A stretch of DNA of 64,000 bases from an uncultured Acidimicrobiales bacterium. GTDB taxonomy: Bacteria; Actinomycetota; Acidimicrobiia; Acidimicrobiales; Hopanoidiivorantaceae. The notes under the pieces were generated by a model. The model worked only from the letters and a program-made list of their open reading frames with translations. It did not search any database and was not told the origin of the DNA. Positions 1 to 64,000 of this stretch are shown here, one piece after another. Positions within the stretch are counted from its first letter, which is position 1. The number at the start of each line of letters is the position of its first letter. The position numbers and the translations under genes are program-made. The stretch covers positions 392,294 to 456,293 of the forward strand of contig OY282367.1 of the NCBI GenBank assembly GCA_958295755.1, written 5' to 3'.

Positions 1-378
1 AAACCCAATGAGTTCCATCTTCGCCAGATTGGCAGTGTGGATGCTGCCGAAGTCAATCAGGTGGTCGACTGGCTGGCGCAACTAGTGCGCAACAACAACC
101 TGCCCCAAAAGCTGCTTATGGTTCATCAGTTCAGCCATCAGATGATTACCAACCGCTCTGAGATACGCACTTCGCCTGAGCTAGCCGTGATGATTCATAT
201 GGATGGCCAGGGCCGGAGCGACCTGAAATTCAACACCTACGCTGAACTCACGCGCAATGCTTTGGACAATGGCTGGTGGTGGGGCTGGAAGAACTTCTAC
301 GACGAAGACTTCCCCACCCTCACACCTGCCCAAACTTTGACAGCGCGCCCAGTGCCCTATGTTGTGAGCTATCAGTAA
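1..378 (+). CDS. C-terminal part of an unidentified protein (5' end outside window)
   Basis: The frame is open from base 1, so only the last 125 residues are visible. I do not recognise the family with certainty. The segment has a QxVDWLAQLV helix, two MVHQFxHQM-like stretches and a Trp-rich GWWWGWKNFYDEDF patch near the end, and it finishes in VPYVVSYQ. This looks like the end of a soluble or exported alpha/beta domain, possibly glycosidase-like, but no catalytic residue can be named. It is followed by a 114-base Pro/C-rich spacer and then the enoyl-CoA hydratase gene on the same strand. Confidence 0.6.
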   Translation, partial: KPNEFHLRQIGSVDAAEVNQVVDWLAQLVRNNNLPQKLLMVHQFSHQMITNRSEIRTSPELAVMIHMDGQGRSDLKFNTYAELTRNALDNGWWWGWKNFYDEDFPTLTPAQTLTARPVPYVVSYQ

Positions 379-492
379 AATTTAGACACTGCCCTAGCCG
401 TCCGCCACCCTCCGATACTCCAGCCACTCCCAGATACCCCAGCTATTCCAAACCCGCTACCCCAGCCCACCCAAACAAGAAAGGCAGACCAA

Positions 493-1308
493 ATGTCAAG
501 CTACGAAACCATCATCTATGAAGAGAAAGGGGCGGTGGCGTGGGTTACGCTCAATCGCCCAGAAGTCTACAATGCCTTCAACCAGCAGATGCAAGCTGAG
601 TTGCGAGATGTGTGGCGATCGCTGCGAGTGAAAGACGAAATCAACGCAGTAGTGCTCACCGGGGCAGGCGACAAAGCATTCTGCACCGGAGTCGACCGCC
701 AAGAAGCTATGGCCAACCTCGGCGAAGACCAGCGGCACATGTTCAACACATCCAACCCCTATATGTTTGACGACCCAGGCCACGACCTCGGCCCCAAACA
801 GAGCGACCTCTGGAAACCCGTGATAGCTGCTGTGAACGGCATGGCTTGCGGCGGGGCTTTTTATCTGCTCAGCGAATGCGACATTTTGATAGCAGCCGAG
901 CACGCTACTTTCTTTGACCCTCATGTGACCTACGGAATGAGCGCAGTGTATGAGCCCATCCAGATGCTCCAGAAAATGCCCTTCGGCGAAGTCATGCGCA
1001 TCGGACTGCTAGGCAACTACGAACGCATGAGTGCCAAGCGAGCGCACGAAGTCGGTATGTTGAGCGATGTGCTACCTGCCGAGAAGCTACTAGAAGAAGC
1101 AGAGTGGCTAGCCGATGCTATAGCAACGCAGCCCGCATTGGCAGTGCAGACTACATTGCGGGCAATATGGTTCGGGCACGAAGCCACCCGTCTGCAAGCT
1201 ATCGCGATGGCCCCGTCACTAGTGGGTTGTGGCAATCAGAAAGAGACCATGGAAGAAGGTCAAGCTCTGTTTGCATCGGGCAAACGCGTAGCACCGCGAG
1301 TGCGGTGA
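493..1308 (+). CDS. enoyl-CoA hydratase/isomerase family protein
   Basis: A 271-residue crotonase-fold protein, the usual length for the family. It should act on acyl-CoA thioesters (hydration or isomerisation of enoyl-CoA) in fatty-acid or side-chain catabolism in the cytosol. The N-terminal AWVTLNRPEVYNAFN motif, the CTGVDRQEAM loop and the oxyanion-hole region NGMACGGAFYLLSECDI around residues 114-130 are typical. The usual catalytic Glu pair is not obvious (VTYGMSAVYEP instead of a canonical GxxPE), so the exact reaction is uncertain. The start is supported by AAAGG eight bases upstream of ATG. The neighbour at 1419 may belong to the same catabolic unit. Confidence 0.9.
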   Translation: MSSYETIIYEEKGAVAWVTLNRPEVYNAFNQQMQAELRDVWRSLRVKDEINAVVLTGAGDKAFCTGVDRQEAMANLGEDQRHMFNTSNPYMFDDPGHDLGPKQSDLWKPVIAAVNGMACGGAFYLLSECDILIAAEHATFFDPHVTYGMSAVYEPIQMLQKMPFGEVMRIGLLGNYERMSAKRAHEVGMLSDVLPAEKLLEEAEWLADAIATQPALAVQTTLRAIWFGHEATRLQAIAMAPSLVGCGNQKETMEEGQALFASGKRVAPRVR

Positions 1309-1337
1309 TATTCGGCTAAATTTTCTAGAGACGCACT

Positions 1338-1404
1338 GAGCAACCTGAGAAAACCTGAGCAACCCTAAGTAACTCAAGCAACCTGAGCAACCTGAGAAAA
1401 CCCG
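1338..1404 (+). repeat. degenerate tandem micro-repeat (CCTGAGCAA/CCTGAGAAAA)
   Basis: The spacer between the hydratase and the next gene is built from about six imperfect copies of a 9-12 base unit, CCTGAGCAA or CCTGAGAAAA. It ends just before the AGGAG ribosome-binding site of the gene at 1419. It is one of many such border repeats in the window. Confidence 0.8.
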
Positions 1405-1418
1405 AGATAGGAGACACT

Positions 1419-2216
1419 ATGAACAATTACCCCATTCATCTAGGAAGCACGCTCTTCACGATGGTCGACCCAAATCCAGGCCATGAAGTCGCCTACAACC
1501 GCTGGTACGAGCGCGACCACTTCTACGCAGGCTGCATGATCGGCCCGTGGCTTTTTGCGGGCAGTCGTTGGGTAGCCACCCGTGCTCTCAAAGACCTTCG
1601 CTTTCCAGAAGACAGCCCCTTCTCAGAGCCGGTAGATGCGGGCTCATATCTCGCCATCTATTGGATATTAGACGGCTACTACGAAGAGCACTTCGACTGG
1701 GCACTAGCGCAAGTGCAAGATCTCTACAAAAACGACCGAGGCTTCGCCGAGCGCACTCACCGACACACCGCTCTCTACGAGCAACCGTGGGCGTTCTATC
1801 GCGATAGCGACCCTGTGCCCCTAGAGTTGGCACTAGATCACCACTATGAAGGCTTGGCTGTAGTTGCGCTAGAGCGAGCAGATGGAGTAAGCGCAGACGA
1901 GCTAAGAGGTTGGCTGGAAAGCGATGCTCTGCCTGCTCTGATGCAAGACTCGCCGATATCTATTGCTGCTGGCTGGTCTCCGATAGATCGCGACGCGGCA
2001 TCAGGTGGCGCGCCGATGGATCTAGGTAGCCCCACCGGCGGCCAAGAACGCCTGCTTCAGATGTTCTTCATCGACGACAAGCCCGAAGGCTCTTGGGATC
2101 GTTTCCGTGCCTATGCCCAAGCAGTGGAGGCTTCGGGCAAAGCCAAAGTGCTGTTTGCTGCGCCGTTTTATCGCACTGTTGTCGGTACAGACACCTACAC
2201 TGATCAGCTTTGGTAG
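1419..2216 (+). CDS. hypothetical protein, probable dimeric alpha/beta-barrel-like fold
   Basis: A 265-residue soluble protein without signal peptide or membrane segment. The EVAYNRWYERDHF stretch near residue 25 resembles the NxWYdexH motif of ferredoxin-like alpha/beta-barrel (EthD/REDY-like) proteins. A second, weaker half follows from about residue 150, suggesting two fused barrel halves. Such proteins sit in catabolic clusters of Actinobacteria and Proteobacteria; their chemistry is mostly unknown. A clear AGGAG lies eight bases before ATG. It follows the enoyl-CoA hydratase on the same strand, so a role in aromatic or side-chain breakdown is plausible but not shown. Confidence 0.7.
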   Translation: MNNYPIHLGSTLFTMVDPNPGHEVAYNRWYERDHFYAGCMIGPWLFAGSRWVATRALKDLRFPEDSPFSEPVDAGSYLAIYWILDGYYEEHFDWALAQVQDLYKNDRGFAERTHRHTALYEQPWAFYRDSDPVPLELALDHHYEGLAVVALERADGVSADELRGWLESDALPALMQDSPISIAAGWSPIDRDAASGGAPMDLGSPTGGQERLLQMFFIDDKPEGSWDRFRAYAQAVEASGKAKVLFAAPFYRTVVGTDTYTDQLW

Positions 2217-2245
2217 AGACGCTAATCTGTGTGCGAATCTGTGTG

Positions 2246-3088
2246 CTAATCTCCGCGCTCAGCCCACCACTTATCTAACCGTCTCTCAGTCTCTTCTTTG
2301 GTGAGATTCGGCTCGGCACGTTTCAACTCCAGCAAAAAGCGCAATGCTTCGCCCACTTCAGGGCCTGGGGAAAGACTAAGACGTTCCATAACCTCATCGC
2401 CATTGATGAGCGGACGCTCAGCAGCAAGGCGGTCGGCTTGCGCCAGTTCTTGCACACGCTCCTCCAACTGATCTACCAGTTGGCGAAGCTTTACCACGAA
2501 GCGAGCATTTTGTGTTGTGCAGTCGCAACGCACTAGTTCGTTGAGCAAGCCGAACAAGTGCCCGGCGTCTCGAGCATAGCGGCGCACTGCTGTATCGCTC
2601 CAACCGTTTGCATAGCCCTTGAAACGTCCTGAAAGTCTCACTAGCTCGGCCACATCTCGTACTAACTGAGGTTGATATCCCAACTCGCGCAAGCGGCGTT
2701 TCGTCATCTTCGCCCCGACAGCTTCGTGCTGGTGAAATGTAACCTCACCCGAAGCGTAAGAGCGAGTGGCTGGCTTGCCGATGTCGTGAAAAAGCGCGCC
2801 GAGCCGCAAAGTGAGATGAGGGCGAGTCTTAGCTGTCACAGCTATGGTGTGAGCGAGCACATCCTTGTGGCGATGTATTGGGTCTTGTTCTAAAACCAGA
2901 GCAGGTAGCTCAGGCACAATTTGTTCGGCCCAGCCGTTGTTGACGAATTCCCAGAGCGGGCCAGTCGGGTCGTCAGCCAGCATGACCTCGGTTAGCCGCT
3001 CGCGCTTTTCAGCTGTGCTGAGAGTGTTAGGTTCAGCTGTGCTGAGAGTGCTAGGTGTCTCAGCAGTTTGCCTGCTGGTTTTACTCAT
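2246..3088 (-). CDS. HD-domain protein resembling the C-terminal half of CCA tRNA nucleotidyltransferase
   Basis: About 280 residues from the chosen ATG. The core contains the HD phosphohydrolase signature: HRHKDVLAHT, then LGALFHDIGKP, then FHQHEAVGA. A helical region resembling the RNA-binding arm of CCA-adding enzymes follows. The N-terminal nucleotidyltransferase domain (GGxVRD, DxD) is absent, so this is a stand-alone HD phosphohydrolase-like protein, probably metal-dependent. An ATG 31 codons further upstream would overlap the divergent gene at 3156, so the internal ATG at 3088 is preferred. The N-terminus contains a micro-duplication, two copies of TLSTAE. Substrate unknown. Confidence 0.75.
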   Translation of the reverse strand: MSKTSRQTAETPSTLSTAEPNTLSTAEKRERLTEVMLADDPTGPLWEFVNNGWAEQIVPELPALVLEQDPIHRHKDVLAHTIAVTAKTRPHLTLRLGALFHDIGKPATRSYASGEVTFHQHEAVGAKMTKRRLRELGYQPQLVRDVAELVRLSGRFKGYANGWSDTAVRRYARDAGHLFGLLNELVRCDCTTQNARFVVKLRQLVDQLEERVQELAQADRLAAERPLINGDEVMERLSLSPGPEVGEALRFLLELKRAEPNLTKEETERRLDKWWAERGD

Positions 3089-3155
3089 GAATTCATTTTG
3101 CCAAAAGGTGGCACCAAATAGAGGCAAGCCGCAATTCTGATAATCTGAAGACAAC

Positions 3156-4346
3156 ATGAAGGCGATAGTTTTCGAGCGCAAAGAAGCTCGCTACGCGGCT
3201 GGGAAACTAGCAGCCAAGATATCTTCCGATGCAGCGTTGACGCTGGGGCCGTTGCGCCTCGCCCACATTGACCCCCCTGAGTTGCCCGAACTTGATTCAT
3301 GGCAGCGTCTACGCCCTCGTCTCTCTGGTATTTGTGGTAGCGACCTTTCCACCATCTCGTGTGAAACATCGCTGTATTTCGAACCGCTGGTGTCGTTTCC
3401 TTTCGTGCTCGGCCACGAGATAGTGGGCGATTTGGAAGACGGCACAAGGGTGGTGATAGACGCGGTGCTGGGCCATGCGGCTAGGGGATATACCCCGCCG
3501 CATCCCGAGGCAGCACCCGGCGACGGCAATGACTACGGACACAGCATTGAAGGTCACCTCAAAGCTGGCATTCAAACAGGCAACTGCGCCAGCACGGGCG
3601 GCGGCTGGTCAACCGAGCTGGTGGTGCACGAATCACAGATTCACAAAGTGCCTGAAAGCTTTTCAGACGAAGCTGCCGTGCTGGTGGAGCCGTGCGCTAG
3701 CGGCTATCACACTGCTTTAAAAGCTGCTTACACCGCTATCTCTCAGCCTGTGAATCTTGCTGTGGTGATCGGAGCAGGCACTATCGGGCTTTGCGCTCTG
3801 GCAGCTTTGCGAAAGATTGCGCCGGGTGCCACAATAATTGCCACAGCCAAATACCCTGAACAGCGCAGTCTTGCCGAAGAACTAGGCGCAGATGTGGTAG
3901 CCAAACCCAGCGAGATTAGGCGGGCAGTGCGGCGAGCTTGTGGCTGTGCTATGACAGGTGATCTGCTCTCGGGTGGAGCAGATGTGACGATAGACGCAGT
4001 AGGCAGTGCAGCTTCCCTCACCGATGCCATCGCCGTGACTCGACCAAGAGGCCGGATAGTGCTGAGCGGTATGCCTGGCTCAGTTCAGGTAGATCTAGCC
4101 CCTGTTTGGCATCGTGAAACCGAAATCGTAGGGGCTTACACCTACGGCACAGAGCACTTGCCAGATGGCACTGAAACTCACACCTTCAAACTTGCCTTTG
4201 ACCTCATAGAAGAGCTAAAACTAGAACGGCTCGTCTCGGCACATTATCGCCTAGATGACTATCGCCGAGGCATCCGCCATGCTATGTCGGCGGGTGAATT
4301 GGGGGCAAGTAAGATAGTTTTTGACTTGAGAGACGAAGCCAGATAG
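3156..4346 (+). CDS. zinc-dependent alcohol dehydrogenase family protein
   Basis: A 396-residue medium-chain dehydrogenase/reductase. The catalytic zinc ligands are visible as GICGSD (Cys), GHEIVGD (His-Glu) and the later VEPCASGYH. The NAD(P)-binding Rossmann motif is VVIGAGTIGLCAL near residue 205. The structural four-cysteine zinc lobe is missing; that region is GHAARGYTPPHPEAAPGD. It is therefore closer to threonine-dehydrogenase or quinone-reductase-like members lacking the second zinc. Substrate is not deducible. It is divergent from the HD protein, with a GATAAT-like -10 box about 13 bases before ATG, hinting at a very short leader. Confidence 0.85.
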   Translation: MKAIVFERKEARYAAGKLAAKISSDAALTLGPLRLAHIDPPELPELDSWQRLRPRLSGICGSDLSTISCETSLYFEPLVSFPFVLGHEIVGDLEDGTRVVIDAVLGHAARGYTPPHPEAAPGDGNDYGHSIEGHLKAGIQTGNCASTGGGWSTELVVHESQIHKVPESFSDEAAVLVEPCASGYHTALKAAYTAISQPVNLAVVIGAGTIGLCALAALRKIAPGATIIATAKYPEQRSLAEELGADVVAKPSEIRRAVRRACGCAMTGDLLSGGADVTIDAVGSAASLTDAIAVTRPRGRIVLSGMPGSVQVDLAPVWHRETEIVGAYTYGTEHLPDGTETHTFKLAFDLIEELKLERLVSAHYRLDDYRRGIRHAMSAGELGASKIVFDLRDEAR

Positions 4347-4353
4347 TTAGCTT

Positions 4354-4521
4354 TTACTTGTCTTCTTTGAAGATCACATGCTTGCGGATTTTCGGGTCGT
4401 ACTTTTTCAGTTCAATCCGCTCGCGGTCGTTGATACGGTTTTTAGTGGTCACATAGGTGTAGCCAGTACCGGCTGTTGAGACGAGCTTGATGATCGGTCG
4501 TTTGTCGCTTCCTGCGGGCAT
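4354..4521 (-). CDS. rpmG: 50S ribosomal protein L33, zinc-free form
   Basis: A 55-residue basic protein read from ATG at 4521 to TAA at 4354. It matches the L33 pattern: [20 protein letters not shown], then [17 protein letters not shown]. The two CxxC zinc knuckles of the C+ form are absent, so this is the C- paralogue that in other bacteria replaces the zinc form under zinc limitation. Here it could simply be the only copy. It lies 57 bases downstream of rpmB on the same strand, the usual rpmB-rpmG pairing. It converges tail-to-tail with the dehydrogenase, seven bases apart. Confidence 0.93.
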
Positions 4522-4578
4522 GATAGTTCCTTATCTGTCAGATATATCGGTCTGGGTGCGTAGGTCTGTGTGCGTTGG

Positions 4579-4815
4579 TCAGATCTTTTTGCCTTCGCGG
4601 CGCATACGAGCAACGACTTTTTCTATGCCGTGCTTGTTGATGGTCTTGAGACCTTTCGCGCTCACCTTCATCGTGATCCAACGCTTCTCGCTCGGCAACC
4701 AGAACCGATGCTTAGAGACATTAGGATTCCAGCGACGGCGGGTCTTGCGGTGTGAGTGCGAGATGTTATTCCCGAAGGCGGGTTTGCGTCCTGTGACTTC
4801 GCAGATGTTTGACAT
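4579..4815 (-). CDS. rpmB: 50S ribosomal protein L28
   Basis: A 78-residue protein with the L28 hallmarks: [20 protein letters not shown] at the N-terminus, then RRRWNPNV and the [15 protein letters not shown] end. The ATG giving [10 protein letters not shown] is chosen because family members start one or two residues before this motif; upstream in-frame ATGs would only add a tail. It heads a small rpmB-rpmG unit and is divergent from the LLM oxidoreductase 25 bases away. Confidence 0.95.
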
Positions 4816-4840
4816 AGGCATATCAGTGTAGCGTAAAAGC

Positions 4841-5851
4841 ATGAAACTCGGACTTATTTGGGGCTACTGGACAGCAGCCCCCCCAGAAGGTATGGTTGAG
4901 CTCACGGTCGAAGCAGAACGCTGCGGCTACGACACGGTGTGGAGTGCCGAATCGTGGGGCTCGGACGCTTTCTCGCCTTTGGCTTATCTAGCAGCACATA
5001 CTTCTCAGATCAAGCTTGGCACCGCAGTGGTGCAGCTTGCTGCTCGTACACCCACAGCAGTGGGGATGCACGCTGTGACGCTGGATCACCTATCCAACGG
5101 TCGGATGATACTAGGTCTAGGCGTGTCTGGACCACAGGTGGTGGAGGGCTGGTACGGTCGCCCATCTAACCGCCCCTTAGCTCGCACCAGAGAATATGTG
5201 GAGATTTTGCGTAGGATATTTAGCCGAGAAGGATATCTGGAGTTTGACGGCGACTACTACCAGCACCCCTACCGGGGCGAGGGTAGCGAGGGGCTGGGTA
5301 AACCGCTCAAGATAATGACGCATCCTCTTCGTAAAGACTTGCCGATCTACATCGGGGCAGAAGGGCCGAAGAATATTCGCCAGACTGTAGAAATCGCCGA
5401 CGGTTGGTTCCCTCTCTACTATTCGCCGTACCGCCCCGAGATCTACGCAGATGATATTGCTGGACGCAAAGAAGACTTTGAAATTGCCGTAGCTACCACT
5501 GTGAAAGTCTGCGACGATGTGAGCGAAGGCTTGTGGCCCACGAGGGCATCGCTGGGTTTCTACATCGGTGGCATGGGGGCTAAAGGTCAGAATTATCATA
5601 CGAAGCTCATGTCTCGCATGGGTTTTGAAGAAGAAGCCCTAAAGATTCAAGAGCTATTTTTAGAGGGCAAGCGTGACGAGGCCATCGCCACCGTGCCTGA
5701 AGAGTTTGCCGACGAGATCAGCCTTGTCGGCCCGCCAGAGCGCATCCGTGACCGCTTAGAAGCGTGGAAAGAAAGCCCTGTAACGATGCTTTCAGTGGCA
5801 CCTCGCTCTAAGGAAGAGATGGCTCAAATCGCCGAGCTTGTGCTGGGGTGA
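4841..5851 (+). CDS. LLM-class F420-dependent oxidoreductase
   Basis: A 336-residue luciferase-like TIM-barrel protein. The N-terminus (LGLIWGYW) and the series [50 protein letters not shown] and [11 protein letters not shown] are typical of actinobacterial F420-dependent oxidoreductases of the Rv3520c type. It should use reduced F420 to reduce or oxidise a small molecule; the substrate is unknown. A run of seven C falls in codons 13-15. The gene stands alone after the divergent rpmB promoter region and is followed by the AT-rich upstream region of the first LRR cluster. Confidence 0.88.
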
Positions 5852-5852
5852 G

Positions 5853-5910
5853 CGAGTTTGCTATAATGTTGCTATAGTGCTTTGCTATAATGTGCTGTAA
5901 TGTTAAGTTA
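5853..5910 (+). repeat. repeated extended -10-like boxes (TTGCTATAATG)
   Basis: The sequence contains TTGCTATAATG twice, plus the variants TTGCTATAGTG and TGCTGTAATG, within 58 bases. Each resembles an extended -10 promoter element (TGnTATAAT). It could be a duplicated promoter array for the LRR gene downstream or just one of the border micro-repeats seen throughout the window. Confidence 0.6.
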
Positions 5911-5936
5911 CTCAGCTAAATTAAAGTTATGGAGTG

Positions 5937-5945
5937 TGATATAAT
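5937..5945 (+). promoter_or_regulatory. extended -10 box of the first LRR gene
   Basis: TGATATAAT fits the extended -10 consensus TGnTATAAT. It lies about 75 bases before the upstream ORF start at 6020. No good -35 is seen, as expected for extended -10 promoters. Confidence 0.5.
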
Positions 5946-6019
5946 CATTGCGAGTAAGTAAGATGTCAGTATCAGTGAAGAAAGATGTCAGTATCAGCGA
6001 AGTAAGAAAGGACAGAAAA

Positions 6020-6130
6020 ATGTTCACTCAATCAAATAGAAGGTCAGTTGTAGAAAGCTACAGGAAGCGTGGATTTTTGCGTTCGCAACCAGCTATGGCA
6101 CTAGCACAACGGGGGGGGGTGTGTCGATGA
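6020..6130 (+). CDS. leader ORF running through the poly-G tract, out of frame with the LRR gene
   Basis: This 36-codon ORF starts at an ATG preceded by AAAGGA at good spacing and ends in TGA inside the LRR gene start. Its 3' part contains the G9 tract. One more G (or two fewer) would join it in frame to the LRR protein, giving a 734-residue product with a basic N-terminal extension. In the homologous gene at 8306 the corresponding leader is in frame. I therefore read it as the switched-off 5' end of the LRR gene or a translated leader, not an independent protein. Confidence 0.55.
   Translation: MFTQSNRRSVVESYRKRGFLRSQPAMALAQRGGVCR
6111..6119 (+). repeat. G9 homopolymer tract
   Basis: Nine consecutive G sit eight bases before the signal-peptide ATG at 6127. 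Tracts of this length are prone to slipped-strand mispairing. G-rich RNA can also pair with the anti-Shine-Dalgarno CCUCC by allowing one G-U pair, so the tract may double as a ribosome-binding site. Confidence 0.9.
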
Positions 6131-8223
6131 GAGACTTTACGCGCGGTCTCTCGCGGCTAATAGTGGCTACCGTTGCCTTGGCTACGGCGGCTACCGCTTT
6201 GGTTGGTGTTAGCTCACAGGTAGCTACAGCTCAGATCGCTGATCTTGATCCTGATCTCTGTACGACTACATACAAGCCCCCTTCTCCTGGTGATGATCCT
6301 GGATCTCTGTTAGCACAGGGCTTATATACAGGGGAGGACTGTCGCATAATTGTAGCTTGGCGCAACTCTGTTGTGAGCCACCCAGATTCTGTTATCGGAT
6401 CCGACCACCCGATGGCACTGTGGGGTTCTAGCAGCCAAGAAAAATTTGACACATGGGACGGGCTTACGGTTTCTGATATTAATGGGACACCCGTCATTAC
6501 TGAAATTGACCTTAGAAATAAGGGTTTAGCAGGTTCGCTTCCCGGAGAGCTACCAGATTTGAAGGTGCTTCGGCTTAGGGCAAACTTTCTCACTGGAGAG
6601 TTGCCTGCCTGGGTCTATACTTCTAATTCATTGGAAATCTTAGAGTTATCATTCAATCGGTTCAGTGGAGCTATAGCGGGTGAGCGCTTTAATGCTCCTG
6701 AGCTAGCCCATTTGATTCTTGAGTCAAATCGTTTTTCTGGCACACTGCCGAATTTCAATTTAACTAGGGTACCGAAACTGAGAAATTTGGTTTTGAGTAG
6801 TAATCTATTATCAGGTCCGATACCGGCTGGTTGGAGTGGTTTTGCTGACGGCAGAGGGATGCAACGTCTAGATATTGCCGATAATAATATTTCAGGAAAT
6901 CTGCCTGCCTGGATTTCCAATCTCACATTCGCTCGCACTCCAGTGCCAACCTGGACAACCTATCGGCCAGGGACAGGGTACTGGTGGCAGTACACTGTTG
7001 ATTGGCAAAATAATAGGCTTTGCGTACCTGCTAATTTTTTGATACCCCCATATTATAGAAACGACCAGACCGTTGCTCGAGTCCTACTATCTTTGGAACC
7101 GCAGAGATGCCCAGATGGTCGGGCGGGTATTATAAAGCCTGTAGACAACCTACAGACTGAGGTAGTAGATGTGCAAGTAGATGCTACTGGGAAACCAGCT
7201 ACTGACCCGAATGCGGGTGCGATGGTAGGAACCGTTAAGGGTCTCAAGGTCACTTGGGATAAGCCAGCTGACTTTTTATCAGTATCACAATCTAATGTTA
7301 AGTGGCGGTATGCTGTGCAGTCGTATTTGACTGTACCCACACGAGATAATGAAGTTCCTCACCAAGACGGTACTACGTCCTATAGATACTGTCCGCCAAA
7401 TTATCTCCGAGCACGCACTCCATGGAATCCGACTGATACAACATTTGAAGTCATAATAATTCGCGATGACTGCCGTATAACAGATACAAATACCCTCTAT
7501 GACCCCACAAAATATACCGTTGATATCGCAACGGCATTCGCCAAGGAAGCTGGATACCACAAGACGTTTCTTCCAGATGCACTTATTGAAGCGGCACTAT
7601 ATACCGGAGCGGTAGGAGTCCAAAATACTTGGGGTATTTATATGGCAGATGACGGCCAAAAAACATATCAAGACGTAGCTGATGTGGTGCGCTTAGCCAA
7701 TAATCTCAATATTTGGGTTTGGGATGCTGCCAACCAAATCTGGATAGAACGAGACCCACAAGACCAAGATTTTTCTTCGCTTAACTTAGACCCCGGAACA
7801 GCTCTAGCTTTCCAGAAGCGTGTGCCTGTCTCTTGGCTGGCTCAGGCTGGCTTGAGTACCGCAGATGAGGACACGCCTGTTCAACTTCAAAACGGCTGGA
7901 ATATCATCAGCGCAGGAGGCGATGCCACACGCCCAGATGGCAACACCGGTGCCTTCTTCATAGATGAAAACACTCTCTTAGACTGCGGCTCCTCACAGGG
8001 AGTTATCGCCATAATGCGATACAGTGCCGGCAGTGAAAGTTTTGATATGGAGTTGCCGTGCCATCCAAGCACTGAGGCAGATCTGACAAGCAATCCGAAT
8101 ATCGGCACTATTGAAGAGATAGAAGAAGCCGACACCTTATTCATCTACTTCAGCTCGGTGCTGCCAGTAACAATCCAATGGGACGCAACCAATAACAAAT
8201 ATGTAGTCCCCACTACTAGCTGA
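6127..8223 (+). CDS. exported leucine-rich-repeat protein, plus-strand cluster copy 1
   Basis: A 698-residue secreted protein. Residues 1-35 form a signal peptide (RGLSR, hydrophobic core, VATA cut site before QIADL). Around residues 120-265 are five to six plant-type LRRs of the form LxLxxNxLxGxIP, for example LVLSSNLLSGPIPAGW. A beta-rich region with a fibronectin-like VTWDKPAD strand follows, and then a C-terminal region of about 200 residues with WGIYMADD, NIWVWDA, GWNIISAGGDATRP and a paired-cysteine loop (DCGSSQG ... ELPCHPS). Paired Cys at the N-terminus and after the LRRs fit disulfides outside the cell. A role in adhesion or surface recognition is inferred. Translation is probably set by the upstream G9 tract; the upstream start is out of frame in this sequence. 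Confidence 0.8.
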   Translation: MRDFTRGLSRLIVATVALATAATALVGVSSQVATAQIADLDPDLCTTTYKPPSPGDDPGSLLAQGLYTGEDCRIIVAWRNSVVSHPDSVIGSDHPMALWGSSSQEKFDTWDGLTVSDINGTPVITEIDLRNKGLAGSLPGELPDLKVLRLRANFLTGELPAWVYTSNSLEILELSFNRFSGAIAGERFNAPELAHLILESNRFSGTLPNFNLTRVPKLRNLVLSSNLLSGPIPAGWSGFADGRGMQRLDIADNNISGNLPAWISNLTFARTPVPTWTTYRPGTGYWWQYTVDWQNNRLCVPANFLIPPYYRNDQTVARVLLSLEPQRCPDGRAGIIKPVDNLQTEVVDVQVDATGKPATDPNAGAMVGTVKGLKVTWDKPADFLSVSQSNVKWRYAVQSYLTVPTRDNEVPHQDGTTSYRYCPPNYLRARTPWNPTDTTFEVIIIRDDCRITDTNTLYDPTKYTVDIATAFAKEAGYHKTFLPDALIEAALYTGAVGVQNTWGIYMADDGQKTYQDVADVVRLANNLNIWVWDAANQIWIERDPQDQDFSSLNLDPGTALAFQKRVPVSWLAQAGLSTADEDTPVQLQNGWNIISAGGDATRPDGNTGAFFIDENTLLDCGSSQGVIAIMRYSAGSESFDMELPCHPSTEADLTSNPNIGTIEEIEEADTLFIYFSSVLPVTIQWDATNNKYVVPTTS

Positions 8224-8274
8224 TCTCTCGCCATCAGCCCAGTGGCCAGTCCTTACGGCAGTTTGCTAAGACTA

Positions 8275-8280
8275 TATAAT
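8275..8280 (+). promoter_or_regulatory. -10 box of the second LRR gene
   Basis: A perfect TATAAT within GCTAAGACTATATAAT. The same 16 bases precede the third LRR gene. It places transcription start near 8287, between this box and the GGGAG ribosome-binding site before the ATG at 8306, which argues against the ATG at 8279 being the start. Confidence 0.6.
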
Positions 8281-8305
8281 GGGCATAGACGAAGGGAGCA
8301 ATGAA

Positions 8306-10444
8306 ATGTCGATTCAAGCTATTGAAGAACATAGCCAGCACAACCTATCGCGGTTGCTAGTAGATGGTACTAGCACAGCTGGGGGGGGGGTGTCGATGAG
8401 AGATTTTACGCGCGGTCTCTCGCGGCTAATAGTGGCTACCGTTGCCTTGGCTACGGTGGCTGCCGCTCTGGTTGGTGTTAGCTCACAGGTAGCTACAGCT
8501 CAGATCGCTGATCTTGATGCTGATCTCTGTGCGACTACATACAAGCCCTCTGCTGATGCTGGATCTCGGACAGAGGCGGACTGTCGCACGATAGTTGCTT
8601 GGCGCAACTCTGTTGTGAGCAATACGAATTCTGTTATCGGATCCACTCACGAGATGGCACTGTGGGGTGCTGGCAGCCAAGAAAAATTCAACACATGGGG
8701 CGGCCTTACGGTTTCTGATATTAATGGGGAACTCGTCATTACTGGAGTTGACCTTAGAAATAAGGGTTTAGCAGGTTCGCTTCCCGGAGAGCTACCAGAT
8801 TTGAAGGTGCTTCGGCTCAGGTCAAACTTTCTCACAGGAGAGTTGCCTGCCTGGGTCTATACTTCTACTTCATTGGAAATCTTAGAATTAGCATATAATC
8901 GGTTCAGTGGAGCTATAGCGGGTGAGCGCTTTAATGCTCCTGAGCTAGCCCATTTGATTCTTGGGGCAAATCGCTTTTCTGGGGCGTTGCCGAATTTCGA
9001 TTTAACTAAGTTACCGAAACTGAGAAATCTGGTTTTGAGCCGTAATCTATTATCAGGTTCGATCCCGGCTGGTTGGAGTGGCTTTGCTGACGGCAGGGGA
9101 ATGCAACGTCTAGATATTGCCTATAATAATATTTCAGGAAATCTGCCTGCGTGGATTTCCAATCTCAAATTCGCTGACTTTCCAGCACCAAGCTGGACAG
9201 CGTTTCGCCCATCATATTGGCATTACACTATTAATTGGCAAAATAATAGGATTTGCGTACCTGCTAGTTTGGTGATACCCGAGTATAGGAAACTCAACGG
9301 GACCGTTGGTCAAGTCGTAATGTATCTTGAACCGCAAAGATGCCCAGATAGTCGGGCGGGTATTATAAAGCCTGTAGAAAACCTACAGACTGAGGTAGTA
9401 GATGTGCAAGTAGATGCTAATGGGAGACCAGCTACTGACCAGTATGCGGGTGAGATGGTAGCAACTGTTAAGGGTCTCAGAGTCACTTGGGATAGGCCAG
9501 CAGACTTTTTACCAGAACAATCTTCCAATGTTAAGTGGTTGTATTCTGTGTGGTCGTATTTGAGTGTACCCACATCAGATAATGAAGTTCCTCAACAAGA
9601 CGGTTCTACGTTCTATAGATACTGTCCGCCAAATCTTCTCCGAGCAGGCACTCCATTTCTCACGACTGAAACAACATTTGAAGTCATAATAATTCGCAAT
9701 AACTGCTCTATAACAGATCCAAATACCCTTTATGACCCCACAAAATATACCGTTGATATCGCAACGACATTCGCCTTGAGAGTTCCATGGAGCCCAAGCG
9801 TTCCAATAATATATAACGCGGTAGTATATACCGGAGCGGTAGGAGTCCAAGGTCCTTGGGGTATTTATATGGCAGATGATGACCAAAAAACATACAGAGA
9901 TGTAGCTAATGTGGCACGCCTAGCCAATAATCTCAATATTTGGGTTTGGGATGCTGCCAACCAAATCTGGATAGAACGAGACCAACTAGACCAAGATTTT
10001 TCTTCGCTTAACTTAGACCCCGGGACAGCTCTAGCTTTCCAGAGGCGTGTGCCTCTCTCTTGGCTGGCTGAGGCTGGCTTGAGTACCGCAGATGAGGATA
10101 CGCCTGTTCAACTTGAAAACGGCTGGAATATCATCAGCGCAGGCGGCGATGCCACACGACCCTCAGGCAACACCGGTGCCTTCTTCATAGATGAAACCAC
10201 TCTCATAGACTGCGGCTCCTCACAGGGAGTTATCGCCATAATGCGATACAGTGCCAGAAGCGAAAGCTTTGACGCGGAGTTGCCGTGCCATCCAAGCGTT
10301 GAGGCAAGCTTGACAAGCAATCCGAATATCGGCACTATTGAAGAGATAGAAGAAGCAGACACTCTTTTCATGTACTTCAGATCGGTGCTGCCAGTAACAA
10401 TCCAATGGGACACCGACAAGTACGTCGTCCCCACCACTAGCTGA
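8306..10444 (+). CDS. exported LRR protein, plus-strand cluster copy 2 (upstream start in frame, ON state)
   Basis: A 712-residue protein if translation begins at the ATG at 8306, which has AGGGAG upstream. Residues 1-30 form an N-terminal extension (MSIQAIEEHSQ ... STAGGGVS), followed by the RDFTRGLSRL signal peptide cleaved after VATA. The extension is encoded through a G10 tract that keeps the frame. The mature part repeats copy 1: N-terminal Cys pair, LRRs (for example LVLSRNLLSGSIPAGW), a VTWDRPAD strand, WGIYMADDD, NIWVWDA and the GWNIISAGGDATRP domain ending at VVPTTS. A second start directly after the tract (ATG at 8396) could also be used. Likely surface-exposed; ligand unknown. Confidence 0.82.
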   Translation: MSIQAIEEHSQHNLSRLLVDGTSTAGGGVSMRDFTRGLSRLIVATVALATVAAALVGVSSQVATAQIADLDADLCATTYKPSADAGSRTEADCRTIVAWRNSVVSNTNSVIGSTHEMALWGAGSQEKFNTWGGLTVSDINGELVITGVDLRNKGLAGSLPGELPDLKVLRLRSNFLTGELPAWVYTSTSLEILELAYNRFSGAIAGERFNAPELAHLILGANRFSGALPNFDLTKLPKLRNLVLSRNLLSGSIPAGWSGFADGRGMQRLDIAYNNISGNLPAWISNLKFADFPAPSWTAFRPSYWHYTINWQNNRICVPASLVIPEYRKLNGTVGQVVMYLEPQRCPDSRAGIIKPVENLQTEVVDVQVDANGRPATDQYAGEMVATVKGLRVTWDRPADFLPEQSSNVKWLYSVWSYLSVPTSDNEVPQQDGSTFYRYCPPNLLRAGTPFLTTETTFEVIIIRNNCSITDPNTLYDPTKYTVDIATTFALRVPWSPSVPIIYNAVVYTGAVGVQGPWGIYMADDDQKTYRDVANVARLANNLNIWVWDAANQIWIERDQLDQDFSSLNLDPGTALAFQRRVPLSWLAEAGLSTADEDTPVQLENGWNIISAGGDATRPSGNTGAFFIDETTLIDCGSSQGVIAIMRYSARSESFDAELPCHPSVEASLTSNPNIGTIEEIEEADTLFMYFRSVLPVTIQWDTDKYVVPTTS
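8381..8390 (+). repeat. G10 homopolymer tract inside the leader of LRR copy 2
   Basis: Ten G between codons of the N-terminal extension and five bases before the signal-peptide ATG at 8396. With ten G the upstream ATG at 8306 is in frame (distance 90 bases); nine or eleven G would break it. Confidence 0.92.
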
Positions 10445-10492
10445 TCTCTCGCCATCAGCCCAGTGGCCAGTCCTTGAGGCAACTGTCGTAGA

Positions 10493-10500
10493 GGGGGGGG
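10493..10500 (+). repeat. G8 tract in the spacer upstream of the third LRR promoter
   Basis: Eight G lie in the noncoding spacer about 65 bases before the TATAAT at 10565. The spacer also holds a second degenerate copy of the GTGGCCAGTCCTTG segment seen before gene 2. A length change here could alter promoter geometry, or it may be a relic of a tract from a deleted gene copy. Confidence 0.7.
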
Positions 10501-10564
10501 CAGATCCAAACAGAACCCCGCGGCCAGAATGGTGGCCAATCCTTGCTGCACTTTGCTAAGACTA

Positions 10565-10570
10565 TATAAT
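10565..10570 (+). promoter_or_regulatory. -10 box of the third LRR gene
   Basis: TATAAT in the same GCTAAGACTATATAAT context as gene 2. The following 5' leader carries an inserted micro-repeat (ATAACATAAT and AATGGTATAACATAATGGTATAT) of about 40 bases before the shared AGACGAAGGGAGCAG ribosome-binding segment. Confidence 0.6.
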
Positions 10571-10632
10571 ATGCCAAGATAACATAATATAATGGTATAA
10601 CATAATGGTATATAGACGAAGGGAGCAGTGAA

Positions 10633-10818
10633 ATGTCGATTCAAGCTATTGAAGAACCTATTGCAGAACATAGCCAGCACAACTTCTCGGGTTTGCTAGT
10701 AGATGTTACTAGCACAACGGGGGGGGGTGTCGATGAGAGATTTTACGCGCGGTCTCTCGCGGCTAATAGTGGCTGCCGCTGCCTTGGCTACGGTGGCTGC
10801 CGCTCTGGTTGGTGTTAG
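10633..10818 (+). CDS. leader ORF out of frame with the third LRR gene
   Basis: The start is homologous to the in-frame start of gene 2 (MSIQAIEEP..AEHSQHN), with the same GGGAG ribosome-binding site and a 4-codon insertion. After the G9 tract it runs in the wrong frame and ends at 10818 inside the signal-peptide region. Eight (or eleven) G would restore a 680-residue fusion. I interpret it as the OFF-state 5' end of the LRR gene and not as a separate functional protein. Confidence 0.55.
   Translation: MSIQAIEEPIAEHSQHNFSGLLVDVTSTTGGGVDERFYARSLAANSGCRCLGYGGCRSGWC
10719..10727 (+). repeat. G9 homopolymer tract before LRR copy 3
   Basis: Nine G followed by TGTCG and the signal-peptide ATG at 10733. 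The distance from the upstream ATG to this ATG is 100 bases, so the upstream start is out of frame. Confidence 0.92.
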
Positions 10819-12676
10819 CTCACAGGTAGCTACTGCTCAGATCGCTGATCTTGATCCTGATCTTTGTGCGACCACATATAAGCCTTCTGTGGGTGCTGGA
10901 GATCGGACAGAGGCGGACTGTCGCACAATTGTAGCTTGGCGCAACTCTGTTGTGAACCACCCAGATTCTGTTATCGGAGCCACCCACACGCTGGCACTGT
11001 GGGGCACTGGTGGCCAAGTAAAATTCCACGCATGGGCCGGGCTTACGGTTGGTTATGTTAATGGGGAACGCGTTATTACTAAAGTTGGTATAGTGAGGCA
11101 GGGTCTAGCAGGTCCGCTTCCCGGAGAGCTACCAGATGTGCAGGTGTTTCGGCTTAGGTCAAACTTTCTTACAGGAGAGTTGCCTGCCTGGGTCTATGAT
11201 TCTGCCTCATTGGAAATCTTTGACGTTGCATACAATCAGCTCAGTGGGGCTGTAGTAGGTGAGCGCTTTGACGCTCCTGAGCTAGCCCATTTGTTTCTTG
11301 GCGGAAATCGCTTTTCTGGGGCGTTGCCGAATTTCGATTTAACTAAGCTGCCGAAACTGAGAAATCTGTATTTGACCCGTAATTTTTTCTCAGGTGCTAT
11401 CCCACGTGGTTGGAGGGACTTTGCTGACGGCAGAGGAATCCAGCGTATAGATATAGCATATAATAATATTTCAGGAAATCTGCCTTCATGGATTTCCGAC
11501 CTCAGATTCGCTAATGCTCCTGAGCCAAGCTGGACAGAGTTTAATCAAAATTATCCATACTCTCTTGCTTGGTCATATAACAAGCTTTGCATACCTTCTA
11601 ATTTTGCGATACCAGCATATAGGAAACTTAACAGGCAGTATGCTACTGTCGCAATGTATTTGGAACCTCAGAGATGCCCAAGTCGATCGCTATCAAGGCC
11701 TGTGGAAAATCTCCAGTTCGTGGCAGTAGATGCTGATGGGCAACCAACTGATGAGAATCCTGTAGGTCTAAAAGTAAGCTGGAGTAAACCCCAGGGCATG
11801 AATGGAGCAGCTTATAGTGTGTGGACATATTTGAATGTCCCACGAACAGAGAATGAAACTAGTACAAATGGTGTCATTACGTACGAGTACTGCCCGGGTT
11901 GGTATCTTCCGAAAGGCATTGCCTATACTGTTGATACAGAACTTTCAGTCACCATAACTGGAGCAGATTGTAGAGTAGCCACAGAGCAAGCTTTTGACCC
12001 CACAAAATATACTGTCGCTGTTGTACCGATAACTTACAATGGGAGAACTGCATATACTGGATATCATGGAATTTCAAATAATTGGGGTATTTATATGGCA
12101 GATGATGACCAAAAAACATATGCAGACGTTGACAGTGTGATGAGTCTTGGGCTTGATCGGAGCAATATTTGGGTTTGGGATGCTCTTAATCAAGTCTGGA
12201 TAGAAAGAAATCGAGAAGATCAAGATTTTGCCTCACGAAACTTAGAACCCGGCACCGCGCTAGCTGTCCGGAGGCGTGTGCCTCTCTCATGGCTGGCTCA
12301 GGCTGGCTTGAGTACCGCAGATGAGGACACGCCTGTCCAACTTGAAAACGGCTGGAATATCATCAGCGCAGGCGGCGATGCCACACGACCCTCAGGCAAC
12401 ACCGGTGCCTTCTTCATAGATGAAAACACTCTCATAGACTGCGGCTCCTCACAGGGAGCTATTGTTATTATGCGATACAGTGCCAGAAGTGAAAGCTTTG
12501 ACGCAGAGTTGCCGTGCCATCCAAGCGTTGAGGCAAACTTGACAAGCAATCCGAATATCGGCACTATTGAAGAGATAGAAGAAGCAGACACCCTTTTCAT
12601 CTATTTCAGATCGGTGCTACCAGTCACAATCCAATGGGACACCGCCAGTAGCAAATACATCCCCACCCTCAGCTGA
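10733..12676 (+). CDS. exported LRR protein, plus-strand cluster copy 3
   Basis: A 647-residue protein from the signal-peptide ATG (MRDFTRGLSRLIVAAAALAT, cut after VATA). It has the same architecture as copies 1 and 2 but is more diverged in the LRRs (LYLTRNFFSGAIPRGW) and is about 45 residues shorter in the middle beta region. The C-terminal region is nearly the same (NIWVWDALNQVW, GWNIISAGGDATRP, DCGSSQG, ELPCHPS). The frame-matched ATG at 10703 lacks a ribosome-binding site. In the present sequence the leader start is out of frame, so output depends on internal initiation or on tract slippage. Confidence 0.8.
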   Translation: MRDFTRGLSRLIVAAAALATVAAALVGVSSQVATAQIADLDPDLCATTYKPSVGAGDRTEADCRTIVAWRNSVVNHPDSVIGATHTLALWGTGGQVKFHAWAGLTVGYVNGERVITKVGIVRQGLAGPLPGELPDVQVFRLRSNFLTGELPAWVYDSASLEIFDVAYNQLSGAVVGERFDAPELAHLFLGGNRFSGALPNFDLTKLPKLRNLYLTRNFFSGAIPRGWRDFADGRGIQRIDIAYNNISGNLPSWISDLRFANAPEPSWTEFNQNYPYSLAWSYNKLCIPSNFAIPAYRKLNRQYATVAMYLEPQRCPSRSLSRPVENLQFVAVDADGQPTDENPVGLKVSWSKPQGMNGAAYSVWTYLNVPRTENETSTNGVITYEYCPGWYLPKGIAYTVDTELSVTITGADCRVATEQAFDPTKYTVAVVPITYNGRTAYTGYHGISNNWGIYMADDDQKTYADVDSVMSLGLDRSNIWVWDALNQVWIERNREDQDFASRNLEPGTALAVRRRVPLSWLAQAGLSTADEDTPVQLENGWNIISAGGDATRPSGNTGAFFIDENTLIDCGSSQGAIVIMRYSARSESFDAELPCHPSVEANLTSNPNIGTIEEIEEADTLFIYFRSVLPVTIQWDTASSKYIPTLS

Positions 12677-12690
12677 ACAAAAAATCGCGC

Positions 12691-15054
12691 CTAGAGGCTT
12701 GCCTGCAGAAGCTGGGTATATGCCAGCGCGCCTTCACGAACCATATGCACTCCGTCGTTGGGGGTGATCCAGGCGTCTTCTTGCCCTGCTGAGTAACCGT
12801 GCCAATCTACAAGGAAGGCTTTATCCCATCGCTCCACGCCTCTCGCTAGCTGGCGATTGACCACAGCTTCCCACTGGCGTGGGACGCGCACATTTACAAA
12901 TAACACTCGTTGCGCTGTTTCAAGTTGCTCCATGGTTTCATCAAATACACGGCTGTTGAGGAAACCATTTGTGCCTAAATGGATGATGACGACATCGCCT
13001 AGTGGCGGGTTCTCTGGTTTGGATTTGTAGTTGGCAATAGTCTCAGGAAGTTTCGAGAACTGCCTGCTCACCTCGGCATCTATGGTGATGTTGTCGCCGA
13101 AAGCCAGTTCAAGGTAGGCTTTTGTGCCCAACATAACAGAATCGCCGAAAGCAGTGATGGTAGGTTCGGTGTCGCCCCAGTTGCCGGGCGGGGGAGCGAA
13201 CGGACGAGGGTCGGGCAAACCTGATGGGAGCGTGGCTCTGAACACAGCGTCTTCTTGGGCCGCTGTCGGGGTTGTAGAAGTTGTCGGTTGTGGAGTCACA
13301 GGGGTAGCGGTGGTCGCTGGCGGCAATGAAGGCGAAGACGGTGATGTCGGAGTCGCTGGAGCCGAAGATTCAACAGTGGTAGAGGAAACAGATGGCTGGG
13401 ATGGCGATGGTAGTGATGCCGTAGGAGGCGGTGATGTCGGAGTCGGTGGAGTCAAAGATTCAACGGTGGTAGAAGAAGCAGATGACTGAGATATCGAAGT
13501 CGGCGAAGACGGTGATGTCGGTGGAGCCGAAATCTCGGGCGTAGTAACGCTAGTGGGGATAAAAGTTACCGTTTCTGGCGTGGCAACGCCATCAGCCTCC
13601 CCCTCTAAAATCCGACGGTCGCTTTCTGAAACCGTAAGGATAAAAGCTTCAGCAACAGGCTGATCATTTAGCCTCGGCACTTGAGGTATCATGATGACAG
13701 CCACGGTCAGAGCTAAAGCAGCGGCCGCCCCAAAAGGTAAAAGAAAGCCTCTGAATGTCTTGCGAGTATTTTTTGCCCAGTGCCGCAGGTTTGCTGTGAA
13801 TTGGCGCGTTCGGATGGGGTTCTCAATGAAGCGATAAGACAAATCCGACAGCACAAGGGTTGCTCCTATGCGCACAAGGTGAAGTTGCCAGCCATCTAAA
13901 GTCACATCAAAGCGGGGGCGAGTAAATACCAGCACTGGCCAATGCCACAGATAGATGCCATACGATCGCACTCCCAACCAGCGCAGCGGAACGCAGTCCA
14001 TAGCACGCCCAAACCATGTGCCCGGCACAACTATAGCCATGATAAGCAAAGCAGTTGTTGCTGACAGCAACAGAAATCCGCCCTGATAGAGGAGGTCGTC
14101 AAACTCCCCCAGATACAAGCACCATCCCACAATCCCAACCAAAGCTGCTGGCCCTACGATGTTGGCTACCCAGATGAGCCAACGGGGTGGTCCGCCTCCA
14201 TCTGCCACGGCCTCAAACCCCGGTAGTGTCGCTTGTCTTTTCGCAGAAAACCTTGGTCGACTTTCCAGCATCTGCGGTCGCCACACGAAAGCCACGAGTG
14301 CTCCCAGCAGCAAGCCTGCAGCTCTGGTATCGGTGCCGTAGTAGATACGTGAAGGGTCTTCAAGTGGTTCGTAGAGCAACCACATAGCGGCGGTAGAAGT
14401 TAACACACCAATAGCGATCACAACTGCAAACCAGCGATGACGCAACCAGCGCATTCCTCCCAAAAACACAATTGGCCAAAGCAGATAAAACTGCTCTTCT
14501 ATAGCCAGCGACCAAAGATGCTGCAGAACCTCGGGACGGCCGAAAGTCTCAAAATATGATTGGTCTTGGAAGATTAGTAGCCAGTTGGTAACATACAGCG
14601 CGGCCGCCACCACTTGATCCCAAAGATCTGAAAACTCCTCAGTAAAAGATGCAGCCACGAACGCCATAACCCCCAGCAGTAACATCGCGAGCGCAGGCAA
14701 CAATCGCCTAACCCGCCTAGCCCAAAAACGCCTTAGCGAAATCGTGCCTTTGCTGTTTTTGCTTTTGCCGTGTTTACTCTCACCACTTTTACTCTGGCCG
14801 TCATCTGCGAGACTACCTTCATATTCCTTGAGCAGTAGCGATGTGATGAGATAGCCGCTTACCACAAAAAACACTTCCACCCCCAAAAATCCCCCCGGTA
14901 TCCAAGAGAAATCAAGGTGATATAGCACCACCACAGCAACCGCCACAGCGCGGATGCCGTCCAGTCCGGCTATGCGGGGCAACGAAGTATGTTGGGCAGC
15001 TCGGCTAGGAGGTTGGGTAGCTCGGTTAGTAGAAGGACGTCTGCGAAAAATCAA
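12691..15054 (-). CDS. membrane acyltransferase (acyltransferase-3) fused to an SGNH esterase-like domain
   Basis: A 787-residue protein of the OafA/YrhL type. Residues 25-450 form the acyltransferase-3 membrane domain: LDGIRAVAVAVVVLYHLDF, FFVVSGYLITSLLL, FWARRVRRLLPALAML, HLWSLAIEEQFYLLWP and YGIYLWHWPVLVF. A Pro/Ser/Thr linker of about 110 residues follows, with two visible copies of an SSTTVES unit. The C-terminal SGNH domain then shows FGDSVMLG, HLGTNG and NDGVH. Such proteins O-acylate surface glycans, with SGNH transferring the acyl group outside the membrane. The start follows the tRNA by two bases, so the GAGGG of the tRNA 3' end lies at Shine-Dalgarno distance. It lies between the two LRR clusters and could modify the same envelope. 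Confidence 0.88.
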   Translation of the reverse strand: MIFRRRPSTNRATQPPSRAAQHTSLPRIAGLDGIRAVAVAVVVLYHLDFSWIPGGFLGVEVFFVVSGYLITSLLLKEYEGSLADDGQSKSGESKHGKSKNSKGTISLRRFWARRVRRLLPALAMLLLGVMAFVAASFTEEFSDLWDQVVAAALYVTNWLLIFQDQSYFETFGRPEVLQHLWSLAIEEQFYLLWPIVFLGGMRWLRHRWFAVVIAIGVLTSTAAMWLLYEPLEDPSRIYYGTDTRAAGLLLGALVAFVWRPQMLESRPRFSAKRQATLPGFEAVADGGGPPRWLIWVANIVGPAALVGIVGWCLYLGEFDDLLYQGGFLLLSATTALLIMAIVVPGTWFGRAMDCVPLRWLGVRSYGIYLWHWPVLVFTRPRFDVTLDGWQLHLVRIGATLVLSDLSYRFIENPIRTRQFTANLRHWAKNTRKTFRGFLLPFGAAAALALTVAVIMIPQVPRLNDQPVAEAFILTVSESDRRILEGEADGVATPETVTFIPTSVTTPEISAPPTSPSSPTSISQSSASSTTVESLTPPTPTSPPPTASLPSPSQPSVSSTTVESSAPATPTSPSSPSLPPATTATPVTPQPTTSTTPTAAQEDAVFRATLPSGLPDPRPFAPPPGNWGDTEPTITAFGDSVMLGTKAYLELAFGDNITIDAEVSRQFSKLPETIANYKSKPENPPLGDVVIIHLGTNGFLNSRVFDETMEQLETAQRVLFVNVRVPRQWEAVVNRQLARGVERWDKAFLVDWHGYSAGQEDAWITPNDGVHMVREGALAYTQLLQASL

Positions 15055-15056
15055 AG

Positions 15057-15129
15057 CGCCCTCGACAGGATTCGAACCTGTGACCTTGGACTTAGGAGGT
15101 CCCTGCTCTGTCCCCTGAGCTACGAGGGC
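15057..15129 (-). tRNA. tRNA-Arg (anticodon CCT)
   Basis: Seventy-three bases fold as a cloverleaf on the minus strand. The acceptor arm pairs GCCCTCG with CGAGGGC, and the D arm is GCTC/GAGC. The anticodon loop is CTCCTAA (anticodon CCT, reading AGG), and the T arm is ACAGG-TTCGAAT-CCTGT. The top pair of the anticodon stem is mismatched (G-A). No CCA is encoded; the discriminator base is G. Confidence 0.93.
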
Positions 15130-15157
15130 GTATGCAGTGAGTTTAACGCTGATGCTT

Positions 15158-15694
15158 CTAAAGCTGCGCGGATATAGACCTCTCAGTCAGAGCTTGGATA
15201 GTATGGTCTGCTGCTTCTCTGCCCCATTGCTTGACGATCTCTGCTGGTGTTCCCCCTAGGGGGTGTGGCACAACTACAAAACGGGCACCTTCGGGGGCTG
15301 CTATTTTCAGGGTCTGAAGCGTAAGCTCTTCAAAAGCTGTGGTGGTGAATACCACGGTCGGAATCCCGGCTGCTTCCAGTTGTGCGAGATCGTGGACACT
15401 CCACGAAGTGCAAGAACCTCAATCCGCAGAGCCTGTCAAAACGGCCTGCACCTCCTTGGAGAGCTCTGTGATAGTTTCAGCCTCAGCTGGCAAAGCGGCA
15501 TTCTTTGACTTCACACACACCAGCTCAGCCCCAGTGCGACTAACAATATGTTCCGCCGCCGCTTCCAGCAATGTGTCGGCGTGAGGTTTGTTATTAGCCA
15601 GAATGCCCAGCTTGGCACCTTGTAAGGAAGCAAGCGGTGAGGCGAGCAACTGGGGCAAAACCCCAGTACTACCGACAGGTGAATAAATCTTCAT
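15158..15694 (-). CDS. UGSC-family selenoprotein (in-frame UGA read as selenocysteine)
   Basis: A 178-residue protein if the in-frame TGA at 15419-15421 is read as selenocysteine. The two halves are in the same frame with no other stop between them. Around the TGA the protein reads LTGSAD-U-GSCTSWSVHD, the UGSC motif that names this (seleno)protein family, followed by LEAAGIPTVVFTT and VVPHPLGG, also typical. A hairpin matching bacterial SECIS rules lies just downstream. Function is unknown; the U/C-GSC redox motif suggests thiol/selenol chemistry. A TATAAT ends eight bases before ATG and no Shine-Dalgarno is seen, so the mRNA may be leaderless. It follows the nitroreductase by 27 bases. Selenocysteine machinery is not in this window. 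Confidence 0.85.
15390..15406 (-). promoter_or_regulatory. bacterial SECIS-like hairpin
   Basis: On the minus strand TCGTGG-AGTGT-CCACGA forms a perfect six-pair stem with a five-base loop. The loop begins 18 bases after the UGA and its second base is G, satisfying the published bacterial SECIS pattern (apical loop of 3-14 bases, G within its first two bases, 16-37 bases from UGA). Confidence 0.75.
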
Positions 15695-15702
15695 GCAAGC
15701 AG

Positions 15703-15708
15703 ATTATA
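15703..15708 (-). promoter_or_regulatory. -10 box of the selenoprotein gene
   Basis: TATAAT on the minus strand, eight bases before the ATG at 15694. This would place transcription start at or near the A of ATG. It lies within a 13-base tandem duplication (AGCAGATTATATT AGCAGATTACATT on the plus strand). Confidence 0.5.
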
Positions 15709-15721
15709 TTAGCAGATTACA

Positions 15722-16300
15722 TTAGCTCTGTAGGTATTTGCCCCATCTATTCCAGTGCACAACCTGATGCCTGCGGGGGAGTTTAGCAGATTGGCTGGGT
15801 CTATCACCTGATCCCTGCCACCCAAGTGCTACACCGCCAAGGGGGTACACTCCTTCAGGCAGTCCAAGAAATTCGCTCACAGCTTGGGTTCGCTCAAAGA
15901 ATCCGAAGAATAGAGCACCGAGACCTCGGTTCGTAGCCAGAAGCAACAAGTTCTGAGTGGCAAAAGCGCAATCCACATACCAATAGGGCACTGCCCAGTT
16001 GTTGAGATCTTTGCCGAGATCGGTTTGGGCTTTGTCAGATTCGCTGTAGCGGGCAAGGTAACGCTCGGTGTTAGCCACCGGCACCACCACAACTGGCGCA
16101 CGCAACAGCCCTGGCCAGGCGAAGACATCGCGTTTTTCTGCTGGCAGTGTCAAATCCCATAGCTCAGCTACGCGCTCTCCCTCCAACACCACAAACTCAG
16201 TCCCCTGAGAATTGCCAGCACTCGGAGCTCGCCGAGCTAGCTCCAGCATCTCACTTATTACATCAGTTGGAATTGGTCCGCTGAGAAAGTCTCGCGTCAT
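15722..16300 (-). CDS. nitroreductase-family protein
   Basis: A 192-residue FMN-dependent nitroreductase-fold protein, predicted to reduce nitro groups, quinones or related acceptors with NAD(P)H. The ARRAPSAGNSQGTEFVVL segment and the AFATQNLLLLATNRGLGALFFG helix (residues about 110-132) are characteristic. The first ATG falls late: the family start EDAIASRRMTRDF lies partly upstream, in frame, back to 16348-16354, where only ATT could serve as start before a TAG at 16358. The true start is therefore uncertain. Fragments of this 5' end are repeated three times further upstream between the LRR genes. Confidence 0.82.
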   Translation of the reverse strand: MTRDFLSGPIPTDVISEMLELARRAPSAGNSQGTEFVVLEGERVAELWDLTLPAEKRDVFAWPGLLRAPVVVVPVANTERYLARYSESDKAQTDLGKDLNNWAVPYWYVDCAFATQNLLLLATNRGLGALFFGFFERTQAVSEFLGLPEGVYPLGGVALGWQGSGDRPSQSAKLPRRHQVVHWNRWGKYLQS

Positions 16301-16403
16301 TCGCCGCGAGGCAATAGCGTCTTCTAAGCTTTGGTTTGGTTTTTCAATGAGAATAGTCTAAGAGGCCATAGTCTAAGAGGCCACAGCCTAGAGGCGCAGT
16401 CTA

Positions 16404-18485
16404 TTAGCTAGTGGGTAATTTGTATTTGTTTTCGCCTGCGTCCCAAACGATGTTCACAGGGAGAACAGAGCTGAAGTATACGAATAAGCTGTCGTATTCT
16501 TCTAGCTCTTCAATGGTGTCCATATTGCCTCTAGCTGTAAGAGCAGCTTCAGCACTTGGGTGACACGGCAGTTCTGGATCAAATTGCCCGGTGCGAGAAG
16601 TATAGCGTAAAACTACAAGCACTCCTGTATTTGAGTCACAGTCCAAGAGGCTGATATCATCAAAGAAGAAAGCACCGTCATCGTCATCTGGGCGTGTGGC
16701 ATCGCCTCCTGCGCTGATCATATTCCAGCCATTTGAAATCTGAATGGGCAAGTCTTCGTCTGCTGAGCTTAGACCAGCAACGGCTAGCCAAGCAGGCGGG
16801 CGACTAGCTTGGGTTATGATGGCTGTTCCTGGTTCTAGGTAGACAGAATCCAATGAGAGGTCTGCTAGTGCCCATTGGACCCAATCCTGGTTATTTGCAT
16901 CCCATGAATAGTAACCATTGTTGAGAGACAGACCAATCTTGAAGCCGATGTCTTGCACAGACCTTCGTTCTTTGACTTGCACTATATTCCAGCCTGATTC
17001 TACACCTGTCGGTCCCGTGTAGCTATTGGCGCGAAAGCCGTCGGCTCTAGGGCCACCTACCTCATAGATAGTGCGGATAGCGACGGCGAACTTATTGGGA
17101 TCAAACCGGCAATTATTATCCGGATTAGTATCAACATTATTCGGATGAGTATCAGGGTCTATTGTGGCACTCATAAATCCGTTACTATCTGGTGGGTTGG
17201 TTGCCTCCGTTACATCCAGATTACAGTATTCACCAAGACTGACCGTATCGTCTATTTGATCTGGTACGAGCTTCGCAGGACGCACCCAGTATATGTAGCC
17301 CGAGCCGCTGAGAGGTTTCCACGAGACTCTTAGGGCATTGTCGTTTGACGGAGGAATTTCATACTGCATGTCAGTTACTGGAGGGGGTGAATAAATGGAG
17401 TCATTCTCCTTGGTCGGACACCTGTTACGAACGAAGTCCACCTGAACTGAAGCAGCTGTTGTAGTACCGGCCTCATATAGGGTTGGCATAGTGAAGCCGT
17501 CGGGGATGCATAAACGGTTACCTGCGAAGCTCATGCGATTTCTGAACTTATTCCAAATCTTTCCGGTGCTTCCGAACTTGACATTTTTAACCCAGTCAGG
17601 AATGTCCCCAGTTAATCGATTTACGGCTAGGTTCAGATCTTTGATTGCTCGCCCATCTGCAAAAGCACTATACCCGGCCGGGATAGGACCTGTAAAAGCG
17701 TTGCCATTGAGTCGCAGATATGTAAGTCCAGTATTTATGGCTTGGCCCAATGAATCTCTGAATTTAAAATCAGGCAAGCTACCGCGGAAAGCATTATTAC
17801 TCAAATTCACCAATCGTAGTTTTGTGGAAAGAAATCTCTGGCCATCCACGGTGCCTGAAAGGGCAGATCCTCCTAGCTGAAGAATATTCAAGCTAGGGAG
17901 ATTATAAATCCATTCTGGGAATTCTCCAGTGAAACGATTGCCAGTAAAATAAACAGCTGTTAGATCTCTAAAAAGGTTTGAATCGGTACCCGGGGTGCCG
18001 GGGTCATCCACATTCAGGTTGGGGATTGGTCCATATAGATAGGCACCCCAATTTCTGTTTTGCCGACCATTACGTTGTACCCAATGTGAAATATTTATTT
18101 GACGAACCAGGAATGGACTGCCAGAGACATCTAAGCCTAGCCAATTGTTCATTCTTCTTGCATCTCCGGTGCCCGTGCCCCACTGGGCAATGTTATGGAG
18201 TGCTAAGTTTGAATGTCCTTCATAGGCAAATATATCGTTACGGAACTTCACCAGCGCCTTGCATTGGGCCACTGTGAGATCTGTAGTTCTACCATCTTCG
18301 GGCTTGTAGCCATCGGTGCTTTCACACAGGCTGGCATCAAGCATATTAGGAGCTTGTGCAACAGCCTGCTGTGAGCTGACGGCGGTGAAGCTTGTTGCAG
18401 CTACAGCTAGCACCAGCAGGGATACAAGAAGGAAGGCTGATCTTCCTTTGGGGGTAGTCGAAGTGGCTTGTGCATGATGTGACAC
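16404..18485 (-). CDS. exported LRR protein A, minus-strand cluster (tract between SD and start)
   Basis: A 693-residue secreted protein starting at GTG. The signal peptide covers about residues 1-44 (GRSAFLLVSLLVLAVAATS ... QQAVAQA). Next come the N-terminal Cys pair, plant-type LRRs (for example LNLAVNRLTGDIPDWV) around residues 140-300, and a beta-rich region containing WKPLSGSGYIYWV. The C-terminal region is shared with the plus-strand cluster: GWNIVQV, YYSWDANNQDW, GWNMISAGGDATRP, LDCDSNTG, ELPCHPS. The strong Shine-Dalgarno AAGGAGGA is separated from GTG by a run of ten C, so tract length sets the spacing. The first 683 residues are identical to protein B; only the C-terminal tail (GENKYKLPTS) differs. 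Likely cell-surface; function unknown. Confidence 0.85.
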   Translation of the reverse strand: MSHHAQATSTTPKGRSAFLLVSLLVLAVAATSFTAVSSQQAVAQAPNMLDASLCESTDGYKPEDGRTTDLTVAQCKALVKFRNDIFAYEGHSNLALHNIAQWGTGTGDARRMNNWLGLDVSGSPFLVRQINISHWVQRNGRQNRNWGAYLYGPIPNLNVDDPGTPGTDSNLFRDLTAVYFTGNRFTGEFPEWIYNLPSLNILQLGGSALSGTVDGQRFLSTKLRLVNLSNNAFRGSLPDFKFRDSLGQAINTGLTYLRLNGNAFTGPIPAGYSAFADGRAIKDLNLAVNRLTGDIPDWVKNVKFGSTGKIWNKFRNRMSFAGNRLCIPDGFTMPTLYEAGTTTAASVQVDFVRNRCPTKENDSIYSPPPVTDMQYEIPPSNDNALRVSWKPLSGSGYIYWVRPAKLVPDQIDDTVSLGEYCNLDVTEATNPPDSNGFMSATIDPDTHPNNVDTNPDNNCRFDPNKFAVAIRTIYEVGGPRADGFRANSYTGPTGVESGWNIVQVKERRSVQDIGFKIGLSLNNGYYSWDANNQDWVQWALADLSLDSVYLEPGTAIITQASRPPAWLAVAGLSSADEDLPIQISNGWNMISAGGDATRPDDDDGAFFFDDISLLDCDSNTGVLVVLRYTSRTGQFDPELPCHPSAEAALTARGNMDTIEELEEYDSLFVYFSSVLPVNIVWDAGENKYKLPTS

Positions 18486-18495
18486 GGGGGGGGGG
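18486..18495 (-). repeat. C10 tract (G10 on plus strand) between Shine-Dalgarno and GTG of LRR A
   Basis: Ten C on the coding strand immediately precede the GTG start; AAGGAGGA occupies 18496-18503. The genes at 23264 and 25726 have only five C at the corresponding place. Confidence 0.9.
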
Positions 18496-18590
18496 TCCTC
18501 CTTAGTCGTTTGCTTGTTTTAGTATCTGCTTGATTAGCACTATAGCGTTAGTGTTGCAGTATTTGCACTTTATTATATATTCTCTAGCTT

Positions 18591-18806
18591 CAGGGGCGGC
18601 ATCGGCGGCGACAAACTCAATCCCTTGAGAGTTGCCAGCACTCGGATCTCGCCGAGCTAGCTCCAGCATCTAACATCAGTTGGAATTGGTTCGCTGAGAA
18701 AGTCTCGCGTCATTCGCCGCGAGACAATAGCGTCTTCTAAGCTTTGGTTTGGTTTTTCAATGAGAATAGTCTAAGAGGCCACAGTCTAAGAGGCGCAACC
18801 TATTAG
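18591..18806 (-). pseudogene. chimeric relic: formylglycine-enzyme fragment plus nitroreductase 5' fragment
   Basis: In the 321-base spacer upstream of LRR A, bases 18591-18607 (CAGGGGCGGCATCGGCG) resemble the repetitive insert of the formylglycine-generating enzyme gene near 26028-26070. Bases 18611-18780 closely match the nitroreductase 5' region at about 16190-16370, with small deletions and substitutions that break the frame. The promoter-proximal part (18496-18590) holds the Shine-Dalgarno and TATAAT/TATAGT-like boxes on the minus strand. Confidence 0.75.
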
Positions 18807-20882
18807 CTATTGGGTAATGTATTTGTTGTTCGTGGCGTCCCAAACGATGTTCACAGGGAGAACAGAGCTGAAGTATACGAATAAGCTGTCGTATTCTTCT
18901 AGCTCTTCAATGGTGTCCATATTGCCTCTAGCTGTAAGAGCAGCTTCAGCACTTGGGTGACACGGCAGTTCTGGATCAAATTGCCCGGTGCGAGAAGTAT
19001 AGCGTAAAACTACAAGCACTCCTGTATTTGAGTCACAGTCCAAGAGGCTGATATCATCAAAGAAGAAAGCACCGTCATCGTCATCTGGGCGTGTGGCATC
19101 GCCTCCTGCGCTGATCATATTCCAGCCATTTGAAATCTGAATGGGCAAGTCTTCGTCTGCTGAGCTTAGACCAGCAACGGCTAGCCAAGCAGGCGGGCGA
19201 CTAGCTTGGGTTATGATGGCTGTTCCTGGTTCTAGGTAGACAGAATCCAATGAGAGGTCTGCTAGTGCCCATTGGACCCAATCCTGGTTATTTGCATCCC
19301 ATGAATAGTAACCATTGTTGAGAGACAGACCAATCTTGAAGCCGATGTCTTGCACAGACCTTCGTTCTTTGACTTGCACTATATTCCAGCCTGATTCTAC
19401 ACCTGTCGGTCCCGTGTAGCTATTGGCGCGAAAGCCGTCGGCTCTAGGGCCACCTACCTCATAGATAGTGCGGATAGCGACGGCGAACTTATTGGGATCA
19501 AACCGGCAATTATTATCCGGATTAGTATCAACATTATTCGGATGAGTATCAGGGTCTATTGTGGCACTCATAAATCCGTTACTATCTGGTGGGTTGGTTG
19601 CCTCCGTTACATCCAGATTACAGTATTCACCAAGACTGACCGTATCGTCTATTTGATCTGGTACGAGCTTCGCAGGACGCACCCAGTATATGTAGCCCGA
19701 GCCGCTGAGAGGTTTCCACGAGACTCTTAGGGCATTGTCGTTTGACGGAGGAATTTCATACTGCATGTCAGTTACTGGAGGGGGTGAATAAATGGAGTCA
19801 TTCTCCTTGGTCGGACACCTGTTACGAACGAAGTCCACCTGAACTGAAGCAGCTGTTGTAGTACCGGCCTCATATAGGGTTGGCATAGTGAAGCCGTCGG
19901 GGATGCATAAACGGTTACCTGCGAAGCTCATGCGATTTCTGAACTTATTCCAAATCTTTCCGGTGCTTCCGAACTTGACATTTTTAACCCAGTCAGGAAT
20001 GTCCCCAGTTAATCGATTTACGGCTAGGTTCAGATCTTTGATTGCTCGCCCATCTGCAAAAGCACTATACCCGGCCGGGATAGGACCTGTAAAAGCGTTG
20101 CCATTGAGTCGCAGATATGTAAGTCCAGTATTTATGGCTTGGCCCAATGAATCTCTGAATTTAAAATCAGGCAAGCTACCGCGGAAAGCATTATTACTCA
20201 AATTCACCAATCGTAGTTTTGTGGAAAGAAATCTCTGGCCATCCACGGTGCCTGAAAGGGCAGATCCTCCTAGCTGAAGAATATTCAAGCTAGGGAGATT
20301 ATAAATCCATTCTGGGAATTCTCCAGTGAAACGATTGCCAGTAAAATAAACAGCTGTTAGATCTCTAAAAAGGTTTGAATCGGTACCCGGGGTGCCGGGG
20401 TCATCCACATTCAGGTTGGGGATTGGTCCATATAGATAGGCACCCCAATTTCTGTTTTGCCGACCATTACGTTGTACCCAATGTGAAATATTTATTTGAC
20501 GAACCAGGAATGGACTGCCAGAGACATCTAAGCCTAGCCAATTGTTCATTCTTCTTGCATCTCCGGTGCCCGTGCCCCACTGGGCAATGTTATGGAGTGC
20601 TAAGTTTGAATGTCCTTCATAGGCAAATATATCGTTACGGAACTTCACCAGCGCCTTGCATTGGGCCACTGTGAGATCTGTAGTTCTACCATCTTCGGGC
20701 TTGTAGCCATCGGTGCTTTCACACAGGCTGGCATCAAGCATATTAGGAGCTTGTGCAACAGCCTGCTGTGAGCTGACGGCGGTGAAGCTTGTTGCAGCTA
20801 CAGCTAGCACCAGCAGGGATACAAGAAGGAAGGCTGATCTTCCTTTGGGGGTAGTCGAAGTGGCTTGTGCATGATGTGACAC
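18807..20882 (-). CDS. exported LRR protein B, near-identical copy of A
   Basis: A 691-residue protein with the same GTG start, AAGGAGGA Shine-Dalgarno and ten-C spacer as LRR A. It is identical in sequence to A for 683 residues and then ends in TNNKYITQ. That tail is shared with protein C, which indicates that the duplication breakpoint lies in the conserved 3' end and arose by unequal exchange between 3' ends. Domains are as in A: signal peptide, LRRs, beta region, GWNMISAGGDATRP C-terminal domain. Two loci with the same protein but independent tracts could give dosage control or a template for gene conversion. Confidence 0.85.
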   Translation of the reverse strand: MSHHAQATSTTPKGRSAFLLVSLLVLAVAATSFTAVSSQQAVAQAPNMLDASLCESTDGYKPEDGRTTDLTVAQCKALVKFRNDIFAYEGHSNLALHNIAQWGTGTGDARRMNNWLGLDVSGSPFLVRQINISHWVQRNGRQNRNWGAYLYGPIPNLNVDDPGTPGTDSNLFRDLTAVYFTGNRFTGEFPEWIYNLPSLNILQLGGSALSGTVDGQRFLSTKLRLVNLSNNAFRGSLPDFKFRDSLGQAINTGLTYLRLNGNAFTGPIPAGYSAFADGRAIKDLNLAVNRLTGDIPDWVKNVKFGSTGKIWNKFRNRMSFAGNRLCIPDGFTMPTLYEAGTTTAASVQVDFVRNRCPTKENDSIYSPPPVTDMQYEIPPSNDNALRVSWKPLSGSGYIYWVRPAKLVPDQIDDTVSLGEYCNLDVTEATNPPDSNGFMSATIDPDTHPNNVDTNPDNNCRFDPNKFAVAIRTIYEVGGPRADGFRANSYTGPTGVESGWNIVQVKERRSVQDIGFKIGLSLNNGYYSWDANNQDWVQWALADLSLDSVYLEPGTAIITQASRPPAWLAVAGLSSADEDLPIQISNGWNMISAGGDATRPDDDDGAFFFDDISLLDCDSNTGVLVVLRYTSRTGQFDPELPCHPSAEAALTARGNMDTIEELEEYDSLFVYFSSVLPVNIVWDATNNKYITQ

Positions 20883-20892
20883 GGGGGGGGGG
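20883..20892 (-). repeat. C10 tract before the GTG of LRR B
   Basis: Same length and position as the tract before LRR A. Equal lengths suggest either very recent duplication or a length that is favoured at both loci. Confidence 0.9.
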
Positions 20893-20987
20893 TCCTCCTT
20901 AGTCGTTTGCTTGTTTTAGTATCTGCTTGATTAGCACTATAGCGTTAGTGTTGCAGTATTTGCACTTTATTATATATTCTCTAGCTT

Positions 20988-21203
20988 CAGGGGCGGCATC
21001 GGCGGCGACAAACTCAATCCCTTGAGAGTTGCCAGCACTCGGATCTCGCCGAGCTAGCTCCAGCATCTAACATCAGTTGGAATTGGTTCGCTGAGAAAGT
21101 CTCGCGTCATTCGCCGCGAGACAATAGCGTCTTCTAAGCTTTGGTTTGGTTTTTCAATGAGAATAGTCTAAGAGGCCACAGTCTAAGAGGCGCAACCTAT
21201 TAG
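20988..21203 (-). pseudogene. second chimeric relic of flanking genes
   Basis: The spacer upstream of LRR B is the exact positional copy (plus 2397) of the relic at 18591-18806: a short formylglycine-enzyme-like piece, then a broken nitroreductase 5' end. Together with the promoter-proximal part at 20893-20987 it accounts for the whole 321-base spacer. Confidence 0.75.
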
Positions 21204-23264
21204 CTATTGGGTAATGTATTTGTTGTTCGTGGCGTCCCAAACGATGTTCACAGGGAGAACAGAGCTGAAGTATACGAATAAGCTGTCGTATTCTTCTATC
21301 TCTTCAATGGTGTCCATATCGCCTCTAGCTGCAAGAGCAGCTTCGGCACTTGGGTGACACGGCAGTTCTGCATCAAATTGCCCGGTGCGAGAACTATAGC
21401 GTAAAACAACAAGCACTCCTCTATTTGAGTCACATTGAGAGAGGCTGTCATCAAAGAAGAAAGCAGCGTCATCGTCATCTGGGCGTGTGGCATCGCCTCC
21501 TGCGCTGATCATATTCCAGCCATTTGACATCTGAATGGGCAAGTTTTCGTCAGCTGAGCTTAGACCGGCAACGGCTAGCCAAGCAGGCGGGCGACTAGCT
21601 CGGGTTATGATAGCTGTTCCTGATTCTAGGTAGACAGAGTCCAGTGAGAGGTCTTCTAGTGCCCATTGGACCCACTCCTGGTTATCTGCATCCCATGAAT
21701 GGTATCTACCGCTGAGAGACAGACCAATCTTGAAGCCGATGTCTTGTACAGCCCTTCGTTCTTTGACTTGTACTATATTCCAGCCTGATTCTATACCTGT
21801 CTCTCCCATGTAGGCATTGGCGTAGTTGTAGTCGGCTCTAGGGCCGCCTACCTCATAGATAGTGCGGACAGCGACCGCGAACTTATTGGGATCAAACCGG
21901 CAATTCGGAGTCCGCTGACTTCCTATTGTAGCACTGATAAATCCGTTACTATCTGGTGCGCTAGTTACCTCCTGAGCACAGACGTCACCATGACTGACCG
22001 TAGCGTCTATTTGATCCGGTACGAGCTTCACAGGAAGCACCCAGTACAGGTAGCCCGAGCCGCTGGCAGGAGGTTTCCACGAGACTACTAGTTCATTTTC
22101 GTCGAGCGGAGAAATTTCATACTGCAGGTCAGTTACTGGATTGGGTGCATAAATGGAGTCATTCTTTTTGGTCTGACACCTGTTACGAGAGAAGTCCACC
22201 TGAACTGAAGCAACTGTTGTAGTCCCGGCCTCATATAGGGTTGGCATAGTGAAGCCGTCGGGGATGCATAAACGGTTACCTGCGAAGCTCATGCGATTTA
22301 CGAAAAAACTCGAAACATTTTCTGCCCTACTTCTGAAACTTCTGAACTTGACATTTTTAACCCAGTCAGGAATGTCCCCAGTTAATCGATTTGCGGCTAG
22401 TTGCAGATCCCACACTGCTCGCCCATCGGCAAAAGCACTATACCCGGCCGGGATAGGACCTGTAAAAGCGTTGCTATCGAGCCGCAGAAGTACCAATCCG
22501 GTATTTATGGCTTGGCCCAATGAATTTCTGAATTTAAAATCAGGCAAGCTACCGTGGAAAGCATTACCAGCCAAATTCACCCTATGTAGGTCTGTGGCAA
22601 GAAATCTCTGGCCATCCACGGTGCCTGAAAGGGAGCCTACTTCTAGCTCAAGAATATTCAAGCCAGGGAGATTATAAATCCATTCTGGGAATTCTCCAGT
22701 GAAACGATTGCCAGTAAAATAAACCCTTCTTAGATCTCTAAAAAGGTTTGAATCGGTACCCGGGGTGCCGGGGTCATCCACATTCAGGGTGGGCATTGGT
22801 CCATATAGATAGGCATTCTTAGATCTGTTTTCGTTTTGCTTAGTACGATCAGGTGTGAACCAATGTGAAATATTTATTTCATGAACCTGGAATGGAGTGC
22901 CAAACATCCCTATGCCTTGCCAGCTGTTCATTCTTCTTGCCTCTTCGGTGCCCGTGCCCCACGTGGCAATGTTATGGGCTGCTAAGTTTTGATGTCCTTC
23001 ATAGGCAAATATATCGTTACGGAACTTCACCAGTGCCTTGCATTGGGCCACTGTGAAATCTGTAGTTCTAGGATCGACGGGCTTGTACCCAGTGGTGGTT
23101 TCACACAGGCTGGCATCAAGCATATCCGGTGCTTGTGCTACAGCCTGCTGTGAGCTGACGGCGGTGAAGCTTGTTGCAGCTACAGCTAGCACAAGCAGGG
23201 TTCCAAGCAGGAAGGCTGGTCTTTTTTGGGTGGTAGTCGAAGTGGCTTGTAGATAATGTGCCAT
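21204..23264 (-). CDS. exported LRR protein C (no long tract, probable constitutive copy)
   Basis: A 686-residue protein starting at ATG. The Shine-Dalgarno AGGAGG lies ten bases upstream and only five C occur in the spacer, so this copy should not switch readily. Signal peptide about residues 1-44 (KRPAFLLGTLLVLAVAATS ... AVAQA). LRRs, beta region and C-terminal domain follow the family, with clear divergence from A and B in the concave LRR positions and in loops (for example an insertion RSRAENVSSF). The conserved Cys pattern is kept (LCETTTGY ... AQC; RLCIP ... RCQ; QCDSNRG ... LPCHPS). Probably surface-exposed. Confidence 0.85.
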   Translation of the reverse strand: MAHYLQATSTTTQKRPAFLLGTLLVLAVAATSFTAVSSQQAVAQAPDMLDASLCETTTGYKPVDPRTTDFTVAQCKALVKFRNDIFAYEGHQNLAAHNIATWGTGTEEARRMNSWQGIGMFGTPFQVHEINISHWFTPDRTKQNENRSKNAYLYGPMPTLNVDDPGTPGTDSNLFRDLRRVYFTGNRFTGEFPEWIYNLPGLNILELEVGSLSGTVDGQRFLATDLHRVNLAGNAFHGSLPDFKFRNSLGQAINTGLVLLRLDSNAFTGPIPAGYSAFADGRAVWDLQLAANRLTGDIPDWVKNVKFRSFRSRAENVSSFFVNRMSFAGNRLCIPDGFTMPTLYEAGTTTVASVQVDFSRNRCQTKKNDSIYAPNPVTDLQYEISPLDENELVVSWKPPASGSGYLYWVLPVKLVPDQIDATVSHGDVCAQEVTSAPDSNGFISATIGSQRTPNCRFDPNKFAVAVRTIYEVGGPRADYNYANAYMGETGIESGWNIVQVKERRAVQDIGFKIGLSLSGRYHSWDADNQEWVQWALEDLSLDSVYLESGTAIITRASRPPAWLAVAGLSSADENLPIQMSNGWNMISAGGDATRPDDDDAAFFFDDSLSQCDSNRGVLVVLRYSSRTGQFDAELPCHPSAEAALAARGDMDTIEEIEEYDSLFVYFSSVLPVNIVWDATNNKYITQ

Positions 23265-23394
23265 TGGGGGATGTCCTCCTAGTCGTTTACTTGTTTTGGT
23301 TCTCTTGATTAGCAGTATAGTTTTAGCGTTGCAGTATTTGTGCCATATTATCCATTCCCTAAATTATCCACTCTCTAACTTTAGCATATGTGGT

Positions 23395-23625
23395 TCACCT
23401 TAAGCAAGTCTATCTTGCAATGCAGCGCAAGCCCAGGTGGTTGGTGGCGGTTTCGGACGATTGGGGGATGCGGGCGGCAGGGCACTTGAGGAGTGCTAGA
23501 TTGCTGAGAATTTGATTGGTTCGCTGAGAAAGTCTCGCGTCATTCGCCGCGAGGCAATAGCACTTTCTAAGCTTTGGTTTATTGATGGTTTTTCAATGAG
23601 AATAGTCTAAGAGGCAAGTCTCCTA
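23395..23625 (-). pseudogene. third chimeric relic (formylglycine-enzyme 3' end joined to nitroreductase 5' end)
   Basis: Within the 373-base spacer upstream of LRR C, bases 23395-23484 match the 3' end of the formylglycine-enzyme gene and its downstream region (25842-25931). They are joined at a GGCAGGG microhomology to a piece matching about 26107-26138, and then from about 23517 to a shortened nitroreductase 5' region ending in the ATAGTCTAAGAGGC segment. All pieces are noncoding now. The first part of the spacer (23265-23394) is the LRR C leader and promoter region. Confidence 0.78.
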
Positions 23626-23637
23626 GCTAGTGGATTC

Positions 23638-25572
23638 CTAGCTAGGGGATACTGTGTATTTGTTGTTCGTGGCGTCCCAAACGATGTTCACAGGGAGAAC
23701 AGAGCTGAAGTATACGAATAAGCTGTCGTATTCTTCTAGCTCTTCAATGGTGTCCATATTGTCTCTAGCTGTAAGAGCAGCTTCGGCACTTGGGTGACAC
23801 GGCAGTTCTGCATCAAATTGCCCGGTGCGAGAACTATAGCGTAAAACAACAAGCACTCCTGTATTAGAGCCACAGCCAGAGAGGCTGGTATCAAAGAAGA
23901 AAGCACCGTCATCGTCATCTGGGCGTGTGGCATCGCCTCCTGCGCTGATCATATTCCAGCCATTTGAAATCTGAATGGGCAAGTTTTCGTCCGCTGAGCT
24001 TAGACCGGCAACGGCTAGCCAAGCAGGCGGGCGACTAGCTCGGGTTATGATAGCTGTTCCTGGTTCTAGGTAGACAGAGTCCAGTGAGAGGTCTTCTAGT
24101 GCCCATTGGACCCACTCCTGGTTATCTGCATCCCATGAATGGTATCTACCGCTGAGACGCATACCAATCTTGAAGCCGATGTCTTGCACAGACCTTCGTT
24201 CTTTGACTTGCACTATATTCCAGCCTGATTCTATACCTGTCTCTCCCATGTAGGCATTGGCGTAGTTTAAGTCGACTCTAGAGCCGCCTACCCCATAGAT
24301 AACACCTACCTCATAGATAGTACGGATAGCGACGGCGAACTTATTGGGATCAAACCGGCAGCTATCATTCCAATGAGTATCATCGTCTATTGTGACACTC
24401 ATAAATCCGTTACTATCTGGTGAGTTAGTTGCCTCCGTTACCTCCAGAGAACATTGTTCACCATGACTGACCGTAGCGTCTATTTGATCTGGTACGAGCT
24501 TCACAGGAAGCACCCAGTACAGGTGGCCCGGGCCGCTATGAGGTTTCCACGAGACTTTTAGGGCATTGTCGTTTGACAGAGGAATTTCATACTGCAGGTC
24601 AGTTACTGGATTGGGTGCATAAATGGAGTCGTTCTTCTTGGTCTGACACCTGTTATCAGCGAAGTCCACCTGAACTGAAGCAACTGTTGTAGTACCGGCC
24701 ACATATAGGGTTGGCATAGTGAAGCCGTCGGGGATGCATAAACGGTTACCTGCGAAGCTCATGCGAGTTTTGAAATAAGGTATAATATCTCTTCCGGTGC
24801 TTGTGAACTTGACATTTTTAACCCAGTCAGGAATGTCCCCAGTTAATCGATTTGCGGCTAGGCTCAGATCTTTCACTGCTCGCCCATCGGCAAAAGCACT
24901 ATACCCGGCCGGGATAGGACCTGTAAAAGCGTTGCCATCGAGCCTCAAATTGACCAATCCGGTATTTATGGCCTCGCCCAATGAATCTCTGAATTTAAAA
25001 TCAGGCAAGCTACCGTGGAAAGCATTACCAGCCAAATTCACCAATTGTAGGTCTGTGGCAAGAAATCTCTGGCCATCTACGGTGCCTGAAAGGGCAAGTT
25101 CTAGATCAAGAAGATTCAAGCCAGGGAGATTATAAATCCATTCTGGGAATTCTCCAGTGAAACGATTGCCAGTCAAATGAACCCTTCTTAGATCTCTAAA
25201 AAGGTTTGAATCGGTACCCGGGGTGCCGGGGTCGTCCACATTAAGGTTGGGGATTGGTCCATGTAGATAGGCACCCCTATATCTGTTTTGCTGACCATTA
25301 CGTTCTTTCCAATGTGAAATATTTAGTTCATGAACCTGGAATGGACTGCCAGCCATAGTTATGCCTATCCACTGGTTCATTCTTCTTGCCTCTTCGGTGC
25401 CCGTGCCCCACTGGGCTATGGTATGGCGTGCTAAGTTTTGATGTCCTTCATAGGCAAATATATCGTTACGGAACTTCACCAGTGCCTTGCATTGGGCCAC
25501 TGTGAAATCTGTAGTTCTATGATCGACGGGCTTGTAGCCATCGGTGCTTTCACACAGGCTGGCATCAAGCAT
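23638..25572 (-). CDS. LRR protein D, mature part; frame broken by a C10 tract (OFF state)
   Basis: The open frame from 25572 encodes the complete mature LRR protein (644 residues: LDASLCESTDGYKP N-terminus, LRRs, beta region, GWNMISAGGDATRP domain, tail TNNKYTVSPS) but has no signal peptide of its own. The signal peptide lies just upstream in another frame, separated by a run of ten C. Losing one C would restore a 695-residue precursor reading QATPPPANMLDASLC across the junction, matching QAPNMLDASLC in A. The downstream frame is intact over 1.9 kb with no stops, which argues for a reversible switch and against decay. Confidence 0.82.
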   Translation of the reverse strand: MLDASLCESTDGYKPVDHRTTDFTVAQCKALVKFRNDIFAYEGHQNLARHTIAQWGTGTEEARRMNQWIGITMAGSPFQVHELNISHWKERNGQQNRYRGAYLHGPIPNLNVDDPGTPGTDSNLFRDLRRVHLTGNRFTGEFPEWIYNLPGLNLLDLELALSGTVDGQRFLATDLQLVNLAGNAFHGSLPDFKFRDSLGEAINTGLVNLRLDGNAFTGPIPAGYSAFADGRAVKDLSLAANRLTGDIPDWVKNVKFTSTGRDIIPYFKTRMSFAGNRLCIPDGFTMPTLYVAGTTTVASVQVDFADNRCQTKKNDSIYAPNPVTDLQYEIPLSNDNALKVSWKPHSGPGHLYWVLPVKLVPDQIDATVSHGEQCSLEVTEATNSPDSNGFMSVTIDDDTHWNDSCRFDPNKFAVAIRTIYEVGVIYGVGGSRVDLNYANAYMGETGIESGWNIVQVKERRSVQDIGFKIGMRLSGRYHSWDADNQEWVQWALEDLSLDSVYLEPGTAIITRASRPPAWLAVAGLSSADENLPIQISNGWNMISAGGDATRPDDDDGAFFFDTSLSGCGSNTGVLVVLRYSSRTGQFDAELPCHPSAEAALTARDNMDTIEELEEYDSLFVYFSSVLPVNIVWDATNNKYTVSPS

Positions 25573-25726
25573 ATTGGCGGGGGGGGGGTGTGGCTTGTGC
25601 TACAGCCTGCTGTGAGCTGACGGCGGTGAAGCTTGTTGCAGCTACAGCTAGCACCAGCAGGGATACAAGAAGGAAGGCTGATCTTTTTTGGGTGGTAGTC
25701 GAAGTGGCTTGTGGATAATGTGCCAT
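25565..25726 (-). CDS. signal-peptide ORF of LRR D (truncated product in the present frame)
   Basis: Starts at ATG with AGGAGGAC nine bases upstream, exactly as in LRR C. It encodes a 53-residue peptide: the family signal peptide (KRSAFLLVSLLVLAVAATS ... AVAQA), then TPPPRQYA encoded by the C tract, then TGA. Alone it would be only a secreted stub. It is the 5' part of the same gene as 23638-25572. Confidence 0.75.
   Translation of the reverse strand: MAHYPQATSTTTQKRSAFLLVSLLVLAVAATSFTAVSSQQAVAQATPPPRQYA
25579..25588 (-). repeat. C10 tract at the signal-peptide/mature junction of LRR D
   Basis: Ten C on the coding strand within codons just after the predicted signal peptidase site. The two ORF parts are offset by 154 bases (1 mod 3); nine C would put them in frame. 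Confidence 0.92.
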
Positions 25727-25857
25727 TGGGGGATGTCCTCCTAGTCGTTTACTTGTTTTAGTATCTGCTTGATTAGCAGTGTAGCTTTAGCGTTGCAGCA
25801 TTTGCGCCATATTATCCATTCTCTGACTTTAGCATATGTGGTTCACCTTAAGCAAAT

Positions 25858-26841
25858 CTATCTTGCAATGCAGCGCAAGCCCAAGTGGTTGGTGGCGGTT
25901 TCGGACGATTGGGGGATACGGGCGGCAGGGCGGAAGCGAGTGCAGTAGTTTTCGGCGCACAGGAAAGAGCCGCCTTTGATGACTCGGACGACAAGATGGT
26001 TGACAGCTTGGGGTGTGCCTTTGTCAGGGGCGGCATCAGTGCCAGGGGCGGTGTTGTCAGGGACGGCATCGGCGAAGGTATCAGTGCCAGGTGGCATGCA
26101 GCAGGGGACTTGAGGAGTGCTAGATTGCTGAGAATTTGATTGCTGAGAATCTATATCGTGGCGAGGGTGCCATATGTCTGAGGTCCATTCCCAGACTGAG
26201 CCACACATGTCGTAAAGACCGTAGCCATTAGGGGGGAAGGTGCCTGCTGGGGTGGGCATTGGGAGGTGAGGTTTGCGATTGTCCCAAGGGAAGGTGCCGT
26301 ACCAGTAGTTGGCCATGCGGTGGCCGGCGGGGGCGATATGGTTGCCCCAAGCATAGGTTGCTCCTTGAATGCCACCTCGTGCGGCGTGCTCCCACTGCGT
26401 CTCGGTGGGGAGTAGCTTGTTTGCCCAGTTAGCATAAGCCAGGGCATCGGCGTAGTCTATGTGCACGACTGGATGGTGGTCTAGCCCTTCTATTGTGCTG
26501 TTAGGGCCGTTTGGGTGTCGCCAGTTGGCATCGGGCACATATTGCCACCAAGTTGGATGACTGAGATCCACTGGCCCCTCTGGTGCCACGAACACAGCCG
26601 AGCCGGCCACTAGCCCAGGCACATCGGGGAGGTCGACTTGGTCGGGTGCTATCTCGGCGTTGGTTATATGACCTGTCTCTTCCACGAATATGGCGAACTG
26701 AGCGTTGGTTACTGGGTGGATGTCCATCCAAAACCCTGTCACTTCTACCTCGTGGGCGGGGCGTTCCTCTGGATAGTGATGGTCTGAGCCGATGAGTGAT
26801 TTGCCGCCTGGTATCCATACCATGCCTGGCGGGGGGATCAT
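25858..26841 (-). CDS. formylglycine-generating enzyme (sulfatase-modifying factor)
   Basis: A 327-residue FGE/SUMF1-type protein that converts the Cys of a CxPxR motif in sulfatases to formylglycine. Diagnostic segments: FWMDIHPVTNAQFAIF near residue 40, LPTETQWEHAARGG near 143, NGYGLYDMCGSVWEWTSD near 205, and the catalytic pair in KGGSFLCAENYC near 292. Between the Trp-rich motif and the active site is an insert with low-complexity repeats (GTDTFADAVPDNTAPGTDAAPD). Its obvious client is the sulfatase 53 bases upstream on the same strand. The LRR cluster begins directly downstream, and fragments of this gene's 3' end are scattered through the LRR spacers. Confidence 0.93.
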   Translation of the reverse strand: MIPPPGMVWIPGGKSLIGSDHHYPEERPAHEVEVTGFWMDIHPVTNAQFAIFVEETGHITNAEIAPDQVDLPDVPGLVAGSAVFVAPEGPVDLSHPTWWQYVPDANWRHPNGPNSTIEGLDHHPVVHIDYADALAYANWANKLLPTETQWEHAARGGIQGATYAWGNHIAPAGHRMANYWYGTFPWDNRKPHLPMPTPAGTFPPNGYGLYDMCGSVWEWTSDIWHPRHDIDSQQSNSQQSSTPQVPCCMPPGTDTFADAVPDNTAPGTDAAPDKGTPQAVNHLVVRVIKGGSFLCAENYCTRFRPAARIPQSSETATNHLGLRCIAR

Positions 26842-26894
26842 GTCCGAGGGGGAATTTTATTTAGCTGTGCTGGGCTCTATCGATACTGTCAGCA

Positions 26895-29276
26895 CTATTC
26901 GTATTTGCTACCAGCTTCTCTGAGCATCTTCAACATCTCGGGGCCGCCGAATGAGCCAAACTCGCCTGGTGTCCAAGTGGCAGAATGCAAAACGCCAGTG
27001 TAAGCGAAAGTGCCGTGGCGGAGGTAGATATCCCAGCTAACTGGTGAGCGGCGATCAATGCCTACATCTATTCCTTGGAACGGGGCGATAGTTGCATACA
27101 TATCAAACTCGGTGTCGCTACCCACCTCGGTGCCATCCACAAGCAAAGTGATATTCCATTTCAGCTCGTCGGTAGTTTGAGCGTCAATGCAGATTTCTTT
27201 TGTGCCTTCTGGTAGCTTCCCGCCCGTGATGGTGCGAACACGCCCGTAGTAGTTGTGGATGTAGGTAACTTCGCCGCCCTCCACATACAATCCGTAGCCA
27301 CCACCTTGGTCGCCGTGAGCAAAAAGAGTGCCTTGGTCGCCCTCTTTGTAGTCCAAGCTCACCGAGACTTTGAATGAGCGGCGGTTGATGAGCCTGCTCG
27401 CTCGCCAATGCTCCAACGATGGGTCGCCCGGATAGACGGTGACCGGCTCGGCATAGTCGCTGTGCCATTCGGGGTGAGCTACCCAGCGCACCCACAAACC
27501 TTCGTCTAGCGGATAAACCTGATAGCGTTTAGCAGCTTCGTCCCAAGCCTCTGAAAGTTCGCGCACCTTTTCGGGCATAGCTTTTGCCAGATTGTTAGCT
27601 TCAGTCGGGTCGGAGCGCAAGTCAAACAGCTCCCATTCTTCGTCATTGAAGTGCGTAGAGGGATAGTGCAGCGACACGACCTCCCAGCCGTCTTGGTAGA
27701 TGCCTCGGTGCCCTTGGCATTCGTAGTATTGCTCGGTGTGGCGCGACTCGGAATCCGGGTCGGCGAAAGTGTGTGTGAAACTGCTACCCACTACAGGCTT
27801 TATTGGTTTGCCGTGGCGGTGTGTTGGCATCTTGGCTCCGACCATCTCGCACAAGGTTGGCAACACATCTGTGACATGTAGATATTGGCGGCGGTAATTG
27901 GTGCCGCTAAGTTTCCCTGATTGCCCTAGTTTCCTTGATGGCCCGGCAAGTATCATCGGCACCTGATGCCCGCCTGCGTGAGTGTTGATTTTGTAGAGGC
28001 GAAACGGCGTGTTGCCGACCATCGCCCAGCCTCTCGGATAGTGCGGTAAGGTCTGCGGGCCGCCCATGATGGGAATGCGGGCATGGTCGTCTTTCAGGTT
28101 TAGCTCGCCTTTGTCGCCTTGGCGAGCCGTGACCAGCTCGAAGTAATGCGACCCGCCATAGTTCTCACCTTCTCTGGATGCGCCGTTGTCGGAGGTGAAT
28201 AAGACGATGGTGTTCTCCCACTCGCCAGTTTCTTCCAAAGCTTGGCGCAGACGGCCAAAGTTCTGGTCGACATTGTCAACCATCCCCGCATAGACCTCCA
28301 TATAGCGAGCGAAAAGCTCTTTTTGGTCTTGGGTGAGGCTGTCCCAGTCGGGGACATCATTGTCTTTTTCAGAGTTAGGCGGCGGCAAGACCGTATCTGG
28401 GGCAATCAGGTTGATTTCTTTTTGGCGTTCGTAGCGGGTTTGGCGCATAGCGTTCCAGCCGGCTTCGTATTTGCCTTCGTAACGGGCGATGTCGGCTGCT
28501 TTAGCTTGCAGAGGCGCATGGACGGCGGGGTGAGCCAAATACATGAAGAAGGGTTTGCGCGGATGAGAGGTGCGCACCTCCCGCACCATCTTGATAGCTC
28601 GATCAGTGAGGTCATCGGTGAGGTAGTAGCTGTCGGGGTATTCATCCATGTCTAAAAAGCTGTTGCCTTCTATGAGGCGGTCGGGATGGTGGAAGTTGGT
28701 GAAGCCGCCGAGAATGCCGTAGAACTGGTCAAACCCGCGCTGAAGCGGCCATGAGTTGCGGTCGCCCGCCGGATGCTTGTCGGCCTCTTTGCAGAGATGC
28801 CACTTGCCGAGCATGAAGGTGGCATAGCCGTTATCTCGCAATATCTCTGCAAGGGTGGCGCAGTTGTCTGTGAGCTCTAGGGCATAGCCCGGAAAGCCAG
28901 GGTCGCCATGTGCAACGTGGCCTACTCCGGCATCGTGAGGGTTGAGACCGGTCAGCAGTGAGGCGCGGGTGGGCGAGCACATCGGGTTTACATGGAAGTT
29001 CGTATATTGCAAACCGTCTGCTGCTAGTCGATCAAGATGAGGAGTTGAGATTTCGCTACCGTAGCAACCGAGGTCGGAATACCCTAGGTCGTCGCAGAGT
29101 ATCACGATGATGTTGGGCGCATCATCGGGAGCGGTAGCTGGCTGGGGCCAATGGGGGTCGCTGCCTGCCATTGTTCTGCCGACCCTGCCTTCAAACCCCG
29201 CGTAAGGAGGTATTTGATTGCTTGTGGCAGGGTTGCTTGTTGTTGGTGCTGTTATGTTTATCTTGTCATTAGCCAT
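26895..29276 (-). CDS. arylsulfatase-type sulfatase
   Basis: A 793-residue sulfatase that hydrolyses sulfate esters. The N-terminal metal site NIIVILCDDLGYSDLGCYG and the signature CSPTRASLLTG (the Cys becomes formylglycine) are followed by MLGKWHL and FTSDNGASREG, which supply further active-site residues. It is longer than the 500-600 of many arylsulfatases because of a C-terminal beta-sandwich-like extension of about 200 residues (from SLEHWRASRLINRRSF), as in large actinobacterial arylsulfatases. No signal peptide is evident. It pairs with the formylglycine enzyme downstream. Sulfated polysaccharides or sulfate esters from a host or algae are plausible substrates, but this is inference. 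Confidence 0.92.
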   Translation of the reverse strand: MANDKINITAPTTSNPATSNQIPPYAGFEGRVGRTMAGSDPHWPQPATAPDDAPNIIVILCDDLGYSDLGCYGSEISTPHLDRLAADGLQYTNFHVNPMCSPTRASLLTGLNPHDAGVGHVAHGDPGFPGYALELTDNCATLAEILRDNGYATFMLGKWHLCKEADKHPAGDRNSWPLQRGFDQFYGILGGFTNFHHPDRLIEGNSFLDMDEYPDSYYLTDDLTDRAIKMVREVRTSHPRKPFFMYLAHPAVHAPLQAKAADIARYEGKYEAGWNAMRQTRYERQKEINLIAPDTVLPPPNSEKDNDVPDWDSLTQDQKELFARYMEVYAGMVDNVDQNFGRLRQALEETGEWENTIVLFTSDNGASREGENYGGSHYFELVTARQGDKGELNLKDDHARIPIMGGPQTLPHYPRGWAMVGNTPFRLYKINTHAGGHQVPMILAGPSRKLGQSGKLSGTNYRRQYLHVTDVLPTLCEMVGAKMPTHRHGKPIKPVVGSSFTHTFADPDSESRHTEQYYECQGHRGIYQDGWEVVSLHYPSTHFNDEEWELFDLRSDPTEANNLAKAMPEKVRELSEAWDEAAKRYQVYPLDEGLWVRWVAHPEWHSDYAEPVTVYPGDPSLEHWRASRLINRRSFKVSVSLDYKEGDQGTLFAHGDQGGGYGLYVEGGEVTYIHNYYGRVRTITGGKLPEGTKEICIDAQTTDELKWNITLLVDGTEVGSDTEFDMYATIAPFQGIDVGIDRRSPVSWDIYLRHGTFAYTGVLHSATWTPGEFGSFGGPEMLKMLREAGSKYE

Positions 29277-29361
29277 TTATCTACAATAATGCACCAGCTA
29301 ATCTGTTGCTGAATACGATAGAAGCGTGTTCGCAACAGGAAATCTAGTGAATTAAGGGCAC

Positions 29362-31251
29362 ATGATGGATTTGGAAAATCAAGCTCATAGAGTACTCCGT
29401 GAAACTTTCGGCCATGATGAATTTCGCCTTGGTCAAAAAGAAGTGATTGACTCATTGGTGGCAGGCCAGCACGTGCTGGCAGTTATGCCGACAGGATCAG
29501 GCAAGTCGCTTTGCTATCAGATCCCAGCGTTGCTCAGGGGTGGCCTCACGCTGGTAGTATCGCCATTGATCGCGCTGATGGAAGATCAGGTGGCAGCTCT
29601 TCGGCTTTCTGGCGTGCCAGCCGATGCTATCAACTCTTCACGATCTCGTGAAGAGAATCTTGACATTTGGCATAGAGCGCGGCGCAGGGCAAACGAAGGC
29701 GAGCCATCTATCTTGTATCTCTCGCCTGAGAAACTGATGGAGGGGCGGATGTTGGAAATCGTATGCATGCAAAATGTCCAACTCGTTGTGGTTGATGAAG
29801 CGCATTGCATCTCAAAATGGGGTCCTTCGTTCCGACCTGATTATGAAGCCCTTGCCGGGCTGTCAACGCACCTGCCTGATGTGCCCATCGGGGCTTTTAC
29901 TGCCACAGCCGATGAGACAACCCGAGATGACATTATGAGCCAGCTCTTTAGACGGAGAGGCAAGCTATTCGTAGCTAGTTTTGACAGACCCAACATCCGT
30001 CTCTGCGTGGAAATCAATAACGGCAAGAAGGCAACCATGGATCGCATCGTTGATCTCGCGCAATCTCACGCTGGACAAAGCGGCGTCATCTATTGCTTAT
30101 CCAGGAAAGACACCGAGAAGATGGCCGACGAGCTCATAGAGGCTGGCATCTCTGCCTTGCCGTATCACGCTGGCATGAGCACGGCCGAGCGAAGCTTCAA
30201 CCAAGACGAGTTCATGACCCGGCCTGGTATGGTCATGGTGGCCACGATTGCCTTCGGCATGGGCGTAGACAAGCCCGACATTCGCTATGTGATTCATGCC
30301 ACCATTCCTGGAAGTGTGGAGGCATACTATCAAGAGCTAGGGCGAGCTGGACGAGACGGCGAACCAGCCGAAGCGTTGATGCTCTATGGCATAGGCGACG
30401 TCAGCCGTCGCCGAAGTTTGATTGATTCCGACAGTAGCAATTCCAGTTCGCCTACAGATATAGATGATCACCTGCGCCGAGAACACAAACGACTAGACGC
30501 TCTTGTTGGCTACTGCGAGTCGGCAAAATGTCGCAGGCAAGTATTGTTGGGTTATTTTGGGGAAGTTTCGGAGCCTTGCGGTAACTGCGATCTGTGCGAG
30601 AATCCGCCCGATGTCTTAGATGGTAGCGATGTGGCGCAGAAGGTGCTGGAGGCGGTGCTTTCCACAGGTGGGAAGCGGTTCACTTTCGGACAAGCACATA
30701 TCATAGATGTGCTACGCGGCATGAATAACGCAAAGGTGCAAAAATTTCAACACTCTGAACTTGCTGTGTATGGTTCGTGTGCAGACTATGACAAACACGA
30801 GCTTCTTTCTATCATCCGTCAGCTCGTGGCCGGGGGATTCCTGGAGATCGACTACAAAGGCCACGGCGGCCTGCTACTGACTGATAGAAGCGAAAACCTC
30901 ATGGACGGCACCGTTAGCTTCCACTACCGCCGCGACGCTGTAGCACCGAAGAAAGACAAGACGAGAAGAGCAGTTGTATCGCACGAGTTCAAAGCAATGG
31001 TCAACAAGTTCAGCGAGCAAGACAGCGAGCTGTTCAATCTCCTTAAAGATCTCCGCCTAGTCTTGGCTCGTGAGCGACAAGTCCCCGCTTATATTATCTT
31101 CCACGACCGTACCTTGGTCGCCATGGTTGCAAGGCGTCCCAAAACTATATCCGAGTTTGCCGCCATCCCAGGTGTGGGCCAAGCCAAACTCACCGACTTT
31201 GCTGATGTCTTCACAGAACTGATACGGGCATTTGAGGAGAAGTCTGAGTAG
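29362..31251 (+). CDS. recQ: ATP-dependent DNA helicase RecQ
   Basis: A 629-residue superfamily 2 helicase that unwinds DNA 3' to 5' during recombination and repair. Domains: an N-terminal RecA-like domain with Walker A MPTGSGKSLCYQ (residues about 42-53) and DEAH in VVVDEAHCISKWG; a second domain with FGMGVDKPDIRYVIH and the arginine-finger motif QELGRAGRDG; a zinc-binding region (CRRQVLLGYFGE then CGNCDLC); a winged helix; and an HRDC domain ending TISEFAAIPGVGQAKL. Two tandem ATGs at 29362 and 29365 are possible starts. It stands alone, divergent from the sulfatase. Confidence 0.95.
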   Translation: MMDLENQAHRVLRETFGHDEFRLGQKEVIDSLVAGQHVLAVMPTGSGKSLCYQIPALLRGGLTLVVSPLIALMEDQVAALRLSGVPADAINSSRSREENLDIWHRARRRANEGEPSILYLSPEKLMEGRMLEIVCMQNVQLVVVDEAHCISKWGPSFRPDYEALAGLSTHLPDVPIGAFTATADETTRDDIMSQLFRRRGKLFVASFDRPNIRLCVEINNGKKATMDRIVDLAQSHAGQSGVIYCLSRKDTEKMADELIEAGISALPYHAGMSTAERSFNQDEFMTRPGMVMVATIAFGMGVDKPDIRYVIHATIPGSVEAYYQELGRAGRDGEPAEALMLYGIGDVSRRRSLIDSDSSNSSSPTDIDDHLRREHKRLDALVGYCESAKCRRQVLLGYFGEVSEPCGNCDLCENPPDVLDGSDVAQKVLEAVLSTGGKRFTFGQAHIIDVLRGMNNAKVQKFQHSELAVYGSCADYDKHELLSIIRQLVAGGFLEIDYKGHGGLLLTDRSENLMDGTVSFHYRRDAVAPKKDKTRRAVVSHEFKAMVNKFSEQDSELFNLLKDLRLVLARERQVPAYIIFHDRTLVAMVARRPKTISEFAAIPGVGQAKLTDFADVFTELIRAFEEKSE

Positions 31252-31293
31252 ATAATCTGAGTAGGCTATGAGTAGGTAATCTGAGTAGGTAAA
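31252..31293 (+). repeat. micro-repeat ATCTGAGTAGG after recQ
   Basis: Three to four degenerate copies of TAATCTGAGTAGG directly follow the recQ stop. The first copy overlaps the stop-codon region (TCTGAGTAGATAATCTGAGTAGG), so the repeat appears to be a duplication of the end of the gene. Confidence 0.8.
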
Positions 31294-31337
31294 TAGAGGA
31301 GCAAAAGCATCAATAGCCCCAATAATCCCACTATAAG

Positions 31338-31360
31338 AACCCTGTAAGAATAGGGTTTTT
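31338..31360 (+). terminator. rho-independent terminator
   Basis: AACCCT and AGGGTT pair across an eight-base loop and are followed by TTT in a T-rich run. It lies about 90 bases after recQ and upstream of the lipoprotein gene. Confidence 0.6.
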
Positions 31361-31445
31361 GGCTTGTTTCTTTCAAAATAGCAGGGTTAAGCTTCGGTTT
31401 ATCAAGAGCCCCAAATAGGGTTCGCAAATACCAAAGGAGAAGGCT

Positions 31446-32336
31446 ATGAGAAACGAACTAGACATCCAACACGAGACCCAGAGGTTGCGCAAGAGCGGCT
31501 TCTGGCTAAATGGCAAGTTCCGTATCAGCCTGCTGGTTGGGGTAGCAGTTGTTGCGCTCTTCGTTGCAGGGTGCGGCTCTTCCAACAACGCAGAAGAAGT
31601 ACTAGTTACTCCACAGGCAGCCCCTGAGGAAGGAACTTCAACCGTTCCAGCCGCAGACGCAGATTCGATAACCGCCTCAACCATTCCAGCCGCAGATGCA
31701 GATCCGATAGCCGTCCCGGCTAGCGTATCTGAACTTGACTGGGATGATTTTGACGCCAGTCAAACTTGCAATCAAGAAGGTGAAATCCCAGATGCAGCAT
31801 TCGCCAATCTTATTGCTAGTGCTGCAAGTCTCAATGAGGCATTTCCGAGTCTGTCTAACGAGGGCAGTGGAGAAACCGCTTCGTCTGCCCAGATAGCAGC
31901 GTTCGTTCTTTCTGGTTGCGACGTGGGTGTGGAAGAACTTCAAGAAATGGCTCAAGATGGAAAAATCGGCGTGGAGACCAACAGTCTTATCCAAGCTGTG
32001 ACCAGCGAGAACCTAGCTGACTTTCCTAATACCTATATGGAGTCTTACTGCCTCAGAGCTGGCACAGAAAACGATGGTCGGGTGTTGCAAGCACCTCACC
32101 GGGTGGTGCGCGTCGTCACGGCACTTCGCGATATGTGGCTAGCAATTCAGCAACCTGATAGCGAAGAGTTCCAACAGGTTATGACAGATGTCAGCGAAAG
32201 GCTACTCGGAGACATCTGGGATGCTCTGATCGGAGATGACGACGAAGAGATAGTCTTCGCTGAGAATCCTGACAATTCCGAGCAAGTCGAAGCTGAAATT
32301 CAGCAAACCTGCGGCTACAATCTAGTAGATCTCTAG
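31446..32336 (+). CDS. hypothetical lipoprotein
   Basis: A 296-residue protein with a lipoprotein signal: a long basic N-terminus, hydrophobic ISLLVGVAVVALFVAGCG, lipobox VAGC, then a Ser/Asn-rich linker. A low-complexity region follows with two copies of an IPAADAD-like unit (micro-duplication), then an acidic helical domain (residues about 100-296) with four or five Cys. I do not recognise the domain. Preceded by AAAGGAG at good distance from ATG. Probably anchored outside the membrane; function unknown. Confidence 0.75.
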   Translation: MRNELDIQHETQRLRKSGFWLNGKFRISLLVGVAVVALFVAGCGSSNNAEEVLVTPQAAPEEGTSTVPAADADSITASTIPAADADPIAVPASVSELDWDDFDASQTCNQEGEIPDAAFANLIASAASLNEAFPSLSNEGSGETASSAQIAAFVLSGCDVGVEELQEMAQDGKIGVETNSLIQAVTSENLADFPNTYMESYCLRAGTENDGRVLQAPHRVVRVVTALRDMWLAIQQPDSEEFQQVMTDVSERLLGDIWDALIGDDDEEIVFAENPDNSEQVEAEIQQTCGYNLVDL

Positions 32337-32389
32337 TCAGCCAGCAACTCAGCCGGCTGGATTGCTTATGCGGCCAGCCGAAATTATTG

Positions 32390-32428
32390 CCAGCCAGTCG
32401 GTAACTCAGCCGGCTGGCTGGTATTTTT
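32390..32428 (+). terminator. hairpin terminator overlapping the end of the convergent gene
   Basis: CCAGCCAG pairs with CTGGCTGG, followed by TATTTTT, and would terminate the lipoprotein gene. The right arm lies within the last codons of the convergent LLM gene. The palindrome CAGCCGGCTGG occurs twice here, within the duplicated AACTCAGCCGGCTGG. Confidence 0.6.
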
Positions 32429-33524
32429 CAATTTCAGGCAGAACTTCTTTGCCCAGTAGCTCAATTGTGGTCATAACTGATTCGTGCGAATGGTAGCCGA
32501 ACTGCACATAGCAGATAAGTTGATCCACGCCTAAGTCGGCGTAGTGCTTCATCTTCTCATAGCAACGGTCTGGGTCGCCGACCACGATCATGTCTGCTTC
32601 GTGGAAAGTATCAATCGGTATGTTGCCTTCCATGAGCGGATTGAGCAAAGGGAAAGTGGCTTCTTTTTCTTCGTCTGAAAGATGAGGCAGTTCCCAATCT
32701 AAGGTGAACTGAGCCAAGTTTTGATACCACCAGCCCACAGACTCCCAAACTCCGTTATCGGTTGCTTGCTGATTAGTTTCGGCGCAGTGCACCAATGTGT
32801 AGGCAGCCACTTTGTTGGTGGTGACGCCAGTGATCGGGTTGGGGTTCTGGGCTGCCGCTCGGTAAGACTTGATATGGTCAGCCATTCTCTGCATGGGCTG
32901 CATGATCGTAAACGAGAGCATTCCTAGCCCTGAAGACCCTGCTACAGCAGCTGAGCCGTCGGAAGTGGCAGCCATCCAGCAAGGCGGATGGGGCACCTGC
33001 ACCGGCTTGGGAGTTACCATGCGACGCGGGAATTTATAGCGCGGCGACTCGTATTCAAAATACTCTTCTTCCCACATCCCGCAGACGATTTCAATTGCTT
33101 CTTTCCAGTCGTCGCGGCTTTTTTCGCGGTCTACGCCGAAGGCAGTCTGTTCCATCGGGGTGGAGCGTCCTGTGCCCCATTCCACACGCCCGTTAGAGAG
33201 AATATCTACAGTGGCGACTTTCTCGGCGATGCGCTGAGGCGGAGTGAAGCCGAACGGGGTGAGTGTCACACCGAAACCCATGCGAATGTTCTCGGTGAGC
33301 ACCGACAGCGCACCTAACAGCACTTCGGGGGCGGGGCAGTGCGAGCGGCCTTCTCTGAAGTGGTGTTCCACGGCCCATATGGTGTTGAAGCCTAGGGAGT
33401 CTGCTAGCTGGATTTGTTCCAGAGCCTCCTTGTAAGCGCGCTGTTCCCGCTCTCTTTGGCCCCAGGGGTGTGATTTCCCCCAGGGTTTCGGAGCATCTAC
33501 TTCGTAGAGAAGATCTAGTTTCAT
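32406..33524 (-). CDS. LLM-class flavin-dependent oxidoreductase
   Basis: A 372-residue luciferase-like monooxygenase-family protein, distinct from the one at 4841. Motifs: LADSLGFNTIWAVEHHFREG, NIRMGFGVTLTPF, ATVDILSNGRVEWGTGRS, then KPVQVPHPPCWMAATSDGSA and the late MIVVGDPDRCYEKMKHYADLGVD. This pattern is typical of alkane/alkanal-type flavin monooxygenases of Actinobacteria; whether FMN or F420 is used is unclear. Its start is divergent from the dioxygenase at 33640, across a repeat-rich spacer. Substrate unknown. Confidence 0.87.
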   Translation of the reverse strand: MKLDLLYEVDAPKPWGKSHPWGQREREQRAYKEALEQIQLADSLGFNTIWAVEHHFREGRSHCPAPEVLLGALSVLTENIRMGFGVTLTPFGFTPPQRIAEKVATVDILSNGRVEWGTGRSTPMEQTAFGVDREKSRDDWKEAIEIVCGMWEEEYFEYESPRYKFPRRMVTPKPVQVPHPPCWMAATSDGSAAVAGSSGLGMLSFTIMQPMQRMADHIKSYRAAAQNPNPITGVTTNKVAAYTLVHCAETNQQATDNGVWESVGWWYQNLAQFTLDWELPHLSDEEKEATFPLLNPLMEGNIPIDTFHEADMIVVGDPDRCYEKMKHYADLGVDQLICYVQFGYHSHESVMTTIELLGKEVLPEIEKYQPAG

Positions 33525-33534
33525 TTTGTCCTCG

Positions 33535-33610
33535 GTTTGTTTGTTAGTTTGTTTGTTGGTCGGTTAGTCGGTCAGTTAGTTGGTCAGCTGGTTAGTCAGC
33601 TGGTCGGTTT
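33535..33610 (+). repeat. micro-repeat spacer (GTTTGTTAG / TTAGTCGGTCAG type)
   Basis: The divergent spacer is almost entirely made of degenerate 8-12 base units (TTTGTTTGTTAG, TTGGTCGGTTAG, TCGGTCAGTTAG, TTGGTCAGCTGG, TTAGTCAGCTGG). Confidence 0.8.
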
Positions 33611-33639
33611 TGGCAAGCTGTTTATGTTAGCATAGTCAT

Positions 33640-34635
33640 ATGACAGCAATAGACACAAAAATACGAACTCTCGACACCGGCGAAAAGATCGCCACCAACG
33701 ATCCAGGCGAGTTTCTCAAAGCTAAGCGACTACCTATCCATACCGCCACAGGCGACCTCTCAGTCGGCCCTATAGGGCACTTGGCGCAAGAACGTCGCCG
33801 TTTGGACAATCTCACCTGGGATAACTTTGAAGTAACTCGCTACGGTGCCACCATCGGAGCTGAGCTTCACGGAATTGACCTCAGAGTCGACCTTTCCGAC
33901 GATGTAATCGCCGAAATTCACCAAGCCCTGCTCGACTACAAGGTGCTGTTCTTCCGCGACCAGCCCATAACTTCAGCTCAGCATGTGGCATTCGCCAAAC
34001 GTTTCGGAGATTTAGAAATCCATCCTTTCATTCCTGGGAACGAAGACCTTCCAGAGCTGGTGCGTTTTGAGAAGTCAGCAGATGTGGCTGGCTATGAGAA
34101 CGGCTGGCACAGCGATGTAACCTGGCGGGAGTGTCCGTCTAAGGGGGCGGTACTGCACGCCATTCAAGTGCCCCCCACTGGTGGCGATACCCTATTTTGC
34201 GATATGTATGCCGCTTATGAGGGTCTGTCGGAGGAGCTGAAAGAGCGTATTGAAACGATGGTTGCTGTGCATGACTATTCGCAAGCCTTCGGGCACCAGC
34301 TTGATGAGGAAGCCCAAAAAGAGATGCGTATTAAGTATCCGATGGTGGAGCATCCTGTGGTGCGAACACATCACGAAACTGGGCGCAAGCTACTTTATGT
34401 GAACCACTTTTTCGTGAGCCATCTCAAAGATTTGAGCCCGGAAGAGAGCGATATGTTGATGGAAAAGCTCTGCCGTCAAGCTACCATCTTGGAATATCAG
34501 TGCCGTTTCCGCTGGACGCCTGATTCAGTGGTTTTCTGGGACAACCGAGCAGTGCAACACTATGCCGCCAGCGACTATTGGCCAGATGTTCGCATTATGG
34601 AGCGCGCCAGCATTATTGGTGAGCGGCCCTATTGA
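33640..34635 (+). CDS. TauD/TfdA-family Fe(II)/2-oxoglutarate dioxygenase
   Basis: A 331-residue jelly-roll dioxygenase. The iron ligands are the His-Asp of NGWHSDVTW (residues about 156) and the distal His of VFWDNRAVQHYA. The 2-oxoglutarate Arg is in RIMERASIIG. Early motifs YGATIGAELHGIDL and LLDYKVLFFRDQPI also fit TauD. It could cleave a taurine-, sulfonate-, alkylsulfate- or aryloxy-type substrate. With a sulfatase 4 kb away a sulfur-scavenging role is tempting but not shown. The N-terminal 60 residues are longer than usual. The next gene follows after a repeat derived from this gene's 3' end. Confidence 0.9.
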   Translation: MTAIDTKIRTLDTGEKIATNDPGEFLKAKRLPIHTATGDLSVGPIGHLAQERRRLDNLTWDNFEVTRYGATIGAELHGIDLRVDLSDDVIAEIHQALLDYKVLFFRDQPITSAQHVAFAKRFGDLEIHPFIPGNEDLPELVRFEKSADVAGYENGWHSDVTWRECPSKGAVLHAIQVPPTGGDTLFCDMYAAYEGLSEELKERIETMVAVHDYSQAFGHQLDEEAQKEMRIKYPMVEHPVVRTHHETGRKLLYVNHFFVSHLKDLSPEESDMLMEKLCRQATILEYQCRFRWTPDSVVFWDNRAVQHYAASDYWPDVRIMERASIIGERPY

Positions 34636-34636
34636 A

Positions 34637-34701
34637 ACTGCTGAAATTTAACTGCTGAACTTTGCTATTGAAATTTAACTACTGAAACTTTGCTATTGAA
34701 A
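34637..34701 (+). repeat. micro-repeat derived from the end of the dioxygenase gene
   Basis: The unit CTATTGAAACTGCTGAAATTTAACTGCTGAACTTTG is repeated imperfectly from the dioxygenase stop (CCCTATTGA) through the start of the next gene. The TTG start of that gene lies inside the last copy (TTGCTATTGAAACTG). Confidence 0.75.
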
Positions 34702-35370
34702 CTGATTGTCCATATCTTCGGACCTGACGCTACAAGAGATTCTGGTGCTGTTAGAGATACTCGCAGAGATACTCTTCAAGAGCAACTGATAAAGATTTCA
34801 GAGATTGAGGGGGTGGTCGCGAGTAAGGCATTGTTGCCAATAGATCCTCCGCTGGGGAGGCAAGCTATGGATTGCGCTGGGGTGATTTGCCTTTGGTGCG
34901 ATCCAGAAAGATTACCTGAGGTGCTACTTCCTGAGACACTCTTTCCAGGAATGCGTAGCTATGTTTATGGCGTTGAAGAACACCGTCGCAAAGTGCCAGA
35001 CCACGATATAGCTATAGGAGAGCCTTCGCCTGGCTTTGTGTGGGTTGCTTTCATGCGCCGACTAGAGAGCATCACTCACGATGAGTTCGCCAGCCGCTGG
35101 TGTGATGGCCATTGGCTGCTAGTCAAAAAACATCACCCTGCAGTTTGGGGCTATACCCAAAACGTAGTAACTTCATCGCTCACTTCCGATGCACCCCAAT
35201 GGGACGCCATAGCCGAACTTCACTTCAAAACGCCAGAAGATATGCGCGACCGTATGTATGACTCAGAAGAAGGCAAACAAATAATCTGGAACGACATCAA
35301 TCGTTTCTTAGACACAGACGCAGGTGATCGCTTCTACGCCCAGGAAATAATAGTTTCAAAGCAAAAATAG
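34696..35370 (+). CDS. EthD-domain-like protein
   Basis: About 224 residues from TTG at 34696 (or two more from TTG at 34690); no ATG is in reach. The C-terminal half resembles an EthD-type dimeric alpha/beta barrel: VAFMRRLESITHDEFASRW, then GHWLLVKKHHPAVWGYTQN and AIAELHFKTPEDM. EthD proteins are small partners of monooxygenases or cyclase-like factors in catabolic clusters. It follows the TauD-like gene and is convergent with the SDR. Start within a micro-repeat, no clear ribosome-binding site. Confidence 0.75.
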   Translation: MKLIVHIFGPDATRDSGAVRDTRRDTLQEQLIKISEIEGVVASKALLPIDPPLGRQAMDCAGVICLWCDPERLPEVLLPETLFPGMRSYVYGVEEHRRKVPDHDIAIGEPSPGFVWVAFMRRLESITHDEFASRWCDGHWLLVKKHHPAVWGYTQNVVTSSLTSDAPQWDAIAELHFKTPEDMRDRMYDSEEGKQIIWNDINRFLDTDAGDRFYAQEIIVSKQK

Positions 35371-35399
35371 TCTCAAAACAAGGCTGAGAGGCCCAAAAA

Positions 35400-36221
35400 T
35401 CATCCAGAGGTGAGACCTGCGTCAACGCTCAATATGGCTCCGTGAATTCGTCGCGCCTGATTTGAAGCTAAGAACAAGATGGCATCAGCAATGTCGCCAG
35501 GTTGGCCCATACCGCGAAACCCCATATACGGCTGCATCAAACTGAAATCAGTCTCACCAGTAGGCATTTGAAAATTCATAGAAAGCGCACTGGAAATGCC
35601 GCCCGGAGCCACTGCATTTACCCGTAGCCCCGTTTTCACGAACTCCATAGCAAACGACCTCGTCAACAGCACCACACCACCCTTGGCAGCACAATATGGG
35701 ATAGTAAAAGCTTGACCCCGCAAGCCAGCATTGGATGCCACATTAATTATGCTGGGGCCGATAGAGCCGTCATCTCCGGGGTTTTCACCTTTTTCGTAAT
35801 CGGGCGTGCCAGCTTGTGGAAGCAGATGCGGCAACGCAGCTTGCGACAGCCAAAATACGCTAGATAAGTTGACGGCGATCATCTTGTCCCACAGCTCTTC
35901 GGTGATCTCCGTGGCGTGCTCAGCCCAACTGATGCCGGCCACATTGCAGAGCACACTAAAATCTCCCAGGGCGTCTTTAGCTGCCGCAATCACTTCATAG
36001 CAGGCAGCCCTGCTGGAGATGTCGTGGACGCCAGTGTGTATCGTGCCGCTAGCTGAGCTACCTAGAGACGCTGTTTCGGCAACTCCATTGGCGTTGATGT
36101 CGGTGGCGAACACATTTGCGCCTGCAGATGCGAATTGCAGAGCAGTGGCTTGTCCGATACCTGAGCCAGCCCCTGTAACGATCACACCGCATCCGCTGAA
36201 ACTTTGATTTTGATTGGCCAT
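35400..36221 (-). CDS. short-chain dehydrogenase/reductase
   Basis: A 273-residue SDR. NAD(P)-binding TGAGSGIGQATAL is at residues 16-28, the NVAG motif at about 88, the catalytic Ser in INVASNAG, and the YCAAKGG (YxxxK) site at about 175. The acidic ATDIN at the end of the second strand favours NAD. An insert (AGTPDYEKGENPGDDGSI) precedes the Ser motif. Substrate not deducible. It is divergent from the hopanoid operon with about 110 bases between. Confidence 0.9.
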   Translation of the reverse strand: MANQNQSFSGCGVIVTGAGSGIGQATALQFASAGANVFATDINANGVAETASLGSSASGTIHTGVHDISSRAACYEVIAAAKDALGDFSVLCNVAGISWAEHATEITEELWDKMIAVNLSSVFWLSQAALPHLLPQAGTPDYEKGENPGDDGSIGPSIINVASNAGLRGQAFTIPYCAAKGGVVLLTRSFAMEFVKTGLRVNAVAPGGISSALSMNFQMPTGETDFSLMQPYMGFRGMGQPGDIADAILFLASNQARRIHGAILSVDAGLTSG

Positions 36222-36332
36222 AGCTTCAAATCTAGCAAGCCTAGATATTGGTTGCTAGGCAAGTCAGCCGGAGGTCTCATAGAATTGATGTTAAAGTAAA
36301 GTGAATTGCTTAGGGGGCACAGCAGGTGAGAT

Positions 36333-37337
36333 ATGTCTGACAATCCCCGAAATCTCCTAGTAGCTAAACTCCTGCTAGCCAATCTTTCAGTAGCTAATTC
36401 CTTAGAAGCCGCTCCTCTTGAAGCTAAACCTCTAGTAGCGAGCGACATCGTCGGCTTCGCCACTCAAGAGAACTTCCCGGTAGCTTTGCGGGTTTTACGC
36501 AAGCCGTTGCGCCAAGACTTGCTAGCTCTCTATGGCTTCGCCAGATTTGTAGACAATCTCGGCGATGACCCGATAGACGCATCTGGCTCGCCTCGTTCCA
36601 GAGAAGATCGCCTAGTGGATTTAGATACCGCCGAATACGAGCTTGACAGGGCCGCCGACGGCACTGCCGCGAACGAAATTTTCATACGGTTGGGCGAGAC
36701 GATGAGACGATGTCAGTTAGGCCGCGAAGATTTCGTAAAGCTCATAGATGCCAACAGGTTGGATCAAATAAAATCCCGCTATGAGACTTGGGATGACCTC
36801 ATGGGCTACTGTGAGCTATCAGCCAATCCTGTAGGCAAAATAGTGCTAGCTATTTTTGAGGCTGACGCAAAGCAAAAAGCCAGGCAAAATACAAGGCAAA
36901 ACACGAGGCAAAATATTATCTCGCCCGACAACATCGCTCTCTCTGACAAAATCTGTTCTGCGTTGCAGGTAGCCGAACACCTACAAGACATCGGCGAAGA
37001 CTTCAGAGCCGGCCGCATCTACCTGCCACAAGACCACTGCGAACGCTTTGGTTGCAGCGAAGACGACATCGCCATGTCGGTGGAGCGATCTATCACAGCG
37101 TATTGTTTGCGCAAACTAGTGCTCTTTGAAGCTAAACAAGCTAGACAGATTCTAAATGCTGGAACTCCGCTCATCGCCAAGTTGCGTGGCGGCCAGCGAC
37201 TAGCGATGATAGGTTTCGTGGCTGGCGGGCACGCAGCCTTAGATGCTGTGGAAGCAGCTGGGGGAGAAGTGTTGACAGAGCAGTGTGTCGCTACAAAATC
37301 TCGCCAAGCCAGTCGTGCCTTGCGGTTGCTTATATGA
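36333..37337 (+). CDS. hpnC: squalene synthase-like HpnC
   Basis: A 334-residue trans-isoprenyl diphosphate synthase-family protein. HpnC releases hydroxysqualene from presqualene diphosphate, the second step from farnesyl diphosphate in the HpnCDE route. The aspartate motif is in LYGFARFVDNLGDD (residues about 66-79) and the second in VAEHLQDIGEDFRAGRIYLP. The N-terminus has a Leu/Ala/Lys micro-repeat (AKLLLANLSVANSLEAAPLEAKPLVAS), and a KQKARQNTRQNTRQN expansion occurs in a loop near residue 180; both are family-atypical. It starts the hopanoid operon; its stop overlaps hpnD by ATGA. Confidence 0.93.
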   Translation: MSDNPRNLLVAKLLLANLSVANSLEAAPLEAKPLVASDIVGFATQENFPVALRVLRKPLRQDLLALYGFARFVDNLGDDPIDASGSPRSREDRLVDLDTAEYELDRAADGTAANEIFIRLGETMRRCQLGREDFVKLIDANRLDQIKSRYETWDDLMGYCELSANPVGKIVLAIFEADAKQKARQNTRQNTRQNIISPDNIALSDKICSALQVAEHLQDIGEDFRAGRIYLPQDHCERFGCSEDDIAMSVERSITAYCLRKLVLFEAKQARQILNAGTPLIAKLRGGQRLAMIGFVAGGHAALDAVEAAGGEVLTEQCVATKSRQASRALRLLI

Positions 37338-38311
37338 GCCTGTCACCGATGCTTACACCTGAAGTCGCATATGAGCGTTGCTTGGCGATCACAAGGCGAG
37401 AAGCCAAGAACTTCTACTACGGCATCCGCCTGTTGCCACCGCCGAAACGCCGTGCCATGTCTGCCCTATATGCTTTCGCTCGCTATATTGACGACATAGG
37501 CGACGGCGATGCCTCGCCTGAGGAGAAGCTTTCGCAGTTAGCTAGTCTTCGTGAAGTCACACTTGCTATGGCGAAAAGTGACACTGCTCACTCTTTTACC
37601 GCAACCGAAAATGCTGGAGTTGCAACACCAGAAGGAATTTCACTCAGCAATCTGAACCTCCCCGCCCAAAACGATTTGGAAGCCGTCATAGCAGGCGTTA
37701 CCTATGCGTCACGAGAATTTCCCATTCCCGTGGGGGCTTTTGAAGAAATAATCGCCGGCTGTGAAGCAGACAGCAAGCAAACCAGCTATCAGACTATAGA
37801 TGACACCGTGCGCTATTGTCGTCTTGTGGCGGGATCGGTCGGTCGCCTCTCACTTGGTGTGTTCGGTAGCGACGCCCCCGGCCCCGACATCACGACGAAG
37901 GCCCCCGACATTACGGCGAAGATCGCAGACGACCTAGGCGTTGCTCTGCAGCTCACCAATATTTTGCGCGACATAGTAGAAGATGCCAATATGGGTCGGG
38001 TGTATCTGCCTGCCGAAGATATCGCAAAGTTTGAATGCTCTGCGGATCTTTCGGGCCCTAGAGCAAATGTCGGCAATCTTGTGATGTTTGAATCTGAGCG
38101 CGCACTTGAATGGTTTGATAAAGGCTTTGCGCTACTAGGGCATCTGGATCGCCGTAGTAGAGCTTGCGTGAGCGCGATGTCGGGCATCTACTTCCGTCTA
38201 CTTCAGCGCATCCGCCGAAATCCCACTGCGGTGCTAGATGGGAGAATGTCGCTGCCCACATGGGAAAAGTCGCTTGTAGCGGCACGCAGCTTGGCGGGGT
38301 TTCGCCCGTGA
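37334..38311 (+). CDS. hpnD: presqualene diphosphate synthase HpnD
   Basis: A 325-residue phytoene/squalene synthase-family enzyme condensing two farnesyl diphosphates. ATG at 37334 overlaps the hpnC stop as ATGA; the earlier in-frame ATG lies inside hpnC. Motifs: AKNFYYGIRLLPPPKRRAMS, the DxxxD in AFARYIDDIGDGD, and the second in LQLTNILRDIVEDANMGRVYLP. A loop insertion (residues about 75-115) is longer than usual, and a GPDITTKAPDITAKIAD stretch shows an internal duplication. Acts with HpnC and HpnE to make squalene. Confidence 0.93.
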   Translation: MSLSPMLTPEVAYERCLAITRREAKNFYYGIRLLPPPKRRAMSALYAFARYIDDIGDGDASPEEKLSQLASLREVTLAMAKSDTAHSFTATENAGVATPEGISLSNLNLPAQNDLEAVIAGVTYASREFPIPVGAFEEIIAGCEADSKQTSYQTIDDTVRYCRLVAGSVGRLSLGVFGSDAPGPDITTKAPDITAKIADDLGVALQLTNILRDIVEDANMGRVYLPAEDIAKFECSADLSGPRANVGNLVMFESERALEWFDKGFALLGHLDRRSRACVSAMSGIYFRLLQRIRRNPTAVLDGRMSLPTWEKSLVAARSLAGFRP

Positions 38312-39789
38312 GTGCTTCTTCTGGTGCCCGCCCGCACATAATTGTGGTGGGCGGGGGACTGGCTGGGCTTTCCGCAGCTCTCTGCGCTGCCGACTCAGGC
38401 ATGCAAGTGACTTTGCTAGAACGCCGTCACCGTCTTGGCGGGGCTACTTGGTCGTTTGAGCGCAACGGCATCTGGTACGACAACGGACAGCATGTCTTCA
38501 TGCGCTGTTTTGAGAGCTACCGCTGGTTCCTAGAGCGCATCGGCTCGGCACACAAAGTCTTTTTGCAATCACGGCTAGATGTGCCCGTGCTGCGAGTTGA
38601 AGATACAGGTGATGTAATCAAAGGCACGATTCGTCGCACAGGTTCGCCTGCGCCTCTGCACCTAATGCGTTCGCTGTTGCGATACCCGCATATGTCTATG
38701 CGCGAGCGCACAACGGCTGCCCGCACTGCTCTTGCCCTTCGCCAGCTCGCCTCAGACATCCGCGCTTCTGATCTTGAGATAAGCAGTGCGCTAGACGATA
38801 TGACTTTCGGCCAGTGGTTGCGCTCAAGAGGCGAAAGCGAAAATGCCATTGAGTCGTTCTGGAATCTCATTGTCCTTCCCACCGCCAACCTCCACGCCGA
38901 TCAGGTGTCGCTTCAACTAGCAGCACGGATTTTTATTACAGGGCTGTTGACATCCAACTCGGCTGGCGACATCGGCTGGTCGGCAGTGCCGCTCTCTGAG
39001 CTTCACGCTGATGCTGCGTCTGAGACACTGCGAAGCCTCGGAGCCGAAGTCCGCACAAAATCAGCAGTAGAGAAAATCACAACTGAGCCTTTGGGCGTGC
39101 GCTGCGACGGAGAGCATTTGCTTGGCGATGCGGTAGTATCTGCGGTGCCTCACACAGCTGCCGATATCTTACCTGTTGGTTCAATAAAAAACCAAGATCG
39201 TCTGAGCGAACTAGGAGAGTCGCCGATCATCAATGTGCACCTAATCTACGATCAGCCTGTAACCGACCTCCCCTTGGTGGCAGGTTTAGGGAGCGAGGCG
39301 CAGTTCATCTTTGACCGCACAGCGTCAGCCAAAATCAATGACGAGGGAAATGACGAGGCAATCAATGACGAGGCAAAGGGTGCGGCAAAAGGCAAATCGG
39401 GCCGCCAGTGTCTCGGCATTTCGCTCTCTGCTGCTGATGAATATCTAGCGTGGTCGCCTGCTGAGCTGATTAAGCATATGACGGCAGAAGTAGCCAAGCT
39501 GTTCCCAAAGGCTAGAGGGCAACAACCCAGAGACGCTATGGTTACTCGTGAAGTCTCAGCCACATTCCGCGGCGTGCCCGGTACCGCCCGGCTCCGTCCG
39601 CCCACCTTGGCAAACCATCCCGGCGTGTTCATAGCAGGAGCGTGGACAGACACTGGCTGGCCAGCCACGATGGAAGGTGCTGTTCGCAGTGGCGTAGCTG
39701 CAGCTCACTTAGCTCTTGAGCATGTAGGTGAGTCTCTGGGAGAGCTGGCACCGTTCCCAACAAGAAAATTGGCGCAGGTGCCAACCTAA
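38308..39789 (+). CDS. hpnE: hydroxysqualene dehydroxylase HpnE
   Basis: A 493-residue FAD-dependent amine-oxidase/phytoene desaturase-like protein. GTG at 38308 overlaps the hpnD stop (GTGA), placing IIVVGGGLAGLSAALCA, the FAD dinucleotide motif, near residue 10 as expected; a longer frame upstream would overlap hpnD by about 150 bases. Further motifs: LLERRHRLGGATWSF and the C-terminal GVFIAGAWTDTGWPATMEGAVRSG. HpnE reduces hydroxysqualene to squalene. A low-complexity insert (NDEGNDEAINDEAKGAAKGK) near residue 350 is another micro-duplication. Confidence 0.93.
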   Translation: MSASSGARPHIIVVGGGLAGLSAALCAADSGMQVTLLERRHRLGGATWSFERNGIWYDNGQHVFMRCFESYRWFLERIGSAHKVFLQSRLDVPVLRVEDTGDVIKGTIRRTGSPAPLHLMRSLLRYPHMSMRERTTAARTALALRQLASDIRASDLEISSALDDMTFGQWLRSRGESENAIESFWNLIVLPTANLHADQVSLQLAARIFITGLLTSNSAGDIGWSAVPLSELHADAASETLRSLGAEVRTKSAVEKITTEPLGVRCDGEHLLGDAVVSAVPHTAADILPVGSIKNQDRLSELGESPIINVHLIYDQPVTDLPLVAGLGSEAQFIFDRTASAKINDEGNDEAINDEAKGAAKGKSGRQCLGISLSAADEYLAWSPAELIKHMTAEVAKLFPKARGQQPRDAMVTREVSATFRGVPGTARLRPPTLANHPGVFIAGAWTDTGWPATMEGAVRSGVAAAHLALEHVGESLGELAPFPTRKLAQVPT

Positions 39790-39830
39790 ATTAGAAAAGA
39801 GCTAAGACCCTGCTATCTAAAGACCCTGCT

Positions 39831-40859
39831 ATGACATCCCCGCAAATTCTTGAGAGTGCCCGTGCGCTGGTGGAGCCTTCGCTCCGCCAGTCCATTGAGC
39901 AGCTTGACCCTCATATTGCCCCTCTAGCCCTCTATCACTTCGGCTGGGTAGATGAACACGGCAAGCCCACAGCCGGCGGTGGCGGCAAAGGTATCCGCTC
40001 GGCATTGGCTGTGCTCTCGGCCAAAGCTGCAGGTGCGCCAGCCGAGGTGGGAATTCCGGGGGCGGTCGCAGTGGAGCTAGTTCATAACTTCTCATTGCTC
40101 CACGACGACATCATTGATGGCGATGCCGAACGTCGTCACCGTCCAACTGTCTGGGCAGTGTTTAGTCAAGGCGAAGCCATCATCGTGGGCGACGCTCTTC
40201 ATGCCCTGGCTTTTGATGTGCTGTTAAGCGGTGCAACAGAGGCAGGAGGAGCGGCAAGTGGGGCGGCTCAAGCCGCCGCCCGTTTAGCCTCGGCCACGGC
40301 TGCGATGATTGCAGGGCAAAGTCGTGATATGGCTTTCAACGAGCGTATGGATGTAACCCCAGAGCAATGCCTAGCCATGGAAGCTGACAAAACTGGTGCT
40401 CTACTCGGCTATGCCTCATCTGTTGGCGCAGTGCTGGCTGGCGCAGATGTAGAAGTCATCGCTGGCTTGGAAGGCTATGGCAGCAAGCTCGGTTTGGCAT
40501 TTCAAGCAGCTGACGATTTGCTCGGCATCTGGGGAGACCCGGCCGTTACTGGCAAACCAGTCGGCAATGATTTGCGCGAACGTAAAAAGTCATTCCCTGT
40601 AGTGGTGGCACTCTCGCAGCAGTCAGCAGCCTCAGAGGAGCTAGCAGGGATTCTTTCTCAAGATGCCACCCTCAGCGAAGCAGCTATAACTCGCGCTACC
40701 CAGTTAGTGGAGCAAGCAGGCGGTAAAGAATTCACGAGCGCAGTCGCCCATGAATATCTAAATCAAGCTCTAGCCTGCATGCAGGCGGCACCAATAGCGG
40801 CCTCAGCTGTAGAAGAGCTGACCAATCTAGCTCGCTTCGTTGTGGCCCGCGATCACTAA
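39831..40859 (+). CDS. polyprenyl (farnesyl/geranylgeranyl) diphosphate synthase
   Basis: A 342-residue trans-prenyltransferase. The first Asp-rich motif is LLHDDIIDGDAERRHRPT (residues about 92), the second is FQAADDLLGIWGD (about 225), and the KGIRS and GKPVGNDLRERKKSFPV segments agree. It makes the C15-C20 precursor; in this operon farnesyl diphosphate for squalene is the likely product. It is separated from hpnE by 41 bases holding a short repeat (AAGACCCTGCTAT twice) and runs into shc. Confidence 0.92.
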   Translation: MTSPQILESARALVEPSLRQSIEQLDPHIAPLALYHFGWVDEHGKPTAGGGGKGIRSALAVLSAKAAGAPAEVGIPGAVAVELVHNFSLLHDDIIDGDAERRHRPTVWAVFSQGEAIIVGDALHALAFDVLLSGATEAGGAASGAAQAAARLASATAAMIAGQSRDMAFNERMDVTPEQCLAMEADKTGALLGYASSVGAVLAGADVEVIAGLEGYGSKLGLAFQAADDLLGIWGDPAVTGKPVGNDLRERKKSFPVVVALSQQSAASEELAGILSQDATLSEAAITRATQLVEQAGGKEFTSAVAHEYLNQALACMQAAPIAASAVEELTNLARFVVARDH

Positions 40860-40908
40860 AGCCAATAATAAAACCAGCAGTAACATCAGCAGTAACACCA
40901 ACGAACCT

Positions 40909-42945
40909 ATGTCTAAAACCGACACATATCTGGAAGTCGCCGACGCTGCCAAACAAGCCCTCAGCAGAGAAGCTCGCGTCAGAGAGACTCAAGTCAGGCA
41001 AGCCAGAGACAGGGGCGTAGACGCTTTGTTGCATCGCCAGCATCCAGACGGCTGGTGGAAGGGTGACTTGGAGTCCAACGCCTCAATAGAAGCCGAAGAC
41101 CTTCTGCTACGCCAGTTCCTAGGCATTTTGGATGAAGACACACTTGCAGCTACAGCCCGCTGGATACGCCATCGCCAAAGTGAAGACGGCACTTGGTCGC
41201 CCTACTACAAGGGCCCTCAAGATATCTCAATAACAACTGAGGCGTATGTGGCTCTGCGTCTAGCTGGCGACCCTACAGATGCGGCCCACATGAAAGCAGC
41301 CCGTGAGTTCATCTTGGACTGCGGCGGTTTGGAGCGCACTAGAGTTTTTACCCGCATCTGGATGGCACTTTTCGGCGAATGGTCGTGGGATGAACTTCCC
41401 GCCCTGCTTCCCGAAATGATCCTTTTACCAAAATGGTGCCCGCTGAATGTCTATGACTTCGCCTGCTGGGCTCGCCAGACTATCGTGCCGCTCACCATCG
41501 TGGGTTCTTACCGCCCCGCCCGGCCGCTACCTTTCAATATCTACGAACTTCACACGGGTGCCACGCCTAAAGAGCGAGAGCCGCTTCCGCTAGTCACTTG
41601 GGGTGGCGCACTGCAGCGTTTAGATGGTCTGCTTCATTTCGCCGACCAGCAGCTTATGCCTGCTGTGCCTCTTGCTCCTGTTCGGAGGCTAGCTCTGCGT
41701 AAGGCCGAGCGATGGATAGTAGAGCGACAAGAAGCCGATGGTAGCTGGGGCGGTATTCAACCTCCTTGGGTGTATTCCATTTTGGCTCTGCACTTGCGTG
41801 GCTATCCGATGGATCATCCAGTGCTAGCTAGAGCTCTCGCCGGATTTGATACTTTTGAAGTGCGCGAAGGTGATATGCGCTGGCTGGAATGCTGCCAGTC
41901 GCCCATTTGGGATACTGCCTTAGCCGTAGTCGCACTAGGCGACGCTGGCGTTGCTCCTGATCACCCTGCGATGTTGCGGGCAGGCGAATGGCTCTTGGAT
42001 GAAGAAGTCCGCGTGACTGGTGACTGGTCGGTACGCCGCCCTGATCTGCCTCCCGGCGGCTGGGCATTTGAGTTTGAAAACGACAACTATCCCGACATAG
42101 ACGACACGGCCGAGGTCGCTCTGGCTCTTACCAAAGTGGCGAGCGAAAAATCCAGCACTGATGCCGCTTTGCGACGAGCTATCGTCTGGGCAGAAGGTAT
42201 GCAAAGCTCAGACGGAGGTTATGCCGCCTTTGATGTGGACAACACCCGCAAGCTCTGCGAGCATTTGCCGTTCTGTGATTTCGGCGAAGTTATAGACCCG
42301 CCCTCTGCTGATGTCACAGCCCACGCTATTGAAATGCTCTGCCACCTTCGAGACCGTTTCGGAGATGCTGAAGATGGGGAAGATGCAGCACCTAATGAAG
42401 CTGCCTTGGATCGCGCTGTCCGTTGGCTTTTGCAGAACCAAGAGGCCGACGGCTCTTGGTTTGGTCGCTGGGGTTCCAACTATATCTACGGCACAGGCGC
42501 AGCAGTGCCCGCCCTCATAGCAGCAGGTATTGACCCTGAAGACCGCTGCATCCAACGGGCTACGGCATGGCTTTGCGCTATGCAAAACCCCGACGGCGGC
42601 TGGGGTGAAGATATGCGCTCTTATACCGACCTCTCTCAAAAAGCTAAGGGAGTATCTACTGCCTCACAAACCGCCTGGGCACTGCTGGCACTCATAGCGG
42701 CTGGCGACTTCAGCGAAGTAACAGTCAGAGGTGTGGCTTGGCTGTCTGATACTCAGCGAGAAGACGGCACTTGGGATGAGCCGTGGTTTACTGGTACAGG
42801 CTTCCCTGGCGATTTTCTTATCAACTATCACCTCTATAGAGATGTCTTTCCTGTTACCGCGCTAGGTCGCTATGTGACAGCCACAGAAACAGCCACAGCA
42901 GAAGAAGTAGCTGACTTCTCTCAGTCTGAGCGTCTTGCTGTCTAA
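40909..42945 (+). CDS. shc: squalene-hopene cyclase
   Basis: A 678-residue class II triterpene cyclase making hopene and diplopterol from squalene at the membrane face. The ATG at 40909 (MSKTDTYLEV) is chosen; an in-frame ATG at 40840 would overlap the prenyl synthase and encode only an Asn/Ser micro-repeat tail (NISSNTN). The catalytic DxDDTA motif is YPDIDDTAEVA. Several QW repeats are visible (QEADGSWGGIQ, QNQEADGSWFGRWG, QNPDGGWGED, QREDGTWDEPWFTGTGFPGD), and RHRQSEDGTWSPY lies near the start. Core of the hopanoid operon. Confidence 0.96.
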   Translation: MSKTDTYLEVADAAKQALSREARVRETQVRQARDRGVDALLHRQHPDGWWKGDLESNASIEAEDLLLRQFLGILDEDTLAATARWIRHRQSEDGTWSPYYKGPQDISITTEAYVALRLAGDPTDAAHMKAAREFILDCGGLERTRVFTRIWMALFGEWSWDELPALLPEMILLPKWCPLNVYDFACWARQTIVPLTIVGSYRPARPLPFNIYELHTGATPKEREPLPLVTWGGALQRLDGLLHFADQQLMPAVPLAPVRRLALRKAERWIVERQEADGSWGGIQPPWVYSILALHLRGYPMDHPVLARALAGFDTFEVREGDMRWLECCQSPIWDTALAVVALGDAGVAPDHPAMLRAGEWLLDEEVRVTGDWSVRRPDLPPGGWAFEFENDNYPDIDDTAEVALALTKVASEKSSTDAALRRAIVWAEGMQSSDGGYAAFDVDNTRKLCEHLPFCDFGEVIDPPSADVTAHAIEMLCHLRDRFGDAEDGEDAAPNEAALDRAVRWLLQNQEADGSWFGRWGSNYIYGTGAAVPALIAAGIDPEDRCIQRATAWLCAMQNPDGGWGEDMRSYTDLSQKAKGVSTASQTAWALLALIAAGDFSEVTVRGVAWLSDTQREDGTWDEPWFTGTGFPGDFLINYHLYRDVFPVTALGRYVTATETATAEEVADFSQSERLAV

Positions 42946-42957
42946 ACTTCAGAAAGT

Positions 42958-43755
42958 ATGAATGCTTCAGAAAATATGAATACTCATGACCGCCATGGCC
43001 GTCAGCTGTGGCTATGGTGTCCGATGAAGACTGAGGCAAAGGCTGCTCGCAAAGGTGCGCCGAATGCCAAAGTTACATGTACTGGGATCGGCTACGAGAA
43101 GTCGCTGGAGTTCGGTGAGAGGTTGGCTCAGGGGGAAATAGCAGAAGTCATAAAATTCACTAAGACCACAAAGCCGAGCAAAGTAAAAGTGGAGGATATT
43201 TCTGAGGCTGGTTTGGAAAATGCCAGAGTGGTGATAGTCGGTTTCTGCGGCGGGTTGCAAGTTGAGCCGGGTGAATCGCAAGCCGATATTGAGCCGGGTG
43301 AGGTGATTGTTGCCTCAGAGTTGAGAGGCGACGGCGAGACCATCTTGATGGAAGGCACAGATAAATATGTCAATCTCCTCAAATCTCATGGTTTGAAAGC
43401 TCGTGCCGCTCCTGTGCACTGCAGCAAGAATTTGGTGTATGGCAAAGAACGCGAAGAGCTGGGTAAGACTGGAGCAGAAGTGGTAGAGATGGAATCGTGG
43501 TGGCTGATTAATGGCTCGGCTGATTCTTCTTTCCGTCCCGATGCTGTTATCAGAGTCGTATTAGATTCTCATTCTCTCATCGGCGGTATTTTTAAACTCC
43601 GTCAAGCGTCTCGTGTTATCACTGCGGTGGCAGAAGCTTTGAGTGCTGGAACTTTTGAGTCTGGGACTTCTGACACTGGGACTTCTGACACTGGGACTTC
43701 TGAATCTGGGGCTTCTGACACTGCTATTTCTGAATCTGGCGAGACAGATAGCTAA
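42958..43755 (+). CDS. hpnG: hopanoid-associated nucleoside phosphorylase HpnG
   Basis: A 265-residue purine nucleoside phosphorylase-fold protein. In hopanoid pathways HpnG removes adenine from adenosylhopane to give ribosylhopane-type intermediates. Visible: the N-terminal CPMKTEAKAARK and GIGYEKSL, a central VIVGFCGGLQ, AEVVEMESWW (the MES-type nucleoside-binding motif) and the Asp-containing VIRVVLDSHS. The C-terminal 35 residues are a Ser/Gly/Thr tandem repeat (ESGTSDTGTSDTGTSESG) unlike the family and probably unstructured. Start at 42958 or 42976; the two ATGAAT contexts are themselves a small duplication. Confidence 0.88.
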   Translation: MNASENMNTHDRHGRQLWLWCPMKTEAKAARKGAPNAKVTCTGIGYEKSLEFGERLAQGEIAEVIKFTKTTKPSKVKVEDISEAGLENARVVIVGFCGGLQVEPGESQADIEPGEVIVASELRGDGETILMEGTDKYVNLLKSHGLKARAAPVHCSKNLVYGKEREELGKTGAEVVEMESWWLINGSADSSFRPDAVIRVVLDSHSLIGGIFKLRQASRVITAVAEALSAGTFESGTSDTGTSDTGTSESGASDTAISESGETDS

Positions 43756-43838
43756 TATGAGTGAGTATTAGAGAGTATTAGAGATGAGCAGGCAGATAAG
43801 AACAAGCAGAGTTGAGCAAGTAGAAATGAGCAAACAGA
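43756..43838 (+). repeat. micro-repeat spacer before hpnH
   Basis: Degenerate units GAGTATTAGA and GAGCAxGCAGATAxGA / GAGCAAACAGATATGA fill the 84 bases between hpnG and hpnH. The last copy contains the hpnH ATG. Confidence 0.75.
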
Positions 43839-43839
43839 T

Positions 43840-44841
43840 ATGAGCATTCCACTTCGCCAAGCCACCAAAGTCGGTAGCTATATGTTCGCCAACAAACTCA
43901 GGCGACGCAAGCAGTATCCGCTCATCGTTGAGCTTGAGCCGCTCTTCGCCTGCAACTTGGAATGTCCCGGCTGTGGAAAGATTCAATATCCCACAGAAAT
44001 CCTACGCAAGCGACTTTCGGTAGATGATGCTGTCGGGGCCATTGAAGAATGCGGCGCGCCTATGGTGTCAATAGCCGGCGGCGAGCCGTTACTTCATCCG
44101 CAGATAAGCGAAATCGTCTCTGAGCTTATAGACCGCCGCAAGTATGTGTATCTCTGCACCAACGGCGTGCTGATGTCGCGCAAGCTAGATAAGTTTCAGC
44201 CTTCGCGATACTTTTCCTGGGCAGTTCACATAGACGGTCTGCAAGAACGCCACGATTTGGCAGTGGCACGCGACGGCGTATTTGACACAGCAGTGGACGC
44301 TATCATAGAAGCCAAGAAGCGGGGTTTCCGCGTCACCACTAACACCACTTTCTTCAACACCGACACACCCGAGACCGTACGAGGCGTGCTGGATTTCCTC
44401 AACTACGAACTAGAAGTCGACTCCATGATGATTTCTCCCGGCTATGCCTATGAGAAAGCCCCCGACCAAGAAGGTTTTCTTCCCACCAGCCAAACCAGAG
44501 ATCTCTTTGCCGAAGCCTTCTCAGATGGTCGCCGTAAGAAATGGCGCCTCAATCACTCGCCACTTTTCTTGGATTTCTTAGAGGGTAAGCGAGATTTTGA
44601 ATGCACTCCGTGGGGCATTCCAAGCTATTCGGTATTCGGCTGGCAACGTCCGTGCTATTTGATGGCAGACGGCTATGCCGAAACCTACGAAGAGCTCATC
44701 AATACAACTGACTGGGAAAAATACGGACGGGGCAAAGACGAAAGATGCGAAAACTGCATGGCACACTGCGGTTATGAACCGAGCGCGGTCTTCGCTACGA
44801 TGGGATCGCTCAAAGAGTCGATCAGAGCTCTGAGGGGTTGA
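43840..44841 (+). CDS. hpnH: adenosyl-hopene transferase HpnH (radical SAM)
   Basis: A 333-residue radical SAM enzyme that attaches the 5'-deoxyadenosyl group to diploptene, the first committed step to C35 hopanoids. The iron-sulfur motif is CNLECPGCGKIQYP (CxxxCxxC, residues about 38-45), with the SAM-binding GGEPLL at about 81 and the HpnH-typical FSWAVHIDGL and TNTTFFN segments. A C-terminal Cys group (CENCMAHCGYEPSAV) suggests a second metal site or structural role. ATG lies within the micro-repeat. Its TGA overlaps the TTG start of the next gene. Confidence 0.95.
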   Translation: MSIPLRQATKVGSYMFANKLRRRKQYPLIVELEPLFACNLECPGCGKIQYPTEILRKRLSVDDAVGAIEECGAPMVSIAGGEPLLHPQISEIVSELIDRRKYVYLCTNGVLMSRKLDKFQPSRYFSWAVHIDGLQERHDLAVARDGVFDTAVDAIIEAKKRGFRVTTNTTFFNTDTPETVRGVLDFLNYELEVDSMMISPGYAYEKAPDQEGFLPTSQTRDLFAEAFSDGRRKKWRLNHSPLFLDFLEGKRDFECTPWGIPSYSVFGWQRPCYLMADGYAETYEELINTTDWEKYGRGKDERCENCMAHCGYEPSAVFATMGSLKESIRALRG

Positions 44842-46142
44842 CGAAGCTGCAGTCCAGATTGCTCAGGGCTTGGGGGACAACTCGGCAAGTGATGGTTGCG
44901 GCCGCACTGCTGGTGGCACTTCTGGCTGTGTTGTTGGCGGGTTGCTCTTCTGACACCCCGGAAACTCAGACAACCCTGTCGCCTACTATTCCGTCGACAA
45001 CTTTTTCTTTGGCGGCTTTCCCGATCCAAGTTAGCCCTCAACAGACAATCCTTATCACCCCAGAGGAGCCTTCAGTATCTGTCGGGGCTGTGATGTCGCG
45101 CACAGGCTGGCTACGAGCTGTAGACGCTGTGGCTTTGGCTGCGGTCGAGGCGCAAGTGGCTATTGTCAATGAAAACGGAGGCGTTGGAGATTTGCCTATC
45201 ACGCTTGAGGTTTTAGATGTCCAGAGCGACCTGAACGAGGCATACCAGGGTGGTCTTCAGATGGCGCAAGAGCAAGCTCAGTTAGTGCTAGCTTCTTGCG
45301 ACCGTGATTTCGTGCAACCTACCCTGCAGGAGACCGCAGAAATTTTGACTTTCATCCCCTGCCCAGTGGATCAGCGATGGGGTATGGACAATGTTTTTAC
45401 TTTCGGTTTGCCGGCCGCTGCTGAGGGGCGGGCCTTGGCTGCTCATGCGATTAGCACTCAGGCTCGCACGGCTGTGGTATTTTCTGACCGCGACAGCGGT
45501 TATTCCGAAGGTGTCTGCTCGCAGTTCACGCAGAGTTTCACCGAAAGAGGTGGGCGAGTGCTGCAGAGTATTCCCATCAGCTATGTGAGTGAAGCTTCAG
45601 ATTTCAGAGGGATAGTTCGCCAGCAGGTACTACGCCAAGCAGAACTAATCGTCATCTGCTCGGTGTTGCCCACCGGACGCCATCTCTACGAAGCAATCCG
45701 CTCCGAAGGCATCACCACACTTGTGGTGGCGGGGTCGTTGCTTGAAGGACAATGGCTGCTAGAAAATCGCCGTCAAGGCACGCTGCAAGTGCTGAGCTAC
45801 GGCTCGGTTTGGGGCGACGATCCAGCCGAAGAAGTAAACGACTTAGTCCGACAGATACGATTGGGAGACGCCGACATCGCTTTAGATGGGCGTGCTGTTG
45901 CTGCAGCCGATGCGGTCATGGCCTTCGCGCTGGCGGCAGAGCAGGTTGCTCCTGATTCTGAAGGACGCCGAAGCGTCGCTGCTTTGCAACGCGCTGTTGA
46001 AGGTTTGACGGATGTTCAGCTTGTCTCGGGCATAGCGAGTATAGACCCCAGCTTGCATATCATCTCGGCAAGAATCCTGCGAGTGATAGAGTCGGCCAAC
46101 AATGTGCCACCTAGAACGATAGCGATAGTGCCAGCTTCTTAG
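44838..46142 (+). CDS. periplasmic-binding-protein-like lipoprotein coupled to the hopanoid operon
   Basis: A 434-residue lipoprotein of the branched-chain amino-acid-binding type (type 1 periplasmic fold). TTG at 44838 overlaps the hpnH stop (TTGA) and has GAGGGG just before it. Signal segment VAAALLVALLAVLLAGCSS with lipobox LAGC; then a Thr/Pro linker; then the binding fold: VALAAVEAQVAIVNENGG, TAVVFSDRDSGYSEGV, VRQAQLIVICS-like strands and AVAAADAVMAFALA. No permease or ATPase gene is adjacent. A role as sensor or carrier linked to hopanoid lipids is possible but purely inferred from coupling. Confidence 0.82.
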   Translation: MTKLQSRLLRAWGTTRQVMVAAALLVALLAVLLAGCSSDTPETQTTLSPTIPSTTFSLAAFPIQVSPQQTILITPEEPSVSVGAVMSRTGWLRAVDAVALAAVEAQVAIVNENGGVGDLPITLEVLDVQSDLNEAYQGGLQMAQEQAQLVLASCDRDFVQPTLQETAEILTFIPCPVDQRWGMDNVFTFGLPAAAEGRALAAHAISTQARTAVVFSDRDSGYSEGVCSQFTQSFTERGGRVLQSIPISYVSEASDFRGIVRQQVLRQAELIVICSVLPTGRHLYEAIRSEGITTLVVAGSLLEGQWLLENRRQGTLQVLSYGSVWGDDPAEEVNDLVRQIRLGDADIALDGRAVAAADAVMAFALAAEQVAPDSEGRRSVAALQRAVEGLTDVQLVSGIASIDPSLHIISARILRVIESANNVPPRTIAIVPAS

Positions 46143-46150
46143 CGAGAATA

Positions 46151-47065
46151 TCAGTAGCGCAGATCCACATTCACCGGGCCTAGTAGCTCTTCGCCTTTAG
46201 CAAAGCGGGCAACATTTTGCTTCACTCGTTCAGCCAGCAAAATGATGCCCATCTCAGGAGTATTGCCGATGTGGGGAGTGATGATGCAGTTTTCCATCTC
46301 CCAGAGGGGGTGGCCGTTAGGCAGAGGTTCGGGGTCGGTCACATCCAGGGCTGCGCCGGCGATCACCTTTTGGTTTAAGGCAGCAGTTAGATCGTCTGTT
46401 ATCACATGTTCCCCCCGCGCTACATTCACCAGCCAAGCGTGGTCGGCCATCAAGCCCAAAGTGCCAGAGTGGATGATACCACGGGTCTCATCGGTCAGGG
46501 CCAGTGCCAGTACCACAGCATCGGCTTTGGCAAGGGCGGCAGGCAGTTCTTCTGTTGTAATCACAACAGTGCCAGCTAGTGGCCGTGCGTGGCGGCGCAC
46601 TACGGTTATTTCGCAGTTCCAAGGGGCGAGCAATGTCAGCAGTTCTTCGGTGATGCCGCCTCCGCCTAGTATCGTGATGTGGCTGTCTAGCAGGTTGCGG
46701 CCTTTGGGTTGTTGCCAAGTGCTGGCAGGTACATAGCTATTTAGCCCTCTAAATCCTGCCAGTAGCAACCCAAGAGCGTGCTCGGCGACAGGGCGGGCAT
46801 AGATTCCTTTGCCGCAAGTCCAGATATGGTCATTGTCAAGATATGGAAGGAATGGTTCTATTCCCGCATAGGGCAACTGTATCCAACGCAAGTTGTTGCC
46901 ATTGGCTAGGAAATCTGCAATTAAGTTTGGAGTTTCAGGGGCTGTCCAAATCAGGGCTTCAGCTTCGGCGATGTCGGCTACCAAGCCACCGCCTGCTTCA
47001 ACGGCCGTTACTAACTCGTCACTTCGCCACGATTTAGGCTCCACAGCAATCTTAGGCGCATCCAT
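46151..47065 (-). CDS. D-isomer-specific 2-hydroxyacid dehydrogenase
   Basis: A 304-residue NAD-dependent dehydrogenase. The nucleotide-binding segment ITILGGGGITEELLTLLAPW (GxGGxxxE-like) is near residue 130. The catalytic Arg is in LVNVARGEHV, the Glu in DVTDPEPLPNGHPLW, and the His in NCIITPHIGNTPEM. The EHALGLLLAGFRGL helix is also typical. Acts on an unidentified 2-hydroxy/2-keto acid (phosphoglycerate dehydrogenase-like or glyoxylate reductase-like). Convergent with the lipoprotein gene, eight bases apart. Confidence 0.9.
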   Translation of the reverse strand: MDAPKIAVEPKSWRSDELVTAVEAGGGLVADIAEAEALIWTAPETPNLIADFLANGNNLRWIQLPYAGIEPFLPYLDNDHIWTCGKGIYARPVAEHALGLLLAGFRGLNSYVPASTWQQPKGRNLLDSHITILGGGGITEELLTLLAPWNCEITVVRRHARPLAGTVVITTEELPAALAKADAVVLALALTDETRGIIHSGTLGLMADHAWLVNVARGEHVITDDLTAALNQKVIAGAALDVTDPEPLPNGHPLWEMENCIITPHIGNTPEMGIILLAERVKQNVARFAKGEELLGPVNVDLRY

Positions 47066-47181
47066 TGTTTCAGCCTACGCGAGATAGCAAAAACCTATGA
47101 AATGGCAGAGCACTATGAGATGGCAAAAAAGATAGCAGATGAGGTAGCAGATTTTGCCTTAAGTAATCATAGAATTCACCA

Positions 47182-48342
47182 ATGACAACAGAAAAGCACC
47201 AAATGGGGTTCGCCACTAGAGCCATCCACGCTGGGTTCGATCCCGACCCTCTCACAGGCGCGGTCATGCCTCCGATTTATCTCTCTACCACCTACGAGCA
47301 GACTGGAATCGGTGAGAACCGTGGTTTCTCATATGCCAGGATCGCCAACCCCACCCGGAAGATGCTCCAAGACTGCCTCACCGACTTGGAAGAAGCCAGC
47401 TTCGGCTATGCGTTTTCAAGCGGCATCGCAGCCGAAGACGCAGTGCTGCGAATGTTGCGCCCTGGTGACCATCTGCTCTTTTCTCACATTCTCTACGGCG
47501 GCACCTATCGTCTCATCTCTCAGGTGTATTCAGAGATCGGCATCACTAGTGATTATGTGGATGCCAGCGACCTAACTGCTGTGGAGTCGGCTTGGCAACC
47601 AGAGACAAAGATGATCTGGTTGGAGTCGCCCACCAACCCGCTTGTGACCATAACCGACATTGCTGCAGTATCAAAGATCGCCCACGCCAAGGGTGGTCTG
47701 TGCGTGGTGGACAACACTTTCGCCTCTCCATATCTGCAGCATCCGCTGGCATTAGGTGCCGACATAGTAACGCATTCCGCCACCAAGTACATCGCTGGCC
47801 ATTCAGATGTGGTGAGCGGTTTCGCAGCTACTTCCGATCCTGATTTAGCCGAACACATCCGCAGAGTTCAAACCATCGCAGGCGGTGTCCCCAGCCCGCT
47901 GGATTGCTACTTAGTGCTGCGAGGCGTGATGACTTTGCCTCTGCGTATGGATCGCCATTGTGCCAATGCTTTGGAGGTAGCTAATTTCTTAGACGGCCAT
48001 CCGGCTGTAGCAAAAGTCAACTATCCAGGCCTTTCTAATCATCCCGGACACGAACTAGCCGCCCGCCAGATGAGTGGCCAGTTCGGGGCCATGATGAGCG
48101 TAGTAATGGCAGGCGGGGCTGAAGCTGCCAAGAAACTAGCAACGAGCTTAAAACTCTTCGCCTTTGCCGAATCTCTAGGTGGAGTCGAGTCGTTGGTTTC
48201 ATACCCTCCCACGATGTCTCACTCTATGGTTGCAGGCACGCCCTTGGCAATGGACGAGGGCTTGGTTCGCTTCTCCATAGGTATTGAAGCTGTAGAAGAT
48301 CTGATATATGACCTAGCCCAAGTTTTGGATGGACTGGCCTGA
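47182..48342 (+). CDS. metB: cystathionine gamma-synthase/lyase family PLP enzyme
   Basis: A 386-residue Cys/Met-metabolism PLP enzyme. Start of fold ATRAIHAGFDPDPLTGAVMPP, substrate loop YARIANPTRKMLQ, WLESPTNP (PLP Asp/Asn region), and the PLP lysine in SATKYIAGHSDVVSG near residue 200; the SLGGVESLVSYPPTMSH end is typical. Members make or break cystathionine (gamma-synthase vs gamma-lyase) and cannot be separated by sequence reading alone, so the symbol is provisional. Divergent from the dehydrogenase. Confidence 0.88.
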   Translation: MTTEKHQMGFATRAIHAGFDPDPLTGAVMPPIYLSTTYEQTGIGENRGFSYARIANPTRKMLQDCLTDLEEASFGYAFSSGIAAEDAVLRMLRPGDHLLFSHILYGGTYRLISQVYSEIGITSDYVDASDLTAVESAWQPETKMIWLESPTNPLVTITDIAAVSKIAHAKGGLCVVDNTFASPYLQHPLALGADIVTHSATKYIAGHSDVVSGFAATSDPDLAEHIRRVQTIAGGVPSPLDCYLVLRGVMTLPLRMDRHCANALEVANFLDGHPAVAKVNYPGLSNHPGHELAARQMSGQFGAMMSVVMAGGAEAAKKLATSLKLFAFAESLGGVESLVSYPPTMSHSMVAGTPLAMDEGLVRFSIGIEAVEDLIYDLAQVLDGLA

Positions 48343-48397
48343 GCTAAGCTGGCCTGATTTGGGGGCCGGTTTTACGATCTGGTTTTAGGGTCTGGTT

Positions 48398-49369
48398 TTA
48401 TGGTCTGAGGTCTGGGGGGAACTTCTGAGTGGCGGCTCTGAGAGCTGGTTCTATGTGAGGGTGGATGAAGGGGTAGCCGTGGTCTGTTAGGGCTTTGGGG
48501 ATGGCACGGGTGCTTTCAGTTAGGGCATTTATTAGTTCTCTGCCCAGCAGCAGTGAGGGGAACAGCTTCGGGATTGGTAGCAGGGTGGGGCGGCGGAGGA
48601 CTTTGCCTAGGGTTTTGGTGAACTCGCCGTTGACAACGGGGTTGGGGGCGGTTAGGTTGACTGGGCCTGAAATGTCTGTATGTTCTATGAGCCATAGGAT
48701 TGCTGCTACTTCGTCTTCTAGCGAAATCCAGCTAATCCAGCGGCTTTTGCTTCCGAGACGTCCACCTAATCCCAGCTTGAAAAGTGGTAGTTGACGCTTC
48801 AGAAACGGGGCTTTGCTGTCAACCACAATTCCTGTGCGTAGCAACACAGTGCGAATGCCAGCTTCGGTTGCTGGGGCTGTTGCTGCTTCCCACTGCTGGC
48901 AGAGGTTGGCAAGGAAACCTTCAGCAAGAGGAACATCTTCTTCGGTAACGATCTCTTCGGTAACGATACTGCCGCCAGTTTCGCCGTAAATGCCGATTGC
49001 CGACCCGCTTAGAAATACCTTTGGCGGGTCTGCCAGCTTAGCCAGAGCTGTTGCCAACAAATGCGTGGAGCCGATGCGGCTGTTGGTGATTTCTTGCTTT
49101 CTCGCCTCGCTCCAGCGTTTGTCGCCGATGCCTGCTCCTGCCAAATGCACAACTGCGTCACAGCCTTCCAGAGCTTCAGCTTCAATAGTGCCAGTAGTGG
49201 GATCCCATGAGATGTCAGTGGTTTCCCTGCTAGTAGTTTCGCTACCAGTAGCTCCTTTATCAGTAGCTCCGCGTCGTACTAGACGCACAGGCACATGGCC
49301 CGTGTCTCTAAGTTTTTCGCAGAGTGCTGAACCGATTAGTCCTGACGATCCTGTCACAAGAACCCGCAT
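48398..49369 (-). CDS. TIGR01777-type NAD(P)-binding epimerase-family protein
   Basis: About 323 residues from ATG at 49369 (MRVLVTGSSGLIGSAL); TTG codons at 49372 and 49378 are alternatives, the latter closer to an AGAGGG. The Rossmann motif TGSSGLIGSALCEKL, then DAVVHLAGAGIGDKRWSE, the NSRIGSTHLLATAL helix and FLSGSAIGIYG are typical, as is the C-terminal DUF1731-like end (GYPFIHPHIEPALRA). Cell-division-inhibitor SulA-like annotations exist for this family but are unreliable. A micro-repeat insert (RRGATDKGATGSETTSRETTD) interrupts the segment after the first strand. Confidence 0.87.
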   Translation of the reverse strand: MRVLVTGSSGLIGSALCEKLRDTGHVPVRLVRRGATDKGATGSETTSRETTDISWDPTTGTIEAEALEGCDAVVHLAGAGIGDKRWSEARKQEITNSRIGSTHLLATALAKLADPPKVFLSGSAIGIYGETGGSIVTEEIVTEEDVPLAEGFLANLCQQWEAATAPATEAGIRTVLLRTGIVVDSKAPFLKRQLPLFKLGLGGRLGSKSRWISWISLEDEVAAILWLIEHTDISGPVNLTAPNPVVNGEFTKTLGKVLRRPTLLPIPKLFPSLLLGRELINALTESTRAIPKALTDHGYPFIHPHIEPALRAATQKFPPDLRP

Positions 49370-49439
49370 CAATATCAAGGATACCCTCTTTAGTAAATAC
49401 CCCCTTTAGTAAATACCCATTCCCGCTAGCCTGAAACAC

Positions 49440-50450
49440 ATGGCTCAGTCCCAGAGGATATCCCAGCAGCCAAGCCAGCTTGTAGATAGCTACGGCCGAG
49501 TGCACCGAGATTTGCGCATCTCAGTTACCGACCGCTGCAACTTTCGTTGTTCTTATTGCATGCCCCCTGAGGGGTTGCCTTGGCTACCTCGCGAAGAGGT
49601 ACTCACTTTTGAAGAGATCGTGCGAGTAGCCCGCCTGCTCATAGACCGATTCGGCATCAGTAGCATCCGTTTGACTGGTGGTGAGCCGACCGTTCGAGCA
49701 CATCTGCCTGCCCTCGTGGGTCAGCTCGCTTCACTCGGTGTGGAGCTTGCTCTCACTACCAACGGTGCTACTCTTCGTCTCCTCGCTGACGACCTCGCCA
49801 AAGCTGGACTAAATCGCATCAACATCTCTTTGGACACCCTAGATCCCGAGCGGTTTCGCAACCTCACTCACAGAGACTCCCTGCCGCAAGTGCTAGATGG
49901 CATAGACGCGGCTTGCCAAGCGGGGCTGCACCCGGTGAAGATCAATACCGTTGTGATGCGTGGTGCCAATGATGATGAGATTTTAGATTTCGCCGAGTTC
50001 GGTCGTAGCCGGGGGGTGGAGGTGCGCTTCATTGAGTTCATGCCTTTGGACGCCGAAAGCAACTGGGAAGACCAGAGCGTAGTGGGCGTAGATGAGATTG
50101 TCTCGCGCATCGGCTCGGTGTATCCTCTTGAGCCTCTAGCTCAGGGCAGCGAACCTGCCAGTCGCTATCGCTACTTAGATGGCCAGGGGCATGTGGGTGT
50201 CATCGCTAGTGTGACCCGCTCGTTCTGCCATCTCTGCGACAGAGTGCGCCTCACCGCAGACGGCCAATTCCGCAACTGTCTCTTCGCCACAAGCGAGCTG
50301 GATCTGCGTGCGTTGCTGAGAGGTGGTGCCTCCGATGACGAGATAGCAGCAGCCATGGCGGGGTCGGTAGCTGAGAAATGGGCTGGGCATCAGATAGGCC
50401 AAGTCGCTTTCATTCGCCCTCGTCGCTCCATGTCGCAAATCGGTGGTTAG
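49440..50450 (+). CDS. moaA: GTP 3',8-cyclase MoaA
   Basis: A 336-residue radical SAM enzyme for the first step of molybdenum cofactor synthesis. The N-terminal cluster motif is CNFRCSYCMPPEGL (residues about 32-45), GGEPT at about 81 binds SAM, and the second cluster site is CHLCDRVRLTADGQFRNC near residue 264. The end QIGG supplies the C-terminal Gly-Gly needed for activity. No other mo-genes are nearby. Divergent from the epimerase gene across a CCCTTTAGTAAATACCC duplication. Confidence 0.95.
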   Translation: MAQSQRISQQPSQLVDSYGRVHRDLRISVTDRCNFRCSYCMPPEGLPWLPREEVLTFEEIVRVARLLIDRFGISSIRLTGGEPTVRAHLPALVGQLASLGVELALTTNGATLRLLADDLAKAGLNRINISLDTLDPERFRNLTHRDSLPQVLDGIDAACQAGLHPVKINTVVMRGANDDEILDFAEFGRSRGVEVRFIEFMPLDAESNWEDQSVVGVDEIVSRIGSVYPLEPLAQGSEPASRYRYLDGQGHVGVIASVTRSFCHLCDRVRLTADGQFRNCLFATSELDLRALLRGGASDDEIAAAMAGSVAEKWAGHQIGQVAFIRPRRSMSQIGG

Positions 50451-50454
50451 AGTG

Positions 50455-50548
50455 CCAAGCCAGATATTAGAACACTGAATGTTGGGGCAGTAGATATTAG
50501 AGCACAAGATATTAGGGCAGTAGATATTAGGGCATAAGGCAAGTAGCA
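50455..50548 (+). repeat. micro-repeat spacer before dapA (GCAGTAGATATTAGRGCA)
   Basis: Four degenerate copies of GATATTAGRGCA(GTA) fill the spacer between moaA and dapA. Confidence 0.8.
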
Positions 50549-50550
50549 AA

Positions 50551-51450
50551 ATGGCAAGATTCGGCCGGGTCATAACCGCTATGGTGACCCCTTTCAACAG
50601 CAACGGCATGCTCGACTTAGACGCAGCCCAGTCGCTAGCCCGCTGGCTCGTGGCGCAGGGTAACGAAGGGCTAGTCGTGGCAGGCACCACTGGCGAAGCC
50701 CCGACACTCACCCACGAAGAACAAATTGACCTTGTGTCTGCAGTAGCTGAAGCAGTGGATGTGCCTGTTATAGCAGGCGCAGGTAGCAACGACCGCAAGG
50801 CCGCCACCCAGCTGACTAAGCAAGTCACAGACGCAGGTGCTTCAGCCGTGCTCACTGTCACGCCCTATTACAATCGCCCTTCACAAGCTGGTATCAAGCA
50901 GCACTTCTTGGCTGTGGCTAACTCAACTGATCTGCCTATCATCATCTACGACATTCCCGTGCGCACAGGGCGCAAAGTGGAGACGCAGATTTTGCTGGAG
51001 GTTGCCTACGAAGCCCAAAATGTTGTCGGATTGAAAGACGCGGCAGGCGACCCAGCCGAAACAGCGCAGCTCATAGCGCAAGCTCCGTCAGGCTTTGAGG
51101 TCTATAGCGGGGACGACTCTATGACCTTGCCGTTGTTATCGGTGGGAGCTGTCGGAGTGATAGGAGTAGCCACTCACTGGACAGCTGCTGAGCATCGCAA
51201 TATGTTTGACGCTTGGCAGAGGGGCGACATCGCCGAAGCACAGCAAACTAACCGTGACCTCTTGGCATCTTACGATTACGAATCTCGTCCGGATGCTCCT
51301 AATCCGACCCCTACAAAGCTGCTCTTGCGTATGCTCGGACAGCCTGTCGGTAGCTGTCGCCCGCCGCTCGACCACGAACCGTCTTATCTTAGAGCTCATG
51401 CTCAGGCAGTGCTGGCTACCTGTTTAGTCGGACAGAACGCAGGGTTTTAG
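50551..51450 (+). CDS. dapA: 4-hydroxy-tetrahydrodipicolinate synthase
   Basis: A 299-residue TIM-barrel aldolase of lysine and diaminopimelate synthesis. VAGTTGEAPTLTHEE (residues about 46-60) binds the pyruvate-derived substrate, VTPYYNRPSQAG carries the catalytic Tyr, and VVGLKDAAGD carries the Schiff-base Lys near residue 165. DIPVRTG (Arg) also fits. Next to RNase J as in many Actinobacteria. The start follows a micro-repeat, with AAGGCAAG as a weak ribosome-binding site. Confidence 0.95.
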   Translation: MARFGRVITAMVTPFNSNGMLDLDAAQSLARWLVAQGNEGLVVAGTTGEAPTLTHEEQIDLVSAVAEAVDVPVIAGAGSNDRKAATQLTKQVTDAGASAVLTVTPYYNRPSQAGIKQHFLAVANSTDLPIIIYDIPVRTGRKVETQILLEVAYEAQNVVGLKDAAGDPAETAQLIAQAPSGFEVYSGDDSMTLPLLSVGAVGVIGVATHWTAAEHRNMFDAWQRGDIAEAQQTNRDLLASYDYESRPDAPNPTPTKLLLRMLGQPVGSCRPPLDHEPSYLRAHAQAVLATCLVGQNAGF

Positions 51451-51519
51451 CCCTCGCCTGTAGTTTTGGTGCTTGAGATTTCTGCCCGATATGGCAAGTG
51501 AAAGTATGGCTGAACTGAT

Positions 51520-53220
51520 ATGTCTGAACAGGTAAAAGTCACATTTCACGGCGGGCTGGGCGACATCGGTCGCAACTGCGCCACCGTGGAAACCGAAGAT
51601 GCCATGTTGGTGCTCGACTGCGGCGTGTTGTTTCCGTCTGAGGAACGCCCCGGTGTGGATTTCGTACTACCTGATCTCTCTTACATTTTTGAGCGAGCCG
51701 AAAAAGTTGTGGGTTGCATCACCACGCACGGCCACGAAGACCATATCGGTGCGCTCCCGCACTTGCTAAGGGAAGTCCCCACTGCTATTCACGGTTCGCC
51801 TTTCACGCTTGGCCTTGCCCGTCGCCGTGTGAAAGAAGCCAAGTTAGAACACCGAGCTGAATGGCGACCACTGGCAGATGGCGAACAGCGCAAGATAGGG
51901 TCTTTCAGTTGCGAGTTCATTCCTGTTACCCACTCGGTGCCTGGTGGTCTCATCTCAGCTATTGGCACCCCACAGGGCATCATCTTGCACTCCAGCGATT
52001 TCAAGTTGGATCGCAACCCGGTAGATGACAGACACACCGACCTCGCCCGCATCAGCACTCTAGCAAGTAGCCCCGGTATCCGTCTGCTGCTGGCCGACTC
52101 TACCAACGCTGATATGGCTGGCAGCACCGCCTCAGAAAGCGAAATCGGCCCTGCCATTGCAGAGGTGCTGGCTACTAACCAAGGCAGAAGGATTGTTGTA
52201 GCTTGTTTCGCCAGTCACCTCCATCGTGTTCAACAAGTAGTGGATGCCGCAGTTAGAGACAACAGAATGGTGGCCACGCTTGGGATGTCAATGCAGCGAA
52301 ATGTGCGCCTAGGGCGTGATCTCGGTATCATCCATATTCCCGAAGAGAGCTTTGTTTCAATTGAAGAGTCCGACTATTTGGCACCCGAGGAGCTTTGCGT
52401 GCTTTCCACAGGTTCGCAAGCTGAACCTCGCTCTTCGCTCGCCACAGCCGCAGCAGGCGACAACCGCTGGATAAAGCTCGGCGAAGACGACACTGTCGTG
52501 TTGAGTGCCCACCCTATCCCTGGCAATGAGGCTGCCGTAGCAAACATGATCAACCGTTTGATGGAGCTAGGTGCCAAAGTTGTACATGCGGGCGCGCTTC
52601 ACACATCTGGGCACGGCAAACGCGACGAGCTAGCCGAGCTTCATGCAGCCGCTTCGCCTGAGTGGTTCGTTCCGGTGCATGGCGAGCTGCGCCATATGCT
52701 CGCCCACGCCGACCTCGCCGAAGTCAGAGGAATGAATCCAGAAAGGGTGATCCTTGCCAGAGACGGCGACCAGGTGGTGCTTTCAGACAAAGGTCTGCAT
52801 CTCAACTCGAAAGTCACACCGGGTGACTATCTGCTGGTGAATGGCAAAATCGTAGATATAGACCGAGGCATGCTACGGGAACGCCGCAAGCTGAGAGATG
52901 AAGGAGTGATAGCAGTGTCGGTTTTATTGCGGTCTGGCGAGGCTGACCTTTCGGCGGTCGATGTGTTTGTGGAGTCGAGAGGCTGGTTGGACGAACCTGA
53001 AAGGTCTAGATGCGAAGAACAAGTGGAAGAAGCTGTGCTTGATATAGTCGTTAGATTCTTGTCTAACTTTTCGGAAAGTGCCAGTGCCAGTGAGCTAGAC
53101 GAAGGCGATATGGAAGAGCTCGACTATCAAATACGGCGAGCAGCAGGCAAACGAGTGAGAGCAATCACAGGTCGCCGACCAGTCGTCATCCCCATAGTTC
53201 ACCGTATGCCTAGAGATTAA
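51520..53220 (+). CDS. rnj: ribonuclease J
   Basis: A 566-residue metallo-beta-lactamase/beta-CASP ribonuclease. Metal site THGHEDHIGALPHLL near residue 72, VTHSVPGGL, HSSDFKLD, and the beta-CASP LLLADSTNAD and ALHTSGHGKRDEL motifs. Processes and degrades mRNA and matures rRNA in the cytosol. A C-terminal RNase J domain is present (from DGDQVVLSDKG). Position dapA-rnj-ftsK matches the actinobacterial gene order. Confidence 0.95.
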   Translation: MSEQVKVTFHGGLGDIGRNCATVETEDAMLVLDCGVLFPSEERPGVDFVLPDLSYIFERAEKVVGCITTHGHEDHIGALPHLLREVPTAIHGSPFTLGLARRRVKEAKLEHRAEWRPLADGEQRKIGSFSCEFIPVTHSVPGGLISAIGTPQGIILHSSDFKLDRNPVDDRHTDLARISTLASSPGIRLLLADSTNADMAGSTASESEIGPAIAEVLATNQGRRIVVACFASHLHRVQQVVDAAVRDNRMVATLGMSMQRNVRLGRDLGIIHIPEESFVSIEESDYLAPEELCVLSTGSQAEPRSSLATAAAGDNRWIKLGEDDTVVLSAHPIPGNEAAVANMINRLMELGAKVVHAGALHTSGHGKRDELAELHAAASPEWFVPVHGELRHMLAHADLAEVRGMNPERVILARDGDQVVLSDKGLHLNSKVTPGDYLLVNGKIVDIDRGMLRERRKLRDEGVIAVSVLLRSGEADLSAVDVFVESRGWLDEPERSRCEEQVEEAVLDIVVRFLSNFSESASASELDEGDMEELDYQIRRAAGKRVRAITGRRPVVIPIVHRMPRD

Positions 53221-53307
53221 TTGGAAATTAATTGGAAATGGTAGCCAGTAGCTACTAAATTTAGAGGTGGAGTAGGGGCCAGAACCTGAAAGGGACGCCG
53301 CAAGGCT

Positions 53308-55845
53308 ATGGCCACCACAAAAACTAATTCAAAGATCGCCACTCAAGCCAAAGGCGTTCTGCGTGAACACAACTTGGATATCGCTGGGCTTGTGCTCGTG
53401 CTGGCAGGCATCATCATCGCCTGCGGTGTCTACGGAAGTTTCGCAGGCACGCTTGGTAGCTGGATAGATACAGGTCTGGGCGCATCGCTAGGCATTTTGC
53501 GCTTTTTGTTGCCACCTGCTTGTGTGGCTTTGGGCATCTCGCTGATTCGTGAGCCGAGCAGGCGGGCAAAAGTGCGGAAAGTTGAATCAGACAAAGAGAC
53601 AGTTAAATCAGACAAAGAGACAGTTAAAGAAGTAGCTAAAGAAACACCCGACATCGCCTTCAGGATCATCGTCGGCTCAGTGTTGCTTATCGTAGGTGCC
53701 TCTGGGTTGGCGCATATTATGCGCGGTCAGAGTGGCGACAGAATTGAAGACTTCGCTCGTGCGGGCGGTGCTTTTGGTAGTGCCATAGGTACGCCTTTGG
53801 AGGCTCTTATGGGTGGCTTCGTAGCGGGTTGTGTGTTGATAGCGGTGGCTTTGTTCGGATATATTTTGGCTAGCCGAACCACTTTGCAGCGGTGTGCCAG
53901 TGTTGTGGCAAAGGTGTTTGTGATGACAGGGCGAGGGTGTGTTGCGTTCTGGCGCAAGATGGAAGGTTCTAGCTCAAAGCCGCCATCTGCCGAAGAAGGT
54001 ACAGAAGAGATGCCAAATGTTTTCAGCTACGAAGACAGTAAAAAATCTTCTCCCTATGACTATGACCAAGACGACAGTTTGAACGGTGCCGATGCTGGCG
54101 ATCCAGTTGACGAGTTCCTCTTGACATCCGGAACAGACAAAGCAACCGAAACAGACAAAAAATCTCGCTCTCAAAAAGGCATCGCAGCTGATGAGGTAGC
54201 GAGCAGCGACATATCAGGCACCAGCGAAGATTCCGCAGAACTGGATGCTCTCAAATTCGATGAAACCACAAGCCACAAGCCAGTAGGCAAAGGCGAAACT
54301 TCTTGGAAGTTGCCGTCGCTAGACCTTCTAGGATTAGCCGAAAAAGTCGACCTAGATGAAGTCCAAGCCCGCGAACGAGGCGAGATCTTAGAGAAATCTC
54401 TAGCAGCCCTAGGTGTGGAAACCCGTCTAGTGGGTATGGTCATTGGCCCAACCGTTACCCGCTACGAGTTAGAACTGGCCGAAGGTACTAAGGTCTCTCG
54501 TCTCACTAGTCTCAACAAAGATATCGCCTATGCTATGGCTTCGCCAGATGTGAGAATCCTGGCGCCTATTCCCGGACGGCGAGCTATTGGTGTGGAAGTG
54601 CCTAATATCGGCCGCCAAGCCGTGTTGGTCGGCGACATTCTCAGCTCGCAAGAGGCCGAAAAAGCCTCTCATCCACTAGATGTGGCTATCGGGCGTGATA
54701 TCACCGGACGCTCTATTCTCATCAACTTGGCACGCATGCCACATCTGCTCATCGCTGGCTCTACGGGCTCGGGCAAATCGTCTTGTTTGAATGTGATGAT
54801 CACTTCGTTGCTTATGCGCTCTACCCCTGATGAGCTGCGGATGATTCTGGTGGATCCGAAGATGGTGGAGATGCGCCAGTTCGAGCAAGTTCCGCATCTA
54901 CTCACCGAGCCGGTGACCGACCCGAAGAAAGCCGCCAATGCTCTCAACTGGGCCGTCAAAGAGATGGATCGCCGCTACAGGTTGCTTTCCACTGCTGGCT
55001 TCCGTGACATCGCTGGCTATAACGAAGCTCAAGCTCAAGGTATGTTTGATGGCGAAGAGGAGTTCCCTTGTTTGCCGTTTATTTTGGTGGTGGTAGATGA
55101 GCTGTCAGACTTGATGATGGTTGCGCCCAGAGATGTGGAAGATGCTATCTGTCGCATCGCTCAAATGGCGAGGGCTGTGGGTATTCACCTTGTCATCGCC
55201 ACGCAGCGACCTTCCACGAATGTAATCACCGGGGTCATCAAAGCTAACATCCCTGCCCGACTGGCTTTCTCGGTCTCAAGTCTTACCGACAGCCGTGTCA
55301 TATTGGATCAAGGTGGTGCTGAGCGGCTCGTGGGACAAGGCGATATGTTACTGCTCGGCCCGTCGTCTAGCGCGCCTCGCCGTGTGCAAGGAGCCTGGGT
55401 ATCAGAAGCTGAGGTGCAAAAAGTGGCAGGTGCCTGGCGGCGACAATCCAAAGGCACCGACTATGTAACAGGCATCAGTAGCGAAGACCTCACCGCTTCA
55501 GGCGGCAACAACTCTATGTCGCCTAACAGCGATGACGATGAGCTCTTGCAAGAGGCGATGGAAATAGTAGTGACGACTGGTCTTGGCTCTACTTCCATGC
55601 TGCAGCGTAAGCTTCGTGTCGGCTTCGCTCGAGCAGGTCGCCTGATGGACCTCCTAGAGCAAAAAGGCATTGTTGGCCCCTCCGAAGGCTCTAAAGCTCG
55701 AGAAGTCTATATGACCCCCGAAGAGCTATCTGCCAGCAACACGCCGACAACCCAGTCAGACTCTAAGCCAGCAACCCTTACCGACCCAGAAACCACTGAG
55801 ACCAACCCAGCAACCCTTGAGACTATAGACCGCACCGCCGCCTAG
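53308..55845 (+). CDS. ftsK: DNA translocase FtsK/SpoIIIE
   Basis: An 845-residue DNA pump for chromosome segregation at the septum. Four predicted membrane spans lie in residues 20-200. An acidic linker follows, then the alpha/beta motor (Walker A IAGSTGSGKSSCLN near 490, Walker B FILVVVDELSDLM near 597, ATQRPSTNVITG) and the C-terminal gamma winged helix (MLQRKLRVGFARAGRLMDLLE). A duplicated SDKETVK in the cytosolic loop near residue 95 and a Thr-rich tail (TLTDPETTETNPATLE) are micro-duplications in nonconserved parts. The 87-base spacer before it contains a duplicated TTAATTGGAAA. Confidence 0.95.
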   Translation: MATTKTNSKIATQAKGVLREHNLDIAGLVLVLAGIIIACGVYGSFAGTLGSWIDTGLGASLGILRFLLPPACVALGISLIREPSRRAKVRKVESDKETVKSDKETVKEVAKETPDIAFRIIVGSVLLIVGASGLAHIMRGQSGDRIEDFARAGGAFGSAIGTPLEALMGGFVAGCVLIAVALFGYILASRTTLQRCASVVAKVFVMTGRGCVAFWRKMEGSSSKPPSAEEGTEEMPNVFSYEDSKKSSPYDYDQDDSLNGADAGDPVDEFLLTSGTDKATETDKKSRSQKGIAADEVASSDISGTSEDSAELDALKFDETTSHKPVGKGETSWKLPSLDLLGLAEKVDLDEVQARERGEILEKSLAALGVETRLVGMVIGPTVTRYELELAEGTKVSRLTSLNKDIAYAMASPDVRILAPIPGRRAIGVEVPNIGRQAVLVGDILSSQEAEKASHPLDVAIGRDITGRSILINLARMPHLLIAGSTGSGKSSCLNVMITSLLMRSTPDELRMILVDPKMVEMRQFEQVPHLLTEPVTDPKKAANALNWAVKEMDRRYRLLSTAGFRDIAGYNEAQAQGMFDGEEEFPCLPFILVVVDELSDLMMVAPRDVEDAICRIAQMARAVGIHLVIATQRPSTNVITGVIKANIPARLAFSVSSLTDSRVILDQGGAERLVGQGDMLLLGPSSSAPRRVQGAWVSEAEVQKVAGAWRRQSKGTDYVTGISSEDLTASGGNNSMSPNSDDDELLQEAMEIVVTTGLGSTSMLQRKLRVGFARAGRLMDLLEQKGIVGPSEGSKAREVYMTPEELSASNTPTTQSDSKPATLTDPETTETNPATLETIDRTAA

Positions 55846-55920
55846 CCCAGCGAGCTTTTCTTTTCTTACCAAACATTTAAATATCTCCCATAGCTAAGTC
55901 GGCGATAGGTTGAAGCTTAC

Positions 55921-57537
55921 ATGGCTTTTTCTAGGGCAGAGGCATATGAGGTAGGGGCATATGAGAGTGAGGGGCATCCTCAGCGGTGGTGGATTTTGGG
56001 GTTTTTGTGTTTGTCGTTGGTGTTGATTGTAGCGAGTGTGTCTTCGGTTAATGTGGCGTTGCCTAGTATTCAGAGAGATTTGGATGCTTCAGGGTCTGAT
56101 CTTCAGTGGATAGTTGATTCTTACGCTTTGCTCTTCGCTTGCATGTTGCTGCCGCTCGGTGCTATTGGCGACCATTTGGGCAGGCGCAAAGTTCTCATTG
56201 CTGGGCTGTTGATTTTTGGTATAGCTACGGGCATCGCAGCGGCTGCTGAGGAGGCTTACCAAATCATCGTCATGCGGGCGATAATGGGCACAGCCGCAGC
56301 CCTCATCATGCCTGCCACGCTTTCTATCCTCACTGAGGTTTTCACCAAGCGCGAGCTTCCCAAAGCTATCGCAGTCTGGGCGGCCTTTGCGGGGGCAGGC
56401 GGCATGATCGGCCCCATCGGAGCGGGGCTGGTGCTGAAGTGGTTCTGGTGGGGCGGCGTGTTCGCTCTCACCATTCCGTTAGTGCTTGTGGGGCTGTTCG
56501 GAGCTATTTTCGTGGTGCCATCGTCTCGCAATGGCAACGGAGCGCACCCATTTGACCCGCTCGGCGCACTGCTGTCTATTGCCATCATCGGGGCTTTCGT
56601 CTTCGGCGTGATAGAAGGCCCCAACTACGGCTGGACAAACATGGCAATTCTTGGCATGTTCATCATCACCGCGCTAGCTGGCATTCTCTTTTATTTCTGG
56701 GAGAAAAAAGTGCCGCACCCTATGCTGGATCCGAACTATTTCCGAATCCGCCGCTTCAACTTGAGCGCGTTGGCGATGACAGTCATGTTTTTCGGGCTGT
56801 TCGGCTGGCTGTTTGTGCTCACGCAGTATTTCCAGTTCGCTCAAGGCCACAGCCCGCTCGATGCTGGTTTGCGCATGATGCCGTCTGCTGTGGTGATGTT
56901 GATTGTGGCTCCTCGAAGTGCTATTATCGCTGCCGCTTGGGGTACTCGCAAAATCGTGTCGCGAGGTTTGCTATTGGTGTCTCTCGGCATCGGAGGGCTG
57001 GCGTTTATCACTCCCGACACGCCCTATTGGATTGTGGTGATCTGTCTTGTAGTAGGGGCTTTAGGGGGTTCAATACTAATGCCGACAGTTACCGAGCGCA
57101 TAGTAAGTTCGCTACCGCCTGAGAAAGCAGGGGTCGGCTCGGCCATGAACGACACCACCCGTGAAGTCGGCGGCTCCATCGGCATCGCCATAGTGGGGAG
57201 TTTGCTGGCAGTGGGGTATCGACGAGGGGTAGACGGCACAGTCAGCGAACTGACCGAAGGGTTAGGACAAGCAGGTGGATTTGTAGACAGCGCACGAGAC
57301 TCTATCGGGCGGGCACTGGCTGTGTCGGGTGAACTTGCAAATCGTGGCTTGGTTGGCGAAGCAGGGCAACTTCGAGATGCTGCGATTGGTGCGTTTGACA
57401 GCGGCATGACGCTGGGCTTGGGGATAACAGCCGGTATCGTGTTTTTGACAAGTGTGATTATTTGGCTGTTTTACCCCGCCGATGAGCTTGAAATAGCCCC
57501 TAAAGCTGTTGCGGAGGGGGATGGCAGACCAAGATAG
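55921..57537 (+). CDS. MFS transporter, DHA2 (EmrB/QacA) type
   Basis: A 538-residue membrane protein with about 14 hydrophobic spans. Motif A follows helix 2 (LGAIGDHLGRRKVLIAG) and the DSYALLFACMLLPLGA helix is typical of the drug:H+ antiporter-2 family. Probably exports toxic compounds or lipophilic metabolites by proton exchange. The long loop near the end (GGFVDSARDSIGRALAVSG) is also usual. The N-terminus has a duplicated EAYEVGAYE segment. It is followed after six bases by the exchanger gene. Confidence 0.92.
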   Translation: MAFSRAEAYEVGAYESEGHPQRWWILGFLCLSLVLIVASVSSVNVALPSIQRDLDASGSDLQWIVDSYALLFACMLLPLGAIGDHLGRRKVLIAGLLIFGIATGIAAAAEEAYQIIVMRAIMGTAAALIMPATLSILTEVFTKRELPKAIAVWAAFAGAGGMIGPIGAGLVLKWFWWGGVFALTIPLVLVGLFGAIFVVPSSRNGNGAHPFDPLGALLSIAIIGAFVFGVIEGPNYGWTNMAILGMFIITALAGILFYFWEKKVPHPMLDPNYFRIRRFNLSALAMTVMFFGLFGWLFVLTQYFQFAQGHSPLDAGLRMMPSAVVMLIVAPRSAIIAAAWGTRKIVSRGLLLVSLGIGGLAFITPDTPYWIVVICLVVGALGGSILMPTVTERIVSSLPPEKAGVGSAMNDTTREVGGSIGIAIVGSLLAVGYRRGVDGTVSELTEGLGQAGGFVDSARDSIGRALAVSGELANRGLVGEAGQLRDAAIGAFDSGMTLGLGITAGIVFLTSVIIWLFYPADELEIAPKAVAEGDGRPR

Positions 57538-57543
57538 GCAGTA

Positions 57544-58512
57544 ATGGCTGCTGGCATTATTTTATGTGTCGTCGGCTTGTCGGTGTTGGCATATGTCTCC
57601 GACAAGTTCGTGGAGGCCGCAGGTAGCATCGCCAAACACTACAGCATTTCGCCTGTCATAATAGGTGCTGTAATAGTTGGTTTCGGCACGAGCGCGCCCG
57701 AAATGGCAGTCTCTGGTGTAGCCGCAGCTAGTGGCGACAGCGACCTCGGCATTGGTAATGTCATCGGTTCAAATGTGGCGAATGTAACGCTGGTTTTGGG
57801 GGCAGCCGCTCTTTTTGCCCCTGTGCCTATCCGCCGAGCCTTGCTGAAGCGTGAACTCATTATTGCCATCGGCGCAGTCGGTCTGTTTGCTTTGCTGGTG
57901 CAGGGCGGGCTGCACTTCCTAGACGGGATCATTCTGTTAGGGGTGCTGGCGGGGTTGTTAGCTGGTCTATTCGGCACCGAATGGGACAAACTTTTTCGCC
58001 GGGGCCAACAAAGAGAGGCAGGTTCGCCCGATGTGCCTGTGCCAGCATCAGCTTCCCGGGGCAGTCTCCCACGCCGCGACATCTTCTGGCTAATCATTGG
58101 AATAGTAGGCACTATAGGCAGCGCGCAGCTACTAGTGGAAGGTGCACAACGCTTAGCCGAAGCCTTAGACCTAGGCTCAGGATTTGTCGGACTCACATTA
58201 GTGGCGGCAGGCACATCCCTTCCCGAGCTAGTTACAGCAGCTGCCGCTAGCCGCCGTGGTATGAACGAGCTGATAATAGGCAATATCTTGGGTAGCAACA
58301 TCTTCAACAGTCTCGCAGTTGGTGGTTTGGTAGGAGTCATCGGAGCAACTGACCTCCAAGACGCCAAACTCGCAGGCGCAGCCACCGTTGTCATGGTTAT
58401 TTGCATGCTGGTGATGACCCTGTTCGTTTTTACCAGAGGCAGAGTTTCTCGCATAGAGGGTGCTTTTCTCCTAGCAGCCTGGTTCGTAGCACTGCCTTTC
58501 ACTCTGCCTTAA
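57544..58512 (+). CDS. calcium/sodium antiporter family protein
   Basis: A 322-residue membrane protein of the CaCA superfamily (YrbG-like). The two alpha repeats are visible: GFGTSAPEMAVSGVAAA followed by IGNVIGSNVANVTLVLG, and AAGTSLPELVTAAAASRRG followed by IGNILGSNIFNSLAVGG. About ten membrane spans. Exchanges Ca2+ (or another cation) for Na+ or H+. It is probably co-transcribed with the MFS gene. Confidence 0.93.
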   Translation: MAAGIILCVVGLSVLAYVSDKFVEAAGSIAKHYSISPVIIGAVIVGFGTSAPEMAVSGVAAASGDSDLGIGNVIGSNVANVTLVLGAAALFAPVPIRRALLKRELIIAIGAVGLFALLVQGGLHFLDGIILLGVLAGLLAGLFGTEWDKLFRRGQQREAGSPDVPVPASASRGSLPRRDIFWLIIGIVGTIGSAQLLVEGAQRLAEALDLGSGFVGLTLVAAGTSLPELVTAAAASRRGMNELIIGNILGSNIFNSLAVGGLVGVIGATDLQDAKLAGAATVVMVICMLVMTLFVFTRGRVSRIEGAFLLAAWFVALPFTLP

Positions 58513-58581
58513 GAAGATTTTTTCTGGCTGCTGGGTTCTTTTGTCTTTCTGATTTTCTCTGATGACAGCAAGGTAATCTGA

Positions 58582-59988
58582 ATGGTGATGGCTGAAAGCT
58601 TTTGGATAGAGACTTTGGGGTGCCCGAAAAATCAGGTCGACTCCGACAAAATCGCAGGTTCGTTGCTGTCAGACGGGATGAGACGGGCTGGCGAGGCGAA
58701 AGACGCCGACCTTGTGGTGGTAAATACCTGTGCGTTTGTGGAGTCGGCAAGAGAAGAGTCGGTGGATGTCATTTTGGGCCTGTCTGAACAGGTTAAGCAG
58801 GGTATGTCGGGTGAGCAGGGCATATCCGGTGGGCAGAGACTTGTGGTAACAGGCTGCATGGCCGAGCGATACGGGAGCGAATTGGCTGAAGCGTTGCCAG
58901 AAGTGGATGCGGTTATGGGCTTCGGGATACCTGTAAATATCAGTAAGGGCAATATCAAAAGAGACAGAGTGCCGAAGATGGACTTGCTCAATATGGCGAG
59001 ACCGAAGTCGGAGTTGCCTTGGGCTTATGTGAAGATTGCCGAGGGTTGCGACCGCAGTTGCGGGTATTGCGCTATTCCACAGTTTCGCGGCCCTCAACGT
59101 TCGCGCTCGTCTGAGGTGATTTGCGATGAAGTTGAGTCGCTGCAGGTGCGTGAAGCGGTGCTCATAGCTCAGGATTTAGCAGCTTATGGACGAGATGCAT
59201 CTGTGCGAAATAATACGCGAGAAGCTTTGCGAGATAGTGTGCGAAGCGGCAAGACAAGCTCAAGTCGCCCCATCATCTCGCTCATCAATGAGGTAGCCAA
59301 GCGGGTCGACTGGGTGCGACTGTTGTATCTCTATCCAGCTGATCTAACCGACGAATTAGTAGAAGCTATCCTCGCCACAGGTGTGCCGTATTTTGACCTT
59401 TCGCTTCAGCATGTCTCTCGCCCGTTGTTACGCCGCATGCGTCGCTGGGGTGACGGCGACCGATTCCTCAGTCGCATCCAGCACATCCGCCGCCAAGCAC
59501 CAGATGCAGTATTTCGCTCTAACTTTATCGTGGGCTACCCTGGCGAAACCGAGGAAGACCAGGAGCAGCTTTTGGAATTCATAGATGCAGCCCAGCTGGA
59601 TTGGTGTGCATTCTTTGCTTTCTCTTCCGAAGAAGGCACCTACGCTGCCGACCTTTCCAATCATGTGCCTGCTAGTCTCATCGCCGAAAGGCTTGCAGAG
59701 TTGCGGGAGGCGCAAGATGCTATAACCGAGTCGCATCGCCGTCAACTGCTAGGCGAGCATGTGCGAGTGCTTGTGGACGCGCCAGGTATCGCCCGAAGCC
59801 ACAGAGAAGCTCCGGAGATAGACGGCATAATCCATGTGCCGGCTCACCTTCCAGTCGGTGAGTTTGCAGAAGTTGAGGTTATAGGCTCAGTTGGCCCCGA
59901 TCTTGAAGCAAGATCTGTTGATGCTGGATCTGCTAGTGCCCAGTCTGTAAGTGTTCAGTCAGCCAAGGCGAGGCACGCTCATGGTTGA
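58582..59988 (+). CDS. rimO: ribosomal protein S12 methylthiotransferase RimO
   Basis: A 468-residue methylthiotransferase. N-terminal domain with LGCPKNQVDSDKIAGSL, VNTCAFVESAREES and VVTGCMAERYG (three cluster Cys); radical SAM motif CDRSCGYCAIPQFRGPQRSR near residue 154; C-terminal TRAM domain (from RQLLGEHVRVLVDAP). Modifies Asp of ribosomal protein S12. Loops contain micro-duplications (QGMSGEQGISGGQ; SSSRPI; tail SASAQSVSVQSAK). AAGG eight bases before ATG supports the start. Overlaps pgsA by eight bases. Confidence 0.95.
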   Translation: MVMAESFWIETLGCPKNQVDSDKIAGSLLSDGMRRAGEAKDADLVVVNTCAFVESAREESVDVILGLSEQVKQGMSGEQGISGGQRLVVTGCMAERYGSELAEALPEVDAVMGFGIPVNISKGNIKRDRVPKMDLLNMARPKSELPWAYVKIAEGCDRSCGYCAIPQFRGPQRSRSSEVICDEVESLQVREAVLIAQDLAAYGRDASVRNNTREALRDSVRSGKTSSSRPIISLINEVAKRVDWVRLLYLYPADLTDELVEAILATGVPYFDLSLQHVSRPLLRRMRRWGDGDRFLSRIQHIRRQAPDAVFRSNFIVGYPGETEEDQEQLLEFIDAAQLDWCAFFAFSSEEGTYAADLSNHVPASLIAERLAELREAQDAITESHRRQLLGEHVRVLVDAPGIARSHREAPEIDGIIHVPAHLPVGEFAEVEVIGSVGPDLEARSVDAGSASAQSVSVQSAKARHAHG

Positions 59989-60562
59989 ATCCCGCCCCCG
60001 CTGGAATTGGGCCAACATCCTCACGGTCAGTCGCTTCTTTCTTGCGCCTATAGTCTTCTGGTTGGTTCTGCGAGCCGAAAGCGATAAAGGGGCATCGTGG
60101 TGGCTCGTCATCACGGCAGCCGCTGTTGTTCTAAGCGACGCTTGGGATGGCAAACTCGCCCGCAAACACCAAAACGAAAGCAGGTTCGGCGCATTTCTAG
60201 ACCCATTTGCCGACAAAGTAGTGGTGTTGGGGTGTGCGGCGTGTTTTGTTGCGGTCGGGCGGTATTGGTGGTTGCCGGTGGCACTTCTGTGGCTACGAGA
60301 TGTGGGTATTAGTGTGCTGCGAGTGTTTTATGTGAGGCGAGGCGTGTCGGTGCCCGCCCGGTTGTCTGCCAAGTGGAAAGTTACATTGCAGGGTGCGGCC
60401 CTCATTGCTGCCGCTCTTCCGCCTCTGAAAACCTATGATGAGATGCATGTGATTTTGATTTGGGCTGCGGTGGCCATCACGCTCTATACGGGTGTGCTAT
60501 ATCTGAAAGATGGCTGGCCTTCGAGTGCAACAGCCTCAAATAAGGAGCGCAAACTCAAGTGA
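59981..60562 (+). CDS. pgsA: CDP-alcohol phosphatidyltransferase (PgsA-type)
   Basis: A 193-residue membrane enzyme. The CDP-alcohol motif is complete: SDAWDGKLARKHQNESRFGA followed by FLDPFADKV (DxxDGxxARxxxxxxxxGxxxDxxxD). Makes phosphatidylglycerophosphate or a related phospholipid. ATG at 59981 has AAGGCGAGG at seven bases; an upstream GTG at 59951 would lie inside rimO. Its stop overlaps the cinA GTG (GTGA). The rimO-pgsA-cinA order is common in Actinobacteria. Confidence 0.93.
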   Translation: MVESRPRWNWANILTVSRFFLAPIVFWLVLRAESDKGASWWLVITAAAVVLSDAWDGKLARKHQNESRFGAFLDPFADKVVVLGCAACFVAVGRYWWLPVALLWLRDVGISVLRVFYVRRGVSVPARLSAKWKVTLQGAALIAAALPPLKTYDEMHVILIWAAVAITLYTGVLYLKDGWPSSATASNKERKLK

Positions 60563-61821
60563 CAGCAAACATGAACTGCGAAGTTGTAGCAGTAGGCACC
60601 GAGCTGCTGCTAGGTCAGATTGTAGACACCAACTCTTCTTGGATAGGCGAACGACTGGCTGAAGCAGGCATAGATTCGTTTCATCAGACCAAAGTCGGCG
60701 ACAACTTCGACAGGATGTTCGCCGTCATCTCTCAAGCTATCGAGCGTAGTGATGCTGTGGTTGTTTGTGGCGGTCTCGGCCCCACCCACGATGACATCAC
60801 CAGAGAAGTGCTAGCTGCCATTATGGGCACAGAGCTTGTAATCAACGAGGTTGTAGCTGAGCGCATTAGATCTATTTTCACCGACCGAGGAAGGGAAATG
60901 CCCGGTAACAATCTGCGCCAAGCCTTAGTGCCCGCTGGGTCGCATGTCAGCCCGATGATTCCCGGCACCGCGCCAGGTTTGTGTTGCCCTGTTGGGGAGA
61001 GTTCAGGGGAGAGTTCAAAAGTTGTCTATGCTGTGCCGGGCGTGCCGTGGGAGATGAAGGTGCTCATGGAGCAGTGGGTCATGCCCGACCTCGCCGAGCG
61101 AGCTGGCATCACGCAGGTCATCAAGAGCCGCACGTTGCACACCTGGGGCGATTCCGAGTCGGGTCTCGCCGAGAAGCTCGCGGGCGACATAGCTCGCCTA
61201 GACGAATCCGGTCACGCTACCATCGCTTTTCTAGCTAGTGTCCAAGACGGGCTGAAGGTGCGCATCACAGCTAAGGCCTCTTCTAGCGAAGCAGTAAGTC
61301 AGATTCTGGACGCCGAAGAACACATCATCAGGCAATCCATCACGCCCGGCTCGGTATTTGGCATAGACGGCGAGACGATGGAAGCAGCTGTGCTTAAGTT
61401 ATGTCGCCAAAGAGGGGATACTTTAGTCACAGCCGAGTCGCTCACAGGTGGCATGGTTGCCGCAAAGCTAGCATCGGTGCCGGAGGCGAGCGATGTGTTC
61501 AAAGGCGGTATCGTTAGCTACGCCCCGGAGGTGAAGTTTAATCTGCTAGGTGTGCCTGAAGGCCCTGTAGTTTCGGTCGCTACAGCTGAGCAAATGGCAC
61601 TGGGAGCTTGTGAAGTTCTAGGTGCTACCTGTGCGGTAGCTACCACAGGTGTGGCCGGCCCCGACCCGCTAGAAGGCCATCCTCCGGGTACTGTTTGTTT
61701 AGCAACAGCTGTCCGAGGCAAAGTGGAAAGTATGCAAGCTGAGCTTCCTTTCAGCCGAGAGCAAGTCCAGCAGTTCAGTACCCTGACCGTCCTCAACAAC
61801 CTCCGCCACCGACTAATATAA
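60559..61821 (+). CDS. cinA: CinA-family protein (competence/damage-inducible; NMN amidohydrolase domain)
   Basis: A 420-residue two-domain protein. N-terminal molybdopterin-binding-like domain: VAVGTELLLGQIVDTNSSWI, VVCGGLGPTHDDITRE and MPGNNLRQALVPAG. C-terminal CinA domain: LVTAESLTGGMVAAKLASV, GGIVSYAPEVK and ATTGVAGPDPLEG. Possible roles are pyridine-nucleotide recycling (NMN deamidation) and ADP-ribose hydrolysis. Starts at GTG overlapping pgsA; an ATG four codons later is an alternative. A GESSGESSK micro-duplication occurs in the central loop. recA, often next in Actinobacteria, is not present here. Confidence 0.93.
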   Translation: MTANMNCEVVAVGTELLLGQIVDTNSSWIGERLAEAGIDSFHQTKVGDNFDRMFAVISQAIERSDAVVVCGGLGPTHDDITREVLAAIMGTELVINEVVAERIRSIFTDRGREMPGNNLRQALVPAGSHVSPMIPGTAPGLCCPVGESSGESSKVVYAVPGVPWEMKVLMEQWVMPDLAERAGITQVIKSRTLHTWGDSESGLAEKLAGDIARLDESGHATIAFLASVQDGLKVRITAKASSSEAVSQILDAEEHIIRQSITPGSVFGIDGETMEAAVLKLCRQRGDTLVTAESLTGGMVAAKLASVPEASDVFKGGIVSYAPEVKFNLLGVPEGPVVSVATAEQMALGACEVLGATCAVATTGVAGPDPLEGHPPGTVCLATAVRGKVESMQAELPFSREQVQQFSTLTVLNNLRHRLI

Positions 61822-61852
61822 ATAGGCAATCAATCTGACAAAGGAGCCGTAA

Positions 61853-63610
61853 ATGAAAACAAAACTTCCCTTTCGCTTTACGCCAAGGGTTTTTTCTGCT
61901 CTAGTTATCGTTCTTATTTCAGCTGTCGTTGTTAGTTGTTCTGATTCTAACTCGGCAGGCGATTCCGATTACGACTCCGACCAAGACGGCCTTATTGAAA
62001 TTTTCAACCTTCACCAGCTCGATGCCATCCGTTATGACTTAAACGGCAACGGCGTGGCCGATGCGGGTAGAGGTAGCCCCGAAGAAGACATCTATGAAGC
62101 AGCCTTTCCTGATGCCGTGAGTGGCATGGGCTGTCCCAGCGAGGGTTGCTCAGGCTATGAGCTAGCTGCCGACTTGGATTTCAACAATACCAACAGCTAC
62201 CGTGACGGCGCAGTTAATACCGATTGGACAACCGAAAGTGGTTGGGAACCCATCGGCGACCACAGCAATCCGTTTTTAGCCGACTTCGAGGGTGGCGGCT
62301 CTGGCACCGGCTCTGCCGATGGCACCGGCTTCTCTATCTCTAACCTATTCATTAACCGCGATGAACAGAACCTTGTTGGGCTTTTCGGCGAAATCACAGG
62401 TAAGGTCACCGGAGTGGTTTTGACCGATGCGGACGTTACTGGTTCTAATTCTGTGGGCATTCTGGTGGGTAGCAACCGAGGTGTGGTGCGTTCCAGCTTT
62501 GTTTCGGGCGAGTCTTCAGGATTGCGAGATATCGGCGGTTTGGTCGGCTCCAACTGGGATCTGTTGGTAGGTAGCCATGCAGATGCCGAGGTGTCTGGCC
62601 TTATTGTTATCGGCACTTTGGTGGGCACCAACGAAAATGTGATTGAAGACAGCACTGCCGCAGGCTCGGCAACTTCTCGGTCGCGAGTGGTAGGCGGTCT
62701 AGCTGGCATCAACAGAGGCACAATCAGATCCAGTTCATCTGAAAGCGATGTGATGAGTAGAGACTTGGCTGGCGGTTTAGTCGGTCTCAATCAAGGGCCA
62801 GTAACAGGAAGCTCTACCTCAGGTGATGTGGTGGCTAGAGACGAATATGCCGGCGGGTTGATCGCTGTCAACTATAGCGAGATCACCAATAGCTATAGCT
62901 CGTCATCGGTGACGGCAGGAGATAGGGCTGGGGGACTGGTGGGTAGCAACAAGATTTCAGGCACTATCAGCGCAAGCTATGCCACTGGTGAGGTGCTCGG
63001 CGAAAAAGGCTCAGGCGGTTTGGCAGGTCTGAATCTAGGTGACATTATTGGGAGTTACGCCACAGGGCATGTGGTCGGTAGTGAGCATGACTTAGGTGGC
63101 TTGGTGGGTAGCAACAGCGGTGCGATCAGCGTGAGCTATGCCACAGGTAATGTGGAAGGTTATCACCGTGTAGGAGGACTGGTAGGTTACACCGGTATCT
63201 CAAGCACGATCTCATCTAGTTACGCCACAGGTACAGTGGAGGGCGATTTTGAATCAGGTGGCTTATTGGGCTGGAACCGAGGCTTGGTTGAATTCACATA
63301 TGCCACAGGACATGTAGATGCAGAAAGAGACGCCGGTGGCCTAGTTGGAGAAAACAACGGACTAATAAATTCCAGCTATTGGGATACAGAAACCTCAAGA
63401 ATTTCCGAAGGCGTGGCCTACGGCCCCACCACAAACGTCGAAGGCAAAACCACCGCCGAACTCCAACAGCCCACAGGTTATAGCGGCATATACGCAGGCT
63501 GGGACAGAGATGGCGACTTCTGGGACTTCGGCACTGCCGGGGATTATCCCAAAGTAAAGTTTGATACCAACGCAGACGGCACAGCCACAATCGAAGAACT
63601 AGGGCAGTGA
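61853..63610 (+). CDS. GLUG-repeat surface lipoprotein
   Basis: A 585-residue exported protein. Lipoprotein signal VFSALVIVLISAVVVSCSD with lipobox VVSC, then an acidic DSDYDSDQDGLIEI calcium-binding-like segment and the LHQLDAIRYDLNGNG motif that commonly precedes GLUG domains. From about residue 170 some twelve degenerate repeats of about 22-30 residues follow (GGLVGxNxGxIxxSYATGxV), the GLUG motif typical of surface adhesin-like beta-helix proteins. The end (SSYWDTETSRISEG ... TTAELQQPTGYSGIYAGWD) is also standard. AAAGGAGCC precedes ATG. Likely anchored on the cell surface. Confidence 0.92.
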   Translation: MKTKLPFRFTPRVFSALVIVLISAVVVSCSDSNSAGDSDYDSDQDGLIEIFNLHQLDAIRYDLNGNGVADAGRGSPEEDIYEAAFPDAVSGMGCPSEGCSGYELAADLDFNNTNSYRDGAVNTDWTTESGWEPIGDHSNPFLADFEGGGSGTGSADGTGFSISNLFINRDEQNLVGLFGEITGKVTGVVLTDADVTGSNSVGILVGSNRGVVRSSFVSGESSGLRDIGGLVGSNWDLLVGSHADAEVSGLIVIGTLVGTNENVIEDSTAAGSATSRSRVVGGLAGINRGTIRSSSSESDVMSRDLAGGLVGLNQGPVTGSSTSGDVVARDEYAGGLIAVNYSEITNSYSSSSVTAGDRAGGLVGSNKISGTISASYATGEVLGEKGSGGLAGLNLGDIIGSYATGHVVGSEHDLGGLVGSNSGAISVSYATGNVEGYHRVGGLVGYTGISSTISSSYATGTVEGDFESGGLLGWNRGLVEFTYATGHVDAERDAGGLVGENNGLINSSYWDTETSRISEGVAYGPTTNVEGKTTAELQQPTGYSGIYAGWDRDGDFWDFGTAGDYPKVKFDTNADGTATIEELGQ

Positions 63611-63731
63611 TTCGGACGCCAACTTGCACCAGCAGAGGGGGAATTCAATATCAACTTGCCTAGATGCAGCAGATGCTCGTCTCAGTGGTGTAGAAAATTT
63701 AAAGACAAAGAGACGCTCAGGCATTCTGTGG

Positions 63732-63759
63732 TTGACCTATAGTTGCTACCTGCTACTAT
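63732..63759 (+). promoter_or_regulatory. sigma70-type promoter candidate
   Basis: TTGACC and TACTAT are separated by 16 bases and lie about 40 bases before the ATG at 63798. The rest of the 187-base spacer after the GLUG gene shows nothing else recognisable. Confidence 0.5.
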
Positions 63760-63797
63760 GCCTGATGTAGCTAAGGAAAGGCAAGCTAAAGCAAGAT

Positions 63798-64000
63798 ATG
63801 ACCGAAACCCCTCAAATCAACGAAGGCCAGATTCTAAGTGGCCCTCTGTTCAACGAGCCCATGAGGGTGTTGACCGTCCGCAATAACGGTTCTGGGTTGG
63901 TAGAAGCAGGTCTAGTGGGTCAGCGTAGCAATGAATTTCGACAAGTCCCTCTAGAACCAGCCCAAATTGCCGTCCTTCAAATAACCGAACCCGGATTTTC
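63798..64000 (+). CDS. N-terminus of a probable helicase-like protein (3' end outside window)
   Basis: Only 67 residues are visible. The pattern INEGQILSGPLFNEPMRVLTV then GLVEAGLVG ... VPLEPAQIAVLQI resembles the start of large SNF2/DEAD-type helicases with a C-terminal DUF3883 domain (IxGPLLPEPVxVLxV ... LxxEQLAxL). No motor motif is in the window, so the assignment is tentative. A good promoter lies upstream. Confidence 0.45.
   Translation, partial: MTETPQINEGQILSGPLFNEPMRVLTVRNNGSGLVEAGLVGQRSNEFRQVPLEPAQIAVLQITEPGF

Follow-up and report, generated by a model that had tools for sequence, protein, structure and literature searches.

Poly-G tracts between leader and signal peptide in three tandem LRR genes of an uncultured actinobacterium: candidate phase-variable loci with three frame states

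Three tandem LRR genes and their G tracts

The window analysed here, a 64,000-nt stretch that is part of a single 2.29 Mb contig of an uncultured Acidimicrobiales bacterium, carries on its plus strand three tandem genes for secreted leucine-rich-repeat (LRR) proteins, each leading from a leader ATG through a G9 or G10 tract to a second ATG at which the signal peptide begins (SP ATG). Counted from the SP ATG, the encoded proteins have 698 aa (copy 1, 6127–8223), 682 aa (copy 2, 8396–10444) and 647 aa (copy 3, 10733–12676), the two other copies sharing 80% and 71% identity with copy 2. Profile searches matched the Pfam domains LRR_1 and LRR_8 (4e-11 and 5e-8, respectively, for copy 1). In all three copies a complete Sec signal peptide (MRDFTRGLSRLIVA...) begins at the SP ATG, 5–7 nt after the end of the tract.

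The leader of copy 1 (6020–6110, beginning MFTQSNRRSVVESYRKRGFLRSQPAMALAQ...) starts at ATG 6020, which is preceded by AGGA, and ends at a G9 tract (6111–6119); it has no homology to the leaders of copies 2 and 3 except for ACTAGCACAAC adjoining the tract. In copy 2 the leader MSIQAIEEHSQHNLSRLLVDGTSTA (8306–8380) is followed by a G10 tract (8381–8390) and is in frame with the signal peptide, giving an open frame of 8306–10444. The copy 3 leader MSIQAIEEPIAEHSQHNFSGLLVDVTST (10633–10718), which precedes a G9 tract (10719–10727), is homologous to that of copy 2 apart from a 12-nt in-frame insertion, and the differences between the two are too few to test for coding constraint. Both of these leader ATGs have a Shine-Dalgarno (SD)-like GGGAG 7 nt upstream, located at 8294–8298 in copy 2.

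On recomputation, the distances of 107, 90 and 100 nt given in the original prediction between leader ATG and SP ATG in copies 1, 2 and 3 all proved correct, and the tract lengths, which are assembly calls, were confirmed from the sequence. Copy 2 is thus the only copy in frame with its leader; a G10 tract would restore the frame in copy 1 and a G8 tract in copy 3. A change of one unit in the tract alters the frame of the ORF initiated at the leader ATG; the relevance of this hinges on initiation there. Chance origin of the tracts in the window was ruled out by a shuffle test (17 overlapping G8 matches against 1.45 expected, a number reached in 0 of 100 shuffles). A separate G8 run lies between copies 2 and 3 (10493–10500), outside any leader.

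A second LRR cluster on the minus strand (window 16404–25726) contains three further tracts, all C10. Two are of a spacer type (18486–18495 and 20883–20892), each separating AAGGAGGA from the GTG with which one of two near-identical duplicate LRR genes begins (16404–18485 and 18807–20882, respectively), where a change in length would alter SD spacing. The third (25579–25588) lies where the signal peptide ends in the LRR gene that begins at ATG 25726; as assembled, the frame of this gene is broken and the copy is out of frame, the ORF resuming at 23638–25572. In LRR relatives from the congener (L155 and L163) the tract is also within the signal peptide and out of frame as assembled. The LRR family therefore shows three tract positions: leader, SD spacer and signal peptide. 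Matches to the LRR query also included, at several loci of the contig, open frames of great length (up to 20112 aa) that contain repeats of the LRR type.

Start sites and frame states

The SD energies of the three leader starts range from −10.0 kcal/mol (copy 1) to −11.8 kcal/mol (copy 2), compared with −9.3 kcal/mol for the best 5% of ATGs in the window. The original prediction described the leaders of copies 2 and 3 as homologous, with good ribosome-binding sites and shared promoters; homology and an SD 7 nt from the ATG were borne out, but a consensus sigma-70 scan gave no significant promoter (8 found against 9.2 expected). Each copy does have an exact TATAAT hexamer as a candidate −10 element, at 5940–5945 (copy 1, for which no good −35 was found), 8275–8280 (copy 2) and 10565–10570 (copy 3), and this hexamer is not enriched across the whole window. 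Two other starts were considered and rejected: ATG 8279, at which the mechanical ORF call of copy 2 begins, overlaps the TATAAT and has an SD energy of only −2.1 kcal/mol, and the in-frame ATG 10703 of copy 3 has a weak SD (−3.7 kcal/mol) equal to the median of all ATGs. The leader start is probably genuine, as judged from its SD, from the leader common to copies 2 and 3 and from the same architecture in other genes, described below, where the upstream start is obligatory.

Together with TGTCG, the tract itself makes up an SD sequence in front of the SP ATG (GGGGGTG-TCG-ATG), with anti-SD pairing energies of −16.5 to −17.1 kcal/mol in copies 1–3 (−16.9 kcal/mol for the copy 2 tract before ATG 8396), the strongest SD in the locus. 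As poly-G scores well against any C-rich target, this energy makes a role of the tract as SD a possibility and not a demonstration. With so strong a match, the SP start may fire at any tract length, and such internal initiation could express all three copies whatever their G number. Taken further, copies 1–3 would be translated mainly from the SP ATG and all be expressed, the tract serving as an SD whose 3' edge is fixed and whose length hardly matters, and the leader being a translated or untranslated upstream ORF. The pairing energies, the 5–7 nt spacing and the complete signal peptides fit this explanation, as does a more distant LRR paralogue (L093, tract 1144953) with an SD-led in-frame GTG 3' of its tract. 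Against it, all three copies have SD-led leaders and a run of 9–10 G exceeds what an SD requires; with the tracts found elsewhere in the genome (see below), we regard it as rather unlikely, while giving it more weight than the other alternatives.

The frame resulting from each tract length gives three states: a fusion of leader and signal peptide, a stop-start overlap of the ATGA type and a long overlap. As assembled, copy 2 shows the fusion. Copy 1 is in the stop-start state, its SP start overlapping the TGA stop of the out-of-frame leader (ATGA, 6127–6130), and copy 3 is in the overlapping state, its leader continuing out of frame for 83 nt beyond the SP ATG. The ATGA state can also be reached by copy 2 at G9 and by copy 3 at G10. 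Overlaps of the ATGA type are known as an arrangement for termination-reinitiation (PMC6728339), so that copy 1 cannot be called OFF. Copy 1 as assembled has the stop/start overlap of a termination-reinitiation pair and resembles the known cases of translational coupling in combining the ATGA with an SD-like stretch before it; it differs in that the known examples are fixed gene pairs (PMC6728339), whereas here the overlap would be one of three states set by tract length. The sequence of copy 1 is therefore compatible with reinitiation.

Copy 2 had been predicted to be ON with copies 1 and 3 out of frame. The in-frame status of copy 2 stands; an OFF state of copies 1 and 3 is not supported as such. 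Likewise, the paralogues do present a mixture of frame states, but the ATGA in copy 1 and the SD-like tracts mean that clean ON/OFF switching, with copies 1 and 3 off, is not established. The view that one in-frame copy out of three is what independent switching would give carries little weight at n = 3, this outcome having a probability of 4/9 under random frames. Since the tract could also act as the SD, differences in output among the frame states may be graded rather than ON/OFF.

Tract recurrence, mismatch repair and known switches

Exact G9 runs number 32 in this genome and 39 in its congener, whereas 39 further genomes from the order have 0–9. The run-length profile of this genome comprises 33 G7, 7 G8 and 32 G9 runs, with a tandem array left out of the G7 count. 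This array (contig 50422–53534) consists of about 44 copies of a unit of about 72 bp with a G6...C7 inverted repeat, and a G7/C7 peak at 50.4–53.5 kb was accordingly excluded as a signal, being this single array. The flanks of tracts of at least nine G favour C before and T after in both genomes of the genus; for the non-redundant tracts of this genome, C precedes 34/48 and T follows 32/48, compared with about 29% and 32%, respectively, for G5–6 runs.

MutS was not found in this genome or in two further genomes of the family; the three genomes searched are 83–90% complete, and absence from one alone would be weak evidence. NucS is present in two of the three, this genome included, and the NucS of M. 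smegmatis fails to repair indels of 1–2 nt (PMC11551767). NucS and the WhiB matches obtained also speak for placement in Actinomycetota. The family-wide recurrence of the tracts, the absence of MutS and the blindness of mycobacterial NucS to 1–2 nt indels together make phase variation by slippage the best reading.

The surroundings of tracts of at least nine G or C were examined in stretches covering 100 of 113 overlapping matches, up to 2.263 Mb. Among the matches listed, 23 of 60 tracts precede a hydrophobic segment at a 5' end; random positions from these stretches do so in 3.2% of cases (p about 3e-19), which amounts to a twelve-fold concentration. Prepilin-like genes of both species show an SD-led leader, a G/C9–10 tract and then the prepilin core, and the next in-frame start is mostly inside or past the core; without a usable start after the tract, the upstream leader start is obligatory there. 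Of the prepilin-like genes with a callable leader (n = 17), eight are in frame and nine are not, an approximate split as leader choice was automatic. Ten congener prepilin-like leaders differ at 464, 505 and 672 sites by codon position, a third-position excess that is coding-like. Families of this kind (RGITLQTLIVTAVLVL), in mixed frames, occur at contig 925000–943500 (L088) and at L148, L154, L159, L169, L176 and L177. Translation of the LRR copies mainly from the SP ATG leaves unexplained why tracts of the same length stand before prepilins and export signals that have no later start, and C tracts cannot act as an SD.

The best explanation, which we hold to be moderately likely, is leader-driven frame switching, with copies 1–3 as simple-sequence contingency (phase-variable) loci. 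Their sequence makes it likely that they belong to the contingency loci, as they carry homopolymer tracts long enough to slip at the 5' end (beginning at 6111, 8381 and 10719). In the proposed mechanism, the G tract between the SD-led leader ATG and the Sec signal peptide would change length by replication slippage, and these changes would be left uncorrected because the genome has no MutS. Translation from the leader would then give, in the fused state, a preprotein that is extended by the leader and yields the same mature protein on cleavage; in the stop-start state, with the leader TGA overlapping the SP ATG, ribosomes may reinitiate; in the overlap state, leader ribosomes would run 83 nt beyond the SP start and might block or bypass it. 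The amount of LRR protein, presumably with a function at the cell surface, would thus depend on the state. Leader-driven switching has against it that leader 1 is unrelated to leaders 2 and 3 and that, unlike in Bifidobacterium breve, the SP ATG opens a complete signal peptide and is preceded by the strongest SD match of the locus.

In B. breve UCC2003, tract heterogeneity and slippage have been measured for the sortase-pilus genes bbr_0113 and bbr_1889 (PMC9187656). These genes are likewise actinobacterial and combine a short SD-led upstream ORF, a G tract and a surface protein; tract length decides ORF fusion in B. breve (PMC9187656), as it would here. The protein families differ (LRR here, LPXTG pilin there), and the second ORF in B. 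breve lacks an SD and a Sec signal. With a full signal peptide and an SD-like tract 3' of the slippage site, OFF is not guaranteed in the LRR copies. They share the SD-bearing upstream ORF of the B. breve type but, as their second ORF has a strong SD match and a complete signal peptide of its own, copies 1–3 are not classed as a B. breve-type split-ORF switch; at most, they would work like these pilus switches, the nearest known in phylum and design. Neisseria pilC is the classic analogue: it and other phase-variable poly-G/C surface genes share genic tracts of at least 9, modally 9–10, that control surface proteins by frame (PMC5953494), and differ in phylum and proteins, the position and function of the tract in the present genus being predicted from sequence.

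Replication orientation of the tracts

Among the matches listed, the strand bearing G is the leading strand of the replichore in 59 of 60 tracts of at least nine, irrespective of gene direction. The strand switches near 929.5 kb and again between 1.72 and 1.97 Mb, with dnaA at 2.037 Mb. As the tracts themselves served to place these boundaries, the count of 59/60 is somewhat flattering, yet random strands cannot give it through a free choice of two boundaries, and an artefact of sequencing would be blind to the direction of the fork. With the same boundaries, only 15 of 40 G7–G8 runs are on the leading strand (Fisher p about 3e-12 against the longer tracts), and in the congener 49/52 tracts are on the majority strand of their contig. 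Among the 23 export-type tracts listed, the coding strand carries G in 8 and C in 15, so that gene direction does not explain the rule. GC skew was discarded as a cause, the skew in these stretches being weak and of mixed sign. A literature search gave nothing that bears directly on strand-locked poly-G tracts; as evidence of novelty this is weak.

In a further alternative, the tracts would have arisen mainly through a mutational process that lengthens G runs when replication proceeds in one orientation, and their occurrence before these genes would be incidental or tolerated. Beyond the contrast between the long tracts and the G7–G8 runs just given, this agrees with the many tracts that have no obvious switch (e.g. 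111333, 282251, 1406814 and 2262980). It does not account for the twelve-fold concentration before 5'-end hydrophobic segments, again among the matches listed, or for the C-G(9+)-T flank preference, and is considered improbable. Slippage of RNA polymerase on the tract, each copy yielding mixed frames from one DNA state and none being fully on or off, is more improbable still: in principle a run of 9–10 G suffices for transcript slippage, but by itself such slippage would not favour a position before export signals.

A broader version of contingency-locus switching can be put forward tentatively, and with clearly less confidence than the switching itself. The tracts of at least nine G in this genus would form a class locked to the replication strand, arising or persisting only with the G run on the leading-strand sequence (lagging-strand template), and selection would place them before export signals, the LRR tract being both slippage site and SD of a three-state switch. 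The LRR genes would then be a natural system in which a single tract may set three translation states, and the strand rule yields a testable prediction, namely that replication orientation controls G-run growth. If phase variation is confirmed, dense poly-G switching extends to an uncultured actinobacterial genus without MutS and covers LRR proteins, prepilin-like proteins and one DNA methyltransferase. For annotation, ON/OFF calls based on tract length alone can be expected to fail in genes whose complete signal peptide follows an SD-like tract.

Tracts were also seen at the 5' ends of other genes. An N6_N4_Mtase DNA methyltransferase gene (contig 1720476–1722149) has an in-frame C14 in its 5' end and is a candidate phase-variable methyltransferase. 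A C11 tract (1099981, L092) lies near the 5' end of a gene for a HATPase_c_3 protein, and a C10 tract (1200684, L094) near that of a weak PAPS_reduct match below the cut-off.

Follow-up and report, generated by a model that had tools for sequence, protein, structure and literature searches.

Selenoproteins of the UGSC family have been described before (PMC2398784, PMC9312934, PMC13188914). In the Global Ocean Sampling data, UGSC was one of the five most frequent selenoprotein families, and the same 2008 study suggested a thioredoxin-like fold for UGSC proteins and reported their fusion to a conserved domain, 'Unknown_1' (PMC2398784). UGSC-motif selenoproteins are also known from Actinomycetota in which selenocysteine (Sec) is encoded by TAG (Sec-UAG), namely Blastococcus and its relatives (cited in PMC5330540). 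A more distant comparison is offered by GrdB and PrdB, the Sec subunits of glycine and D-proline reductase.

The gene that we describe here lies in a 64,000-nt stretch of DNA (the window) and is an additional member of the UGSC selenoproteins, which as such have been known since 2008. Like the Blastococcus-type proteins, it belongs to the UGSC-motif selenoproteins of Actinomycetota, although its Sec codon is TGA and the tRNA-Sec anticodon is TCA, whereas the Blastococcus type uses TAG and tRNA-Sec(CUA). It shares with the 2008 type (PF24696; NF041046) the UGSC motif, Sec and Cys homologues, a profile match along the whole length and a SECIS downstream of the Sec codon, but it differs from that type in scoring below the NF041046 cut-off and in being unlinked from the gene family that otherwise accompanies UGSC genes.

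The reading frame, the profile matches and the relatives of the gene all bear on its assignment. The frame (15158..15694, minus strand) runs from 15694 to 15158 and consists of an ATG start, 91 codons, a TGA, 86 codons and a true stop, which gives a protein of 178 aa with Sec at residue 92. The TGA (15419..15421, minus strand; bases 15421-15419) is the only one in frame, it is followed by GGT TCT TGC (Gly-Ser-Cys), and both halves share one frame. The readthrough protein matches the Pfam UGSC family, PF24696, over residues 5-170 with 131.4 bits (E 4.8e-38), far above the gathering cut-off of 25 bits. Since its score against NF041046 (NCBIfam UGSC_fam) is 116.9 bits, below the equivalog cut-off of 125 bits, we assign the protein to the Pfam family and not to the NF041046 equivalog. 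The motif D-U-G-S-C occupies residues 91-95, and in the family alignment D91, U/C92, G93 and C95 are invariant. An earlier note on this DNA had proposed a UGSC-family selenoprotein here, and we found its family assignment, its coordinates, the one-frame halves and the TGA directly before GSC to be correct; it mentioned neither the minus strand nor the second UGSC gene, the partner family and the relation to GrdB that we report below. On the strength of the sequence comparisons, we are highly confident that 15158-15694 encodes a UGSC-family protein in which UGA 92 is decoded as Sec. UGSC genes of this kind would be split into two pieces by any gene caller that treats TGA as a stop.

The earlier note had also predicted that selA, selB, selC and selD would be found elsewhere in the genome. 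The genome is a single contig of 2.29 Mb, and it contains all four: a tRNA-Sec gene (60.6 bits against a cut-off of 47; ARAGORN anticodon TCA, or UCA in RNA), selB (280.7 bits), selA directly adjoining selB (398.9 bits) and selD (308 bits; G000:C1:1334522-1335373, L046). The selD gene carries an in-frame TGA of its own near the N-terminus (GAGUAAK), and it is therefore probably a selenoprotein gene itself.

Downstream of the TGA lies a bacterial SECIS hairpin (15390..15406, minus strand), a perfect 6-bp stem (TCGTGG/CCACGA) around the loop AGTGT, with G and U at loop positions 2-3. The hairpin begins 12 nt past the TGA and its loop is reached after 18 nt, exactly the geometry that the earlier note had given, including the G at loop position 2. 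Under a loose SECIS rule, a fitting hairpin follows 1.3% of all TGA trinucleotides in the 64,000-nt window. When the protein was held fixed and recoded synonymously, the exact 6-bp stem with a GU loop arose in 0.5% of recodings and any rule-fitting hairpin in 7.6%. The single-sequence fold did not differ significantly from shuffles (z -1.15), and the case for the SECIS therefore rests on the comparison of relatives; the lone hairpin is moderate evidence, which the comparison makes strong.

We compared 53 TGA genes with 80 others at the same position; of the latter, 79 have a Cys codon there, and the remaining one, a misplaced motif, has CTC. All TGA genes (53/53) have GU at loop positions 2-3, as against 2/80 of the others (Fisher 3e-35), and the stem is perfect in 42/53 and 4/80, respectively (Fisher 1e-19), although these p-values, like all those of the SECIS comparison, covariation included, are inflated by shared ancestry. 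The Ser codon of the loop residue is AGT in all 51 of 51 TGA genes, while Cys genes use AGC (26), TCG (8), TCC (1) and AGT (1). A second dependence between synonymous sites was found within the stem: where TGA genes have a Trp codon (TGG), the Val, Leu or Ile codon two codons on ends in C (12/12), and where they have a Cys codon (TGC), the codon two codons on ends in G (41/41), so that the closing pair of the stem is kept. The same pairing rule was looked for in the Cys genes and was absent. Three Cys genes (L068-L070) encode the same CTSWSVHD as the window gene but use AGC and GTG, and therefore lack the loop U and one stem pair. Taken together, the Sec and Cys genes provide a clean natural experiment in which the SECIS is kept at synonymous positions with Sec and lost with Cys.

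Pairing is also reflected in covariation. Among 40 distinct sequences, three of the six pairs show changes on both sides, with a covariation of 0.252 against 0.095 when shuffled (0/500) and 0 to 0.108 in slid registers. The UGSC tree requires eight switches between Sec and Cys, only two of which fall on well-supported branches; in an independent-pairs test on these two supported pairs, which are too few for significance, loop GU accompanied Sec in an average of 1.9 of 2 and in no case went the opposite way. A GU in the loop fits the recognition of the SECIS by SelB in E. coli. The window gene has both the in-frame UGA and, just downstream, the apical-loop SECIS expected of a bacterial Sec-UGA gene.

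These results bear on two other ways of reading the TGA. It might be a mutation or a sequencing error that replaced a Cys codon (TGC or TGT) and left a pseudogene with a truncated protein, an idea to which the Cys homologues in the same class, with TGC or TGT at this very position, lend some plausibility. The earlier note had allowed for such an error, provided that homologues in the lineage carried another residue. However, the same TGA occurs in a genome of the same genus (G001) and in one of the same family (G002), as well as in most copies in the order; moreover, the frame is intact on both sides, the SECIS bases are conserved at synonymous sites, and the Sec system is complete. We consider this reading extremely improbable. 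Alternatively, the UGA could have been reassigned to another amino acid (e.g., Trp or Gly) or simply be read through, with no Sec involved. The open frame across the TGA would suit this equally, but relatives carry Cys as the alternative residue, the gene has a SECIS and the genome all four sel genes, and nearly all copies listed contain a single TGA, invariably in this position. Reassignment or plain readthrough is scarcely more credible than an error. We conclude that UGA 92 is almost certainly decoded as Sec by the genome's own SelA, SelB, SelC and SelD, directed by the hairpin 12 nt downstream.

UGSC genes are common among the relatives of this bacterium. Of 148 related genomes, 67 contain PF24696, often as multiple copies; it was also found in 29 genomes of a draw of 396 from across the phylum, the order included. 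The alignment to Cys homologues that the earlier note had proposed as a check shows that, at the Sec site, relatives have either Cys or a TGA that is followed by the conserved hairpin. When Cys forms were scanned for, 75 loci were found, from Actinomycetota, Pseudomonadota, haloarchaea, Archaeoglobi, Binatia, Myxococcales and one Gracilibacteraceae bacterium. The named Cys relatives nearest in the UGSC tree belong to Acidimicrobiia, a class in which the bacterium of the window probably belongs as well. The window genome itself has a second UGSC gene (G000:C1:2096221-2096721, L048) with the C-type motif UGSCTSCSVHD, an in-frame TGA, the SECIS TCATGC-AGTGT-GCATGA and an adjoining gene of the partner family described below. 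Divergent UGSC relatives in two other genomes (L064 and L065, in G138 and G060) have the motif GMGCUGSCT, with Cys directly before Sec, an in-frame TGA and an adjacent partner-family gene. Two others (L044 and L020), which lie near ordinary UGSC genes, have His before Sec in the motif YGHUGSCTTG and, judging from their sequences, apparently represent a further UGSC subfamily.

Nearly all UGSC genes travel with a second gene, which encodes a protein of ~350 aa (GWxDGLPxVPPT...NAVMAGC...). This partner is on the same strand within 400 bp of the UGSC gene, or fused to it, in 141 of the 153 UGSC copies fetched. Among 148 genomes, 65 have both UGSC and partner, two UGSC alone, one the partner alone and 80 neither (Fisher 2e-38). 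Neither the partner nor the fusions gave a partner match in Pfam or NCBIfam at E < 0.01. The window copy and its orthologues in G001 and G002 are exceptions to this linkage, and the window gene's own operon contains no partner gene and no thioredoxin gene. All three genomes nevertheless keep an unlinked partner gene (G000:C1:1354250-1355263, i.e., L188:7245-8285, minus strand; G001:C82; G002:C16), and the matching partner in the window genome is 0.95 Mb from the window UGSC gene. In the partner tree, these unlinked partners group with the partners of the window's UGSC clade. Because they branch with that clade's partners, we infer that the pair was split in the window's family yet has been inherited together. 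In the passages of open-access papers that we covered, we found no statement of the near-obligate partner, of its separation or of a relation between UGSC and GrdB.

We next consider what the UGSC protein may resemble. An AlphaFold2 model (pLDDT 89, pTM 0.84) shows an alpha/beta sandwich of flavodoxin/Rossmann-like type. Among solved folds, flavodiiron, receiver, B12-binding-like and PurE-like domains come nearest, with none standing out, and there was no thioredoxin fold among the best 50 rows of the search. A fold search with a model of a fused UGSC-partner protein returned rows covering mainly the UGSC half, and PDB sequences yielded no meaningful match to the window protein, to a UGSC profile or to a profile of UGSC-partner fusions. 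Against a profile of 14 GrdB proteins, themselves with in-frame TGA, hhalign aligned 137 columns of the UGSC profile with Sec on Sec (probability 94%, E 1.1e-7, a single-comparison E-value); with the motif masked, the same alignment was recovered at a modest E of 1.3e-4, again for a single comparison. By comparison, the UGSC profile gave E >= 0.1 against reversed GrdB, the GrdB N-terminus, thioredoxin and the partner, and the partner showed no similarity to whole GrdB.

UGSC is thus likely, judging from these profiles, to be a remote homologue of the GrdB Sec domain, a relation that draws mostly on the motif region; we grade it as likely and not as proven because the E-values are for single comparisons and the masked result is modest. 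The likeness to GrdB and PrdB comprises the UxxC(xxC) site aligned Sec on Sec, a similar C-terminal domain and the occasional presence of trxA/trxB in UGSC operons. In contrast to GrdB, UGSC has 178 aa (GrdB has ~437), lacks the GrdB N-terminal domain and has a partner that is unlike GrdB. The window protein scores 23.5 bits against the GrdB model TIGR01917, over the C-terminal part only, where the whole-protein cut-off is 602 bits over ~430 aa; by sequence, it is a remote relative of GrdB and not a GrdB. A search for GrdB in five genomes with outlying UGSC genes found none.

The genomic neighborhood of UGSC genes provides further hints of function. A nitroreductase-family gene (PF00881; 15722..16300, minus strand) lies 27 nt upstream of the window UGSC gene, and the two are probably co-transcribed. 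In G001, the UGSC orthologue is preceded by a nitroreductase, a ChsH2-type OB-fold protein and a thiolase. Just downstream of the window gene is a tRNA-Arg (CCT) gene (15056..15129, minus strand), to which we ascribe no functional link. Elsewhere, an Arthrobacter plasmid (NZ_CP012477.1, L195) has an operon in the order trxB, trxA, partner, UGSC (Cys), and in Variovorax (annotated plasmid) trxB is upstream of the UGSC/partner pair. Similar trxA/trxB matches were found in about ten further loci, a linkage confined to about one locus in ten. Glycine reductase operons, too, are accompanied by thioredoxin genes. Other neighbors encode acyl-CoA dehydrogenases, SDRs, CoA transferases and transport proteins, which are functions of small-molecule catabolism without a common substrate. 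The Arthrobacter operon also includes a phosphosulfolactate synthase gene, a hint of organosulfur chemistry.

The near-obligate partner, the GrdB-like Sec domain and the occasional linkage to trxA/trxB suggest a concrete functional hypothesis for UGSC proteins. Sec92-x-x-Cys95 would be the redox center of a GrdB-like alpha/beta domain, which would work with the partner subunit of ~350 aa, whose gene is here at a distance of 0.95 Mb. The substrate would be bound chiefly by the partner and may be attacked by the selenolate; a selenenylsulfide (Se-S bond) with Cys95 would then form, and thioredoxin or another thiol donor would reduce that bond and reset the site. We lean, by a modest degree, toward a two-subunit reductase that is fed by thioredoxin and in which UGSC, paired with the partner, is the subunit with the catalytic selenol. 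More tentatively, UGSC and partner could be a widespread counterpart of the Sec chemistry of glycine and D-proline reductase outside Stickland fermenters, a thioredoxin-driven reductase that cleaves a C-N, C-S, C-O or C-halogen bond and is used, as a Sec or a Cys form, by bacteria and by haloarchaea, with genes that are separated but co-inherited in the window's family. UGSC genes occur in lineages that are not known for Stickland reactions.

It was also suggested in 2008 that UGSC is a Sec protein of thioredoxin-like fold (PMC2398784); as a stand-alone thiol oxidoreductase, it would have the partner only incidentally. The UxxC motif, the nitroreductase neighbor and the lack of a partner beside the window copy all accord with this idea, but the model is a flavodoxin/Rossmann-like sandwich (pLDDT 89), the UGSC profile has no thioredoxin match, and all three genomes of the family retain a matching partner at another locus, which makes a stand-alone enzyme unlikely. 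A narrower proposal is that the window copy is no longer tied to its partner and has acquired another function alongside the nitroreductase gene (in G001, also with the thiolase and OB-fold genes), given that the split pair and the nitroreductase linkage are common to the window and G001. We regard this as similarly improbable: in the tree, the unlinked partner groups precisely with the partners that go with this UGSC clade, which argues that the two have been inherited together.

Finally, the selenoprotein gene is flanked by a group of leucine-rich-repeat-like genes. Two adjacent genes for secreted proteins of this kind (16404-18485 and 18807-20882, minus strand) are identical over at least 2040 bases, and the pair is either a very recent duplication or an assembly artefact. 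Five more paralogues of the group are located at 6121-12676 (plus strand) and 21204-25572 (minus strand).

Follow-up and report, generated by a model that had tools for sequence, protein, structure and literature searches.

An array of four LRR genes separated by relics of both flanking genes in an uncultured Acidimicrobiales bacterium

The window analysed here is a stretch of 64,000 nucleotides (C1:392294-456293) from a genome that consists of a single contig of 2.29 Mb. Its minus strand encodes, in order, a sulfatase (29276-26895), a gene with an FGE-sulfatase domain (FGE), four LRR genes designated D, C, B and A, and a nitroreductase-family gene (NR), beyond which follow a UGSC-family gene, tRNA-Arg(CCT) and an acyltransferase (Table 1). 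The NR reading frame, with homology to other nitroreductases, runs on upstream of its ATG (16301-16345, minus strand; EKPNQSLEDAIASRR) without ATG, GTG or TTG; possibly an ATT serves as the start, or the original start was lost. The UGSC-family gene (15158-15694, minus strand) has an in-frame TGA ahead of GSC and is likely a selenoprotein; SelB is encoded in the genome and scores above the curated cut-off. Across the acyltransferase from the array lies a second LRR cluster of three genes (6121-12676, plus strand), which a sibling genome lacks; no flank-gene relics were found in this cluster, the spacers of which match only each other and LRR genes.

Table 1. Features of the LRR array and related loci (window positions, except for the last row, which refers to C1)
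Feature	Position	Strand	Remarks
FGE-sulfatase-domain gene	25858-26841	-	Intact upstream neighbour, donor of 3' relics; PF03781, 248 bits
LRR gene D	23638-25726	-	Mature part (ORF 23638-25572) not in frame with signal-peptide part
LRR gene C	21204-23264	-	
LRR gene B	18807-20882	-	A body and C tail
LRR gene A	16404-18485	-	
NR, nitroreductase-family gene	15722-16300	-	Intact downstream neighbour; PF00881, 79.8 bits
NR 5' relic, spacer D/C	23515-23615	-	Equals NR 16272-16366 plus 6-nt insert
FGE inner relic, spacer D/C	23480-23518	-	Equals 26104-26142; joint J1 at CAAT
FGE 3' end and FGE-LRR leader relic, spacer D/C	23363-23483	-	Equals 25811-25931; joined to inner piece at CCCTGC
NR 5' relic, spacer C/B	21008-21191	-	Equals NR 16191-16381 with 7-nt deletion
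18-nt FGE scrap, spacer C/B	20987-21004	-	Equals 26057-26074; joint J2
FGE-LRR leader copy upstream of B	20900-20963	-	Blast
NR 5' relic, spacer B/A	18611-18794	-	Blast
18-nt FGE scrap, spacer B/A	18590-18607	-	Blast and shuffles
67-nt crossover tract	18835-18901 (B); 16438-16504 (A); 21232-21298 (C)	-	
C10 tract of A	18486-18495	-	Between ribosome site and GTG start
C10 tract of B	20883-20892	-	Between ribosome site and GTG start
C10 tract of D	25579-25588	-	In coding 5' part
G/C homopolymer tracts	6111-6119; 8381-8390; 10719-10727		At the three plus-strand LRR genes
Giant open frames	about 168-209, 211-229, 586-603, 818-842 and 1621-1657 kb		This genome

The spacers were compared with both neighbouring genes by blast and by repeat finding. 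In the sense of the genes each of the three consists of an LRR stop, a scrap of the NR 5' end, a scrap of the FGE 3' part, the FGE-LRR leader and the start of the next LRR gene, which confirms the claim of a first-pass annotation that relics of both flanking genes occupy the spacers. The spacer before C, D/C (23265-23637), carries an NR 5' relic of 101 columns (90% including a 6-nt insert) [E 2e-31], an inner FGE piece of 42 nt (98%; extent 39-45 nt) [3e-17], and the FGE 3' end with the leader (207 columns, 87%) [2e-55], of which about 70 nt are the end of FGE up to its stop codon, followed by the leader. The other two spacers, C/B and B/A, show no difference from one another; their NR 5' relic covers 191 columns (92%) [6e-74] and is frameshifted by a 7-nt deletion, and their FGE-LRR leader spans 64 nt (91%). 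That each spacer combines an FGE fragment with a broken NR 5' end, as had also been proposed, stands, but the FGE part is tiny before B and A, 18 nt as against more than 100 nt before C. This 18-nt scrap scored 15 in FGE, the best shuffle 13 and the best GC-rich control 12, so that it exceeded 1000 of 1000 dinucleotide shuffles and as many of 1000 GC-rich window segments; since no shuffle reached its score it is not a chance match. The sulfatase gave no blast match longer than 9 nt in the spacers, and the units therefore began inside FGE.

One might ask whether the relics were kept for a function, such as a promoter, leader or insulator for each LRR gene. Every copy does retain the FGE-LRR leader and ribosome site; the NR and FGE pieces, however, vary in length and boundaries from spacer to spacer and carry frameshifting indels, and a simple consensus scan found no promoter-like site in the spacers. 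We consider such a function very unlikely.

Two different non-homologous joints connect NR with FGE, each with little or no homology. At J1, NR (ACCAAT|TCC) and FGE (AGCAAT|CAAAT) were joined to give ACCAATCAAAT, with a 4-nt microhomology, CAAT. At J2, NR GAGTTTGT was joined to FGE ..CGCCGATGCC with an overlap of about 1 nt, at most 1 nt being clear microhomology, and with 3 extra nt; this insert is unexplained and counts against the scheme proposed below. The suggestion that GGCAGGG (CCCTGCC) was a microhomology joining NR to FGE had to be abandoned: the CCCTGC(C) match joins two FGE sites and is the scar of a deletion of about 175 nt within FGE. The FGE scraps are thus cut internally, and one NR relic has lost 7 nt, as is seen in amplicon remodelling. 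Alternatively, each complex joint might have arisen in one replication template-switch event, running from NR to FGE and on to a second FGE site, with no later deletion. J1 does have two short-homology joints close by (CAAT and CCCTGC), as this would predict, but ordinary later deletion explains the joints equally well, and amplicon remodelling is documented to include loss of co-amplified DNA (PMC8763031); we therefore regard template switching as somewhat unlikely.

The copies lie head to tail in a single orientation, spaced by 2361-2473 nt depending on the stretch compared, and in every spacer the downstream end of the unit is fused to its upstream end, NR then FGE. This order, in sense orientation in all three spacers, indicates tandem duplication of a unit that began within FGE and ended within NR; the order FGE-LRR-NR was therefore present before amplification, and growth was stepwise. 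The same order and orientation between the copies support the earlier proposal of a stepwise amplification that included both flanks.

Taken as a whole, the array very probably grew from one FGE-LRR-NR arrangement in at least three steps. First, a non-homologous tandem duplication would have joined a point some 110 nt into the NR ORF to FGE at about 26.06 kb, creating J2 and the arrangement FGE-L1-(NR'|FGE')-L2-NR. L1 would then have been copied to give D and C by a second duplication, which began at CAAT in FGE, ended at CCAAT in the NR scrap and created J1. Third, C and A would have undergone homologous unequal crossover at their 3' ends, within the identical 67-nt tract, so that the C tail, the spacer and A were copied and B was produced. 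Later deletions presumably trimmed the FGE scraps, one of them at CCCTGC, and selection may have kept the copies, which encode putatively secreted LRR proteins and would then have diversified at their predicted binding face. The joints and their arrangement in the spacers, the 67-nt tract and the A/C hybrid are seen directly in the sequence; we infer the enzymology of these steps, the order of the first two and the retention of the copies by selection.

The third step has left a hybrid gene. At an offset of 2397 nt the sequence is identical over 16438-18901 (2464 nt, zero differences), so that the repeat overlaps itself by 67 nt; the A/B and B/C identities likewise share 67 nt. Up to this tract B is the same as A, and thereafter the same as C, spacer included, with the breakpoint inside the identical tract. 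This is what unequal crossover of C and A at their 3' ends produces; it requires no new non-homologous joint and accounts for two spacers being identical. The view that every step was a duplication including the flanks accordingly applies to the two joints and not to this last step, an LRR-LRR homologous crossover in which the relic was merely carried along. The absence of any difference in 2464 nt could also raise suspicion that the A/B repeat (2397 bp) is an assembly error; A and B differ, however, in their 3' tails and downstream sequence, so that simple doubling of reads would not suffice, and the contig is a single 2.29-Mb piece. An artefact here is very improbable.

J2 is probably older than J1, because C resembles D more closely than it does A. 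Nucleotide differences amount to 8.7% for D-C, 9.7% for D-A and 11.6% for C-A, and in block bootstraps D-C was smaller than C-A in 999 of 1000 replicates; that D-C was also smaller than D-A, as in 809 of 1000, is a weak part of the argument. The reverse, with J1 (D/C) formed first and J2 later through duplication of the C side, draws on this last figure and on D being as similar to A as to C in many 100-nt windows. It predicts that C and A should be the closest pair, whereas they are the most distant one, and the FGE stretch required for J2 falls within the segment deleted from the D/C spacer; we think this order unlikely. The D/C NR relic shows the same distance, 4/95, to the C/B relic as to intact NR, so that either may have been its donor. 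Ordering the joints by shared changes in the NR relics was tried and rejected; there is one shared change (a GAA versus GGA codon), and it is probably ancestral because homologues often have E or D there.

The one genome of the same genus that was compared, G001, has a collinear neighbourhood (60-83% protein identity) in the order sulfatase, FGE, Fic-domain gene, tRNA-Arg, acyltransferase, luciferase-like gene and onwards. Between FGE and tRNA-Arg it has neither LRR gene nor NR, the Fic-domain gene being the single gene there; its NR lies near dnaE. In the dnaE block of the present genome there is a gap of about 100 nt in place of NR, and no remains of NR were found there beyond 14 matching nt at the border of the adjacent gene. 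The position of NR thus differs between the two species, so that FGE-LRR-NR describes the situation immediately before amplification, and for the present lineage only; the ancestral order that the first-pass annotation had proposed holds in that sense, given the order of the relics, and not as an older state. A single-LRR intermediate was sought with FGE across genome contigs, where the best matches had 45-48% identity and none was a close relative, and with LRR in 298 genomes of the order, where only G001 exceeded LRR-motif similarity; nor was it found in 59 relatives searched with LRR, NR and FGE, or in viral contigs. Self-blast of sibling arrays gave no obvious flank relics.

The interval from FGE to tRNA-Arg is evidently a variable slot, occupied in the sibling by the Fic gene, and one could imagine that LRR copies were inserted singly, as a mobile cassette carrying scraps of flanks. 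There are, however, no inverted repeats within 15.0-27.5 kb, and the scraps match exactly the two genes flanking the array itself and are absent elsewhere in this genome and in 20 relatives, which makes insertion extremely improbable.

Under the duplication scheme the scraps provide a neutral yardstick of the same age as the copies they separate. J1-age relic DNA differs at 8 of 232 sites and LRR genes C and D at 165 of 1884 (p = 0.003); the J2-age NR relic differs at 7 of 169, and A and C at 217 of 1892 (p = 0.002). The LRR copies have thus diverged two to three times more than relic DNA from the same events, and since constraint on intact NR and FGE would at most halve the relic figure, the LRR genes change at least as fast as neutral DNA. 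Point estimates of overall dN/dS among C, D and A are 1.18-1.28. Synonymous LRR divergence is likewise above the relic level, so that, besides selection, conversion from other copies may contribute and blur the dating.

The proteins have LxxLxLxxNxLxGxIP repeats and a predicted solenoid fold of the plant ectodomain type, and give LRR_1 matches and a profile match to plant LRR ectodomains; in the predicted model of C the LRR part has pLDDT mostly above 80, and Foldseek finds plant LRR ectodomains with E about 1e-8. In five repeats, positions 2, 3, 5, 7 and 8 of LxxLxLxx are variable in 18 of 25 cases against 5 of 55 elsewhere, although the p value of 2.5e-8 is optimistic, these positions having been picked after viewing the alignment and guided by the plant xxLxLxx pattern (PMC3113787). 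Codons of the xxLxLxx face show 41 amino-acid-changing and 4 synonymous differences in 75 comparisons, as against 9 and 6 in 163 comparisons outside those positions. The modelled strands of C (residues 180-182, 204-206, 228-230, 259-261 and 286-288) coincide, as expected, with the predicted concave face. By the relic yardstick this suggests diversification of a putative binding surface in a bacterial LRR protein.

A diversity-generating retroelement was also considered as a source of the variation and was ruled out, there being no reverse transcriptase: neither this genome nor G001 gave an RVT_1 match, the positive control being detected. No clear adenine bias was seen in the variable columns (A 165/280, G 154/280).

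Ten poly-G/C 9-mer matches, representing six tracts, occur in the window against a chance mean of 0.4, and all six homopolymers of at least 9 nt are situated at the 5' ends of LRR genes. In D the C10 breaks the frame between signal peptide and mature protein, and a tract one shorter reads through. The tracts, placed in this one assembly as expected of contingency loci, suggest phase variation and make these genes candidates for such loci; they could include sequencing errors. Genome-wide there are about 110 poly-G/C 9-mer matches, many near ORF starts. Many other ORFs, giant ones included, have similar tracts at their 5' ends or close by, both here and in G001, and C1:925000-944000 holds two opposed arrays of genes of about 350 aa, many of which carry G/C tracts of 9-10 nt in their 5' portion.

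As in the poly-G/C contingency loci of Campylobacter (PMC6321876), runs of 9-10 G/C are found here within surface-protein genes or at their starts; the host, however, belongs to a distant bacterial group, and the tracts are known from one assembly. Experiments on gene amplification describe joints without homology, changes in copy number and the loss of co-amplified genes (PMC8763031, PMC11721125). The array resembles such segmental tandem duplication and amplicon remodelling, known from innovation-amplification-divergence, in its head-to-tail copies, in the little or no homology at the joints of unit ends, in the later homologous change of copy number and in the deletion of co-amplified neighbour genes. 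Unlike those cases it is a natural fossil with copies diverged by 9-12%, a unit of about 2.4 kb holding one complete gene, and two independent non-homologous joints at the same gene. It is a natural, partly diverged case of a known process, and the mechanism is not new; what is added here is that the copies then appear to have changed mainly at the predicted binding surface.

With plant NBS-LRR clusters such as coffee SH3 (PMC3113787) the array shares tandem LRR genes, unequal crossover, hybrid copies and amino-acid diversification at the x residues of xxLxLxx. The bacterial protein differs in being (by prediction) secreted and without kinase or NBS domain, and in having four copies; this is a likeness and not membership by sequence. 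Tentatively, and with rather more doubt than conviction, we would see in the array a bacterial counterpart of a plant resistance-gene cluster, that is, a receptor-like LRR surface family spread by flank-to-flank duplication, reshuffled by crossover, diversified at xxLxLxx faster than its relics and switched on and off by poly-C tracts. If this is true, each duplication carries its own neutral clock in the form of the relics.

Neighbouring genes that are copied along in an amplification usually disappear soon afterwards (supported by PMC8763031), and natural arrays therefore rarely show their joints. Here both kinds can be read, non-homologous and then homologous, and the yardstick result makes the binding targets of the LRR proteins a testable question. 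Giant open frames of 6001 to 20112 aa elsewhere in the genome include stretches with about 25-35% identity to these LRR proteins.
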